42,066 nucleotides of DNA, from positions 1-42,066 of the forward strand of contig JAUIBT010000027.1 of NCBI GenBank assembly GCA_030428255.1. The letters are read 5' to 3'. The notes below the pieces were generated by a model that saw only the letters and a program-made list of their open reading frames with translations, had not been told where the DNA came from and did no database searches. The stretch comes from Alphaproteobacteria bacterium. Lineage in GTDB: Bacteria; Pseudomonadota; Alphaproteobacteria; UBA7985; JAUIBT01. Of the stretch, positions 1 through 42,066 are shown piece by piece. Made by a program: the position numbers and the translations under genes. Each line of letters starts with the position of its first letter. Position 1 is the first letter of the stretch.

Positions 1-111
1 AAGGCTAGAACATATGACGACCTTTGGAAGGCCGTCGGCCAGATCTGCGACCTGTTCACGCCCCAGGAGTGCTGGAACTTCTTCAAGGCCGCAGGATGCG
101 TTGCAGACTAA
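1..111 (+). pseudogene. IS630-family transposase, C-terminal end (truncated by window edge)
   Basis: The first 36 codons read in frame 1 to a TAA at 109-111. The peptide has the tail typical of IS630-family DDE transposases: an aromatic-Asp-Asp-Leu-Trp segment, then ICDLFTPQECWNF and a short Ala-Gly-Cys end. Only the C-terminus is visible because the gene begins before the window, so I cannot say whether the element is intact or a fragment; the 'pseudogene' label records partialness only. The right terminal inverted repeat should lie within the next ~100 bases but I could not define it. The assignment rests on recalled family similarity. Confidence 0.7.
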
Positions 112-201
112 TCGCCCGACGCTCTAGTACGTGCGAATCTTCAGATTTGGGTGCAAAATCCGTCCCGCAGTTGTCGCCAATTGCGACGGGTGCGCGCCAA
201 T

Positions 202-242
202 AAAAAAACCGCGACCCTGCTTTGCAAGGCCGCGGTTTTTTT
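202..242. terminator. Bidirectional rho-independent terminator
   Basis: A run of seven A and CCGCG (202-213) is complementary to CGCGG and a run of seven T (231-242). The inner loop around 215-229 forms a further imperfect stem. With A-tract and T-tract on the two flanks it can end transcription from both sides: the transposase fragment from the left and the DUF1127 gene (minus strand) from the right. Confidence 0.85.
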
Positions 243-293
243 GTCCAAGATTTAGCGCGGGAGGAGGAACGCTAAGCCTTTGGATTGCTTAAC

Positions 294-440
294 TTAGAAG
301 CTGTCTTTGATGATGCGCGCAAAGTCGCCGCGGCTGATACCCAGATCAGACAGTTGACGCTCGTCAAGCGCTTCCAGCTCTTCGCGCAGTACGCGGCGGC
401 GAGCAGTGTTTTCGAAGAAGCGAACGATAGGGTTGGTCAT
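294..440 (-). CDS. DUF1127 (YjiS-like) small protein
   Basis: A 48-residue protein starting MTNPIVRFFENTARRRV and ending in DLGISRGDFARIIKDSF. It is basic at the N-terminus and carries the L-x-x-L-x-x-R-Q-L-x-D-L-G-I-S-R pattern that defines DUF1127. Such proteins are common in Alphaproteobacteria; some have been linked to RNA turnover and to phosphate or carbon metabolism, but the role of this one is unknown. An AAGGA ribosome site lies about 8 bases upstream of the ATG at 440. It stands alone, followed by the bidirectional terminator at 202-242. Confidence 0.85.
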   Translation of the reverse strand: MTNPIVRFFENTARRRVLREELEALDERQLSDLGISRGDFARIIKDSF

Positions 441-852
441 ATTACAGGTCCTTCAAAGCAAGGAATTTGCAGAATTGTCTGTCCAAGACGGTTCGAGTCT
501 CAAACAAAAATCGATTTAGAAGCCGACTTGTACCAATGAACGCAAGTCCGTCTTGCGGTGCTTATTTGAGTCTGTGTCGTTGTCCAACAACAGTTGCAAG
601 TGTTGGATTGAGGGGCAACATGTTACGGTCATCATGCAATCAATCCTTTCATTGATGCGTCGCGGAGATTGTCTTCCAAATCTCGATTTCTGTTTGAGGC
701 CACCGCCTCGGTACAGCGCTAAGATGGACCTGCTGTCGGGCGATCTCAAGCGACGCATTTGCAGCGCTGACATGCAGTTTTTGCAGCCGTCGTTCAGCGG
801 CCGCATGCCTGCCGCGCAAGGCCTGATCATGAGAGTTTGCTGAGGCGTCGGC
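441..852. other. Gene-free interval between DUF1127 and thioesterase genes
   Basis: About 410 bases with no reading frame that looks like a real protein in either strand; the open frames present have no recognisable motifs, biased composition and no ribosome sites. It should contain the promoter of the DUF1127 gene, but I could not assign convincing -35/-10 elements. I see no RNA gene. Confidence 0.5.
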
Positions 853-1371
853 TCAGCGTTTCTTGAGCGCGATGGCCTGCCCGGATTGCTCGGGGCGGCC
901 AAGGTCCTGGTGCCGGCCAAGAATCAGTGACAAACGCTCTGCGACCAAGGGGCTCCAGGTTTCTGGCCTTCGGGATTCCAAATTGAAACCCAACAGTTTG
1001 ACCTCGTTGGTGGCCGACAGGCCGAAGTCTGAATCCAACACGCGATGGAAGATAATCATGCGCTTGTCATCAAAATCGGTAAGCTGGGTCTCGATCGCAA
1101 ATCGGTCGCCCTCTGCCAGCTCGCCGCTGTATGTAACGTGGTTTTCAACGATAACGTATTCGTGGCCCGCGCGCTGCGCGATGGTTTGCAGCGGCGCGTT
1201 GATCCAGTTCCAAAACGCCCAATTGGCCTGGTCGCAGATAGTCAGATAGTGCGCCATGTTGAGATGTTGGAATTCGTCCACCCATTCGGGCTTGACGATA
1301 TTCTCAACCAAGCGGCAAGGGGCAGCGATTTCGCCGGTCCAGTCGTGCAAGAAGGTCTCGGTCACCAACAT
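853..1371 (-). CDS. Hotdog-fold acyl-CoA thioesterase, betainyl-CoA thioesterase-like
   Basis: A 172-residue single hotdog-domain protein. The N-terminal half has the family pattern VKPEWVDEFQHLNMAHY followed by an Asp five residues on, and the centre has VENHVTYSGELAEGD and QLTDFDDKRMIIFHR, as in 4HBT_2-type thioesterases. The tail, RPEQSG then a short basic end, matches my memory of the thioesterases found beside carnitine dehydrogenase, which release glycine betaine from betainyl-CoA. The start is the ATG at 1371, one base after the stop of the preceding caiD, so the two are translationally coupled; upstream in-frame starts would lie inside caiD. Together with caiD this suggests carnitine or crotonobetaine metabolism. 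Family confidence is high; substrate is inference. Confidence 0.8.
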   Translation of the reverse strand: MLVTETFLHDWTGEIAAPCRLVENIVKPEWVDEFQHLNMAHYLTICDQANWAFWNWINAPLQTIAQRAGHEYVIVENHVTYSGELAEGDRFAIETQLTDFDDKRMIIFHRVLDSDFGLSATNEVKLLGFNLESRRPETWSPLVAERLSLILGRHQDLGRPEQSGQAIALKKR

Positions 1372-1372
1372 A

Positions 1373-2155
1373 TCAGCGGCCTTTCCAGTCCGGTGCCCGC
1401 TTTTCCGCCAGAGCGGCCATGCCCTCGGCCGCGTCCTGGCTGGCATAGACGCTTTGATAGATCGGCAGAGCCTCCTCGCGCATGCGCCGGAAGGCTTCGC
1501 GTTCACTGGCGTCTTCGCAAGCACGGTCCACCTCTTTGATGGCTTGCAGCGACAGGGGCGCACAGGCGGCGACCCGCTGTGCCAAAGCGCGCGCGGCTTC
1601 CATCAGCTCTGCACCTGGCACGACTTGGTTGACCAGCCCCCAGCGGGCCAGTTCCTGGGCAGAGGCGCGGCGGGCAGTCATCATCATTTCCATGGCAATG
1701 GCGCGGGGCAAGCGGCGCGGCAGGCGAATGACACCGCCAGAATCGGCTATAATCCCCAGCGAAGCCTCGGTCAAAGCGAACTCGGCGTGATCGGCGGCGA
1801 CGATCATGTCGGCTGCAAGGGCCAACTCAAACCCGCCGCCTAGGGCCAGGCCGTTGACCGCCGCGATGACCGGCTTCGTGAGGTCCCAGTATTCGGTGAG
1901 GCCCGCAAACCCGCCGACGCCCTGATCTGCGTCGGGCGCTTCACCTTCGGCGGCAGCCTTCAGATCCCAGCCTGCCGAGAAAAAGCGTGGCCCGCCACCG
2001 GTAATGATGCCCACGCTGAGGTGGGCGTCGTCTTGCAGGCTTTGGAAGGCTGCGCCCAAAGCCTTGCTGGTCGCAGCGTCTATGGCGTTGGCCTTGGGGC
2101 GGTCGAGAGTTATCTCGAGGACGCGCCCGTGGCGCTCGATCTTTACGTCGGTCAT
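1373..2155 (-). CDS. caiD: Carnitinyl-CoA dehydratase / crotonobetainyl-CoA hydratase
   Basis: A 260-residue crotonase-family enzyme, the same length as E. coli CaiD. Long segments agree with CaiD as I remember it: [15 protein letters not shown] near residue 13, [20 protein letters not shown] near 58-77, then [17 protein letters not shown] and [11 protein letters not shown]. The two glutamates expected for hydration chemistry are at about residues 110 and 130. The last residues before the stop, W-K-G-R, also match. It interconverts L-carnitinyl-CoA and crotonobetainyl-CoA in the cytoplasm. It is the first gene of a two-gene minus-strand operon with the thioesterase; no CaiB CoA-transferase, CaiC ligase or CaiT transporter is visible here. 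No strong ribosome site precedes the ATG at 2155. Confidence 0.88.
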
Positions 2156-2362
2156 AGCTGTGTGGCTCGCAAGGGTTAAAGCGGTGAGGGTAGAGTGGCG
2201 CGCCCCTTGCCCAGAGGCAAAGAGTTTTTCATCCGCTTGTGACACCTGCAAGCACTGATCGGGCCTGCGCCCTGGTGGGGAAGCGATTAGGGCTTGCGAG
2301 GCTCGAAAAGTCGGGCTGTTATTCCTGGGCCAAAGATTCTGCCTGCTTCAGAAAGTGCCGCT

Positions 2363-3061
2363 ATGACCGATTATGTATTTGCCCCGCGACCTGCTGCAAG
2401 TTTGCCGTTGGCTGGCCTGGAGGCACGCTTTCCGGTTCACCGCGTCTTTTGCGTGGGCCGCAACTACGAGGCGCACGCCAAGGAGATGGGCAACGAGGTC
2501 GATCGCTCCGCGCCCTTCTACTTCATGAAATCAGCGCACCATATCGCCTTGGCTGCGGGCGATCAGCCAATCGCGGCCAACACCAGCTCTTACCACTATG
2601 AGATCGAGCTGGTGATGGCGCTTGGCCAAGGAGGGCGGAACATCGCTGAGGCAGAGGCCTTGGAGGCAGTCTATGCCTATGGCGTGGGGCTGGATATGAC
2701 CCGGCGCGACCTGCAAGCTGCCGCCAAAGCCAAAGGGCGGCCCTGGGATATGGCCAAGAACGTGGAGTCGTCTGGTCTGGTTAGTGTCCTGCAACCCGCA
2801 GATGGCGGCTTTGATCCCAATGCCGGAGAAATCGGCCTCAAGCAGAATGACAAGCTGGTGCAATGCGCGGATCTGAGCGATCAGGTTTGGCGGCCCGCCG
2901 AGATCATCGCTGATCTGTCCCGCTACTATTGTCTGGAGCCGGGGGATTTGATCTTTACCGGCACCCCGGCGGGGGTCGGGGCGGTGGCCGCTGGCGATTG
3001 CCTGGAGGGATGGATTGATGGGCTCGCGCGATTTGAAATTCGCATGACCGAATCCTTGTAG
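2363..3061 (+). CDS. Fumarylacetoacetate hydrolase family protein, fumarylpyruvate hydrolase-like
   Basis: A 232-residue FAH-domain protein. It shows RVFCVGRNYEAHAKEMG near residue 30, an E-x-E metal-binding pair in HYEIELVMALG, TRRDLQAAAKAKGRPWDMAK in the middle and the terminal LEPGDLIFTGTPAGVGAV signature. This layout matches fumarylpyruvate hydrolases of the gentisate/salicylate route, which split fumarylpyruvate to fumarate and pyruvate, but FAH proteins act on many 2-oxo acids. The ATG at 2363 fits the family N-terminus; longer in-frame starts add non-conserved sequence. It is divergent from caiD across 2156-2362 and no gentisate genes are nearby, so the substrate is open. Confidence 0.8.
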   Translation: MTDYVFAPRPAASLPLAGLEARFPVHRVFCVGRNYEAHAKEMGNEVDRSAPFYFMKSAHHIALAAGDQPIAANTSSYHYEIELVMALGQGGRNIAEAEALEAVYAYGVGLDMTRRDLQAAAKAKGRPWDMAKNVESSGLVSVLQPADGGFDPNAGEIGLKQNDKLVQCADLSDQVWRPAEIIADLSRYYCLEPGDLIFTGTPAGVGAVAAGDCLEGWIDGLARFEIRMTESL

Positions 3062-3449
3062 GTAAAAATAGGGCTAGATCAATTTAGGTCTGTATTGCTG
3101 ACCTTTTTTCATTTTGGGCTCTAACTTTCCGTGGATGACGACTTTTTTTTCGCCCAACGCGGCCAGGACACGCACGGCGCCAGCGGATTGGCACACATAA
3201 GCGAAGTAATAAAATTACTTTTCTTAGCAATTTCATTAGCGCGAGGGCACTGGCTGGCAGGCCCGTTTAGCAAGGCTCTTGCTCAGGGTCTCGATCGGTT
3301 CAAGTGCGCGGATGGTCTTGCGCACCGAGTGCGGCTTGCCATAAGCGTCACGAGCGCGTTGGCCAGACTTGTCGCAGCCAAGCGCTCTGCTTACCCTAGA
3401 AGAAACAAGCAAATCAGGCGTCAAAAACACGTGCACAGGGAGTTGCAGC
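3062..3449. other. Gene-free leader of the indolepyruvate oxidoreductase gene
   Basis: About 390 bases without a convincing gene. The first ~180 bases are clearly more AT-rich than the surroundings (3061-3240), which would suit a promoter or an insertion scar. Short open frames in both directions have no family features. I could not assign promoter elements. Confidence 0.45.
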
Positions 3450-6400
3450 ATGTCTCCGTATGAAGGCCCGCTAGATCTCGAAGTCTCGCTATCGGACAAG
3501 TACAAGCTACAAAGCGGCAGCGTTATCCTCAACGGTATGCAGGCGCTGGTGCGGCTGATGCTGGAGCAAATGGCGCTGGACAAGCAAAACGGGCTCAAGA
3601 CCCGCGCGCTGGTGTCGGGCTATCGCGGCTCGCCCGTTGGTGGCGTGGATCAGGCCTTCTGGCAGGCCTCGGAGGACATTGAGGCCGCCGGAATCGTTTT
3701 TCAAGAGGGCCTGAACGAGGACCTGGCTATGACCGCTATGGGCGGCACCCAGCTTGTGCCACTGTTGGACGACAGCGGTTTGGATGGCGTGGTCGGCCTG
3801 TGGTACGGCAAGGGGCCGGGGGTTGACCGTTCGGTGGACGCCATCCGGCACGTCGCCCACCAAGGGACATCGCCCCACGGCGGCATCTTGATGATTGCGG
3901 GCGACGATGCAGGCGGCAAGTCTTCGACGCTGGCGCACCAAAGCGACCAAACCTTGATGGCAGCCATGGTGCCCGTGCTGTTCCCGGCCTCGATTCACGA
4001 GGTGGTGCCCTTGGGCCTGCATGGCATTGCTCTGTCGCGCTATGCGGGCACAGTTGCTGCACTAAAACTGGTCGCCGACGTGGCCGATTCCTCGGCGACG
4101 CTGGAGCTGGACAAGCTGAGGCCGGATTTTGCCGACCTGCCGACGCCGCAGTCCAAGTCCGGTCTGCACGCTAAGCCGGGCTTTGTGCCGCTGCTTGAGG
4201 CGGAGCACTGCCTCAATCACGAGCGCATCCCGGCGGTGCTGGCCTACGCCAAAGCCAATCGCCTCAACCGCCGGATTTGGTCTGGCGACGCTGCCAATGA
4301 AAAGCAGCGGCTGGGCATCGTTGTGGTGGGGCGTGCCTACCCTGATTTGATGGAAGCCATCGAGGAATTGGGCCTGGAGGATCGGCACAATGTTGGCATT
4401 TACAAGGTCGCGCTGGTCTGGCCGTTAGAGCCGAGCAGTTTGCTCGACTTTGCGCGCGGCTATGACGAGCTGCTGATTATTGAGGACAAGAAGGAGTTCG
4501 TCGAGACCCAAGCAGGCCGCTTGCTGCTTGAGCTGCCCGACGCCGAGCGCCCGCGACTGGTGGGAAAGTTCACCCCGGAAGGTACGCGCATTATGCCCTC
4601 GTTTGGTGAGCTGAGCCCGCACATCATCCTAGAAGCGCTGCATGGCCGCCTGGCCGCGCTCGACCTGCTGCCTAAAGGCCAAGAGAGCCTCCCCAGCCAC
4701 CCCGTTCAAAACTTCAATGCCCCGGCGCCTGCTCAGCGGATTCCTTGGTATTGCTCGGGCTGCCCGCATAACACTTCGACCAAGCTGCCCGATGGCTCCA
4801 TGGCGATTTCCGGGATCGGATGTCATACCATCTCGGCCATGATCAGTCCGCAGACGCACTACTGGTGCGCGCAGATGGGCGGCGAGGGCGGAACCTGGCT
4901 GGGGCGCGCGCCTTTCTCAAGCCACAAGCACATGTTCCAGAACATGGGCGACGGCACCTACCAGCACTCGGGCTTGCTGGCGATCCGCGCCTGTATCATG
5001 GCGCGCGTCAACATCACCTTTAAGATCCTCTACAACGACGCGGTGGCCATGACCGGCGGTCAACCGCTGGAGAGCCACAACAAGCCCTGGACCATGGCGA
5101 CCCAGATTTTGGCTGAAGGCGCGAAGCGAGTGGTTGTGGTGGCTGATCCGGCGGAAATGGCTGCCGTGGTTGGGCGTCTGCCTGCGGGCGTCGATCTGTT
5201 CGAGCGCAAGGACATGGACCGCGTCCAGCGCGAGCTGCGCGAGGTCGAGGGCACCACGGCGCTGATCTATGTGCAGACCTGCGCGGCTGAAAAGCGGCGG
5301 CGCCGCAAGCGCCAAACCTTCCCCAATCCTCACAAGCGGGTCATGATTGCTAGTCGTGTCTGCGAAGGCTGCGGCGACTGTGGCGTCAAGTCGAACTGCG
5401 TGGCCGTCAAGCCGGTCGACACCGTCTTTGGCACCAAGCGTGAGGTGGACCAAACCGCCTGTAACAAGGACTTCTCGTGCCTCAAGGGCTTTTGCCCCAG
5501 CTTCCTGACCATCGAACATGACCGCGAACCTTTGCTGGGCTCGCGTGGCAACCTGATTGCACCGCCCGACACGGCCTTGCTGCCCCAGCCCGAGCTAGCG
5601 GACAAGGCGCGGCTGTTGATCACCGGCATTGGCGGCACCGGTGTTGTCACTGTGGGCGCGGTGTTGGCGACGGCCGCACGCATCCAGGGCCAGCACGCCT
5701 TGACGCTGGACCAAGCGGGCCTGTCACAGAAGAACGGCGCGGTGGCCAGCCAGTTGCAGCTTGGGCGTAGCCCGATCACCACCCAGCCCGCACGCTTGCC
5801 CGACGGCAGTGCAACCGCGCTGGTTGCTTGTGACTTGGTGACAGCAGTCAGCGACGTCAGTTTGGCTAGCTTACGCCCAGATGCGCGCGTTTTCGCCAAC
5901 GCGCATGTTGAGCCGCTGGCCACATTTGCGGTGGATGCCAGCGCTCGTCCGCAAGCCGAGGTGCTGGTGCAGCGTTTGGCGCAAGTCGTGCCGGAAGACA
6001 ACATCCGCAGCGAAGATATCGTTAGCCTGGCGCACGAGCTGTTGGCCGACGGTATGGGCGTCAACTTCATGGTGGTCGGTATGGCCTACCAAGCCGGCAG
6101 CCTGACCATGAGTGCGGAGGCCATCGAGCGGGCTTTGGAGTTGAACGGCGTTGCGGTCGCCATGAACACGGCGGCATTCCGTTGGGGGCGTTGGCTCTAT
6201 GCTGACCGCGCCAAGGCTCTGGAGGCTGCGGGGCTTACCCAGCCGCGCCCCAGTCACGACGATTTGGACCTGGCCGCCCTCAAAGCGCGCCTGGCAGACG
6301 AGCTTGTTGCCTACCAGTCGCCTGCCTATGCCCAGCGCTTTATCGCTCAGATCGACCAGCTTGTGGCGAACCCCTTGGTGGGCGAGGGGCAGGCCAAGCA

Positions 6401-6875
6401 GGCCGCGCGCGCGCTCTATAAGGTCATGGCCTATAAGGATGAATACGAGGTTGCGCGGCTGTTGAGCTTGCCCGAGACGCAAGCCGAGATCCGCCACCAG
6501 TTCAAGCAAGGCGCCAAGGTGAGCTTCAACCTGGCACCGCCGCTGTTGGCGCAAACCGATCCTGCAACGGGCGAGCCGCGCAAGCAGCAGTTTGGCCCCT
6601 GGATGCTGCCGGTCTTGCGCGTCTTGCAGCACGGCAAGCGGCTGCGCGGAACCAGGCTGGACCCCTTCGGGCGCAGCGCAGAGCGACGCATGGAGCGTGA
6701 GCTGATCACCATCGCCGAGCGCCTGGTCGCCAAGGCCGTCGCCAGCCAAGACGCTGACAGCCTGCGAGAGGTCATGCTGGGATTCGGCCTGCTGCTGGAG
6801 GTCAGGGGCTTTGGCCCGATCAAACAGCGAGCCTTTGACAAGGTGGCTGAGCGTCTGCGGGCCTTGGCGGGCTAG
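3450..6875 (+). CDS. Indolepyruvate:ferredoxin oxidoreductase, fused subunits
   Basis: An 1141-residue fused 2-oxoacid:ferredoxin oxidoreductase that oxidatively decarboxylates arylpyruvates (indolepyruvate, phenylpyruvate) to acyl-CoA, reducing ferredoxin. Order: N-terminal pyrimidine-binding TPP domain with SGYRGSPVGGVDQ near residue 57; TPP diphosphate region with CSGCPHNTS near 436, MGGEGGTWLGRAPFS near 477 and LYNDAVAMTGGQ near 530; Fe-S region beginning at C638 (CEGCGDCGVKSNC) and continuing with CNKDFSCLKGFC; then the gamma-type domain with GIGGTGVVTVG near 726 and DQAGLSQKNGAVASQ. The start at 3450 has a GGGAG site 8-9 bases upstream and matches the family start. It is monocistronic and likely serves aromatic amino acid breakdown. 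Confidence 0.93.
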   Translation: MSPYEGPLDLEVSLSDKYKLQSGSVILNGMQALVRLMLEQMALDKQNGLKTRALVSGYRGSPVGGVDQAFWQASEDIEAAGIVFQEGLNEDLAMTAMGGTQLVPLLDDSGLDGVVGLWYGKGPGVDRSVDAIRHVAHQGTSPHGGILMIAGDDAGGKSSTLAHQSDQTLMAAMVPVLFPASIHEVVPLGLHGIALSRYAGTVAALKLVADVADSSATLELDKLRPDFADLPTPQSKSGLHAKPGFVPLLEAEHCLNHERIPAVLAYAKANRLNRRIWSGDAANEKQRLGIVVVGRAYPDLMEAIEELGLEDRHNVGIYKVALVWPLEPSSLLDFARGYDELLIIEDKKEFVETQAGRLLLELPDAERPRLVGKFTPEGTRIMPSFGELSPHIILEALHGRLAALDLLPKGQESLPSHPVQNFNAPAPAQRIPWYCSGCPHNTSTKLPDGSMAISGIGCHTISAMISPQTHYWCAQMGGEGGTWLGRAPFSSHKHMFQNMGDGTYQHSGLLAIRACIMARVNITFKILYNDAVAMTGGQPLESHNKPWTMATQILAEGAKRVVVVADPAEMAAVVGRLPAGVDLFERKDMDRVQRELREVEGTTALIYVQTCAAEKRRRRKRQTFPNPHKRVMIASRVCEGCGDCGVKSNCVAVKPVDTVFGTKREVDQTACNKDFSCLKGFCPSFLTIEHDREPLLGSRGNLIAPPDTALLPQPELADKARLLITGIGGTGVVTVGAVLATAARIQGQHALTLDQAGLSQKNGAVASQLQLGRSPITTQPARLPDGSATALVACDLVTAVSDVSLASLRPDARVFANAHVEPLATFAVDASARPQAEVLVQRLAQVVPEDNIRSEDIVSLAHELLADGMGVNFMVVGMAYQAGSLTMSAEAIERALELNGVAVAMNTAAFRWGRWLYADRAKALEAAGLTQPRPSHDDLDLAALKARLADELVAYQSPAYAQRFIAQIDQLVANPLVGEGQAKQAARALYKVMAYKDEYEVARLLSLPETQAEIRHQFKQGAKVSFNLAPPLLAQTDPATGEPRKQQFGPWMLPVLRVLQHGKRLRGTRLDPFGRSAERRMERELITIAERLVAKAVASQDADSLREVMLGFGLLLEVRGFGPIKQRAFDKVAERLRALAG

Positions 6876-6980
6876 CGTTTAGGCTCGCTGCACCGCGGTG
6901 GCCGCTTTCTGGTTCGCCTAGTCCTTGCAATACAGGTCGTCTCAATGCGTCGCCCGGCAGAGAGAAGCCCGGCTTTGGCA

Positions 6981-8450
6981 TTAGGCTGACTTTGCCAGCT
7001 TGGGCGGCGGCGAGGCACCGGGTGCTCCCAGTTTCAACGCAGCCTCGCGCCCGCCATACCGTGCCACCATGGCTGCCTGGTCACTGTGGGCCTGTGCGTC
7101 CGTGGCTTCGGGGTCTAGCATGGCCCTCAGCTCGGCAATCAGCGCCGCCAATTCCTGCTCATAGGCCGGATCGTTGGCAAGATTGCGCAGCTCCTCTGGG
7201 TCTTTATCCAGGTCAAACAGCTCGGGTTTGAATCCTACGTAGTAGATCAATTTCCATCGGCCCTTGCGCAGCATGAAAGCCCCCGAGACTGCGCCTGCAG
7301 CGTGGTATTGGCTTAAGACGATGCGCTCCGGCTCGGCGGGAGTTTGGGCCAGCCTAACCAAGTCTTGCCCGGGGCGGCCGTCGGCCAAGCGTGCACCAAA
7401 GTGCTGAGCGATGGTCGCGGAGACATCCAGCAGGCTCACCGGCGTCTCACACACGTCGCCCGGCGCGAAGCGGGGACCGCAGGCGATCAAGGGCACCGCG
7501 ACGCTTTCTTCGTAGAGGTTGGATTTGCCCCAAAGGCCGCGCGCGCCCAGGTTATCGCCGTGATCACTGGTGTAGATGACGCTGGTGGTCTCAGCCAAGC
7601 CGCAGCTCTCGAGCTGGCCCAAAATGCGCCCGACATTATGATCCAGCCAGGTGCAGAGACCATAATAGCTGGCCATGGCGCGCAGTCGTTCTTCGGCGTC
7701 TTGAAACCTGGCTTCGCTGTCCAAAAAGGCGTTTTGTTTTTCGACCCAGGGGTGGCGCTGATATCCGGTGGAAGGGTGCAGTTTTACGTCAGGCAGGCTC
7801 TCGAGCGGATAGAGATCATAATATTGCTGCGGCACCACCAGCGGAAAATGGGGCGCCACCAGTCCGACGTAGAGGCACCAGGGGCGTCTGTCATTGCCAG
7901 AGCCGCGCTCGTCCAGCCAAGCCAGGCAGCGTTCGACCACAGCCTGATCATAGTCCGTATAGGCCGAGGTCCCCGGCCCGATATGCTCTCCCAGCATGCG
8001 CGCGCCCGGGCTAATCCGCTCCTCCTCGTTGCGGATCGAGGCCCAGACCATACCAACCCCTTCATAGACCATCATCGGCAGGTGCTCGACATCGAAGCCG
8101 ACGGGGTCTTCTTGGTTGCGATAGTGGAGCTTGCCAATGGATTCGACCGGCACGCCTGCGTCCTGCAGAGCATGGCCCCAGCCCGGTTGCTCGCCAGTGT
8201 AGGGCATGGCGTTGTCCCAAAGCCGCGTTTGATGCACAGGCAGGCCAGAGGCAAAGGCTGCGCGCGCGGGCACACATATGGGCGAGGGTGTGTAGGCTTT
8301 GGTAAAGCGGGTGCCGCTGGCGGCCAAAGCGTCAAGGTTTGGGGTCTGAACAAAGGGATGGCCAGCGCAGCCCATGGCGCGGGCTTGATGTTCGTCGGAC
8401 ATGATGACAAGCAGGTTTTGCGGCCCGTCTTTGGGGCTGGGGGCGCTCAC
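6981..8450 (-). CDS. Sulfatase-family hydrolase, choline-sulfatase-like
   Basis: A 489-residue alkaline-phosphatase-superfamily sulfatase. The formylglycine site is the C-V-P-A-R core at residues 59-63 in the context SPICVPARAAF. Metal ligands are seen in IMSDEHQ (about 17-21) and YTSDHGDN in the second half; GKLHY and APHFPL are typical of the family. No signal peptide, so it is probably cytoplasmic, which fits choline-O-sulfatase-like enzymes better than secreted polysaccharide sulfatases. The start is GTG at 8450, overlapping the MarR stop as GTGA. A separate sulfatase-maturation enzyme is not seen, but may lie elsewhere. The substrate (choline-O-sulfate or another small sulfate ester) is inference. 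Confidence 0.85.
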   Translation of the reverse strand: MSAPSPKDGPQNLLVIMSDEHQARAMGCAGHPFVQTPNLDALAASGTRFTKAYTPSPICVPARAAFASGLPVHQTRLWDNAMPYTGEQPGWGHALQDAGVPVESIGKLHYRNQEDPVGFDVEHLPMMVYEGVGMVWASIRNEEERISPGARMLGEHIGPGTSAYTDYDQAVVERCLAWLDERGSGNDRRPWCLYVGLVAPHFPLVVPQQYYDLYPLESLPDVKLHPSTGYQRHPWVEKQNAFLDSEARFQDAEERLRAMASYYGLCTWLDHNVGRILGQLESCGLAETTSVIYTSDHGDNLGARGLWGKSNLYEESVAVPLIACGPRFAPGDVCETPVSLLDVSATIAQHFGARLADGRPGQDLVRLAQTPAEPERIVLSQYHAAGAVSGAFMLRKGRWKLIYYVGFKPELFDLDKDPEELRNLANDPAYEQELAALIAELRAMLDPEATDAQAHSDQAAMVARYGGREAALKLGAPGASPPPKLAKSA

Positions 8451-8971
8451 ATCTCTTCGCCTGCAAGGTCTTCCAGCACTGTCAGATAGTCATATAAGCG
8501 CTCCATATCCTCGGGCGGCAGAAAGCTGCGCATGCGCTGCTGACGTGTACGCATTGCGGGAAGGGCGCGATCGTACAGGGCTTGCCCGTGCGCTGTGATT
8601 GTCAGAATCTTGCGACGGTGATCGTGTGTGGAATCGTCCACGTTCAACAAGCTAGCGTTGTTCATTGAGCGAATCTTGCGGCTTAATAGGCCTGGGTCAA
8701 TCCCAGAGGCTTCGTGCAATTGCGTTGCTGTCGAGGGCCCTAAATGATGCAGCAGAAACAAGATCCGCCATTGAATGATGGTGAGCCCGGCCTCTCGTGC
8801 TAGAATGGCCGAGGCTTGGGCATTCAGTTTGGCTTGCAACCGCGGTAAGCGGACAGTGATAAAGTCCTTGAACGGCTGCCCGTCGCTCGATCTGGCAACC
8901 AAGGGCTGATCGGGGGCGGGCTGATCGGGGGCGGGCTGGTCGGGGATGGGCAGGTCGGTTTTGTGTGTCAT
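8447..8971 (-). CDS. MarR-family transcriptional regulator with N-terminal repeat
   Basis: A 174-residue protein. The MarR winged helix runs from about residue 60: AREAGLTIIQWRILFLLHHLG, STATQLHEASGIDPGLLSRKI, then the wing with DDSTHDHRRKILTITAHGQALYD. The first ~30 residues hold a Pro-Asp-Gln-Pro-Ala repeat made by 15-bp tandem units and are unlikely to be structured. The ATG at 8971 has AGGA about 9 bases upstream. It is the first gene of an operon with the sulfatase and divergent from the tctC gene, so it probably controls both; a perfect palindrome at 9050-9061 is a candidate operator. The ligand is unknown. Confidence 0.87.
   Translation of the reverse strand: MTHKTDLPIPDQPAPDQPAPDQPLVARSSDGQPFKDFITVRLPRLQAKLNAQASAILAREAGLTIIQWRILFLLHHLGPSTATQLHEASGIDPGLLSRKIRSMNNASLLNVDDSTHDHRRKILTITAHGQALYDRALPAMRTRQQRMRSFLPPEDMERLYDYLTVLEDLAGEEM
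8903..8962. repeat. 15-bp tandem repeat inside MarR gene N-terminus
   Basis: Two perfect units GGGCTGATCGGGGGC (8903-8917 and 8918-8932), then a third with two or three changes (8933-8947) and a degenerate fourth. Because the unit is a multiple of three it expands the protein in frame as P-D-Q-P-A units. Confidence 0.85.
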
Positions 8972-9049
8972 ATGCGTTGCGTATCCTGCAGCGTCAGGAG
9001 CTTGACTTTTGCAGATCGACGGCCTCGATACAAGGCGGCTGAGACACTT

Positions 9050-9061
9050 TTGACCGGTCAA
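9050..9061. promoter_or_regulatory. Palindrome TTGACCGGTCAA, candidate operator for marR/tctC
   Basis: A perfect 12-bp palindrome lies in the 154-base divergent interval between marR and tctC. TATATT at 9063-9068 directly follows and could be a -10 element for tctC, so a bound dimer would sit on the promoter. Palindromes of this size suit MarR-type dimers. The half-site TTGACC also resembles that of RutR boxes, although the spacing differs. Confidence 0.5.
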
Positions 9062-9125
9062 GTATATTTCAACGCCGCACGCTCGGCGGTTTTGGTTTTG
9101 GGGCGGACGTTAAGGAGAATGAAGA

Positions 9126-10097
9126 ATGCATACGCACACACAACGCACCGGCCTGCCGGCTCTGGTCGCCAATCTTGCTTTGGTTTTGGTTCTGGGGGCA
9201 TCAGCGCCTGCGCTCGCGGAATGGAAGCCTGCAGGCCCCATCAAGTTGATCATTGCCTTCACCGCAGGCGGGGGCGCTGACACAATCGCACGCGCGACGG
9301 CTGAAGAGATTGAGAACCGCAAGGGCTGGTCGATCTTGCCCGAGCAAGTGACAGGCAAAGGCGGGCTCAACGCTGCGCTTGCCCTGATAAAGGAGCCTGC
9401 CGACGGCACTGCGATCGCCATGGTTGTCAGTGAGACGCTGGCCTACAACAACGTCGCCGCAGGCAACCCGGTGGAGTTGGACCAATTCACCCCCCTAACC
9501 ACGGTGGCCGGGTTCCAAATGGGAATCGTCGCCAAGGCCGAAAAGGGATGGACCAGTTTTGCCGATGTCATCGCTGCGGCACAAGCCGGGGAGGTAATCC
9601 GCTTTGGCACCATGTCGGCCAAGCTCTCGGACCTGTCCTATTTGCTGGGCGCGGCCAACGGGGTCGAATTCAATACAGTCCAAGTGCGCGGCGGCAAGGG
9701 CGTGCTGGATGGCGTTCAGGCCGGTGACTTGGATCTGGGTTTTATGGCTGGATTGCAGACCAAAGGCGTGGCAGCGGGCGATCTGGTCAATTTGGCCACG
9801 GCCCTGTCGAACCCCTTGGTACAGACTCCAGATGCACCAAGCATGGCCGACTTTGGCGTTGATTTTGATGCCGATGGCTATTTCATGTTTATCGCTCCTG
9901 CGGGCCTGTCGGACGAGGCCCGTTCCGCGTTGACCGGCGCCATCATCGCGGCGGTGAGCGACACCAGCACAAGAGCTGGTGGGGTCATCGCAAAGAGCTT
10001 TGGCGGGGCGCAGACCATCCACGGTGAAGCGCTTGAAACCATGCTTCTTGAGCAGGAATCAAGCAGTGAGGAGCTGTTGGACGCGGTTTCTGAATAG
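9126..10097 (+). CDS. tctC: Tripartite tricarboxylate transporter, periplasmic binding protein (TctC/Bug family)
   Basis: A 323-residue Bug-family solute receptor. Residues 1-31 form a signal peptide (basic start, hydrophobic LALVLVLGASAPALA) with cleavage likely before EWKPAG. The mature protein starts with KLIIAFTAGGGADTIAR, the ligand-loop pattern of the family, and continues with QVTGKGGLNAAL and a DG segment. TAAGGAG lies 9 bases before the ATG. It delivers a carboxylated solute to the TctB-TctA membrane part encoded just downstream. The ligand cannot be read from sequence; neighbours hint at an organic sulfate or its product. Confidence 0.88.
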   Translation: MHTHTQRTGLPALVANLALVLVLGASAPALAEWKPAGPIKLIIAFTAGGGADTIARATAEEIENRKGWSILPEQVTGKGGLNAALALIKEPADGTAIAMVVSETLAYNNVAAGNPVELDQFTPLTTVAGFQMGIVAKAEKGWTSFADVIAAAQAGEVIRFGTMSAKLSDLSYLLGAANGVEFNTVQVRGGKGVLDGVQAGDLDLGFMAGLQTKGVAAGDLVNLATALSNPLVQTPDAPSMADFGVDFDADGYFMFIAPAGLSDEARSALTGAIIAAVSDTSTRAGGVIAKSFGGAQTIHGEALETMLLEQESSSEELLDAVSE

Positions 10098-10102
10098 TCG
10101 CG

Positions 10103-10711
10103 ATGCGCATGTCAAAATTCGACAAAGGCGCGCTGTTTTTGGGGCTCGCCTTCCTCCTGTTTGCGATTTTGGTAGTCTTCGTTTGGGTGCCACTGGATAC
10201 AGAGTCGGGCTTGCTGCAAAAGGTTCGCAGACGCTGGCTGATCGGCGATGCTCTGGCGCCCAGCGTTGCAGGGTTGATGATCGCCGTTGGTGCTTGCGCC
10301 CAGATCTTTGAAGGAGTGACCGGGGCGCAACGAAGGCAGTGTGCGGGGCAACACATCCCGACGCCAGCAGGGGGTTTGACTTCGGCCAACCTGGGCTTTG
10401 CCCTTTGCGCCCTGCTGGTGCTGCTTGCCAGCTTCCAAATCATGCGCTGGTTTGGCCCGGCCGCCGTCGCGCTGCTGGGCGAGCAGTTTGGGATTGAGGC
10501 GAGCTACCGCGCGCTGCGTGATACCGTGCCCTGGAAGTACCTCGGCTATGTGGCGGGCGGCTTTGTCTTGATCCTGGCCAGCGTCGTTGCGGTCGAGCGC
10601 CGTCTTAGTCTGCGCGCGCTGCTGCTGGCGATCTTGGCACCTTTGGTCATAGCGATGCTCTATGACCTGCCGTTCGACGACCTGCTGCTGCCGCCAAACG
10701 GAGACCTATAG
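10103..10711 (+). CDS. tctB: Tripartite tricarboxylate transporter, small membrane subunit TctB
   Basis: A 202-residue membrane protein with about four hydrophobic helices: residues 10-30 (GALFLGLAFLLFAILVVFVW), about 50-65, about 95-112 (LGFALCALLVLLASF) and the C-terminal pair from about 150 on. That is the TctB layout, although the protein is longer than many TctB proteins. It begins 5 bases after tctC and its stop overlaps the tctA GTG start. ATG at 10103 or 10109 are both possible; the ribosome site is weak. Confidence 0.8.
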   Translation: MRMSKFDKGALFLGLAFLLFAILVVFVWVPLDTESGLLQKVRRRWLIGDALAPSVAGLMIAVGACAQIFEGVTGAQRRQCAGQHIPTPAGGLTSANLGFALCALLVLLASFQIMRWFGPAAVALLGEQFGIEASYRALRDTVPWKYLGYVAGGFVLILASVVAVERRLSLRALLLAILAPLVIAMLYDLPFDDLLLPPNGDL

Positions 10712-12333
10712 TGGGTTATTGGGATCATGTGTGGCTCGGTATCGTGGCAGTTTTCACCGCCAACCCGGTTTTCGAGATTTTCGGGCTGCCGATCGGCACC
10801 ACCTTGGTCATGGTTGCGGCAGGATTCGCCCTGGGTATTGTGGTGGGCGCCACGCCCGGCTTGGCAGGGCCTATGGCCATGGCCATTGCGCTGCCCATCC
10901 TCATTTCAATCTTTGGGGTGCGCGAGAGTGCCTTGCTGCCCGTGCTGGGCTTCTTAATCGGCATTATGAAGGGCGCTACGCTGGGCGGCGCGGTGCCAGC
11001 AATTCTATTCAACACGCCGGGCACCCCTGATGCCATGCTGACGGCTTACGACGGCTACCCCCTTGCCCAGCGCGGCCTGGCCCGCAAAGCGCTGAAGACC
11101 GCGCACTTTGCGTCGGCCAGCGGCGACACCTTTTCCGATTTAGTGCTGTTCAGCTCCGCGCCTGTCCTGGCCATCGCGGTCGAGCGCTTCTTGGATCTGC
11201 CCGAGAAGACCGGCTTGATTATCCTTTCGCTTAGTTTCATCGCGGCGCTGGTGGGCCGCTCGCCGGCCAAAGGCTTGATCTCGGCGGGCTTGGGCCTGCT
11301 GGTCGCCTACGTTGGCAAAGGCGAGGATTTCTACCCCCGTTTGTCCTTCGGCCAAGAGGCTCTGAACGACGGCTTTCCCATTGTGACGGTCGTTTTAGGG
11401 GTGCTGATCTTGGGCGAGGCCTTCAAGAGCATGGAGGCGCTGATACGCGGCGGGCCCGAAGCCAGCACGCAGGCCAAGATCGCTGAGGCGACCGATAATC
11501 GCTTTGGCTTTGCGGAGCTGAGGGCCTGTTGGCGCTACATACGCACGTCCGCGGTGATTGGCACGGCGATTGGCGCTCTGCCTGGGATTGGCTCTACTTT
11601 GGCGGCGACCTTGGGTTATGCAGCAGGGAGGCGCGATTGGGCGCGGCGCAATCCTGGAAAGCCGGGATTTGGGACCGGGCGTATTGAGGGCGTGGCGGCG
11701 ACCGAGGCGGCCAACTCAGCGGTGTCGGGCGCGAACCTCATTCCCGTGCTGTCTTTGGGTATTCCTGGCAATGCGGCGGCTGTGTTCTTGATCCTTGCTA
11801 TGGAAAGCATCGGCGGCTTTAACCCTGGACCATCGGTTTTTAAGCTGCACGGCGGGGTCACAGGAGAGGTCGCAAACCCTGAGTTGGTGGTGGTGTTCGG
11901 CATCTTTGCTGCCATGATGCTGGCCAACCTGCTCAATTGGAGCTGTGGCGGGCTGTTTATGCGCTGGGTCGGCGTGCTGGTACACGTCCCTAAGCAATTG
12001 TTATTGCCAGTGGTTTTGCTGTTGACGCTTACGGCCATCTATGTGCAGCTCACCAGCCTGACAGCGATCTATATGACGCTGGGATTCGGGCTGTTGGGTT
12101 ACGTCATGCGGCGGCTAGACATGTCGGTGCTGCCCTTTGTCATCGCCTTTATCTTGGCGCGCAATCTGGAAGATACGGCGCGTCAGGCCTTTGCGGCGAC
12201 TGGCGGCGATGCTTTGTTTTTGCTGCACAGCCCGCTGGCCTTGGCCTTTACGCTGACCGCCGGACTGGTGGTGGTGCTGGCCATCCGCCGGGCGCGGATG
12301 GCCGATCATGAGCCATTGGATCGCGGGCATTAG
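10711..12333 (+). CDS. tctA: Tripartite tricarboxylate transporter, large membrane subunit TctA
   Basis: A 540-residue polytopic permease with about a dozen membrane segments. Family signatures are visible: GIVVGATPGLAGPMAMAIALP near residue 46, FNTPGTPDAMLTAYDGYPLA near 100, the second repeat with GALPGIGST, and EAANSAVSGANLIPVLSLGIPGN near 330. The start is GTG at 10711, overlapping the tctB TAG by one base, with GGAGA about 7 bases upstream. It forms the secondary-active channel fed by TctC. The tctCBA set is the usual gene order. Confidence 0.92.
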   Translation: MGYWDHVWLGIVAVFTANPVFEIFGLPIGTTLVMVAAGFALGIVVGATPGLAGPMAMAIALPILISIFGVRESALLPVLGFLIGIMKGATLGGAVPAILFNTPGTPDAMLTAYDGYPLAQRGLARKALKTAHFASASGDTFSDLVLFSSAPVLAIAVERFLDLPEKTGLIILSLSFIAALVGRSPAKGLISAGLGLLVAYVGKGEDFYPRLSFGQEALNDGFPIVTVVLGVLILGEAFKSMEALIRGGPEASTQAKIAEATDNRFGFAELRACWRYIRTSAVIGTAIGALPGIGSTLAATLGYAAGRRDWARRNPGKPGFGTGRIEGVAATEAANSAVSGANLIPVLSLGIPGNAAAVFLILAMESIGGFNPGPSVFKLHGGVTGEVANPELVVVFGIFAAMMLANLLNWSCGGLFMRWVGVLVHVPKQLLLPVVLLLTLTAIYVQLTSLTAIYMTLGFGLLGYVMRRLDMSVLPFVIAFILARNLEDTARQAFAATGGDALFLLHSPLALAFTLTAGLVVVLAIRRARMADHEPLDRGH

Positions 12334-12460
12334 CGATTGGCCTTAAAGATCGTGGCCGACGCTAGGAAATCGCATCGCACATCACCATATGAGCAAGCAC
12401 AATGACGCTTGGACTTTCCACTAGCGATCTTGTCTTATAAATCCAATGAGGTGTTGCGCC

Positions 12461-13444
12461 ATGCTCGAAGGTCTAATCCTTCCTATCGTCATTCTTTTTC
12501 TTGTGGTCATCACGCTCTGGTCTGGCGTCAAGCAAGTTCCACAAGGCCACAAATGGACCCTAGAGCGTTTTGGGCGCTATCGCGGCACACTGGAGCCAGG
12601 CCTTAATATTATCCTTCCTTACATTGATCGCATTGGCCGCAAGGTCAATATGATGGAGCAGGTGTTGGACATTGATCGCCAAGAGATCATCACCAAAGAC
12701 AATGCCATGGTCGCCGTTGACGGCGTGGTCTTTTACACGGTGATGGATGCTGCCAAGGCCTCTTACGAGGTGTCCAATCTTCATTCGGCGGTGATCAATT
12801 TGACCATGACCAACATACGTACCGTCATGGGCTCGATGGACCTGGACGAGCTGCTGTCTCAGCGCGATCAAATCAACGCGCGCCTGCTGGCCGTGGTCGA
12901 TCATGCCACCGATCCTTGGGGCATCAAGGTGACCCGGATTGAAATCAAGGACATCGAGCCGCCCAAGGACCTGGTCAACGCCATGGCGCGCCAGATGAAA
13001 GCCGAGCGCGAGAAGCGTGCGCAAATCCTGGACGCCTCAGGCGACCGCGAGGCGCAAATCCTGCGCGCCGAAGGCCTGAAGCAAGCAGCGATCTTGGAGG
13101 CTGAAGGTCGTAAGGAAGCCGCCTTCCGTGACGCTGAGGCGCGTGAGCGCTCTGCCCAGGCGGAAGCGGAGGCCACGCGCGCCGTGTCTGAAGCTATCGG
13201 TTCGGGCTCTGTGCAGGCCATTAACTACTTCGTCGCCCAGCGTTATACCCAAGCGCTAGAGAAAATGGCCTCGGCGGACAACGCCAAGGTGGTCTACTTG
13301 CCGCTGGAGGCCTCAAGCGTCATCGGTGCCGTCGGAGGCATCGCGGCGCTGGCCAAGGAAGCGATGGGCGACATGGGCGGCGATGGAGCCGGTGGCACTT
13401 CTGGCGGCTCTGCGGGGTCTGGCCCGTGGGGCGACAAGTCTTAA
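12461..13444 (+). CDS. qmcA: SPFH/Band 7 (stomatin-like) membrane protein
   Basis: A 327-residue protein closely resembling E. coli QmcA. An N-terminal membrane helix (residues 2-20) is followed by VPQGHKWTLERFGRY, IDRIGRKVNMMEQVLDI, NLTMTNIRTVMGSMDLDELLSQRD and WGIKVTRIEIKDIEPP, then a long Ala/Glu-rich coiled coil (about 175-245) and NYFVAQRYTQAL. The Gly-rich tail is unremarkable. Start at 12461 has GAGGTG 8 bases upstream. SPFH proteins form ring assemblies at membrane microdomains and usually pair with an NfeD protein, which is the next gene. Confidence 0.92.
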   Translation: MLEGLILPIVILFLVVITLWSGVKQVPQGHKWTLERFGRYRGTLEPGLNIILPYIDRIGRKVNMMEQVLDIDRQEIITKDNAMVAVDGVVFYTVMDAAKASYEVSNLHSAVINLTMTNIRTVMGSMDLDELLSQRDQINARLLAVVDHATDPWGIKVTRIEIKDIEPPKDLVNAMARQMKAEREKRAQILDASGDREAQILRAEGLKQAAILEAEGRKEAAFRDAEARERSAQAEAEATRAVSEAIGSGSVQAINYFVAQRYTQALEKMASADNAKVVYLPLEASSVIGAVGGIAALAKEAMGDMGGDGAGGTSGGSAGSGPWGDKS

Positions 13445-13462
13445 TGCGAAAGGTCGATTGCC

Positions 13463-13909
13463 ATGCTTGAGTTTCTGGACTGGAACCTCTGGTCGGCCTG
13501 GCATTGGCTGGTGCTGGCTCTGGCGCTGGGTGCGATTGAAATCCTAGCGCCTGCAACCGTCATCATCTGGTTTGCTTTGGGCGCAGGCCTAACATCGCTG
13601 GCGATGTTGGTCTTTCCCGACATGTCGCTGGTCGCACAAGCACTGGTGTTTGGCGGAGCTTCGATCTTGGGTCTGGTGATTGGTCGGCGGCTACTGACCC
13701 GTGACAAAGGGCCAGCTTCGACCTTGAACCAGGGCGCACGGTCGATGATCGGCAAGCAGGCGGTGGTCAGCGAAGCCATCAAGGGCGGCCGTGGTGCGGT
13801 GCGCGTTGGTGATAGCCGCTGGGCGGCTGCCGGTCCCGATATGGAGGAAGGCACGGCTGTGCGTATTGTTGGCGTCCGCTCCTCGGTTGTTGAGGTCGAA
13901 GCCGTCTAG
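13463..13909 (+). CDS. NfeD family membrane protein
   Basis: A 148-residue protein, 18 bases after qmcA. It has membrane segments at about 15-45 and 50-70, then a C-terminal OB-fold (SMIGKQAVVSEAIKGGRGAVRVGDSRWAA to VVEVEAV) as in short NfeD/YbbJ proteins. It is expected to anchor or cap the SPFH assembly and contribute to membrane quality control. The gene order qmcA-nfeD is the standard pair. Confidence 0.9.
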   Translation: MLEFLDWNLWSAWHWLVLALALGAIEILAPATVIIWFALGAGLTSLAMLVFPDMSLVAQALVFGGASILGLVIGRRLLTRDKGPASTLNQGARSMIGKQAVVSEAIKGGRGAVRVGDSRWAAAGPDMEEGTAVRIVGVRSSVVEVEAV

Positions 13910-13982
13910 CGCGCGGCCTGCTCCATTTGGGCAGGAGGTTGTCTGGCCTAAGCCTGCCGAAAAATCCGTTGCATAAGCTCGC

Positions 13983-14005
13983 CGGGCCGATAACAATTCG
14001 GCCCG
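13983..14005 (+). promoter_or_regulatory. 8-bp perfect hairpin just upstream of acyl-CoA synthetase gene
   Basis: CGGGCCGA (13983-13990) pairs with TCGGCCCG (13998-14005) around a 7-base loop. It lies after nfeD and only about 8 bases before the AGGAGG of the next gene. No T-run follows on the plus strand, so it is not a standard terminator; it could limit read-through or affect initiation downstream. Confidence 0.45.
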
Positions 14006-14026
14006 ACTTGCTTCAGGAGGCAGCGC

Positions 14027-15559
14027 ATGAATCCCGCAGAATGGCTCTACCGAACGGCGCTGAAATCGCCCAACGCGCCCGCGTTGTTTGTCGGAAGCCA
14101 GCAGGACGCCAGCTATGGCGACTTTGCTCGGCGGGCGGCGGGGATTGCTGCCGACTTGATTGCGCGCGGCATCGACAAGGGCCAGCAAGTGGCGCTGTTT
14201 TCGGCCAACAACACGCGCTATCTTGAGGCTCTGTACGGCATATGGTGGGCCGGGTCCGCAGCCGTGCCGATCAACGGCAAGCTGCACGCCAAGGAAGCCG
14301 CCTGGATCATTGAGGACAGCGAGGCCAGCCTGGTCTTCGTTGACGCGGCATCGCAGGCAGCCTTGGCCGATCTGGTCGCTTCCGACCGCCCTTTGATCGC
14401 AACACAGAGCCCGGCCTTCGAGGCCATGCGCAGCAGCGCGCCCCTGGAGCGCCCGGCTGCGCTGGAGCCGGACGATATGATCTGGCTATTCTACACTTCT
14501 GGCACCACCGGCACGCCCAAAGGTGTTATGCTGACCTGTGCCAATCTGGCGAGCATGGCGCTCAATTATTTCGTCGATGTCGATGAGGTTAAGGGCGAAG
14601 ACGCGATCCTCTACGCCGCGCCCATGAGCCACGGTGCTGGCCTCTATAATTTTATGCATGTCATGCGCGCCGCGCGTCATGTGGTACCGCTCAGCGGCGG
14701 TTTCCAAGCTGAGGAAATACTCGAGCTTGCGCCTGCACTGGGGTCGGTAACCATGTTCGCAGCACCAACGATGGTGCGCCGTCTGGTCGAGGCCGCCAAG
14801 GCAAAGGGCAGCAAAGGGCAGGGCATCCGCACCATCGTGTATGCAGGCGGGCCCATGTACGAGGCCGACATATTGGAGGCGGTCGAAGTCATGGGTGCGC
14901 GCTTTGTGCAAATCTACGGGCAGGGCGAGTGCCCTATGGGCATCACCGCGCTGTCGCGCCAGGATGTCGCTGATCGCCAGCACCCCCGTTGGCGCGATCG
15001 CTTGGCGTCGGTTGGCCGGGCGCAGACATCGGTTCAGGTGGCCGTTGTCGATGACCAGGGTCAGTCGCTGCCCGCCGGACAAGTCGGTGAAATCGTGGTG
15101 CGCGGCGTGACGGTCATGCGTGGATATTGGCGCAATCCTGAGGCGACGGCCAGGACCTTGCGCGATGGTTGGCTGTGGACTGGCGACATGGGCCGCCTGG
15201 ACGCCGAAGGCTATGTGACGCTGCATGACCGCTCCAAAGACGTGATCATCACGGGCGGCTCGAACGTCTATCCGCGCGAGGTCGAAGAGGTGCTGTTGGC
15301 CCACCCCTTGGTGCAGGAGGCCTCGGTCGTGGGACAGCGCGATGCGGATTGGGGTGAGCTGGTGGTGGCCTTCGTGGTGCCGGCTCCCAGTGCTGAGCTT
15401 GCGCCCGAAGAGCTGGACGCGCTCTGCCTAGAGCGGATCGCACGCTTCAAGCGGCCCAAGGCCTATCACTTTGTCGATGGCCTACCCAAGAACAACTATG
15501 GCAAAGTGCTGAAAACAGAGCTGCGCGCGCGGCTCACAACAGAGGAGACGGCTGCATGA
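14027..15559 (+). CDS. Class I adenylate-forming acyl-CoA synthetase
   Basis: A 510-residue AMP-dependent ligase. The P-loop signature FYTSGTTGTPKGV is at residues 155-167, IYGQGECPMG in the middle replaces the usual YG-x-TE motif, DGWLWTGDMGRLDAEGY carries the ribose-binding Asp, and the C-terminal lysine for adenylation is in PKNNYGKVLKTEL. It activates a carboxylate to acyl-CoA through an acyl-adenylate. A strong CAGGAGG ribosome site precedes ATG 14027. It overlaps the next gene, a 3-hydroxybutyrate-dehydrogenase-like SDR, as ATGA. The substrate is unknown; a short or medium chain or hydroxy acid would suit the neighbour. Confidence 0.85.
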   Translation: MNPAEWLYRTALKSPNAPALFVGSQQDASYGDFARRAAGIAADLIARGIDKGQQVALFSANNTRYLEALYGIWWAGSAAVPINGKLHAKEAAWIIEDSEASLVFVDAASQAALADLVASDRPLIATQSPAFEAMRSSAPLERPAALEPDDMIWLFYTSGTTGTPKGVMLTCANLASMALNYFVDVDEVKGEDAILYAAPMSHGAGLYNFMHVMRAARHVVPLSGGFQAEEILELAPALGSVTMFAAPTMVRRLVEAAKAKGSKGQGIRTIVYAGGPMYEADILEAVEVMGARFVQIYGQGECPMGITALSRQDVADRQHPRWRDRLASVGRAQTSVQVAVVDDQGQSLPAGQVGEIVVRGVTVMRGYWRNPEATARTLRDGWLWTGDMGRLDAEGYVTLHDRSKDVIITGGSNVYPREVEEVLLAHPLVQEASVVGQRDADWGELVVAFVVPAPSAELAPEELDALCLERIARFKRPKAYHFVDGLPKNNYGKVLKTELRARLTTEETAA

Positions 15560-16359
15560 CGGATTTAAGGGGAAAGACGGCTCTGGTGACGGGCTCGGTG
15601 CAGGGTATCGGTTTGGCTGTCGCTAAATCGCTGGCAGCCGCGGGCGCGCGGGTGGCTTTGCACGGCCTGGCAAACCAAGAGGATATTGATGCCGCCCTGG
15701 CCGAAGTTCGCGAGGCTGGGGCGCCTGAGGCGCGCTTTTTCGACGCCGACCTGCGCGATATTCCTGCCGTCGAAGCCATGATGCGTGAGGCCGAAGCCTG
15801 GGGGCCGATTGACGTCCTGGTCAACAATGCTGGCATCCAAAAGACCGCGAGCCTGGAGGAGCTGGACACCGCGACTTGGGACGCCATCATTGCCGTCAAC
15901 TTGTCGGCGGCCTTTCACACCATGCGTCTGTCGCTGCCTGCTATGGCTCAACGCGGATATGGGCGCGTGGTGAATATCGCCAGCGTTCATGGCTTGGTGG
16001 CCTCGGTCGATAAAGCGCCCTACGTGGCAGCCAAGTTTGGCCTGGTTGGCATGAGCAAGGTGGCGGCGCTGGAATACGCGACGGCGGGCTCGCGCACCAG
16101 CGGCGGCGTGACCGTCAACTGCATCGGTCCTGGTTGGACGGAAACCACGTTGATTGAGCCGCAAGTGCAGGCGCGCGCGGCCAAGTATGGCGGCGATCGC
16201 GACAAGGGCGTCGCGGATTTGCTGGCCGAAAAGCAGCCAAGTCAACGCACCTCCTTGCCCGAGGAAATCGGAGCCTTGGCTCTGTGGCTCTGTAGCCCGG
16301 TGGCGCACAACCTTACCGGCACAACGATTCCAATTGATGGCGGCTGGACCGCCCAATAA
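15556..16359 (+). CDS. bdhA: D-3-hydroxybutyrate dehydrogenase (SDR family)
   Basis: A 267-residue classical short-chain dehydrogenase. NAD site TGSVQGIG at 12-19, NNAG at 90-93, catalytic Ser143 in NIASVHGLVAS, Tyr156 and Lys160 in YVAAK, then LLAEKQPS and the terminal PIDGGWTAQ. The VHGLVAS, LAEKQPS and DGGWTAQ segments are characteristic of bacterial 3-hydroxybutyrate dehydrogenases, which oxidise D-3-hydroxybutyrate to acetoacetate with NAD. An insertion around residues 175-182 (AGSRTSGG) is longer than I expect. It overlaps the upstream synthetase, which suggests that the pair processes one hydroxy acid. Confidence 0.82.
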   Translation: MTDLRGKTALVTGSVQGIGLAVAKSLAAAGARVALHGLANQEDIDAALAEVREAGAPEARFFDADLRDIPAVEAMMREAEAWGPIDVLVNNAGIQKTASLEELDTATWDAIIAVNLSAAFHTMRLSLPAMAQRGYGRVVNIASVHGLVASVDKAPYVAAKFGLVGMSKVAALEYATAGSRTSGGVTVNCIGPGWTETTLIEPQVQARAAKYGGDRDKGVADLLAEKQPSQRTSLPEEIGALALWLCSPVAHNLTGTTIPIDGGWTAQ

Positions 16360-16377
16360 CGCGAAGCCGCGGGGCAG

Positions 16378-16408
16378 GGAGCGACGAGCGCGAACCCGTC
16401 GCCTCTTT
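16378..16408 (+). terminator. Possible terminator after bdhA
   Basis: GAGCGACG pairs with CGTCGCCTC with one bulged C, about 16378-16405, followed by a short TTT. The tract is short, so this is only a weak rho-independent candidate, placed 19 bases after the bdhA stop and before the preT control region. Confidence 0.35.
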
Positions 16409-16503
16409 CGCAATATTACACGTATCACCGGCCCCTTTGAGGGTGTGACGCCGGGCGCGGTCTGCTGCCCTGCTTGAGGGGCGAGGGTTGTTCTGGTAAG
16501 ATT

Positions 16504-16528
16504 TTTGATCAAAAGATCAAATTTGACC
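16504..16528 (+). promoter_or_regulatory. Palindromic operator-like site upstream of preT, RutR-box-like
   Basis: TTTGATC (16504-16510), four A, then GATCAAA (16515-16521) make a perfect 7-bp inverted repeat. The core TTGATCAAAAGATCAA agrees at 11 of 14 fixed positions with the E. coli RutR box TTGACCAnnTGGTCAA as I remember it. A further half-site TTGACC follows at 16523-16528. It lies 60-85 bases before the preT start, a position suited to control of the pyrimidine operon by the RutR-like proteins encoded at 19329-20794. Confidence 0.55.
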
Positions 16529-16588
16529 TTCTGTTAAAATAACTTTCGTGCTAGCCTGGTGGCATAAAGATAATTGGGAGTGCAAACC

Positions 16589-17914
16589 ATGACTGACCAG
16601 AGGCTCAAGGAAGGCGTGGCAGCGGGACGCCTTAGCCGAGACACCTTGCAGGACAATTTCTGCGATCTGCATCCACCGCTGGACCCGCACCAGGCTCAAG
16701 TCGCCGCCGATCGCTGTTTCTTTTGCCATGATGCGCCCTGCACAACGGCCTGTCCGACCGACATTGATATCCCCCTGTTTATCCGGCAAATCTCAACCGG
16801 CATGCCCCACGCGGCAGCCAAGACCATCCTTACGCAGAATATCCTGGGCGGGATGTGTGCGCGCGTTTGTCCGACTGAAACGTTGTGCGAAGAGGCCTGT
16901 GTGCGAAACGAAAGCGAAGGCGACCCGGTCCAAATCGGCTTGCTTCAGCGTTATGCGACCGACAGCATGATGGCCGAGCGTCCGCACCCCTTCGAGCGAG
17001 CTGCTGCCACCGGCAAGCGGGTGGCGGTTGTCGGGGCAGGGCCAGCGGGCCTGTCGTGCGCGCACCGCTTGGCCATGTACGGCCACGACGTTGTGATCTT
17101 TGAGGGACGCAACAAGTCCGGCGGTTTGAACGAATTCGGCATTGCGACCTATAAGTCGGTGGGCGGCTTTGCCCAGCGCGAGGTCGATTGGCTGCTGCAA
17201 ATCGGCGGCATCAGCGTTGAGCACGGCAAGCGCTTGGGCGAGGGGCTGTCGCTTGATGGTTTGAAGCAGGACTTCGACGCGGTGTTCTTGGCTATTGGTT
17301 TAGGCGGCGTCAATGCTCTGTCCGCGGATCCCAGCGCCTGGGATGGTGTGACCAACGCGGTCGATTTCATCGGCGAGCTGCGCCAGAGCACAGACCTAAG
17401 CAGCGTTGCCATTGGCCGCGATGTCGTGGTGATCGGCGGCGGCATGACCGCCATCGACGCGGCCGTTCAAGCCAAGCTGCTGGGCGCGCTCAACGTGACG
17501 CTGGTCTATCGCCGCAGCAAGGCGCGCATGGCTGCCAGCGAATTCGAACAAGACCTGGCCGCCAGTAAGGGCGTTGTCTTGATCACCTCTGCTTCTCCGG
17601 TTTCGCTGAGCAAAGAGGCGGGGCGCATGCAGATCACCTTTGAATATAGCGACGACGATTTGCAGCCCACCGGCGAGCGCTTTACCCTGCCAGCCGATCA
17701 GATCTTTAGCGCCATCGGTCAGACGTTGGTGTCAAACGATCTGCCGGCATTGGACGGACGCAAGATCGCGGTCGATGCCACAGGGCGCACCCAGACTGCG
17801 GGCGTTTGGGCTGGCGGCGATTGCGCTAGTGGCGGCGATGATCTGACCGTCACGGCTGTTGCCGAAGGTCGCGACGCGGCCGAAGACATCCACGCACAGC
17901 TCGCAACCAGCTAG
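16589..17914 (+). CDS. preT: NAD(P)-dependent dihydropyrimidine dehydrogenase, subunit PreT
   Basis: A 441-residue flavoprotein of the glutamate-synthase-beta type. N-terminal 4Fe-4S ligands are C43, C46, C51, C55 (CFFCHDAPCTTAC) and C90, C94, C100, C104 (CARVCPTETLCEEAC). The FAD GxGxxG is in VAVVGAGPAGLS near 146, the NAD(P) site in VVVIGGGMTAIDAA near 279, and the FAD-closing segment is VWAGGDCASGGDDLTV near the end. It passes electrons from NAD(P)H to PreA for reduction of uracil/thymine to dihydropyrimidines. ATG 16589 has GGGAG 8 bases upstream. It precedes preA by 17 bases. Confidence 0.92.
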   Translation: MTDQRLKEGVAAGRLSRDTLQDNFCDLHPPLDPHQAQVAADRCFFCHDAPCTTACPTDIDIPLFIRQISTGMPHAAAKTILTQNILGGMCARVCPTETLCEEACVRNESEGDPVQIGLLQRYATDSMMAERPHPFERAAATGKRVAVVGAGPAGLSCAHRLAMYGHDVVIFEGRNKSGGLNEFGIATYKSVGGFAQREVDWLLQIGGISVEHGKRLGEGLSLDGLKQDFDAVFLAIGLGGVNALSADPSAWDGVTNAVDFIGELRQSTDLSSVAIGRDVVVIGGGMTAIDAAVQAKLLGALNVTLVYRRSKARMAASEFEQDLAASKGVVLITSASPVSLSKEAGRMQITFEYSDDDLQPTGERFTLPADQIFSAIGQTLVSNDLPALDGRKIAVDATGRTQTAGVWAGGDCASGGDDLTVTAVAEGRDAAEDIHAQLATS

Positions 17915-17931
17915 AAAGAGGAGGACGTAAC

Positions 17932-19239
17932 ATGACCTCGTTAGAAACGAACTTTTTGGGCATCAAGTCTCCGAACCCGTTCTGGCTGGCCTCTGCGCCG
18001 CCAACCGATAAGGAGTACAACGTGCGCCGTGCCTTCGAGGCCGGTTGGGGCGGTGTGGTTTGGAAGACCCTGGGCTCTGAGGGGCCGCCGGTGGTCAATG
18101 TCAATGGCCCACGCTATGGGGCGATTTGGGGTGCGGATCGTCGGCTTCTGGGCCTCAACAATATTGAGCTGATCACCGACCGCGACCTTTACGTCAATCT
18201 TGAGGAAATCAAGCGGGTCAAAGCCGATTACCCGGACCGAGCGCTGATTGTTTCCTTGATGGTGCCCTGCGATGAAGCATCGTGGAAGGCCATATTGCCG
18301 TTGGTTGAGGAGACTGGTGCGGACGGAATCGAACTGAATTTCGGTTGCCCGCACGGCATGGCCGAGCGCGGCATGGGCTCGGCTGTGGGCCAGGTGCCTG
18401 AGTACATCGAGATGGTGACGCGCTGGTGTAAGGAGGCCTACTCCAAGCCGGTAATCGTCAAATTGACGCCCAACATCACGGACATCCGCCACCCTGCGCG
18501 CGCAGCGCATGCCGGTGGGGCTGATGCGGTCAGCCTGATCAATACCATCAACTCGATTGTCTCGGTTGATCTCGACAATTTCGCCCCCATGCCGACTATC
18601 GATGGCGTGGGATCGCATGGCGGCTATTGTGGCCCTGCCGTTAAGCCCATCGCCATGCATATGGTGGCCGAGATTGCACGCGACGCTGAGACGGCGGGAT
18701 TGCCGATTTCTGCGATTGGTGGCGTGACCACCTGGCGCGATGCGGCTGAGTTTATCGCTTTGGGTGCGGGCACGGTACAGGTTTGCACGGCGGCCATGAC
18801 TTATGGCTTTAAGGTGGTTCAGGAGATGATCACCGGCCTCAGCGATTGGATGGAAGATCAAGGCTACGAGACGCTGGCTGACTTCCAGGGCCGCGCGGCG
18901 GTGAAGGTGCGCGACTGGAAAGACCTGAACCTGAACTTCGTCACCAAAGCGGTGATCGACCAGGATCAGTGCATTAAGTGCGGCCGTTGCTACATTGCTT
19001 GCGAGGATACATCTCACCAAGCCATCGACATGTCAGAAGATCGCATTTTTACCGTCAAAGACGATGAGTGCGTGGCCTGTAATCTCTGCGTCAACGTTTG
19101 TCCGGTCGAAGGCTGCATCACTATGAAGCGCATCGAGCCCGGTCAAATTGACGAGCGCACCGGCCAAGTGGTGCAGGCCGAACACGGCGATTGGACGACC
19201 CACCCGAACAATCCCATGAGCTCCCAAGCTGCCGAGTAG
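17932..19239 (+). CDS. preA: NAD(P)-dependent dihydropyrimidine dehydrogenase, subunit PreA
   Basis: A 435-residue protein with an FMN TIM barrel (1-325) and a C-terminal ferredoxin domain. The start NPFWLASAPPTDKEYNVRRAFEAGWGG is typical, the catalytic Cys139 lies in NFGCPHGMAERGMG, and IGGVTTWRDAAEFI is the FMN phosphate region. 4Fe-4S ligands are C347, C350, C353, C357 and C380, C383, C386, C390. It catalyses reduction of uracil and thymine, the first step of the reductive pyrimidine pathway; later steps are encoded at 21130-25312. AGGAGG lies about 8 bases before the ATG. Confidence 0.94.
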   Translation: MTSLETNFLGIKSPNPFWLASAPPTDKEYNVRRAFEAGWGGVVWKTLGSEGPPVVNVNGPRYGAIWGADRRLLGLNNIELITDRDLYVNLEEIKRVKADYPDRALIVSLMVPCDEASWKAILPLVEETGADGIELNFGCPHGMAERGMGSAVGQVPEYIEMVTRWCKEAYSKPVIVKLTPNITDIRHPARAAHAGGADAVSLINTINSIVSVDLDNFAPMPTIDGVGSHGGYCGPAVKPIAMHMVAEIARDAETAGLPISAIGGVTTWRDAAEFIALGAGTVQVCTAAMTYGFKVVQEMITGLSDWMEDQGYETLADFQGRAAVKVRDWKDLNLNFVTKAVIDQDQCIKCGRCYIACEDTSHQAIDMSEDRIFTVKDDECVACNLCVNVCPVEGCITMKRIEPGQIDERTGQVVQAEHGDWTTHPNNPMSSQAAE

Positions 19240-19328
19240 GCAGCAGGCGTCAGGGCCCTGGGTCTGTCTTGCAAGGCGGACTTTGGGGCTCTGATAGCAA
19301 CCACCCGCAGTCGTGAGGCAGCGTTACC

Positions 19329-20111
19329 TCACAGGTGCCTTGCGGCTGTTTTTTTGTCTGCTGCGGCGGGCCAGCTGCCTGATTGGTGCTCGCTCGGCGT
19401 CAACAGCTTGCGATACAAGGTCATCAGATATCCCTGAGCATCGTCAAAGGTTTGGGTGCGATTGTGCGACGGGCCAAGGATAATTTCGATCTGGCTTTCG
19501 AAGTCGGCGTAGTGCTGGGTTGACGACCAGACCGAAAACAGCAAGTGGTGCGCTGCAACCTCGGCAATTTTGCCTTGCGATATCCAGCCTTCTATCACCG
19601 CCACGGCGCGCTGGACCTGGCGACGCAGGTAGTCCTTGGCTTCCGGCGGCATGCGCTTCGCGCCTTGCAGGATTTCGTTAGCGAACAAGCGGCTCTGCCG
19701 TGCATAGATGCGTGACAGCTCAAGCTTGGTTTTGACGTAGGTCAGAATTTCTTCAATCGGCTCGCCGTCTGGGTCGATCTCCTCCAGCGATGTCAGCCAC
19801 AGCTCCAAAATCTCGGCCAAAAGGTGCTGATAGATTTCCTCTTTGCCTTGGTAGTAATAGAGGATGTTGGGCTTGGACAGGCCCGATTTTTCGGCGATTT
19901 GATCGAGGGTCGATCCGCGAAAACCATGCATGGAAAACACCTCAAGGGCGGCCTCTTGTATGATCTTGCGGTTCTTGCGCTGGATCCGGCTTTGCTTTCC
20001 GGTGCCAGGTCTTCCAGTACTAGGTCTTCCAGTACTAGGTTTTCCAGTACCGGGTTTTCCAGTGTCAGGCTTATCAGGGGCATGTCTTGCTGGGCCAGTT
20101 TCGGTGCTCAT
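19329..20111 (-). CDS. TetR-family regulator, RutR-like, with N-terminal repeat
   Basis: A 260-residue protein. After about 40 disordered residues made of T-G-K/R-P units (15-bp tandem repeats at 19992-20081) comes a TetR helix-turn-helix: EAALEVFSMHGFRGSTLDQIAEKSGLSKPNILYYYQGKEEIY. The C-terminal domain, with SRLFANEILQGA, IEGWISQGKIAEV and SVWSSTQHYADFESQIE, is of the RutR type that senses uracil/thymine in E. coli. It follows the other RutR-like gene by 17 bases and is convergent with preA. A weak ribosome site leaves room for a later start near residue 41. Likely function: repression of the pyrimidine island. Confidence 0.88.
   Translation of the reverse strand: MSTETGPARHAPDKPDTGKPGTGKPSTGRPSTGRPGTGKQSRIQRKNRKIIQEAALEVFSMHGFRGSTLDQIAEKSGLSKPNILYYYQGKEEIYQHLLAEILELWLTSLEEIDPDGEPIEEILTYVKTKLELSRIYARQSRLFANEILQGAKRMPPEAKDYLRRQVQRAVAVIEGWISQGKIAEVAAHHLLFSVWSSTQHYADFESQIEIILGPSHNRTQTFDDAQGYLMTLYRKLLTPSEHQSGSWPAAADKKTAARHL
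19992..20081. repeat. 15-bp tandem repeats in RutR-like gene N-terminus
   Basis: Six consecutive 15-base units; the second and third (20007-20021 and 20022-20036) are identical AGGTCTTCCAGTACT, the others have 2-6 changes. They encode T-G-K/R-P-S/G pentapeptides upstream of the DNA-binding domain. Confidence 0.88.
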
Positions 20112-20128
20112 GGGGGCTGTGCTCGTTA

Positions 20129-20794
20129 CTAAGCGCTGTTCTCAACAGACTGATGGGCGGGGGCGGGCGGCAGGACACCCCCCAGGATGATAGACTTTGC
20201 GGCCGCCTTGGCTTCTTGCCATTGTTGATCGCTAAGCGGCTGGTTGTGATTGAGCTTTTCGATCTGGTGACCGAAGTCCGCATAGTGCTGGGTGGTTGCC
20301 CAGATCAGATACAACAGGTGGCGACCGTTGACCGGACGCAGCTTGCCCGCCGCAGTCCAAGCCTCGATGACTTTGATGCGCGTGTCGGTCCAGTTGCGCA
20401 GCTCCTCGACCAAGTAGTCATGCAGAACAGGTGCGCCCTGGATCACCTCATTGGCCCAGACCTTCGACCCATAGGGGCGCGAGCGGGCCAAATCCATTTT
20501 TAAATCGATATAGCTGCCCAAGGCGTCCAGTGGGCTGTTTTCTTCGGATATGGCGTCGGCCGCCTGGACCCAGACGCTAAAAATGTCCTCGACCACGGTT
20601 CGATACAGCAGTTCTTTGGTCGGGAAATAGTACAGGATGTTGGACTTGGGAATCTCTGCCAGCCGCGCGATCATGCTGACCGAAGCGCCTGCAAATCCAT
20701 GCTGTGCAAAGACCATCTCCGCAGCGTCGAGAATCTTCTTCTCCATCATCTGCCGATTTTGCGTTTGCTTCCCAGGAGTCTGGATTTGCATCAT
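20129..20794 (-). CDS. TetR-family regulator, RutR-like
   Basis: A 221-residue TetR protein. The DNA-binding domain is ILDAAEMVFAQHGFAGAS to IPKSNILYYFPTKELLYRTVV (about 20-65). The ligand domain has YIDLKMDLARSRPYGSKVWANEVIQGAPVL, IEAWTAAGKLRPV and LIWATTQHYADFGHQIE, the same layout as E. coli RutR. It is the promoter-proximal gene of a two-regulator operon and is divergent from the aminotransferase gene; operator-like sites lie at 21028-21065. Two RutR paralogs side by side suggest different ligands or a heterodimer. ATG at 20794 or 20791. Confidence 0.9.
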   Translation of the reverse strand: MMQIQTPGKQTQNRQMMEKKILDAAEMVFAQHGFAGASVSMIARLAEIPKSNILYYFPTKELLYRTVVEDIFSVWVQAADAISEENSPLDALGSYIDLKMDLARSRPYGSKVWANEVIQGAPVLHDYLVEELRNWTDTRIKVIEAWTAAGKLRPVNGRHLLYLIWATTQHYADFGHQIEKLNHNQPLSDQQWQEAKAAAKSIILGGVLPPAPAHQSVENSA

Positions 20795-21129
20795 GCTCTC
20801 TCTTGCTTGCCTCGGTTGTCGCCGCGCTGCTCATCGATCTGCCAGCGCCATCATAGCGAGCCTTGGAGTCCTTTTGCTTAGCGACCGGTCTGCGGTCTTG
20901 CGCCCGGTTATCCACAGTTTGCTGACCTACAGGGCAGAGCGCGCTGCTGCGTTCGCCGAGTTTGTGTCGCAATTGCGGGGCATGCTGGTCGCCAGCCAGG
21001 GTGGCTCACTTGCTACTCTAGACAAATTTTACCAAACGTACAAATTTTCTTGACCGATTGGACAAGTTTTGTTAATCGCAAGCTAAGAAATTGAAATAAA
21101 ATAAAAGAAGCAGGGCAGAAGGCAGAGGC
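20795..21129. other. Divergent control region between RutR-like regulator and aminotransferase genes
   Basis: 335 bases without a credible gene. The regulator-proximal part (20795-21010) is GC-rich with nothing recognisable. The aminotransferase-proximal part (21011-21110) is strongly AT-rich and contains three copies of ACAA(A/G)TTTT at 21022, 21040 and 21062, which overlap the two operator-like sites described separately. Confidence 0.6.
21028..21065. promoter_or_regulatory. Two RutR-box-like sites upstream of the aminotransferase gene
   Basis: TTGACCGATTGGACAA at 21050-21065 matches 12 of 14 fixed positions of the E. coli RutR box TTGACCAnnTGGTCAA (consensus from memory). TTTACCAAACGTACAA at 21028-21043 matches 10 of 14. 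Their centres are 22 bp apart, about two helix turns, so two dimers could bind the same face. Autoregulation and control of the aminotransferase operon by the adjacent RutR-like proteins is the natural reading. Confidence 0.6.
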
Positions 21130-22437
21130 ATGGAAAACGACCTACGTGCATTTTGGATGCCATTCACCGCAAACCGGCAGTTCAAGTCCGCGCCCCGTAT
21201 GTTCGTCGGCGCCGACGGCATGTTTTACAAGACCTCCGATGGCCGTGATGTGATGGACGGCACCGCTGGCCTTTGGTGCTGCAATGCCGGTCACAACCAG
21301 CCGAAGATTGTCGAGGCCATTCGCGAGCAAGCAGGTGAGCTGGACTATGCGCCCGCCTTCCAGATCGGTCACCCCAAGGCCTTCCGGTTGGCCAACCGGC
21401 TGGTCGACATGGCTCCCGAAGGCATGGAGCACGCCTTTTTTACCAATTCTGGCTCTGAGTCGGTCGAGACCGCTTTGAAGATCGCCATCGCCTACCACCG
21501 TGCGCGCGGAGAGGGGCAACGCACTCGGCTCGTTGGCCGCGAGCGCGGCTATCATGGCGTGAATTTCGGTGGCATTTCGGTCGGCGGCATCGTCAACAAT
21601 CGCCGCCATTTTGGCGCGCTGCTGAACGGCGTCGATCATTTGCCCGACACCCACCTGCCCGAGGTGAACGCCTTCACCAAAGGCCAGCCCGAGCATGGCG
21701 CTGAGCGGGCAGATGCGCTGGAAAAGATCATCGCACTGCACGGGCCTGAGACCATCGCTGCAGTCATCGTTGAGCCCATGGCGGGCTCGACCGGGGTCCT
21801 GCTGCCACCCAAGGGCTACCTGGAACGTCTGCGCGCGATTACCAAGAAGCACGGCATTTTGCTGATTTTTGACGAGGTGATTACCGGCTTTGGACGCTTG
21901 GGCTCGTCCTTCGCTGCTGAGCATTTCGGTGTCCTGCCGGATCTGATTGTCACCGCTAAGGGGTTGACAAACGGTGTTATTCCCATGGGCGCGGTGCTGA
22001 CTACTGCGGCCATCCACGACGCCTTTATGACCGGGCCTGAAAACCTGATCGAGCTGTTCCACGGCTATACTTATTCGGGCAACCCCATGGCGGCCGCGAC
22101 GGGCCTGGCGACGCTTGAGGTCTATCAGGAGCAAGGGTTGTTTGAAAATGCCACCAACCTGGCGGATTATTGGCAAGAAGCAATTCACGGCCTACGCGGG
22201 CTGCCGCACGTGATCGACATTCGCAACATGGGCTTGATCGGCGCGATCGAGCTGGAGCCGATTGCAGGCGCGCCCACCAAGCGCGCATTCCAGGCCTTCT
22301 TGGATGCCTATGAGGCGGGCCTGTTGATCCGCACCACGGGCGACATCATCGCGCTCAGTCCGCCGCTGATCATCAACAGAGCCCAAATCGACCAATTGTT
22401 TGAAACGCTCGCAGGAGTGTTACGCGCGCTCGATTAG
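21130..22437 (+). CDS. Omega-amino acid (beta-alanine):pyruvate aminotransferase
   Basis: A 435-residue class III PLP aminotransferase. It shows FWMPFTANRQFKSAPRMFV at the start, FTNSGSESVETALKIA near 104, YHGVNFGGISVGG near 141, the cofactor Asp248 in LLIFDEVITGFGRLG and the Schiff-base Lys277 in TAKGLTNGVIPMG. This is the omega-amino acid:pyruvate transaminase group, which converts beta-alanine (or 3-aminoisobutyrate) and pyruvate to malonate semialdehyde and alanine. That is the step after beta-ureidopropionase, encoded next. The ATG follows GGCAGAGGC, a moderate ribosome site. It is probably under the RutR-like sites at 21028-21065. Confidence 0.92.
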   Translation: MENDLRAFWMPFTANRQFKSAPRMFVGADGMFYKTSDGRDVMDGTAGLWCCNAGHNQPKIVEAIREQAGELDYAPAFQIGHPKAFRLANRLVDMAPEGMEHAFFTNSGSESVETALKIAIAYHRARGEGQRTRLVGRERGYHGVNFGGISVGGIVNNRRHFGALLNGVDHLPDTHLPEVNAFTKGQPEHGAERADALEKIIALHGPETIAAVIVEPMAGSTGVLLPPKGYLERLRAITKKHGILLIFDEVITGFGRLGSSFAAEHFGVLPDLIVTAKGLTNGVIPMGAVLTTAAIHDAFMTGPENLIELFHGYTYSGNPMAAATGLATLEVYQEQGLFENATNLADYWQEAIHGLRGLPHVIDIRNMGLIGAIELEPIAGAPTKRAFQAFLDAYEAGLLIRTTGDIIALSPPLIINRAQIDQLFETLAGVLRALD

Positions 22438-22538
22438 AGCAAAATTCTTGGCCGCGCTGATCGTGACCTCAGTGCAGCGGCAGAACCACACACCAAGACC
22501 GACGCAAGACCGGTACAAGCAGAGGAAAGAGGCAAAGC

Positions 22539-23789
22539 ATGAGCGAAGAACTCAAGAACCTGAAAATTGACGGCCAACGCTTGTGGGACAGCCTGATGGA
22601 GATGGCCAAGATTGGCCCAGGCGTCGCGGGCGGCAACAACCGCCAAACCCTGACCGATGAGGACGCCGAAGGCCGGGCGTTGTTCCAGTCTTGGTGCGAA
22701 GCGGCAGGCTGTACCATGGGCGTTGATACCATGGGCAACATGTTCTTCCGGCGCGAGGGCGCGGACCCCTCGGCGCTGCCAGTCTATGTCGGCTCGCACT
22801 TGGATACCCAGCCGACCGGCGGCAAATACGACGGCGTGTTGGGTGTCCTGGCGGGGCTAGAGATTGTGCGCTCGCTGAACGATTTGGGCATTCAAACCAA
22901 GCACCCCATCGTTGTGACCAACTGGACAAACGAAGAGGGCACGCGCTTTGCGCCGGCTATGTTGGCCTCGGGTGTGTTTGCGGGCAAGCACACCCAAGAC
23001 TGGGCCTATGATCGCCAGGACGCCAAGGGCTTGAAGTTCGGCGATGAGTTGAAGCGCATCGGCTGGCTTGGCGACGAGGAAGTCGGCGCGCGAAAAATGC
23101 ACGCCTTTTTTGAACTGCATATTGAGCAGGGGCCAATTCTGGAGGCAGAGGGCAAGGACATCGGTGTTGTCACCCACGGCCAGGGGTTGAGCTGGACGCA
23201 AGTGACCGTGATAGGCAAGGACTCGCACACCGGCTCAACGCCCATGCCGATGCGCAAGAACGCCGGTCTGGGCATGGCGCGCATTCTGGAGAAAGTGGAC
23301 GAGATCGCCTGGTCGCACAAGCCGCACGCCGTGGGCGCAGCCGGTCACATTGATGTCTATCCTAACTCGCGCAACGTTATTCCGGGCAAGGTGGTCTTCA
23401 CCGTTGATTTCCGCTCACCCGATCTGGCGGTGATTCAGGATATGGAGCAGCGCTTGCGCGTTGAGGGTCAGAAAATTGCCGACGATATGGGCTTGGAGAT
23501 CAGCTTTGAAAAGGTCGGTGGCTTCGATCCCGTGACATTTGATGAAGGCTGCGTGACCGCTGTTCGCTCGGCAGCAGAGCGCCTGGGCTATTCGCACCAA
23601 AACATCATCTCGGGCGCGGGCCACGATGCCTGCTGGATCAATGCCGTTGCGCCGACGGCCATGGTTATGTGCCCTTGCGTCGATGGCTTGTCGCACAACG
23701 AGGCCGAGGAAATCAGCCAGGAGTGGTCCAGCCGTGGCGCTGAGGTCTTGTTCCACGCTGTGGTGGAGACGGCCCAAATCGTAAGCTAA
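22539..23789 (+). CDS. Beta-ureidopropionase / N-carbamoyl-amino acid hydrolase (M20 family)
   Basis: A 416-residue metal-dependent amidohydrolase of the hydantoin-carbamoylase type. Metal ligands are His87 (GSHLDTQPTGGKYDG), Asp98, Glu133 (TNEEGTRF) and His194 (LHIEQGP), with the terminal CPCVDGLSHNEAEE. It hydrolyses N-carbamoyl-beta-alanine to beta-alanine, CO2 and ammonia. It lies between the aminotransferase and the dihydropyrimidinase. Sequence alone cannot separate beta-ureidopropionase from L-carbamoylase; the operon supports the former. A good GAGGAAAGAGG site precedes the ATG. Confidence 0.9.
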   Translation: MSEELKNLKIDGQRLWDSLMEMAKIGPGVAGGNNRQTLTDEDAEGRALFQSWCEAAGCTMGVDTMGNMFFRREGADPSALPVYVGSHLDTQPTGGKYDGVLGVLAGLEIVRSLNDLGIQTKHPIVVTNWTNEEGTRFAPAMLASGVFAGKHTQDWAYDRQDAKGLKFGDELKRIGWLGDEEVGARKMHAFFELHIEQGPILEAEGKDIGVVTHGQGLSWTQVTVIGKDSHTGSTPMPMRKNAGLGMARILEKVDEIAWSHKPHAVGAAGHIDVYPNSRNVIPGKVVFTVDFRSPDLAVIQDMEQRLRVEGQKIADDMGLEISFEKVGGFDPVTFDEGCVTAVRSAAERLGYSHQNIISGAGHDACWINAVAPTAMVMCPCVDGLSHNEAEEISQEWSSRGAEVLFHAVVETAQIVS

Positions 23790-23848
23790 GCGCGTCGCTC
23801 AGAGCGCGTTCACAAGCAAAAAAGAGACAATCCAAGTCGGAGGCAAAC

Positions 23849-25312
23849 ATGACAACCAAGGTAATTAAGGGCGGCACGGTCTGTACAGCAGATCGCACCT
23901 GGAAAGCGGACGTGCTGATCGAAGGCGAGACCATCAAGCAGATCGGCGAAGATCTGAAGGGTGAGACCTACATCGACGCTGAAGGCGCCTATGTCATCCC
24001 CGGCGGCATTGATCCGCACACCCACTTGGAAATGCCTTTTATGGGCACGACGGCAGCCGAGACCTTTGAGACCGGCACTTGGGCTGCGGCCTGTGGCGGC
24101 ACCACCATGATCGTTGATTTCTGTTTGCCCGGCGAAGATGGCTCGATCAAAAACGCGATCCACGAGTGGCACCGCAAGTCCGCGCCTCAGATCTGCTCGG
24201 ACATCGGCTACCACATGGCCATCACCGGCTGGAACGAGACCGTGTTCGACGAAATGAAGGACGCCGTCGATATGGGCGTCAATTCTTTCAAGCACTTCAT
24301 GGCTTACAAGGGTGCGCTGATGATCGAGGACGACGAGATGTTCGCCTCCTTCAAGCGCTGTAAGGAGCTGGGCGCGCTGCCCATGGTTCACGCCGAGAAC
24401 GGCGACCTGGTGGCAGACATGCAGCAAACCATGCTGGAGCGCGGCATCACCGGCCCCGAAGGCCACGCCTATTCGCGACCGCCCGAGTTCGAGGGCGAGG
24501 CGGCCAACCGCGCCATTACCATCGCCGATGCGGCGGGCGTGCCGCTGTATATCGTACACGTCTCCTGCGAGCAGTCGCACGAAGCCATCCGCCGGGCGCG
24601 CCAAAAGGGTATGCGGGTCTATGGCGAGCCGCTGGTGCAGTTCTTGACCTTGGATGAGAGCGAATATTTCAACACCGATTGGGATCACGCCGCGCGGCGC
24701 GTGATGAGCCCGCCGTTCCGCAGCAAGGACCATCAAGACAGCCTTTGGGCGGGCCTGCAAGCGGGCTCCTTGCAAGTGGTGGCCACCGACCACGCGGCGT
24801 TTACCACCGAACAAAAGCGCATGGGTCGGGACAATTTCTGTTTTATCCCCAACGGCTCCAACGGCCTGGAGGAGCGCTTAGCGGTGCTGTGGACTGAGGG
24901 CGTGGAAACTGGCCGATTGACCCCCAACGAGTTCGTAGCGGCCACTTCAACCAATATCGCCAAGATTTTGAACATCTACCCCAAGAAGGGCGCGCTGGTC
25001 GAAGGTGCAGACGCCGACATTGTGGTTTGGGATCCCAAGCTGTCCAAGACCATTTCGGCCACCAACCACCACTCGATCCTAGACTATAACGTCTTCGAAG
25101 GCTGGGACGTCAAGGCACAGGCGCGCTATACACTCTCGCGCGGCGATGTCATTTGGGCCTGGGGTCAGAACTCGCAGCCGCAGCCGGGCCGCGGTCGCTT
25201 CGTGCCGCGTCCGGCCTTCCATTCCGCCAGCGTGGCGCTGTCGAAGTGGAAAGCGCTGACCAGCCCCAAAGCCATTCAACGTAATCCCATGAACATCCCG
25301 GCGGGTATCTAG
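23849..25312 (+). CDS. hydA: Dihydropyrimidinase (D-hydantoinase)
   Basis: A 487-residue cyclic amidohydrolase. Zinc ligands: His57 and His59 in IDPHTHLEMPFMGT, carboxylated Lys148 in SFKHFMAYKG, His181 in VHAENGD, the His in YIVHVSCEQSHEA, and Asp in VATDHAAF. The substrate segment NGSNGLEERL is typical. It opens dihydrouracil/dihydrothymine to N-carbamoyl-beta-amino acids in the cytoplasm. TCGGAGG lies about 8 bases upstream of the ATG. The next gene, the ABC ATPase, follows after 18 bases, so transport and ring-opening are probably co-transcribed. Confidence 0.94.
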   Translation: MTTKVIKGGTVCTADRTWKADVLIEGETIKQIGEDLKGETYIDAEGAYVIPGGIDPHTHLEMPFMGTTAAETFETGTWAAACGGTTMIVDFCLPGEDGSIKNAIHEWHRKSAPQICSDIGYHMAITGWNETVFDEMKDAVDMGVNSFKHFMAYKGALMIEDDEMFASFKRCKELGALPMVHAENGDLVADMQQTMLERGITGPEGHAYSRPPEFEGEAANRAITIADAAGVPLYIVHVSCEQSHEAIRRARQKGMRVYGEPLVQFLTLDESEYFNTDWDHAARRVMSPPFRSKDHQDSLWAGLQAGSLQVVATDHAAFTTEQKRMGRDNFCFIPNGSNGLEERLAVLWTEGVETGRLTPNEFVAATSTNIAKILNIYPKKGALVEGADADIVVWDPKLSKTISATNHHSILDYNVFEGWDVKAQARYTLSRGDVIWAWGQNSQPQPGRGRFVPRPAFHSASVALSKWKALTSPKAIQRNPMNIPAGI

Positions 25313-25330
25313 GCAAAGGACCAAGCGCGC

Positions 25331-26119
25331 ATGACAAACAGCACCGCGATAAGCGCTCGCGATATCTGCCTGACCTTTCAAACCAACGATGGGCCTGTGC
25401 ACGCGCTCAAAGACGTGTCCTTGGACATCGCGCCCGGCGAGTTCGTCAGCTTCATCGGCCCGTCCGGCTGCGGCAAGACCACTTTCTTGCGGGTTATCGC
25501 TGACCTGGAAAAGCCAACCTCAGGCAGCATCACGGTCAACGGACAGGACCCCGAGACCGCGCGCAAATCGCGGGCCTATGGCTATGTGTTTCAGCATGCG
25601 GGCTTGTTTCCCTGGCGCAGCATTGCCCAGAACATCAAGCTGCCGCTGGAGATCATGGGCTATAGCAAAGAGGAGCAAGAAGAGCGCAGCCAAGCCGTGC
25701 TCAAGCTGGTGGACCTGGAAGGCTTCGGCGGCAAGTTTCCCTGGCAACTGTCGGGCGGTATGCAACAGCGCGCTTCGATCGCCCGGGCCCTGTCATTCGA
25801 CGCTGATATCTTGCTCATGGACGAGCCCTTTGGCGCGCTGGATGAGATCGTGCGCGACCACCTGAACGAGCAGTTGTTGGCGCTGTGGCGGCGCACGCAA
25901 AAGACAATCGGCTTTGTCACCCACTCGATCCCCGAGGCGGTCTATCTGTCGACCAAGATTGTTGTCATGTCGCCGCGTCCTGGCCGGATCACCGATGTGA
26001 TCGACAGCACCTTGCCCGCTGAGCGACCGCTGGAAATCCGCGATACGCCCGAGTTCATCGCTCTGTCGCATCGCGTGCGCCAAGGCTTGAGAGGGGGGCA
26101 TGATGACCTGGAGCTATAG
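25331..26119 (+). CDS. ABC transporter ATPase (nitrate/taurine/pyrimidine-precursor type)
   Basis: A 262-residue ATPase. Walker A GPSGCGKTT near residue 43, Q-loop in YVFQHAGLFPW, signature LSGGMQQR, Walker B ILLMDEPFGALD and H-loop FVTHSIPEAV. It is of the NitT/TauT/ThiZ-like group that works with two membrane subunits and an NMT1-type receptor, all present downstream. Its 3' end overlaps the next gene by 20 bases. With the enzymes upstream it most likely powers uptake of a pyrimidine, dihydropyrimidine or hydantoin. Confidence 0.92.
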   Translation: MTNSTAISARDICLTFQTNDGPVHALKDVSLDIAPGEFVSFIGPSGCGKTTFLRVIADLEKPTSGSITVNGQDPETARKSRAYGYVFQHAGLFPWRSIAQNIKLPLEIMGYSKEEQEERSQAVLKLVDLEGFGGKFPWQLSGGMQQRASIARALSFDADILLMDEPFGALDEIVRDHLNEQLLALWRRTQKTIGFVTHSIPEAVYLSTKIVVMSPRPGRITDVIDSTLPAERPLEIRDTPEFIALSHRVRQGLRGGHDDLEL

Positions 26120-27002
26120 GCCTTGGGTGAACCGCCTCGGCTATCGCTATGGGCCCGTGATCGTGGTGGCCCTGGTGATCTTCGCGCTGTGGTACCTGGC
26201 CTCGATTGCGCTGAATGCGAATTGGGCCTTCGACAAGGCCAAGCGTCAGGGCATCACCTTGAGCCCGGTGGAGTTGGTGCAAGATACCTGGAGCCAGGAC
26301 AAACCGCGTCTGCCGGTGCCCCACCAGGTGGCGCAGGAGATCTGGAAGACCACCGCGCAGAAGAAGATCACCTCTAAGCGCTCGTTGATTTTCCATTCGT
26401 GGGTGACCATGAGCTCAACCATGTTGGGCTTTGTGTTCGGCGTTGGGCTGGGCGTCGGTTTGGCGGTGTTGATCGTCTATTTCAGGGTGGTGGACATGAG
26501 CGTCATGCCCTGGATCATTGCCAGCCAGGCCATACCAATATTGGCCATTGCGCCGATGATTATTGTGATTTTGAATTCTGTTGGCATCTCGGGGTTGGTG
26601 CCCAAGGCGATCATTTCGGCCTATCTGTCCTTCTTCCCGGTGGTCGTCGGCATGGTGAAGGGCCTGCGCAGCCCGGATCAAATCGAGCTGGATCAAATGC
26701 GCACCTGGAACGCCAGCAGCGCCCACACCTTTTGGAAGCTGCGCCTGCCAAACTCGGTGCCCTATCTGTTTGCTTCGCTGAAGATCGCTATGGCGGCCTC
26801 TCTGGTCGGCGCGATTGTCGGCGAGCTGCCGACCGGGGCTGTGGCCGGGCTGGGCGCGCGCCTTCTGGCGGGCAGCTACTACGGTCAGACCATCCAAATC
26901 TGGAGCGCCTTGATCATGGCTGCCATCTTGGCCGCGGTCTTGGTCAACATCATCGGGGTCGCGCAGAGCATAACCCTTAAGCGCATGGGATTTGTGTCAT
27001 GA
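26100..27002 (+). CDS. ABC transporter permease 1
   Basis: A 300-residue BPD_transp_1 permease with a first helix at about 18-38, a periplasmic stretch, then five more helices from about 105. The EAA-type coupling loop is in DQIELDQMRTWNASSAHTFWKLRLPNSVPYLFASLKIA. Start at 26100 (ATGATG, so 26103 is also possible) after GAGAGGGGGG; it overlaps the ATPase gene and, by ATGA, the second permease. The two permeases differ clearly, implying a heterodimeric channel. Confidence 0.9.
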   Translation: MMTWSYRPWVNRLGYRYGPVIVVALVIFALWYLASIALNANWAFDKAKRQGITLSPVELVQDTWSQDKPRLPVPHQVAQEIWKTTAQKKITSKRSLIFHSWVTMSSTMLGFVFGVGLGVGLAVLIVYFRVVDMSVMPWIIASQAIPILAIAPMIIVILNSVGISGLVPKAIISAYLSFFPVVVGMVKGLRSPDQIELDQMRTWNASSAHTFWKLRLPNSVPYLFASLKIAMAASLVGAIVGELPTGAVAGLGARLLAGSYYGQTIQIWSALIMAAILAAVLVNIIGVAQSITLKRMGFVS

Positions 27003-27844
27003 TGCTGTTTGTCCTCGCGGTGGCGCTTTGGGCAGCTTTGTTCGCGCTGAACCTGTGGCTGGCGCGCCCGGGTGCGCCCTCTTGGGCTGGGGTGGCGGTG
27101 CCCATCCTTTTTGGCGTCGCCTTGTTGGTGCTGTGGGAGGCAACCGTTCGCGGCTTCAACGTACCGCGCATCTTGCTGCCCGCGCCCAGCAGCATTGTGG
27201 CGACGATATTCAGCTCGCTGCCGATCTTGTTCGCCGATTTCATGCAGACCGTGGTCAAGGGCGCTTTGACCGGCTACCTGATGGGCTGCAGCGCTGCCCT
27301 CGGCGTTGCGATTTTGGTTGATCAGGTCTCTTTCTTGCGTCGCGGCTTGCTGCCGATTGGCAACTTCGTAGCCGCGCTGCCGATTATTGGCTTAGCGCCG
27401 ATCCTGGTGATGTGGTTCGGCTTTGACTGGCAGTCGAAGGCGGCTGTGGTTGTGGTCATGGTCTTCTTCCCCATGTTGGTCAACACGGTTGAAGGTCTGA
27501 TGGACACCGACAAAATGCAGCGCGACCTTATCCGCACCTATGGCAGCAGCTATTGGCAGGGGTTGATCAAACTCCGTTTTCCAGCCGCGCTGCCCTTTAT
27601 TTTCAACGGCTTGAAGATTGCCTCCACCCTCGCGTTGATCGGGGCAATCGTCGCTGAGTTCTTTGGATCGCCGATCATGGGTATGGGATTTCGCATCTCA
27701 ACCGCGGTGGGGCAATTGAACTTGGAGCTCGTTTGGTCCGAAATTCTCGTCGCGGCTTTGGTCGGGACGGGGAGCTATGGCTTGTTGTCCCTCGTCGAGA
27801 AACGGTTGACCTTTTGGCATCCCTCTCAGCGCGGCTCATCTTAG
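26999..27844 (+). CDS. ABC transporter permease 2
   Basis: A 281-residue permease with about six to seven helices, beginning with a hydrophobic MMLFVLAVALWAALFALNLWLA. The coupling loop is DTDKMQRDLIRTYGSSYWQGLIKLRFPAALPFIFNGLKI, and GAIVAEFFGSPIMGMGFRI is the typical next helix. ATGA overlap with permease 1. The extra N-terminal helix (residues 1-20) is not found in all family members. Confidence 0.9.
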   Translation: MMLFVLAVALWAALFALNLWLARPGAPSWAGVAVPILFGVALLVLWEATVRGFNVPRILLPAPSSIVATIFSSLPILFADFMQTVVKGALTGYLMGCSAALGVAILVDQVSFLRRGLLPIGNFVAALPIIGLAPILVMWFGFDWQSKAAVVVVMVFFPMLVNTVEGLMDTDKMQRDLIRTYGSSYWQGLIKLRFPAALPFIFNGLKIASTLALIGAIVAEFFGSPIMGMGFRISTAVGQLNLELVWSEILVAALVGTGSYGLLSLVEKRLTFWHPSQRGSS

Positions 27845-27879
27845 TCAGGCACAATTTTCAATTCCATAAGGAGGCAGAA

Positions 27880-28863
27880 ATGAAATTGAAAAGTATAATG
27901 ATCGCCAGTGCTCTGGTCATGAGCGCCGGTCTTGCACAGGCAGCCGACAAGGTGACCTTGCAGTTGAAGTGGGTCACTCAGGCTCAGTTCGCGGGCTACT
28001 ATGTTGCGGCCGACAAGGGCTTCTATGCAGACGAAGGCCTTGATGTCACCATCAAGCCGGGCGGCCCGGATATCGCACCGACCCAGGTGATCGCCGGTGG
28101 TGGCGCTGATGTGGTGGTCGAGTGGATGCCTGCCGCTTTGGCAGCGCGTGAAAAGGGCTTGCCCTTGGTCAACATCGCTCAGCCCTTCAAGTCTTCGGGT
28201 ATGATGCTGACCTGTCGTAAGGATTCTGGCATTTCCAGCCCCGCTGACTTTCCGGGTAAAACCCTGGGCGTTTGGTTCTTCGGCAACGAGTTCCCCTTCC
28301 TGAGCTGGATGAGCCAATTGGGCATTGCAACTGACGGCTCGGCTGGCGGCGTGACGGTGTTGAAGCAGGGCTTTAACGTTGACCCGATCTTGCAAGGCCA
28401 GGCCGATTGCGTATCGACCATGACCTATAACGAATACTGGCAGATCATCGACGCGGGCGTTTCTCCCGACGATCTGGTGGTCTTCAAGTATGCCGAGCAA
28501 GGCGTTGCGACCCAAGAAGACGGCTTGTACGTTTTGGAAAAGAACCTGGCTGACCCTGCCTTCAATGACAAAATGGTGCGCTTTGTTCGTGCTTCTATGA
28601 AGGGCTGGAAGTGGGCTGAGGAGAACCCCGAGGCTGCCGCTGACATCGTGTTGGAGAACGACGCAACGGGCGCTCAGACCGAAAAGCACCAGGTGCGCAT
28701 GATGGGCGAAATCGCCAAGCTGACAGCGGGCTCAAACGGCGCGCTGGACCCAGCGGATTACGAGCGGACCGTCAAGACCCTGTTGGCTGGCGGCTCTGAT
28801 CCCGTGATCAGCATGGAGCCTGAGGGCGCTTGGACCCACGCGATTACTGACGAAGCGCTGTAG
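27880..28863 (+). CDS. ABC transporter substrate-binding protein, NMT1/THI5-like
   Basis: A 327-residue periplasmic receptor. Residues 1-21 are a signal peptide ending A-Q-A before ADKVTLQLKW. The mature start, LKWVTQAQFAGYYVAADKGFYADEGLDVTI, is the NMT1/THI5-like fold pattern shared by ThiY- and RibY-type receptors that bind pyrimidine or flavin-like rings. AAGGAGG precedes the ATG at 27880, so the open frame upstream is not used. It closes the four-gene ABC set, before a strong terminator. Ligand inferred as a pyrimidine/hydantoin from the operon; not proven. Confidence 0.9.
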   Translation: MKLKSIMIASALVMSAGLAQAADKVTLQLKWVTQAQFAGYYVAADKGFYADEGLDVTIKPGGPDIAPTQVIAGGGADVVVEWMPAALAAREKGLPLVNIAQPFKSSGMMLTCRKDSGISSPADFPGKTLGVWFFGNEFPFLSWMSQLGIATDGSAGGVTVLKQGFNVDPILQGQADCVSTMTYNEYWQIIDAGVSPDDLVVFKYAEQGVATQEDGLYVLEKNLADPAFNDKMVRFVRASMKGWKWAEENPEAAADIVLENDATGAQTEKHQVRMMGEIAKLTAGSNGALDPADYERTVKTLLAGGSDPVISMEPEGAWTHAITDEAL

Positions 28864-28929
28864 GCTTTATCGAAATCGACCACAAACTGCAGGGGCGGTG
28901 ACACTCGTTCATCGCGCCTGCTGAGACAG

Positions 28930-28960
28930 GGCCGGAGGCAGAGCGCGTCCGGCCTTTTTT
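28930..28960 (+). terminator. Rho-independent terminator of the pyrimidine/ABC operon
   Basis: GGCCGGA (28930-28936) pairs with TCCGGCC (28948-28954) and is followed by TTTTTT (28955-28960), 67 bases after the stop of the substrate-binding protein gene. Confidence 0.9.
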
Positions 28961-29015
28961 GTGGCTGAGTGGCGGGTGCAATCGATCGACTTTCAGCCAT
29001 ATTCAAAAAAATAAA

Positions 29016-29092
29016 TGGCGCGCCCTGTAGGATTCGAACCCACGACCGTCCGCTTAGAAGGCGGGTGCTCTATCCAACTGAGCTAAGGGCGC
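29016..29092 (-). tRNA. tRNA-Arg (anticodon TCT)
   Basis: Read on the minus strand, the 77-base gene folds as a cloverleaf: acceptor GCGCCCT/AGGGCGC, D-arm with AGCTCAGTTGGATAGAGC, anticodon loop CTTCTAA (anticodon TCT at 29056-29058), T-arm GTGGG-TTCGAAT-CCTAC, discriminator G and an encoded CCA (29016-29018). The top pair of the anticodon stem is a C-A mismatch (CCCGC against GCGGA); one T-arm pair is a G-T wobble. It reads AGA codons, which are rare in such GC-rich genomes. Confidence 0.93.
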
Positions 29093-29299
29093 GCTGCGGG
29101 GCGCATCATGCCAGGTTCCGCCTCAAGATCAAGGGTCAAGATCTGGCTCCAGATTGGCCCCCTAGAGCGGCTGGCGGGCGCGGTTGAGCGATGGGCTCCG
29201 CCTGTCGACGGCTTGGGCCCTTGATGCACAAATACGCATTGACCCAAGAGCTGCTTGCAGGCCAAGCTGCGCCGATCATCACAGCGCTAGGAAAAAGGG

Positions 29300-30808
29300 A
29301 TGGCGGACAACAAGGCGCGACGACGGCGGCGCGGCCAAGCTGGGCCGGAGCCAGCGGTAGCGGCGCGCGCTCAAGGCGGAACCTGGCGTCCCATGTGTGA
29401 CCAAGATTGTCTGCGCATGGCTGAGGCGGCGATTCAGATCTTGACCGACATCGGGGTCTCGCAAGCGCCGCCGATCATGTGCGAGGCGATCACGGCTGCG
29501 GGCGGCAAACTCCACGACGGACGGCTGCTATTCTCGCAGGCACAAATTGCAGACTACCTCAAGCGGGCACGCCGCACCTTGCTGTTGGCAGGCCAGTGGC
29601 CCGAGCACGACCTCAAGGTCGGCAGCACGGCGGTCTATGCTGGCACCGGCGGCGCGGCCCCTTATGTGGCGGACCAGGCCTTGGGCGGCTTTCGGCCCTC
29701 CAGCTTGGCCGATCTCTATCAAGCCGCGCGCTTGGCCGACGCGCTGGAGCATCTGCAGTTCTTCGCGCGCTCGCTGGTGGCGCGGGATATCGACGACCCG
29801 CTGCGTTTGGACCTGTGCACGGCGGCGGCCTGCCTGATGGGCACCGCCAAGCACGTGATGGTGCAGGCCAGCCAGGCCCGCCACGTCGAAGACATCGCCG
29901 CGCTGTGCTATCGGGTGGCGGGCGGCGAGGCAGCCTTTCGCGCGCGTCCCTTCTTGTCGCTCAATGTCAACCACGCGGTGCCGCCCTTGCGGATGCACGC
30001 CGAGGCACTTGAGGTTATGGCCGCGGCTGCCCGCGCGGGCATACCGGTGCATGCCAATGTCTTTGGTCAGCTTGGCGCTTCCAGCCCTGTGACGCTGGCA
30101 GGATCGGTGGCGCAGACCTTGGCTGAGACGCTGGCCGGGCTGGTGTTCCTTGACACCCTGGTGCCGGGCGCGGCGGTGATCGCCGGACCGCGCGCCATGA
30201 TCACAGATTTGCGCAGCGGCGGTATGGCGGGCGGTGCGGGTGAACAGGTGTTGGCGACGGGCATGGCGGTGCAAGTCTTGCGCTTGTGGGACCTGCCGTG
30301 CTCGGTCATCGCTGGCGCGACCGACAGCAAACGTGCGGATTTCCAGGCGGGCTACGAGAAGGCCATGACCATCGCCAGTGCTGCCCAGGCGGGCGCCAAT
30401 CTCATCACCCAGGCGGCGGGCACCCAGGCGGGGCTCATGGCCATGAGCCCGGCGGCCATGGTGGCGGATAACGATATGCTGGGCGCGGTTCTGCGCAGTT
30501 TGTCGCCGGTGGTGGTGGACGAGGAGACGTTGGCGCTGGCCTCGATCAAGGCGGTGGTTGAGGGCGAGGGACACTTTTTAGGCCAGCCTGAGACCTATGC
30601 GCGGATGCGCAGCGATTTCCTCTATCCCAAACTGGCGGATCGCAGCGCCTTAGAGGCCTGGATGGCCGCACCGACAGCAGACATGGAGGCGCGAGCTTGG
30701 CAGCAGGCGCGCGCGCTTGCGAAAACCCACTGGCCCACGCATGGCGACCTGCAGACGCGGCGCGCGATCTTGCAAGAATTTGGGCTTCCAAGCGGAGAAA
30801 CGGAATGA
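29300..30808 (+). CDS. MttB-family (trimethylamine methyltransferase-like) protein, non-pyrrolysine
   Basis: A 502-residue TIM-barrel protein of the MttB superfamily. Supporting segments are MAEAAIQILTDIGVSQAPP near residue 39, a GTGGAAPYVAD stretch near 115, FARSLVARDIDDPLRLD, and the C-terminal YPKLADRSALEAW. It begins with a very basic stretch (RRRRRG, residues 8-13). No in-frame amber codon is read through, so it is of the pyrrolysine-free type; characterised relatives demethylate glycine betaine, proline betaine or carnitine onto a corrinoid protein. No corrinoid protein, corrinoid activator or methyl-THF transferase is in the window. It heads the accessory cluster and overlaps the next gene by ATGA. 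AGGAAAAAGGG precedes the ATG. Substrate unknown. Confidence 0.8.
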   Translation: MADNKARRRRRGQAGPEPAVAARAQGGTWRPMCDQDCLRMAEAAIQILTDIGVSQAPPIMCEAITAAGGKLHDGRLLFSQAQIADYLKRARRTLLLAGQWPEHDLKVGSTAVYAGTGGAAPYVADQALGGFRPSSLADLYQAARLADALEHLQFFARSLVARDIDDPLRLDLCTAAACLMGTAKHVMVQASQARHVEDIAALCYRVAGGEAAFRARPFLSLNVNHAVPPLRMHAEALEVMAAAARAGIPVHANVFGQLGASSPVTLAGSVAQTLAETLAGLVFLDTLVPGAAVIAGPRAMITDLRSGGMAGGAGEQVLATGMAVQVLRLWDLPCSVIAGATDSKRADFQAGYEKAMTIASAAQAGANLITQAAGTQAGLMAMSPAAMVADNDMLGAVLRSLSPVVVDEETLALASIKAVVEGEGHFLGQPETYARMRSDFLYPKLADRSALEAWMAAPTADMEARAWQQARALAKTHWPTHGDLQTRRAILQEFGLPSGETE

Positions 30809-31752
30809 AAATTGCCATCATCGGCGCCGGAGCCATGGGCTCGATTTATGCGGCACGCTTCGCCCAGGTGGGCCACCAGGTCTGGGCAGTCGATCTGTGG
30901 CAGGTGCATGTTGCGGCCATCAACGGCGACGGCTTGCGGGTCGATGGCCCAGCCGGGACCATCCACACTCGCCAGATTGTGGCTGTTGGCGCGCTGGCCC
31001 AAGCGCCGGCTTGCGATCTCTACGTCATTGCAACCAAAGCGGCGGGCGTTGCGGCTGCGGCGCGCGATGTCGCCCAACACACAACCCGAAATGCAGACGC
31101 GTCTGCAAGCGTGCTGACCATCCAGAACGGCCTGGGTGCGGGCGAAGGCATCGCTCAGCATCTCAGTCCTGAGCAGGTGCTGTTGGGCGTTGCCGAAGGC
31201 TTTGGTGCCTCCATGGTCGGGCCCGGCCATGCCCAGCACACCGCGATGAAGCGCATCCGCTTGGGCAAGATGAACGGCGGTCTGGATGCGCGGCTTGAGC
31301 AGGTGGTGCAGATCTGGCAAGGCGCGGGCTTCGATGCCCAGGCCTACGGCGACATCGATCAGCTCATTTGGGAGAAGCTGTTGTGCAATGTCACCTTGTC
31401 GGGGCCTTGCACGGTCTACGGCTGCACGGTGGCCGAGCTGCTGGCTGACCCGGAGCGCTGGCGAACAGCTCTGGGCTGTATGCTGGAAGCTTATGCTGTG
31501 GGCCAAGCGCGCGGGGTTGCCTTCACCTTTGACGATCCGGTGGCCTATGTGACCGACTTTGCCAAGCGGGTTGGCAGTGCAAAGCCGTCGATGCTGCAAG
31601 ATCACGAGGCCGGGCGGCTGTCAGAGCTGGACGCCATCAATGGGGCCATTGCGCCGCTGGCGCGCGTTCTGGGCATAGCGACGCCGCGCAATGATGCCAT
31701 CTGCGCCGAAATCCGCCAGCGCGAGGCGGACTTTGCGCGCCCACGGTCGTAA
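30805..31752 (+). CDS. Ketopantoate reductase (ApbA/PanE)-family oxidoreductase
   Basis: A 315-residue NAD(P)H-dependent reductase. The dinucleotide site is MKIAIIGAGAMGSIYAARF (residues 1-19); TIQNGLGAGEGIA and the catalytic Lys in LIWEKLLCNVTLSG, with SMLQDHEAGRLSELDAINGAI in the C-terminal domain, match the ApbA/PanE fold. Family members reduce 2-ketopantoate or other 2-oxo acids. As it is translationally coupled to an MttB-family gene inside a catabolic cluster, it is more likely a substrate-specific 2-oxo/2-hydroxy acid dehydrogenase than the pantothenate enzyme. Tandem 18-bp repeats overlap its 3' end. Confidence 0.82.
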   Translation: MKIAIIGAGAMGSIYAARFAQVGHQVWAVDLWQVHVAAINGDGLRVDGPAGTIHTRQIVAVGALAQAPACDLYVIATKAAGVAAAARDVAQHTTRNADASASVLTIQNGLGAGEGIAQHLSPEQVLLGVAEGFGASMVGPGHAQHTAMKRIRLGKMNGGLDARLEQVVQIWQGAGFDAQAYGDIDQLIWEKLLCNVTLSGPCTVYGCTVAELLADPERWRTALGCMLEAYAVGQARGVAFTFDDPVAYVTDFAKRVGSAKPSMLQDHEAGRLSELDAINGAIAPLARVLGIATPRNDAICAEIRQREADFARPRS

Positions 31753-31838
31753 ACGCGCCCGCGGTTGCAAGCGCACGCACGGTTGTAAGCACACGCACGG
31801 TTGTAAGCGCGCCTGGGCCAAGCGCGCTTGGGCCAAGC
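31737..31838. repeat. 18-bp and 15-bp tandem repeat tract
   Basis: Four 18-base units (31737-31754, 31755-31772, 31773-31790, 31791-31808) of the type GCACGCACGGTTGTAAGC, then two 15-base units (31809-31823 and 31824-31838) of the type GCGCTTGGGCCAAGC. The first unit contains the stop codon of the PanE-like gene; the rest fills the interval before the racemase gene. Confidence 0.85.
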
Positions 31839-31948
31839 GGTTTAGGATGGTGGAACGGAGCCAGTTCGCCTGCAAACCAAGGCTTCGTGCTTGCCAGCTT
31901 TGGCGGACGGTCTAAGCTGGTCATCACCACATACCGAAAGCCCAATCC

Positions 31949-32626
31949 GTGAAGCGCGTCTTTGTTCTCAACCCCAACAGCTCCCCGGCGATCACGGCCT
32001 CTCTGTCGGCCTGCCTAGAGCCGCTGCGCCGCACGAGCGCGCACGCCATCATTTGTTCTGAGCTTTCAGAGGCCCCCTTGGGCATTGAAAGCGATGCTGA
32101 TGTTGTCTTGGCCGAGCGGCTTGCTGAACAGCGAATCCTGGCTGAGCCTTGCCAGGCGGCGGTCATTGCCTGTTTTTCCGACCCCGGATTGCCAGCGATC
32201 CGTGCCAAAGCACGCATGCCCGTCTTCGGCATCGCCGAGGCCGCTTATTGCTCGGCCCTAATGCTTGGGCGGCGCTTTGGCGTCATCTCGCTTGGCCCGG
32301 CGTCGATTGCCCGCCATGCCCGGCAGATCGCCGACATGGGCCTCTCTGCACGGCTGGCCGGGGATCGTGCGATTGATATGAGCGTTGCTGAAGGCAACCG
32401 CCCAGACGCGCTGGAAACGATTGCCCTGGTGGGGCAGCAGCTCTGCGTCGAGGATGGTGCGCAGGTGCTGATTTTGGGCTGTGCGGGCATGGGCGGCCAC
32501 CGTGCAGCGCTGCAAGATCGTTTGGGCGTGCCGGTGATTGATCCGGTGCAAGCGGCGGTGGCGGTGGCTCTGAGCGCGCTTGATCTCGACTACCTCCCGC
32601 AAACCGTCAGGAGCAGCGCCGCATGA
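31949..32626 (+). CDS. Asp/Glu/hydantoin racemase family protein
   Basis: A 225-residue two-cysteine racemase-fold protein. It starts with VFVLNPNSSPAITASL, like hydantoin and allantoin racemases (VINPNTS). The two catalytic cysteines lie in VIACFSDPGL (about residue 74) and LILGCAGMGG (about 178). The start is GTG at 31949; no strong ribosome site is seen. It overlaps the next gene, a cyclic amidohydrolase, by ATGA, the arrangement expected for a racemase-hydrolase pair acting on a 5-membered cyclic ureide or imide. The exact substrate is unknown. Confidence 0.85.
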   Translation: MKRVFVLNPNSSPAITASLSACLEPLRRTSAHAIICSELSEAPLGIESDADVVLAERLAEQRILAEPCQAAVIACFSDPGLPAIRAKARMPVFGIAEAAYCSALMLGRRFGVISLGPASIARHARQIADMGLSARLAGDRAIDMSVAEGNRPDALETIALVGQQLCVEDGAQVLILGCAGMGGHRAALQDRLGVPVIDPVQAAVAVALSALDLDYLPQTVRSSAA

Positions 32627-33993
32627 TCGACCAGATTGTTCGCGGAACCTTGGTCACGCCGCAAGGCCTGCTGGAACAGGGCTGGCTGGCCATCAAGGGC
32701 GAAACCATCGCCGCGCTGGGGCAGGGTGAGGCTCCGCCTGCGGCCGCGGTCCAAGATTGGGGGCAGCGGCTCATACTGCCGGGGGTGATCGACGGCCAGA
32801 CTCACGCCACCAGTTGCCAGGGCCTGGCGGGCATCGCGGATACCACCCGCTCGGCACTGGCGGGCGGCGTTACGACTCTGGTTGACATGCCATATGACAA
32901 TCCCCTGCCGCTCGACCAGCCCCAGCGCCTGGCGGCTAAGGTGGAGGCCATCGCCCAACACGCGCACGCGGACATGGCGCTCTACGCCACGGTGACAGGT
33001 GAGACGGGCGTTACGCAGGTGCCTGCTCTGATCGACGGCGGCGTTGTGGCCTTCAAGATCTCCTCGTTTGAAAGCAGCCCAACGCGCTTTCCGCGCATAC
33101 CGGCAGACCTCATGCTTGCGCTGTTGGAAGCACTGGCGCAAACCCCCTTGCCCTTGGGACTACACAATGAAGATCAAGAGATCGTCTTGGCGCGCATGGC
33201 GGCTTTTCGTGCCGCAGGCAAAGATGGGATTGAAGCGCACGCTTTGGCGCGGCCCTTGGCTGCCGAGCTGGCGGCGACGGCTCAGTTCCTGGCGCTGGCG
33301 CAAGCCACAGGCGCGCACGCGCACCCGGTGCATTTATCGGCCGCTGCAGGCTTCCAGCAGGTGGCAGCCTTTGCGGGCTTGGGCGTTCGGGCAACCGGTG
33401 AGACCTGCGTTCACTATCTTTGGTTTGACGCCGCCAAAGATGGAGCGCGACTGGGCGCGCGCATGAAAGTCAATCCGCCCATCCGCGCAGGCCAAGTTGA
33501 GGGGCTCTGGCGCGCGATCAGTCAAGGCCAGGTCGCCTTCACCTCATCGGATCATTCCAGTTGGCCCATTGATAACAAGCTGACGGACTCGATTTTTGAC
33601 GCCGGGGCGGGCGTGCCCGGTTTGGAAACCCTGTTGCCCGCCTTTTTCACGGCTGCCGAGGCGCGCGGCTTAGACGCGCCCAGTCTGACCGCCAGCCAGC
33701 TCTGCGAGCGCCCGGCGCGGTTCTTTGGACTTGCCGACCGCAAGGGCGCGCTGGCGGTGGGGCGCGACGCCGATCTGGTGGTGCTGGAAAGGGGCCAGTT
33801 CACTTGGGACGAGGCCCAGGCCCATGACGGTCTGAATTGGTCGCCCTTCCATGGCCAGACCTTCGCGGTTCGCGTGGCGGGCACCTACCTGCGCGGAACA
33901 CTGGGCTGGGATGGAACAACAATCACCAATCAACCGGGCGCCGGGCGATATCAGCCGCGTGGCGCTGTTGGCTGGTATCAGAACGAAGGATAG
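32623..33993 (+). CDS. Cyclic amidohydrolase (dihydroorotase/allantoinase-like) with altered HxH motif
   Basis: A 456-residue amidohydrolase-superfamily protein. The usual H-x-H metal motif after the first beta strand is replaced: GVIDGQTHATS has Gln59 in place of the first His, with His61 kept. Other ligands remain: Lys145 (AFKISSFE), His181 (GLHNEDQEI), His237 (HPVHLSA) and Asp310 (TSSDHSSW). NPPIR and GVPGLETLLP are as in allantoinases and dihydroorotases. It should open or hydrolyse a cyclic amide but with a changed metal site. Coupled to the racemase upstream and followed by a DapA-like gene. Confidence 0.83.
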   Translation: MIDQIVRGTLVTPQGLLEQGWLAIKGETIAALGQGEAPPAAAVQDWGQRLILPGVIDGQTHATSCQGLAGIADTTRSALAGGVTTLVDMPYDNPLPLDQPQRLAAKVEAIAQHAHADMALYATVTGETGVTQVPALIDGGVVAFKISSFESSPTRFPRIPADLMLALLEALAQTPLPLGLHNEDQEIVLARMAAFRAAGKDGIEAHALARPLAAELAATAQFLALAQATGAHAHPVHLSAAAGFQQVAAFAGLGVRATGETCVHYLWFDAAKDGARLGARMKVNPPIRAGQVEGLWRAISQGQVAFTSSDHSSWPIDNKLTDSIFDAGAGVPGLETLLPAFFTAAEARGLDAPSLTASQLCERPARFFGLADRKGALAVGRDADLVVLERGQFTWDEAQAHDGLNWSPFHGQTFAVRVAGTYLRGTLGWDGTTITNQPGAGRYQPRGAVGWYQNEG

Positions 33994-33996
33994 ACC

Positions 33997-34923
33997 ATGG
34001 CTCTTTTGACCGCAGACGCAAAGGGCGTCTTTGTCATCTCTGTCACGCCGTTTGACGAGGCGGGTGCGATTGACACCCGCAGCTTGGACAGCGTGACCGA
34101 TTTCTATTTCGACAAGGGCGCGGACGGGCTGACCATCCTTGGCATGATGGGCGAAGCGCCCAAGCTGACCCAGGCCGAGAGCCGGGCGGTTGCAGCGCAG
34201 GTGATCAAACGGGCCGGTGATAAGCCGGTGGTGGTTGGGGTTTCGGCCCCCGGGTTGGCGGCCATCGGGGAGCTGAGCGCAGCCGTGATGGACATGGGGG
34301 CAGCCGGTGTAATGGTGGCGCCGCCTTCCAGCCTTAAGACCGATGCGCAGATCGTGGCCTATTATCACCAGGTTGCTAGCGTGGTCGGGCCTGGCGTCCC
34401 CATTGTCCTGCAGGACTTTCCCTTGGCCACCGGCGTTCATATCGCCCCCAGCGTGATTGGTCAGATCGCCAGTGACCTGGAGCAAGTGGTGATGCTCAAG
34501 CATGAAGATTGGCCGGGCCTGGAGAAGATCAGCGCCCTGCGACGTGCGGAGCAGGCCGGGCAACGCAGGCTGTCGATCCTGTGCGGCAATGGTGCGTTGT
34601 TTTTGCCAGAGGAGATGGGGCGCGGGGCTGACGGGGCCATGACGGGCTTTGGCTATCCAGAAATGCTGGCGCAGGTAGTGGCTTTGGCAGGTGCTGGTGA
34701 GATGACCCGCGCGCAAGATTTGTTCGATATCTATCTGCCGCTGGTGCGCTATGAGCAGCAGCCGGGGGCGGGGCTTGCGGTGCGCAAACACGTCCTGGCT
34801 CGTCGCGGCGCGATTGCCTGCTCAGCGGTGCGGGCGCCTGGTGCGGGCTTGTCTACGTCAGCCCTAAGCGAGGTCGAGCGCTTGATGGAACGCCAAGACC
34901 AGCGGCTCGCAGCGCTGGCGTAA
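33997..34923 (+). CDS. DapA/NAL-family lyase or dehydratase, non-canonical active site
   Basis: A 308-residue TIM-barrel protein of the dihydrodipicolinate synthase/N-acetylneuraminate lyase family. The Schiff-base lysine is Lys168 in VVMLKHEDW. However the pyruvate-binding GTTGE motif reads GMMGE (49-53), and the catalytic Tyr of the Y-x-x-P segment is replaced by Gln139 (LQDFPLATG). It is therefore not DapA; it may cleave or dehydrate a different 2-oxo or imino acid. GAAGGA precedes the ATG and only 3 bases separate it from the amidohydrolase gene. A role in the same pathway is inferred. Confidence 0.82.
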   Translation: MALLTADAKGVFVISVTPFDEAGAIDTRSLDSVTDFYFDKGADGLTILGMMGEAPKLTQAESRAVAAQVIKRAGDKPVVVGVSAPGLAAIGELSAAVMDMGAAGVMVAPPSSLKTDAQIVAYYHQVASVVGPGVPIVLQDFPLATGVHIAPSVIGQIASDLEQVVMLKHEDWPGLEKISALRRAEQAGQRRLSILCGNGALFLPEEMGRGADGAMTGFGYPEMLAQVVALAGAGEMTRAQDLFDIYLPLVRYEQQPGAGLAVRKHVLARRGAIACSAVRAPGAGLSTSALSEVERLMERQDQRLAALA

Positions 34924-34993
34924 CCGCAAACTGCGAGCGACGCGGCCTTGGCATATCCATCGGCAGGGCAAAGGCTACAGCGCTGCGCTCGGA

Positions 34994-35887
34994 TTAGCGC
35001 GCGCGGTTCAAGTCTGCTTGCCAATCATAGGCGGTCAGCAGGTCCCACAACTCTTGGCAAAATTCGGGGAACGAGGCTCGGTTGCGCATCAGGAGGCTAA
35101 CCTTGCGGCGGTCAGGTAGGTCTTGGAGCGGGCGAAAGACCAGATCCGGGCTCATGAAGCGGACTACGGATTGCGGCAGCACCGTAACCCATGCCCCTGT
35201 ACGCACCATGGCGGTCAGCGACATGGTATTATGAACGCTGACCCTGGTATCGGCGATGGCCTCTTGAAACGCACTGGTTTCGATCAAGCCCAGCAAATTA
35301 TTGCGAATGAAAGGCGTGGTCTTGATTTGCTCGATGCTGGGCGGTTCGGGCTGTTGGGCCAAGGCGTGATCGGGTGCGCAAATCAGGCCATAGGTATCGC
35401 TGAAGAGCAGGGTCGAGCGCACGTCGTTCAGGCTGTGCTCGCCTGAGGCGATGCCCAAATCCACCCGCCCACGGGTTAGGGCATCAACGACTTGCTGGCT
35501 GTCGGTGTCGCGCAACTCGATCCGGAGGCCGGGATGGCGTTCGGTCAGGCTGCGGATGGCAATCGGAAAGACCTGGGCCGCTATTGAGGGCACGGAGGCG
35601 ACCCTGATCAGCCCAGCGCGTGACTTAGCGCAGGCTTGGATGGCCTCAATCGTGTAGTCGAATTGGCGCAACTCGGTTTGGGCCAACTCAAAAACCTGCT
35701 CGCCCAACTGGGTCAGCCGGTTCTTGCGATCGCTCTCAAACAGGCGTTGGCCCAAGGTTTCTTCAAGCTGCTTAAGCGTCATGGACAGCGCGGATTGGGT
35801 TCGGCCCAGGCGGCTGGCCGCCTCGGCCAGATTGCCGGTCTGAGCCACGGTTGCAAAGCAGCGCAACATCTCGATCTTGATTGCCAT
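34994..35887 (-). CDS. LysR-family transcriptional regulator
   Basis: A 297-residue LysR protein. Winged helix at about 1-60: MLRCFATVAQTGNLAEAASRLGRTQSALSMTLKQLEETLGQRLF; then an effector domain with LIRVASVPSIAAQVFP, GRVDLGIASGEH and a C-terminal PEFCQELWDLL. It is divergent from the aldehyde dehydrogenase gene and convergent with the DapA-like gene. It most likely controls the ALDH-dipeptidase operon and possibly the MttB operon. An inverted repeat at 35890-35930 in front of its start is the candidate binding site. Confidence 0.92.
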   Translation of the reverse strand: MAIKIEMLRCFATVAQTGNLAEAASRLGRTQSALSMTLKQLEETLGQRLFESDRKNRLTQLGEQVFELAQTELRQFDYTIEAIQACAKSRAGLIRVASVPSIAAQVFPIAIRSLTERHPGLRIELRDTDSQQVVDALTRGRVDLGIASGEHSLNDVRSTLLFSDTYGLICAPDHALAQQPEPPSIEQIKTTPFIRNNLLGLIETSAFQEAIADTRVSVHNTMSLTAMVRTGAWVTVLPQSVVRFMSPDLVFRPLQDLPDRRKVSLLMRNRASFPEFCQELWDLLTAYDWQADLNRAR

Positions 35888-35889
35888 AG

Positions 35890-35930
35890 GTCAAATTTTC
35901 TGAAATTGCCTTCAAGGAATTGAATTTGAC
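35890..35930. promoter_or_regulatory. Inverted repeat in the lysR/ALDH divergent region
   Basis: GTCAAATT (35890-35897) and AATTTGAC (35923-35930) form a perfect 8-bp inverted repeat 25 bases apart, just outside the lysR start and immediately before TATATA (35932-35937), a possible -10 element for the ALDH gene. LysR regulators usually bind such spaced palindromes in the divergent promoter. Confidence 0.5.
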
Positions 35931-35983
35931 TTATATAACCCCAGTCCTAAAGTTTGCCTACCCCTAGATCTCTGAGGCATTTG

Positions 35984-37435
35984 ATGACCACGACACAGCA
36001 AAATTTCATCGCGGGCGAATGGCGCAACGGCCAAGACGTGATCGAGAACCGCAACCCCTCAGATTTGAGCGATTTGGTTGGCCTCTATGCGCAGGCAGGC
36101 CCATCGGATTTGGACGACGCCCTGGCGCAAGCGCGAAAGGCTCAGCAAGAGTGGGCAGGCTATGGCCTGGAGCGCAAGCAGGCGGTGCTGATGTCCATCG
36201 GCAACGAGTTGATGGCCCACGCTGAAGAGCTGGGCACCCTGCTGAGCCGCGAAGAAGGCAAACCGCTGGCAGAAGGCAAGGGCGAGGTCTATCGCGCTGG
36301 TCAGTTCTTCACCTACTACGCCGCTGAATGCCTGCGCCAACTGGGCGAAAACGCCGACAGCGTGCGTGCGGGCGTTGAGATTGACGTGCGGCGCGAACCC
36401 GTGGGTGTGGTGGCCGTGATCAGCCCCTGGAACTTCCCCACTGCGACCGCATCTTGGAAGATCGCGCCAGCTTTGTGTTATGGCAACGCGGTGATTTGGA
36501 AGCCCGCGAACGCGACGCCAGCCTCTGCGGTGGCATTGACCCAGATTATTGCCCGTCAGGACATTCCCAAAGGCCTGTTCAACCTGGTTATGGGCTCGGG
36601 CGGCAGCATCGGCCAGCGCCTGGTCGAAAGCCCAGAGGTGGATGCGATCTCCTTTACCGGCTCGGTGCCAGTGGGCAAGCAGATCGCGACGGCGGCCATC
36701 CAAAATCTGACCAAGGTTCAGATGGAGATGGGCTCGAAAAACGCTTTGGCGGTGATGGACGACGCCAATTTGGATTTGGCCGTTGCGCTGGCCTTGGGCG
36801 GCGCCTTTGGGGGCACCGGGCAGAAGTGTACGGCCAGCTCTCGCTTGGTGGTGCATGCGAGTGTCCACGATGCCTTTGTTGAAAAGCTGATCGCCGGTGC
36901 AAGCGCGATGCGGGTTGGCCACGCTCTGGCAGCCGACACGCAGATGGGCCCTGTGGTCAGTGAACAGCAGTTGGCCGAGAATTTGGCCTACGCCGAGCTG
37001 GGCCGCACCGAGGGCGCAGAGCTGGTTTGTGGCGGCCAGCGGTTGGAACTGGAGCACCAGGGCTATTACATGGCGCCGGGCGTCTTCGTGAACACCCGCA
37101 ACGACATGCGCATCAATCGCGAGGAAATGTTCGCGCCCTTAACCTCAGTCATCAAGGTTGACGGCTATGACGAGGCGCTGGCGGTGGTCAATGACACAAA
37201 ATTTGGCCTGACATCAGGGATTGTGACCCAGAACTTGGCCCGCGCCACCCACTTCCGTCGTAACGCCAAAACCGGTGTTGTGACCGTCAACCTGCCGACC
37301 GCGGGCACCGACTACCACGTCCCCTTTGGCGGGCGCGGGGACAGCTCCTATGGTCCGCGCGAACAGGGTCGCTCGGCTGCTGAGTTCTATACCACAGTCA
37401 AAACGGCCTACATCAGCGCTGGAGAGCCCGAGTAA
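35984..37435 (+). CDS. NAD(P)-dependent aldehyde dehydrogenase, alpha-ketoglutaric semialdehyde dehydrogenase-like
   Basis: A 483-residue aldehyde dehydrogenase. FIAGEWRNG at the start, ISPWNFP and WKPANATPAS for the cofactor, FTGSVPVGKQIA, catalytic Glu in QMEMGSKNALAVM and catalytic Cys in GTGQKCTASSRLVV. The KCTASSR segment and MGPVVSEQQL match the 2,5-dioxovalerate (alpha-ketoglutaric semialdehyde) dehydrogenase group, though related semialdehydes are possible. GAGG lies about 8 bases before the ATG at 35984. Its stop overlaps the next start (TAATG). It probably oxidises a semialdehyde intermediate of this cluster. Confidence 0.87.
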   Translation: MTTTQQNFIAGEWRNGQDVIENRNPSDLSDLVGLYAQAGPSDLDDALAQARKAQQEWAGYGLERKQAVLMSIGNELMAHAEELGTLLSREEGKPLAEGKGEVYRAGQFFTYYAAECLRQLGENADSVRAGVEIDVRREPVGVVAVISPWNFPTATASWKIAPALCYGNAVIWKPANATPASAVALTQIIARQDIPKGLFNLVMGSGGSIGQRLVESPEVDAISFTGSVPVGKQIATAAIQNLTKVQMEMGSKNALAVMDDANLDLAVALALGGAFGGTGQKCTASSRLVVHASVHDAFVEKLIAGASAMRVGHALAADTQMGPVVSEQQLAENLAYAELGRTEGAELVCGGQRLELEHQGYYMAPGVFVNTRNDMRINREEMFAPLTSVIKVDGYDEALAVVNDTKFGLTSGIVTQNLARATHFRRNAKTGVVTVNLPTAGTDYHVPFGGRGDSSYGPREQGRSAAEFYTTVKTAYISAGEPE

Positions 37436-38409
37436 TGCGGATCGACGGACTTCAGTACGCCAATTGGTCGGAAAAGATCTTCCGCCAACTGCGCGAGGGC
37501 GGGGTCGATGCGGTGCATGTCACCATCGCCTATCACGAGAGCTTTCGCGAGACCGTGCTGAATTTCGAACGTTGGAACCGCTGGTTTGAGCAGTATCCTG
37601 ACCTGATCATGAAAGGACTATGGGCGCAGGACATAGACCGGGCGCGCGAGAGCGGGCGAACTGCAATCTTCTTTGGCTTCCAAAACCCGTCGCCGATGGA
37701 AGATGACATCGGGCTGGTGGAAATCCTGCACACCTTGGGTGCGCGCTTTATGCAGCTGACCTACAACAACCAGTCGCTGCTGGCCACTGGCTGCTATGAG
37801 GCCGAAGACAGCGGGTTGACCCGCATGGGCCGCGAGGTCATTGACGAAATGAACCGCGTCGGATTGGTGGTGGATATGAGCCACTCGGGCGATCGTTCAA
37901 CCATTGAGGCGGCCGAATATTCTCAGCGCCCCATTGCCATCACCCACGCCAACCCTTACGCCTGGCAGCCCGCGCTGCGCAACAAGCGTCACGAGGTGAT
38001 TCAGGCCGTGGTGGACAAAGGCGGCATGCTGGGTTTTTCGCTCTACCCGCACCATCTGAAGGACAAGTCCGCCTGTACGCTGCAAAGCTTTTGCGACATG
38101 GTCGCGCGTGCAGCCGACACTTATGGCGCACAACACTTGGGCATCGGCTCGGACCTGTGCCAAGATCAACCGGATAGCGTGGTCGAATGGATGCGTGTGG
38201 GGCGCTGGACCAAGCGAATTGACTATGGAGAGGGCTCGGCTTCCGCACCGGGCTTTCCCGACATGCCGGCTTGGTTTCAAGATAATCGCCACTTTGGCAC
38301 GCTCGAGCAAGGCTTGCGTGCGACGGGCCTGAGCGATGAAGACGTTGGGGGGATCATGGGCAAGAACTGGTATCGGTTCTTTGCTGAGAACTTTGGTCCA
38401 CAAGGATAA
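37435..38409 (+). CDS. M19 (renal dipeptidase) family protein lacking canonical metal ligands
   Basis: A 324-residue TIM-barrel protein of the membrane-dipeptidase family, without signal peptide. The N-terminal H-x-D zinc pair is absent: IDGLQYANW has Leu6 and Tyr8 there. The bridging Glu of the GxEGG segment is Gln83 (GFQNPSPMEDD). Later histidines remain, His150 (VDMSHSGD) and His171 (ITHANPY), along with GIGSDL and GKNWYRFF. From memory the same altered pattern occurs in the P. aeruginosa protein beside the dimethylglycine demethylation genes (PA5396). It is unlikely to be an ordinary dipeptidase. It overlaps the ALDH gene and is followed by the 562-aa gene. Confidence 0.83.
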   Translation: MRIDGLQYANWSEKIFRQLREGGVDAVHVTIAYHESFRETVLNFERWNRWFEQYPDLIMKGLWAQDIDRARESGRTAIFFGFQNPSPMEDDIGLVEILHTLGARFMQLTYNNQSLLATGCYEAEDSGLTRMGREVIDEMNRVGLVVDMSHSGDRSTIEAAEYSQRPIAITHANPYAWQPALRNKRHEVIQAVVDKGGMLGFSLYPHHLKDKSACTLQSFCDMVARAADTYGAQHLGIGSDLCQDQPDSVVEWMRVGRWTKRIDYGEGSASAPGFPDMPAWFQDNRHFGTLEQGLRATGLSDEDVGGIMGKNWYRFFAENFGPQG

Positions 38410-38414
38410 GTCTT

Positions 38415-40103
38415 ATGTCAGATAACAGGCAAATGGCGGTGGCCAGGCGCAGTCCCGATCAGGTGATGCGTTTGGCGCGGCTGGGCTCTATGCATCAGTG
38501 TCGGCTCAGCTTTATGCGGGTGCTGATGCGGCGCATGGCAAGCGATGGCTGGCAATTTTCGCGCAAAGAGTTTGCGGTTGGCCCCGATGGCGTCGGCCAC
38601 GCGGTTTATGTGGCTCAAGGGCCCGAGCGGGCTTACTCCCTGGTCGCTTTTGCCCACGACCTGCCGGACGAAATGCGCTCGGACCGCGTGATCGCCACGG
38701 CTTGGGACGCCACCTTTGCGCTGTACGATGGCATTCCTAGCGCCGAGGACATCGCGCGCTTGTCCAAGAATGTGCCCTATCAAGAGGCAGGCCGCATATC
38801 CGAGCGCGAGCTGTCGCTGTCACGCGCCAATCGCTCGGTGCGCCTTTGGCAGCACGTGGTAAGCGCCCTGGCGAAAGGCGAGCAGCCGGACCGCGCGCAA
38901 ATTGATGCGGTGGGCTACCTGATGCGCACCACCGCGGTCTATGGTTCGGGCAAGTTCGGGGCGGCAGATTACAGCGTCATCGCCGACCGGCCAGAAATGG
39001 GGGTGCCCTTCCAGGCCGAGATGCTGTCGGTCTATCTAACCCGTGCGTTTGTTCGCGATCTGGTCAACCATATGGCCCGCACGCAAGGCGGTGCTGCGGC
39101 TGTGGAGCTTGCGCCCGACATCGCGGGCTCTTTGGGCATCGGCAACTCGACCGGTCTGGGGCTCGGGCCTTTCATCATCAACCACCCGGTGCTGTTCAAC
39201 AATTGGATCGCCGCGCGCGAAGAGGCCATTGCCCGCGTGCGCGCACTGGGCAGCGCCTCGGCGGACGCTCAGGCCGTGTTCAAAGACCTGGTGGCCCGCA
39301 GCGAACTGTCGATTGCGCGCTGGCGTTCGGAGCACCCGGTGCAGCAGGCCAAGATCGCCGACCTGCGGCAGGACATGGCCTTGCTCAAAGTACAGCTGGC
39401 AGAGTTTGATCTGAATAGCGCCGCGCCCTGGGACGCGCTTTTGACCTGGAGCGAAGAGGCCCTGAGCCTTGAAGGCCGCGAGCTTTTGGCCTCGCTGGTG
39501 CTAGAGCCCTATGGCGCGCTGGTAGACGATCTTGCGCCCAGCATGGCGGATCGGGACCCCGATGGCTTTCGCATCGACGGCTCTATGCCCGTGGGCGAGC
39601 TGCGGGCCCTGCTGGAAGCCAGCTATGGCTGGGCTTTGCCGCTGGATTGGTCGGCGCCCGAGCAACGCGCGCGCGCCTGGTACGTTTCAGCGGAGAAGCT
39701 GGAGCCCCGCCTGGGCGAGCGCTTTGAAGAGCCCATCGAGCCCTATGAAACGCCCCTGGCACCGGCACGTGACGCAGCGACGGCCTACGGCGACCTAGAG
39801 GACTGGCCAAATGACGAGCCCATCGCGGCCTTCTTGATGCGCCACCCCGAACATCGCTATACAGTGCGCCGCTCCCAAATCTCCGCTCGCGCGCCCTACA
39901 GTGAGATCAGGGACAACACCATTTCGGCCGAGCTATTCCCGGTGGACCTGCTGCGGGTGAAGCTGGCTTTCTTTGGCGCGACCCATTTCGACCCGCGCTC
40001 AGATCGCTGGCTGCGCATCACCATGTTTGGCAACGCACCCTATCCCGAGGCGCTCAGCCCCGACAATGCCGACCTTTGGGTCTATCCGGAGGCCCAGCCA
40101 TGA
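38415..40103 (+). CDS. Conserved protein of unknown function, 562 aa
   Basis: I do not recognise a family. The protein is soluble with no signal peptide or membrane helices. Residues 1-130 contain aromatic/acidic stretches (RMASDGWQFSRKEF, AWDATFALYDG); the middle has GSGKFGAADYSVIADRPEMGVPFQAEMLSVYLTRAFVRDLVNHMAR and GNSTGLGLGPFIINHP, which looks like an enzyme core; 270-370 is helical; and the end has MRHPEHRYTVRRSQISARAPYSEIRDN. An AAGGA site lies 8 bases before the ATG. It overlaps the DUF3726-like gene by ATGA, so the two are probably functional partners. Codon use resembles the neighbours. Confidence 0.85.
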   Translation: MSDNRQMAVARRSPDQVMRLARLGSMHQCRLSFMRVLMRRMASDGWQFSRKEFAVGPDGVGHAVYVAQGPERAYSLVAFAHDLPDEMRSDRVIATAWDATFALYDGIPSAEDIARLSKNVPYQEAGRISERELSLSRANRSVRLWQHVVSALAKGEQPDRAQIDAVGYLMRTTAVYGSGKFGAADYSVIADRPEMGVPFQAEMLSVYLTRAFVRDLVNHMARTQGGAAAVELAPDIAGSLGIGNSTGLGLGPFIINHPVLFNNWIAAREEAIARVRALGSASADAQAVFKDLVARSELSIARWRSEHPVQQAKIADLRQDMALLKVQLAEFDLNSAAPWDALLTWSEEALSLEGRELLASLVLEPYGALVDDLAPSMADRDPDGFRIDGSMPVGELRALLEASYGWALPLDWSAPEQRARAWYVSAEKLEPRLGERFEEPIEPYETPLAPARDAATAYGDLEDWPNDEPIAAFLMRHPEHRYTVRRSQISARAPYSEIRDNTISAELFPVDLLRVKLAFFGATHFDPRSDRWLRITMFGNAPYPEALSPDNADLWVYPEAQP

Positions 40104-40714
40104 AAAACGCAGTCATGAATAACGCAGTCATGAGCTACGCATTGATCGAAGTTGAGGCTATGGCCAAGAAGGCCGCGCGTGGCGCGGGGCAAAGCTGGGG
40201 CATGGCCGAGGAGGCAGCCAAAGCGGCAAGTTGGCTCTGTGCGCAAAACCTGGATGGCGTTGCGGCCTTGGCGTGTGCGCTTGGTAGCGATGCAGGGCAG
40301 GGCGATGCCTTGGCGGCAGCGGTTGCCATTTCTGACACTGCGGGCGCCTGGCCGCCAGAGGGCATGAGGCTGGAGGTGGCATTCGTACCGGCCTTGCTGC
40401 TGCCCTTTGCGGCCTATGCGGCGCGCCAAGTTGCTCAGCCGGTGACGCTGAGCTGGCAGGGTGGGAGCGCTGTCACGGACGGTCACCGCCTCTGCCTGGA
40501 GGATTTGCAACCCCAGGATCTCCTGCATTCACTAGGGCAGGTTGCCATCCGCATAGGCGGTACACTGGGCGAGCCGCAGGAGCACCGGACTCGCGCGGAG
40601 CCTGATGCGGCGGACTGGCAGCAGCTCGCCGATTTGGCGCAGCGCACCTACGCCCCCGCCAGCGAGGAATCGCGCCTTAAGGGGGCTGGAGCTGGCCTCA
40701 ACGACAACGACTAA
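40100..40714 (+). CDS. DUF3726-like protein
   Basis: A 204-residue protein with a conserved-looking N-terminus, LIEVEAMAKKAARGAGQSWGMAEEAAKAASWL, which matches my recollection of DUF3726 proteins. No catalytic motif is evident. The start at 40100 has GGAGG 7-8 bases upstream and is followed by a 15-bp duplication (40100-40114 and 40115-40129), each unit beginning with ATG; the family core would begin at the third ATG, 40130. It is coupled to the 562-aa gene upstream and followed by an Ldh2-type dehydrogenase 21 bases on. Confidence 0.72.
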   Translation: MKNAVMNNAVMSYALIEVEAMAKKAARGAGQSWGMAEEAAKAASWLCAQNLDGVAALACALGSDAGQGDALAAAVAISDTAGAWPPEGMRLEVAFVPALLLPFAAYAARQVAQPVTLSWQGGSAVTDGHRLCLEDLQPQDLLHSLGQVAIRIGGTLGEPQEHRTRAEPDAADWQQLADLAQRTYAPASEESRLKGAGAGLNDND

Positions 40715-40735
40715 CCGACAAACTGGGAGCGCCCG

Positions 40736-41746
40736 ATGATCGAGACCAAAACCTTGAGCCTGAGCGAGATCGAAGATTTGAGCCTGAGGGCGCTGATGGC
40801 GGCGGGCACGTCGGAACAAAACGCCCGGCCTCTGGCGGTCGCAACGGCGGCCACTGAGGCGGACGGCGTTGCCAGCCATGGCCTGGCTTACATCCCCATC
40901 TATTGCGAGCACGTCCAGTGCGGCAAGGTCGATGGCCAAGCCGTGCCGCTGCTCAGCCGCCCACGTCCTGGCGTGGTTGCGGTGGATGCTGCGACCGGCT
41001 TTGCCCACTCGGCCATTGATGTCGGCTTTGAGGCCTTAATCCCGCTGGCACGTGAACAGGGCGTCGCTGCCTTGGCCATCTCCAACAGCTACAACTGTGG
41101 CGTGCTGGGCTACCACACCCACCGCCTTGCCAAGGCCGGGCTGCTGGGGCTGGGCTTTACCAACGCACCGGCCTCGATTGCGCCGTCGGGCGGGTCAAAG
41201 CCTGTCGTTGGCACCAATCCTTTCTCGCTGGCCGCTCCTGGGCCGGATGGCGCGCCGGTCGTGCTGATTGACCAGAGCGCCAGCACCATCGCCAAAAGCG
41301 AAGTCATGAAGCATGCCCGCGAAGGTCGACCGATTCCGGTCGGCTGGGCTTTGGACCCTGAGGGCAATCCCACCACCGATCCCAACGTCGGCCTGAAGGG
41401 CTCTATGGCGCCGTCTGGTGGCTATAAGGGCGTCGGCATAGCCTTGCTGGTCGAGATTATGGCTGCGGCGATGACAGGTGCGACGCTGGGCATTCATGCC
41501 TCGCCCTTCTCGGGCACTGCGGGCGGGCCGCCCAAGACCGGCCAGTTTTTCTTGGCGATTGATCCGGCGGCAACCTCGGGCCATGGCTTTGCTCAGCGCA
41601 TGGCGGATTTGGTCGCGGCGATTCATGGGCAAGAGGGCGCGCACCTGCCAGGCGACGGGCGCGGTGGCAAGCGCCGAAAAGCGCAGGAGGCTGGGGTCGC
41701 GGTCAACGTGGCGACCTTGGCGCGGATCGAGGCGATCTTGGCCTAA
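40736..41746 (+). CDS. Ldh2/MDH2-family (malate/L-lactate/ureidoglycolate/imino-acid) dehydrogenase
   Basis: A 336-residue oxidoreductase of the Ldh2 fold. The family marker EADGVASHGLAYIP has the catalytic His in ASHG (about residue 46), followed by ISNSYNCGVLGYHTHRLA, PSGGSKPVVGTNPFSLAAP and MAPSGGYKGVGIALLVEIM. This family includes malate, sulfolactate and ureidoglycolate dehydrogenases and the delta1-piperideine/pyrroline-2-carboxylate reductases. The last two suit the cluster (cyclic ureides or cyclic imino acids). GGGAG precedes the ATG. It is the last gene of the operon begun by the ALDH. Confidence 0.85.
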   Translation: MIETKTLSLSEIEDLSLRALMAAGTSEQNARPLAVATAATEADGVASHGLAYIPIYCEHVQCGKVDGQAVPLLSRPRPGVVAVDAATGFAHSAIDVGFEALIPLAREQGVAALAISNSYNCGVLGYHTHRLAKAGLLGLGFTNAPASIAPSGGSKPVVGTNPFSLAAPGPDGAPVVLIDQSASTIAKSEVMKHAREGRPIPVGWALDPEGNPTTDPNVGLKGSMAPSGGYKGVGIALLVEIMAAAMTGATLGIHASPFSGTAGGPPKTGQFFLAIDPAATSGHGFAQRMADLVAAIHGQEGAHLPGDGRGGKRRKAQEAGVAVNVATLARIEAILA

Positions 41747-41930
41747 CACCAAGGCTGACTCGCTCCAGGTCGTGCCCCACTCGGCCTAGAGTCGGCAGAG
41801 CAATCCCCTTAGCGCCCAGCCGGTCGTTTCTTGGACGATGATCAGGTAACTGCCGACTGGTCTGTTGGCCTGTTCTGGCGCGACTGGGTTGCAAGTGGGG
41901 CGCGCGCCTTTGGGAGCGCCGGCGGCGTAT
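41747..41930. other. Intergenic sequence after the accessory cluster
   Basis: No gene, tRNA or clear terminator between the Ldh2-type gene and the 44-bp repeats. Small open frames on the minus strand are shadows of repetitive or GC-rich sequence. Confidence 0.5.
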
Positions 41931-42066
41931 CCACCGCCGCTACGCTCGGGGTTTGCGGGTTTTCTTCCGCAAATCCACCGCCGCTACGCTCGGGGTTTGC
42001 GGGTTTGCTTCCGCAAATCCACCGCCGCTACGCTCGGGGTTTGCGGGTTTGCTTCCGCAAATCCAC
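41931..42066. repeat. 44-bp tandem repeat with internal hairpin, continuing past the window
   Basis: Three complete, almost identical 44-base units (41931-41974, 41975-42018, 42019-42062) plus four bases of a fourth. Each starts CCACCGCCGCTACGCTCGGG and contains TTTGCGG-loop-CCGCAAA, a perfect 7-bp hairpin extendable by G-T/G-C pairs. The only difference between units I see is T for G in the loop of the first. 44 is not a multiple of three, so it is not a coding repeat. Confidence 0.92.

Follow-up and report, generated by a model that had tools for sequence, protein, structure and literature searches.

Positions 29,300 to 41,746 of the window (the whole analysed stretch of 42,066 nucleotides, an alphaproteobacterial contig) carry eleven genes which are better described as a juxtaposition of gene sets than as one pathway. 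The right half, R-F-G-H-I-J, would be self-contained: it is probably a LysR-controlled betaine catabolic cassette, most likely for homarine (N-methylpicolinate, a betaine common in sea water), equivalent to the homABCDER operon; its horizontal exchange with bacteria of the roseobacter type is also probable. The left half would consist of a pair of genes, A-B, placed next to a trio, C-D-E. The genes, strands and families first described for the interval are confirmed by the coordinates and by Pfam and NCBIfam matches (Table 1).

Table 1. Features of the interval and the matches that support them.
Feature	Position	Strand	Evidence	Module
A: MttB-superfamily protein	29300..30808	+	PF06253 343 bits, residues 5-489	1a
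B: PanE/ApbA-type NAD(P) reductase	30802..31752	+	TIGR00745 216.5 bits, cut-off 141.35	1a
C: Asp/Glu/hydantoin racemase family	31949..32626	+	PF01177 173.9 bits	1b
D: cyclic amidohydrolase, nearest ErtD	32623..33993	+	NF058538 486 bits, cut-off 600	1b
E: DapA/DHDPS-like lyase	33997..34923	+	PF00701 105.7 bits	1b
R: LysR regulator	34994..35887	-	PF00126 + PF03466	2
R-F intergenic motif TTGAATTTGACTTAT	35920..35934	+	conservation over 67 loci	
F: aldehyde dehydrogenase (Aldedh)	35984..37435	+	PF00171 505.5 bits; ATG at 35984	2
G: M19-like protein	37435..38409	+	PF01244 (Peptidase_M19) 238.9 bits	2
H: 562-aa protein	38415..40103	+	no Pfam match at E 0.001	2
I: DUF3726 protein	40130..40714	+	PF12525 54.5 bits	2
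J: Ldh2-type NAD(P) dehydrogenase	40736..41746	+	PF02615 (Ldh_2) 310 bits	2
44-bp tandem repeat, contig end	41929..42066		also at the end of contig C56	

The original prediction saw two tightly coupled runs on either side of the LysR gene. The coupling is real within A-B (7 bp overlap), C-D-E (4 bp overlap between C and D, 3 bp gap between D and E) and F-J, where the long open reading frame of I begins at 40076 but the conserved start methionine lies at 40130. It breaks down between B and C, which are separated by 196 bp containing tandem repeats. R converges on E and diverges from F. The orientation of R and the B-C gap thus imply at least two transcription units, and probably three.

The refuting condition set by the original prediction itself, that the genes seldom occur together, was checked chiefly on 80 named loci fetched with H, and the outcome speaks against a single cluster. 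The complete set R-F-G-H-I-J, a regulator and five co-directional structural genes, is conserved as a unit in 58 of them; it is a widespread operon. G and I are found in all 80 loci and R in 68, while J is absent in 14 and F in 10 (called at 60% identity within 8 kb; contig ends cut some loci). Neither C nor D is found in any of the 80 (E 1e-5), and an MttB protein resembling A occurs in only five, at 26–40% identity; the central place given to MttB in the proposal is not supported. The left half also comes apart: C-D-E is present without A-B in a genome of the same genus (G001), C is adjacent to D in other genomes, and plasmid loci devoid of MttB or PanE carry D together with C or E.

The neighbourhoods split the interval into A-B, C-D-E and R-F-G-H-I-J, and the eleven genes are at least two gene sets side by side, probably three. 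The idea that all of them serve a single pathway acting on an N-methylated cyclic amide was discarded on these counts, to which the convergence of the LysR gene on E can be added, and we consider it very improbable. What speaks for it is that the genes are placed side by side, that corrinoid, pterin-methyltransferase and activator genes located elsewhere in the genome would let the MttB protein function, and that MttB genes adjoin G-H-I in two genomes of the same genus; because of these two genomes, the link between MttB and the right half is not nil. The reported cluster should not be handled as a single pathway.

The cassette has a predicted divergent promoter motif, conserved between R and F. 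The motif TTGAATTTGACTTAT contains a T-N11-A element and a TTGACT hexamer, and scores on average 12.67 matches out of 15 over 67 loci (window included), compared to 8.73–9.05 in 10 shuffled sets. The R-F intergenic site is the sole occurrence of TTGANTTTGACTKAT in the genome. General promoter and terminator scans did not rise above the level of shuffled sequences; one promoter-like site coincides with the R-F motif.

The carriers found around the cassette point to betaines. A BCCT carrier lies within 6.5 kb of it in 43 of the 80 loci, and the four of these carriers that were checked match PF02028 with 469–501 bits. Nine genomes of other classes contain H; in the three such loci that were read, a BCCT gene is located between G and H, and J was not found in these three stretches. 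An OpuA-type ABC carrier lies beside the cassette in two genomes; F-G-H-I with an OpuA-type ABC is seen in a 1.41-Mb single-contig genome. Of 103 loci, 12 encode RidA-type proteins within the stretch that was fetched, seven of them within 1 kb of H. The idea of an N-methylated cyclic compound or a betaine as the substrate fits R-F-G-H-I-J, given the BCCT or OpuA-type carriers of many relatives.

The window itself has no carrier adjoining the cassette. No BCCT was found near it, the search for one in the 326 bp that close the contig gave nothing better than E 0.038, and no BCCT is present on contig C56 beside the shared 44-bp repeat, where the first gene is, by reading, FabH-like. The genome encodes OpuAC-type binding proteins and no BCCT. 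That BCCT is nearby in only 43 of the 80 loci, and not in the window, weighs against homarine.

A homarine catabolic operon, homABCDER, was reportedly described in a 2026 Nature Microbiology study; it is said to comprise five structural genes and a regulator, and to occur in Rhodobacterales, SAR11 and SAR116. R-F-G-H-I-J resembles this operon in having a regulator and five structural genes, roseobacter-type hosts and betaine carriers nearby, and differs from it in the window by the missing carrier. The two are probably equivalent, to judge by the fit of layout, hosts and carriers. The original prediction knew of no described pathway for the set; for its second run, R-F-G-H-I-J, there probably is one, a homarine pathway whose publication (Nature Microbiology 2026) is cited in PMC13390433. 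PMC12817926 describes rapid homarine drawdown by Ruegeria pomeroyi. According to PMC8269262, the same organism grows more poorly on homarine than on trigonelline, which counts against the homarine reading.

A cassette of the same design for another betaine or N-heterocycle (trigonelline, proline betaine, a betaine derived from pipecolate or hydroxyproline, or a marine betaine not yet known) is the most serious alternative, if clearly the less probable one. The carriers indicate betaines generally and not homarine specifically, and gene content differs among loci. In addition, the profile search places F nearest to alpha-ketoglutaric semialdehyde dehydrogenases (NF042993, 485 bits for a cut-off of 770), which belong to hydroxyproline and uronate routes. 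On the other hand, gene number, regulator and roseobacter spread match what is reported of the hom operon, and the trigonelline route begins with the TgnA/TgnB oxygenase, named in PMC8269262, of which no counterpart is seen here.

The cassette hosts include roseobacter-type genera, and the tree of H groups the window protein in a supported set of 22 rows (99/94) with Roseobacteraceae, Paracoccaceae and Stappiaceae, apart from the copies of its own genus. Two copies from the same order (G004 and G006) lie just outside this set, which slightly weakens the overall explanation. The tree suggests that the cassette was probably exchanged, in one direction or the other and at some earlier or later date, with roseobacter-type bacteria. 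If the homarine assignment is true, these genes would be a sign that homarine is used in this lineage, whose nearest relatives have another version of the set.

A route for homarine can be proposed. A betaine ABC carrier would import the substrate, and J, an Ldh2-type enzyme, would use NAD(P)H, together with its reduced DUF3726 partner I, to reduce the pyridinium ring to an enamine or imine. H would open the ring, and G and F would take off the carbon that had belonged to the ring and carry out the oxidation of the semialdehyde, which would give N-methylglutamate, then glutamate. The proximity of F to dehydrogenases of C5 dicarboxylic semialdehydes is in line with such a step. The genome encodes two SoxA/SoxD-family sets, which may be N-methylglutamate dehydrogenase or sarcosine oxidase, and a GXGXG domain (PF01493) in one frame of GltB length only, an observation which bears on the synthase and not on N-methylglutamate dehydrogenase.

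J is a full member of the Ldh2 family, which includes type-2 malate/lactate, ureidoglycolate and Delta1-piperideine-2-carboxylate enzymes. Its residues S47, H48 and G49, a stretch which presumably holds the catalytic histidine, are invariant in the 17 rows of the J alignment. I looks like a reduced protein of the same fold. Its structural model matches 14 Ldh2-family entries in VIA with Z scores of 9.5–11.0 over 162–173 residues, the next row being at 3.4, and a relative of I in locus L166 passes PF12525 and, with 41.4 bits against the 38.8 required, also PF02615; the link between DUF3726 and Ldh2 is drawn from these scores and this bridge. Foldseek gave weak matches to the model (best E 0.12), the comparison of the two profiles aligned 33 columns with 18% probability, and the search of DUF3726 sequences against the PDB returned no match; no paper was found in a literature search on DUF3726. 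Unlike the Ldh2 enzymes (about 335 residues), I has about 195 residues, and its 38-row DUF3726 alignment contains no invariant histidine and no counterpart to the SHG stretch of J.

G resembles the M19 peptidases (renal dipeptidase family), the nearest solved chain being 2i5g, aligned over 319 residues. The metal ligands of M19 dipeptidases are an HxD motif and a bridging glutamate. In G, IDGLQYANW stands at what we take to be the place of HxD, and a glutamine aligns with the glutamate of GliJ. HxD is present in none of 90 readable relatives and the glutamine in all 90 (1 of 91 was not readable; the glutamate place was taken from the alignment, that of HxD by reading). From its sequence, G is thus an M19-like protein without the usual metal-ligand motifs. 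H gave no Pfam match at E 0.001, its 51 family members gave chance-level matches, and a sequence search of the PDB returned none. Its structural model (pLDDT 82) has no confident counterpart in the PDB (Foldseek best E 0.57, VIA best Z 3.8), which does not prove a new fold.

Tentatively, and with less assurance than the cassette assignment, H could be a new kind of enzyme without solved relative which opens the ring of a reduced N-methylpyridinium betaine, I a catalytically dead Ldh2 copy acting as partner of H or as pseudo-subunit of the real Ldh2 enzyme, and G a protein working without the usual metal pair. The DUF3726-Ldh2 likeness, the M19-like protein lacking metal motifs and the absence of a Pfam family or confident PDB match for H are new here, and make specific questions for biochemistry out of what were vague annotations.

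In the left half, A-B may be an MttB-type demethylase with a reductase. A was rejected as a pyrrolysine trimethylamine methyltransferase: its frame is open without an in-frame TAG, and it scores 270.7 bits against TIGR02369 (cut-off 525). It resembles non-pyrrolysine MttB enzymes such as the glycine betaine methyltransferase MtgB, matching 9yce and 2qne over 436 residues (9yce, a glycine betaine methyltransferase, is the nearest solved chain, 165 bits). Unlike MtgB-type systems, its cluster has no corrinoid gene.

C-D-E may be a separate set which opens rings of a hydantoin-like amide. The best-scoring models for D are two for ErtD, the hydantoin-5-propionate amidohydrolase, and it misses the cut-off of both (NF058538, 486.1 bits; NF058539, 337 bits, cut-off 650). 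D shares the QxH motif, in which glutamine presumably stands at the place of the first metal histidine, with a relative in L113 that passes the ErtD cut-off (684 bits), and the motif is found in 17 of 18 readable relatives (L117 was not readable). An ErtD-type step of ergothioneine degradation by C-D-E, with the betaine group of ergothioneine or hercynine as the target of the MttB protein, would agree with this likeness and with the gene of the N-carbamoyl hydrolase family located upstream at 22539-23789. It is nonetheless improbable, and was not adopted given the score of D; two relatives at 65–69% identity are likewise below the cut-off, D is partnered by a racemase and a DapA-like lyase, and its neighbours in other genomes include amino-acid ABC carriers and SDRs.

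The eleven genes of the interval are all present with the families and strands of the original prediction, according to gene reading and profile matches: MttB (A), PanE (B), racemase (C), amidohydrolase (D), DapA-like (E), LysR (R), ALDH (F), M19-like (G), 562-aa protein (H), DUF3726 (I) and Ldh2 (J). The view that they make up a single cluster is not borne out: the interval is an assembly of separate modules. The tight coupling proposed for the runs holds within A-B, which overlap, and within the closely spaced C-D-E, but not between B and C, where a gap of 196 bp holds tandem repeats. E and R are convergent, R and F divergent. Tandem copies of a 15-bp unit at the DUF3726 gene start give several in-frame ATG codons.

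A scan of named genomes with H gave 174 relatives, the best 80 of which were kept as loci (58 of at least 21.6 kb, i.e., about 10 kb on each side); these are mostly of roseobacter type and the counts describe that group. In these best 80 of 174 loci, G and I always accompany H, F, R and J occur in 70, 68 and 66 loci, respectively, and the full R-F-G-H-I-J set in 58. C or D is found in none of the 80, and B and E in one each, both below 30% identity. Co-occurrence in these loci is seen for the DUF3726 and 562-aa genes; an A-like MttB is present in five of the 80 loci (26–40% identity, two partial). H is present in 15 of 61 relatives' genomes and in 29 of 398 genomes of the phylum, the window's own genome being counted in both. 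The window is the entire contig C1 (42066 bases) of this genome, which spans 3.5 Mb and belongs to an order represented by 11 genomes in a separate genome search.

Gene neighbourhoods indicate that C-D-E is a set of its own. In the same-genus genome G001, the 20 kb that hold C-D-E (71, 81 and 86% identity) include neither A nor B, and the only member of the F-J families there is an ALDH (34%). The search of plasmids with D gave 24 records, of which 13 were fetched; ten were judged for neighbours (L117-L122 and L134-L137, the latter from the records' own, incomplete annotation) and the three others, unannotated, were checked for the D motif only. A racemase adjoins D in six of the ten judged records (a seventh has a racemase fragment at the record start), a DapA-like gene in seven, and MttB or PanE in none. 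The best plasmid relative of A whose surroundings were read (45%) lies among other genes on the R. pomeroyi megaplasmid.

The betaine substrate guessed originally suits the R-F-G-H-I-J half, near which betaine carriers lie in relatives. Of the best 80 of 174 loci, 43 have a BCCT-type carrier no more than 6.5 kb from H; PF02028 matches of 469–501 bits were obtained for four of these carriers, each from a different locus, and two of the four fall below NCBIfam's BCCT cut-offs. Nine genomes of another class have H, and in the three of them whose loci were read, R is followed by F-G-BCCT-H and a gene of the DUF3726 type. Two further genomes have an OpuA-type ABC carrier next to the cassette, with the OpuAC domain confirmed in one. 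In the window's own genome, BCCT gave no match and OpuAC gave three, two of which are strong. RidA-type proteins, whose substrates are enamines and imines, occur in 12 of 103 fetched stretches, within 1 kb of H in seven (four checked by Pfam). From this gene context, the right half appears to be a betaine cassette.

In two same-genus loci, L028 (G002) and L029 (G001), MttB genes adjoin G-H-I, together with a gene reading like dimethylglycine dehydrogenase in G002; by gene content, the H family seems to stand in a further betaine context at these loci. In L032 (12309-15261) and L047 (13305-16244), G-H-I is followed by genes reading as threonine-dehydratase-like, M24-like and racemase-like, which we take to resemble the ectoine eut set.

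The homarine operon homABCDER reportedly occurs in Rhodobacterales, SAR11 and SAR116 and yields N-methylglutamate and glutamate. R-F-G-H-I-J fits this operon in its five structural genes and regulator, hosts and carriers. From this fit and from passages in related papers, we infer that the betaine of the right half is rather likely homarine, and the main part of the interval is probably the published operon. Passages of these papers state that Mgd participates in homarine catabolism (PMC13390433), that homarine drawdown by R. pomeroyi is rapid (PMC12817926), and that this organism grows more poorly on homarine than on trigonelline, the degradation pathways being described as uncharacterised in 2021 (PMC8269262).

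Families, linkage and motif are read from the sequences, and the fold relation between I and J from predicted structure; all the reactions are ones that we infer. A carrier would act first, J would carry out a reduction with I, H would open the ring, the former ring carbon would be removed with G, F would oxidise, and N-methylglutamate would be converted to glutamate. Against this order, some of the best 80 of 174 loci are without J or F (present in 66 and 70, respectively), the other-class stretches (three genomes) yielded no J, and no oxygenase family was recognised, whereas such an enzyme might be needed for losing one carbon of the ring.

The interval is ordinary in make-up, but it still deserves attention for the proteins that lack an explanation and for how the cassette has spread. 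The best Pfam E-value for H is 0.0035, in 3 of 51 members, and a PDB sequence search gave nothing below E 0.17. Its AlphaFold2 model (pLDDT 82, pTM 0.87) has no confident match among PDB folds. A set of 65 sequences shares 104 invariant residues; in the low-confidence segments 29 of 59 residues are invariant, versus 18.5% overall. The loops with the strongest conservation belong to those that the model cannot place, as would be expected for an active site needing a ligand or partner.

The model of I (pLDDT 87.8) matches 14 Ldh2-family entries at Z 9.5–11.0, the next row being at 3.4; Ldh2 entries are also top-ranked in Foldseek, yet with a best E of 0.12, and the direct profile comparison is weak. 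A relative of I (L166) exceeds the cut-offs of PF12525 and, narrowly, PF02615. J keeps the SHG of the Ldh2 family, whereas I has no His that is invariant. In G, Gln replaces GliJ's Glu in all 90 readable relatives. In none of the 90 does the first motif contain HxD; the metal-binding residues are taken as those usual for active dipeptidases, and the HxD place is set by reading, since the aligned dipeptidases except 2i5g begin behind it.

A 15-base motif between R and F has on average 12.67 identical positions in 67 loci including the window, versus 8.73–9.05 in ten shuffled sets, a shuffling that does not remove common descent; its site is unique within the window's genome. In an H tree of 49 rows, which include half (25) of the 50 named alignment rows and whose bootstrap is unsettled, the window copy lies inside a supported 22-row set (99/94) with Roseobacteraceae, Paracoccaceae and Stappiaceae. 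Same-order G004 and G006 fall just outside this set, and same-genus G001 and G002, with five same-order copies, on another branch. We read this placement as exchange between lineages, in either direction.

A scores far under the trimethylamine model, and its closest PDB chains are glycine betaine methyltransferase. MttB matches number 11 in the window's genome, corresponding to about nine genes once split and edge pieces are merged. The genome also has a single B12-binding_2 protein (best model MtgC, under cut-off), a methyltetrahydrofolate:corrinoid methyltransferase-type gene above cut-off and an AcsV/RACo-like gene under cut-offs. These could serve A. Methionine synthase is sometimes split into such parts in alphaproteobacteria, and the corrinoid protein may belong to a split methionine synthase. 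D is closest to ErtD, under cut-off, and shares a Gln-for-His change with 17 of 18 readable relatives. By family, C-D-E is placed as a hydantoin-type ring-opening set, the product of which could be taken by the N-carbamoyl hydrolase family gene upstream. A reductive pyrimidine catabolism set also lies upstream; the 446-aa gene at its start (16574) has no match at 1e-100.

Upstream genes and repeats of the window
Feature	Position	Score; cut-off	Remark
PreA	within 16574-28863	714 bits; 335	pyrimidine set
Dihydropyrimidinase	within 16574-28863	586; 393	pyrimidine set
Hydantoinase/carbamoylase family amidase	within 16574-28863		pyrimidine set
Omega-aminotransferase	within 16574-28863	743; 500	pyrimidine set
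ABC carrier	within 16574-28863		pyrimidine set; by reading
N-carbamoyl hydrolase family gene	22539-23789		upstream of C-D-E
15-bp tandem repeat	40095-40141		DUF3726 gene start
44-bp tandem repeat	41929-42066		contig end

The 44-bp tandem repeat that ends the window contig recurs at the end of contig C56 of the same genome (240221-240377 of 240420), and the two contigs may thus be neighbours. A third copy, in contig C48, is single and has two mismatches.

Follow-up and report, generated by a model that had tools for sequence, protein, structure and literature searches.

Gene content of the window

The stretch of DNA analysed here (the window) comprises 42,066 nucleotides of contig JAUIBT010000027.1 from an alphaproteobacterial genome assembly (GCA_030428255.1). 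Its right-hand part carries a gene for a LysR-type regulator and, divergent from it, five genes for an aldehyde dehydrogenase (ALDH), an M19-fold protein, a 562-residue protein (H562), a DUF3726 protein and an LDH2-family reductase (Table 1). The ALDH stop codon and the M19 start codon share one base. The region to the right of the operon, where transporter genes would be expected from related genomes, lies beyond the contig end.

Table 1. Features of the operon and of the M19 gene in the window
Feature	Positions	Strand	Remarks
LysR-type regulator, divergent from the operon	34994..35887	-	PF00126/PF03466; LysR likewise divergent in the majority of 80 loci
Aldehyde dehydrogenase (ALDH)	35984..37435	+	PF00171, 506 bits; ATG 35984 inside longer TTG ORF 35954-37435
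M19-fold protein with altered metal site	37435..38409	+	324 aa, ATG start
Codons L6-Q7-Y8, where H-x-D is expected	37450..37458	+	D4-G5-L6-Q7-Y8 versus D-G-H-x-D
Codon Q83 (GFQN), bridging Glu position	37681..37683	+	
Codon Y110, His152-equivalent position (substrate side)	37762..37764	+	
Codons H150 (37882-37884) and H171 (37945-37947), kept	37882..37947 (region)	+	invariant in variant and canonical rows
Codon R182, equivalent of substrate-carboxylate Arg230, kept	37978..37980	+	from the alignment
Codon D240, equivalent of Asp288, kept	38152..38154	+	from the alignment
H562, partner of M19	38415..40103	+	562 aa; without sequence-family or fold match
DUF3726 protein	40130..40714	+	PF12525; 194 aa from the likely ATG; ORF open from 40076
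LDH2-family reductase	40736..41746	+	PF02615, 310 bits; contig ends 320 bases later

Other clusters occupy the preceding part of the window. Judged from its ORFs, a cluster at positions 16574-28863 serves the reductive degradation of pyrimidines/hydantoins (PreT, PreA, two TetR regulators, a class III aminotransferase, a HyuC-like hydrolase, a dihydropyrimidinase and an ABC transporter). A separate cluster at 29300-34923 encodes an MttB-family methyltransferase, a ketopantoate-reductase-like ORF, an Asp/Glu/hydantoin racemase, a DHDPS-like protein and an amidohydrolase, the nearest match of which was the ergothioneine-utilisation protein ErtD with 486 bits, below the cut-off of 600 for that family.

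The M19-fold protein and its variant clade

The profile search assigned the product of the M19 gene to Peptidase_M19 (PF01244) with 238.9 bits (cut-off 26) over residues 11-317. Renal dipeptidase and the bacterial and fungal M19 dipeptidases (1itq, 3id7 and GliJ, 5lwz) belong to the same sequence family and fold, and have in common with the window protein the two beta-site His residues and the equivalents of Arg230 and Asp288 of renal dipeptidase, the roles of which we take to be those of established M19 knowledge. Unlike these enzymes, the window protein is devoid of H-x-D, the bridging Glu and His152, possesses an extra C-terminal segment (W252/G256) and is encoded in a betaine-catabolism context. 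The alpha-zinc ligands of the H-x-D pair are missing (L6 and Y8 instead), as is the zinc-bridging Glu (Q83 instead), and both beta-zinc His ligands (H150 and H171) are present. Regarding the substrate residues of the M19 dipeptidases, Arg and Asp are kept and His is changed to Tyr110, a position at which some canonical M19 proteins carry Trp. The first-pass annotation had named the replaced pair, the replaced Glu and the two retained His residues at precisely these positions, which proved to be a family-wide pattern (148/148, see below). The genome assembly contains no other M19 gene; a search for a canonical one elsewhere in it yielded none.

A set of 172 M19 rows was compiled from Rhodobacteraceae loci, a class-wide sample, a phylum-wide PF01244 sample and plasmid records. 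Gln and Tyr were found in place of Glu and His, together with the loss of H-x-D, in 148 rows, all of which keep the equivalents of His150, His171, Arg182 and Asp240. Another 23 rows show DGHxD, Glu, and His or Trp; the pattern is thus all-or-nothing. In a single row (L154), which is placed on a long branch, HxD has become DSHIS, the bridging Glu is a Leu and the first beta His a Gln; judged from these residues, the zinc site was lost here a second time, independently.

Because many of the 148 variants are close relatives of each other, a tree is a fairer measure than counts. After thinning at 72% identity, 53 rows remained, 36 of them variants, and the latter formed one side of a branch with a support of 100/100. 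Residues that are invariant in the variants, and only there, are Q83, N84, Q107, Y110, N111, E122, D125, K184, W252 and G256 (alignment), which point to a re-purposed active site. The median dN/dS of the variants was about 0.06, i.e., synonymous changes prevail, as expected under purifying selection. A single clade with its own invariant residues and a low dN/dS argues for a site that was remodelled once and kept thereafter, and excludes decay; chance or sequencing error as the source of the altered residues is ruled out by the 148/148 conservation and the dN/dS values. By alignment and tree, the variants are a distinct clade of M19-fold amidohydrolases with a single origin.

As far as the aligned ligand positions tell, the alpha-metal site is absent from this clade (H-x-D lost, Glu changed to Gln, His152 to Tyr), and its members probably hold at most one metal, at the beta position, via His150 and His171. 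R182 and D240 are probably kept for the binding of the substrate carboxylate and for proton transfer. The earlier claim that a binuclear zinc site cannot form stands insofar as the canonical ligands are gone throughout the clade, but has to be softened in its strength: total loss of binuclear metal binding is only likely, because the newly invariant acids E122 and D125 might help to hold a metal and could be replacement ligands. The clade would thus represent a natural experiment, in which a binuclear amidohydrolase site was cut to a single metal or to none, with the substrate-side Arg and Asp kept.

The closest solved structure was that of a Pseudomonas aeruginosa 'amidohydrolase' (2i5g), with an E-value of 1.4e-54 over residues 3-321. 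Like the window protein, 2i5g has Leu at the position of the first His, Gln at that of the bridging Glu, the YN motif and both His residues as well as Arg and Asp; it differs in carrying L-x-I instead of L-x-Y. In several gammaproteobacterial genomes, the gene for such an L-x-I protein immediately precedes those for DUF5943, dgcA (Oxidored_FMN and Pyr_redox domains) and dgcB (DUF3483 and Fe-S). These dgc neighbours were restricted to the L-x-I branch, to which 2i5g belongs, whereas the neighbours of the window branch are ALDH, H562, DUF3726 and LDH2. The dgcAB-linked L-x-I branch is a sister of the L-x-Y branch of the window. The same order, pepD-hp-dgcAB, is reported for P. aeruginosa in a paper on Vibrio natriegens (PMC12093977); a search of the accessible literature for PA5396/PA5397 found no paper.

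A Pseudomonas protein with the same substitutions as in the window, located beside dimethylglycine demethylase genes, had been mentioned in the first-pass annotation, which on these grounds linked the variants to N-methylated amines rather than to peptides. Variants beside DUF5943, dgcA and dgcB do exist and P. aeruginosa 2i5g falls into the family, but these carry L-x-I and not L-x-Y. The direction of the metabolic link is borne out by betaine transporters and by N-methylglutamate dehydrogenase genes near the operon in relatives, but the window branch itself is not located beside dimethylglycine demethylase. The comparison of phylogeny and gene neighbourhoods suggested there for the variant M19 proteins gave one clade, with the L-x-Y and L-x-I branches in different operons.

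Operon partners and related loci

Of 80 loci from Rhodobacteraceae, about 70 show the order of a divergent LysR followed by ALDH-M19-H562-DUF3726-LDH2; a gene for a BCCT betaine transporter is often inserted in the operon or follows it. In Aminobacter and Pararhizobium (Rhizobiales), genes for a glycine betaine ABC transporter come after the same five genes. In small genomes (1.2-1.4 Mb) tentatively assigned to SAR11 by their size and gene context, ALDH-M19-H562-DUF3726 may be preceded by an OpuAC-type transporter, and Vibrio campbellii has RidA-ALDH-M19-BCCT-H562-DUF3726. In Phaeobacter inhibens, Rieske and DMGDH-like genes follow the operon. A syntenic ALDH with about 83% identity is present at 77 of 81 loci; the nearest solved chains of the ALDH are betaine aldehyde dehydrogenases.

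The window M19 protein is 81-86% identical to the Roseobacteraceae copies and 70% identical to that of the sampled genome of its own genus (G117). The higher identity to Roseobacteraceae suggests that the operon (35984-41746) may have been gained horizontally.

Among 385 genomes of the class, H562 was present in 48 of the 50 genomes with a close M19 (P 7e-53); the M19 and H562 genes were adjacent in 36 of 47 genomes and at most 6 kb apart in 43 of 47. No match of H562 to Pfam, NCBIfam or the PDB was found by sequence. Its AF2 model (pLDDT 83, pTM 0.88) was used for a fold search, in which the best Foldseek E-value was 0.38 and no VIA Z exceeded 3.6, a result that for a 562-residue model does not in itself prove a new fold. 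H562 is widespread and has strongly conserved motifs (GNSTGLG..P...NHP and RTTAVYG.GK.G). An H562 homologue with 14 in-frame stops is located beside an intact M19 gene in one genome (G077:C43:1070-2299), and the copy in a SAR11-like genome (G297) contains a single TAA.

The DUF3726 protein had no match in the PDB by sequence, and only the fold search yielded one: its model (pLDDT 89) aligned with 15 Ldh_2 entries at VIA Z 8.8-10.9 over 146-171 of 194 residues, the next unrelated entry reaching 3.4. Judged from the model, DUF3726 is a miniature relative of the fold of the adjoining LDH2 (type 2 malate/lactate dehydrogenase). A search of the accessible literature for DUF3726 found no paper. For the operon LDH2, the best solved relative was delta1-piperideine-2-carboxylate reductase (1wtj, DpkA; E 1.9e-57, next 2.8e-41), which also has the fold of the DUF3726 model. 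Enzymes of the DpkA family are imine reductases known to make N-methyl amino acids.

A more distant arrangement combines an H562-like protein with an M19 protein that has L-x-C. In Sinorhizobium, Ensifer and Bosea (L135, L144 and L140), the order is IclR, H562-like protein, hypothetical protein, M19 (L-x-C) and ABC transporter; class III aminotransferase and RidA genes are also present in the Sinorhizobium/Ensifer cluster, in Ensifer together with an annotated SSADH. This cluster perhaps belongs to a related pathway, maybe for another N-methylpyridine such as trigonelline.

Proposed role in homarine catabolism and alternatives

Directly upstream of LysR, a sox-like cluster of four genes and an AraC gene are present in P. 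inhibens, in Ruegeria TM1040 and at a further 14 loci. A genome labelled R. pomeroyi contains three sox-like clusters, of which the closest to the operon-linked one (alpha subunit 65-75% identical) has as neighbours an AraC gene and genes of the dmm type (with DmmA-like domains and HODM alpha). Since tmaR and mgdABCD have been described beside the dmm genes (PMC13390433), and both identity and position agree with that description, the sox-like cluster was identified as mgd (N-methylglutamate dehydrogenase). Comparison with the three clusters of R. pomeroyi led us to discard its annotation as a plain sarcosine oxidase. In the class sample, six genomes carry an alpha subunit of the sox/mgd type within 10 kb of M19, against an expectation of 0.93; they represent several families, two of the genomes being SAR11-like, and the association of mgd with the operon is partly phylogenetic. 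In the window genome, a search for an mgd orthologue yielded two sox-like clusters with 46-47% identity at best, neither of them assignable as mgd; the linkage to the operon is that observed in the relatives.

A passage in PMC13390433 mentions a recent report of Mgd in homarine catabolism, crediting Ferrer-Gonzalez et al. 2026. Homarine is quickly removed by R. pomeroyi (PMC12817926). The operon is present in an R. pomeroyi strain (L070), and its R. pomeroyi copy lies on contig JAGQAG010000001.1 near position 1,022,400. A homarine operon, homABCDER, reportedly occurs in Rhodobacterales and SAR11 (reportedly described by Ferrer-Gonzalez et al. 2026, Nat Microbiol). It is reported to have five genes plus a regulator and to involve Mgd, and the five structural genes and regulator found here in Rhodobacterales and SAR11-like genomes fit this description; the two operons are likened by gene number, distribution and the link to Mgd. 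The window operon has probably been described before, as the homarine operon, and we infer with good confidence that homarine (N-methylpicolinate) is its substrate.

On the way from homarine to N-methylglutamate, one carbon of the ring has to be removed, C6 being the simplest choice; by analogy with trigonelline catabolism (see below), cleavage between C5 and C6 would leave C6 as an N-formyl group. In the pathway proposed here, H562 and the mini-LDH2 DUF3726 would open the N-methylpyridinium ring, the ALDH would oxidise the resulting semialdehyde (C5), M19 would release formate from the opened intermediate by hydrolysis of its N-formyl (amide) bond, LDH2 would reduce the N-methylimine to N-methylglutamate, and Mgd would demethylate the latter to glutamate. 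In the trigonelline catabolism of Acinetobacter baylyi (Tgn), N-methylpyridinium is opened to an N-formyl-N-methyl intermediate, and an ALDH and a hydrolase take part. The proposed pathway resembles Tgn in all these respects, but Tgn features a TgnA/B-type flavin monooxygenase, and the product proposed here is N-methylglutamate. The profile search revealed no recognisable two-component flavin monooxygenase, or any other monooxygenase, among the operon genes, and it is by this elimination that ring opening is given to H562 and DUF3726. Deformylation is given to M19 because it is the sole amidohydrolase-fold protein in the operon, and the retained Arg and Asp would match an N-acyl amino acid whose alpha-carboxylate is free. 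The resemblance of LDH2 to DpkA fits an imine intermediate.

A hydrolytic catalytic role of M19 is reasonably probable, and an N-formyl amide as its specific substrate is put forward tentatively. The complete scheme, i.e., an M19 clade with at most one metal that works in a homarine operon and hydrolyses an N-formyl intermediate on the way to N-methylglutamate, is the best explanation at hand and quite possible, if short of probable. If the homarine reading is true, M19 and H562 would be the enzymatic unknowns of the pathway in SAR11 and Roseobacters. We regard as doubtful the wider generalization that the whole L-x-[Y/C/I] clade consists of hydrolases of N-formyl or N-acyl N-methyl amino acids, with one metal or none, and that H562/DUF3726 is a new pyridinium ring opener without known oxygenase folds, the two constituting an undescribed route of N-methylpyridinium breakdown in SAR11 and Roseobacters. 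For the dgcAB-linked branch, removal by M19 of N-formyl by-products of N-methyl oxidation is a speculation.

M19 might instead have lost catalysis along with its metal site and serve as a structural or substrate-binding partner in a complex with H562 and DUF3726. The adjacency and co-inheritance of M19 and H562 and the dismantled site agree with such a role, and DUF3726 as a shrunken relative of an enzyme makes a complex of cast-off folds imaginable. Against it stand H150, H171, R182 and D240, present in every variant next to a new set of invariant polar residues. Moreover, the site has been kept independently of H562, because the dgcAB-linked sister clade has the same site without H562. Overall, a non-catalytic M19 appears rather unlikely.

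It is less likely still that M19 acts on a ring, either the N-methylpyridinium or an N-methyl lactam, which it would hydrate or hydrolyse instead of attacking an N-formyl group. Amidohydrolase-fold enzymes are well known to open cyclic amides, and the operon encodes no other recognisable ring-opening enzyme; however, N-methylglutamate has one backbone carbon less than the homarine ring plus carboxyl group, which fits a cleavage between C5 and C6 with C6 leaving as formate, and not a simple hydrolytic opening, and H562 and DUF3726 would still be in need of a role.

We give equally little weight to the degradation of a betaine other than homarine, for which glycine betaine, proline betaine and similar quaternary amines would be candidates. 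Transporters of the BCCT and OpuA types accept a range of betaines, the operon of P. inhibens is followed by the Rieske and DMGDH-like genes, and the sister clade belongs to dimethylglycine demethylation. Nevertheless, the linked sox-like cluster is of the mgd type and not of the type of the other two R. pomeroyi clusters, the five core genes include no demethylase, and the imine intermediate suited to a DpkA-like LDH2 speaks for homarine.

It is very improbable that M19 is a normal membrane dipeptidase in which residues at other positions act as the ligands, since its good PF01244 score and the newly invariant acids E122 and D125 are set against H-x-D or Glu retained in none of the 148 variants and against neighbours from betaine catabolism. 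Hundreds of proteins from marine and soil bacteria annotated as 'membrane dipeptidase' fall into the variant clade and are probably not dipeptidases; correcting these annotations moves the clade proteins to methylated-amine catabolism.

In one family of genomes, a SABATH-type methyltransferase is encoded after or near the operon (L123:4738-5838, PF03492; L193:10234-11376, by sequence resemblance).
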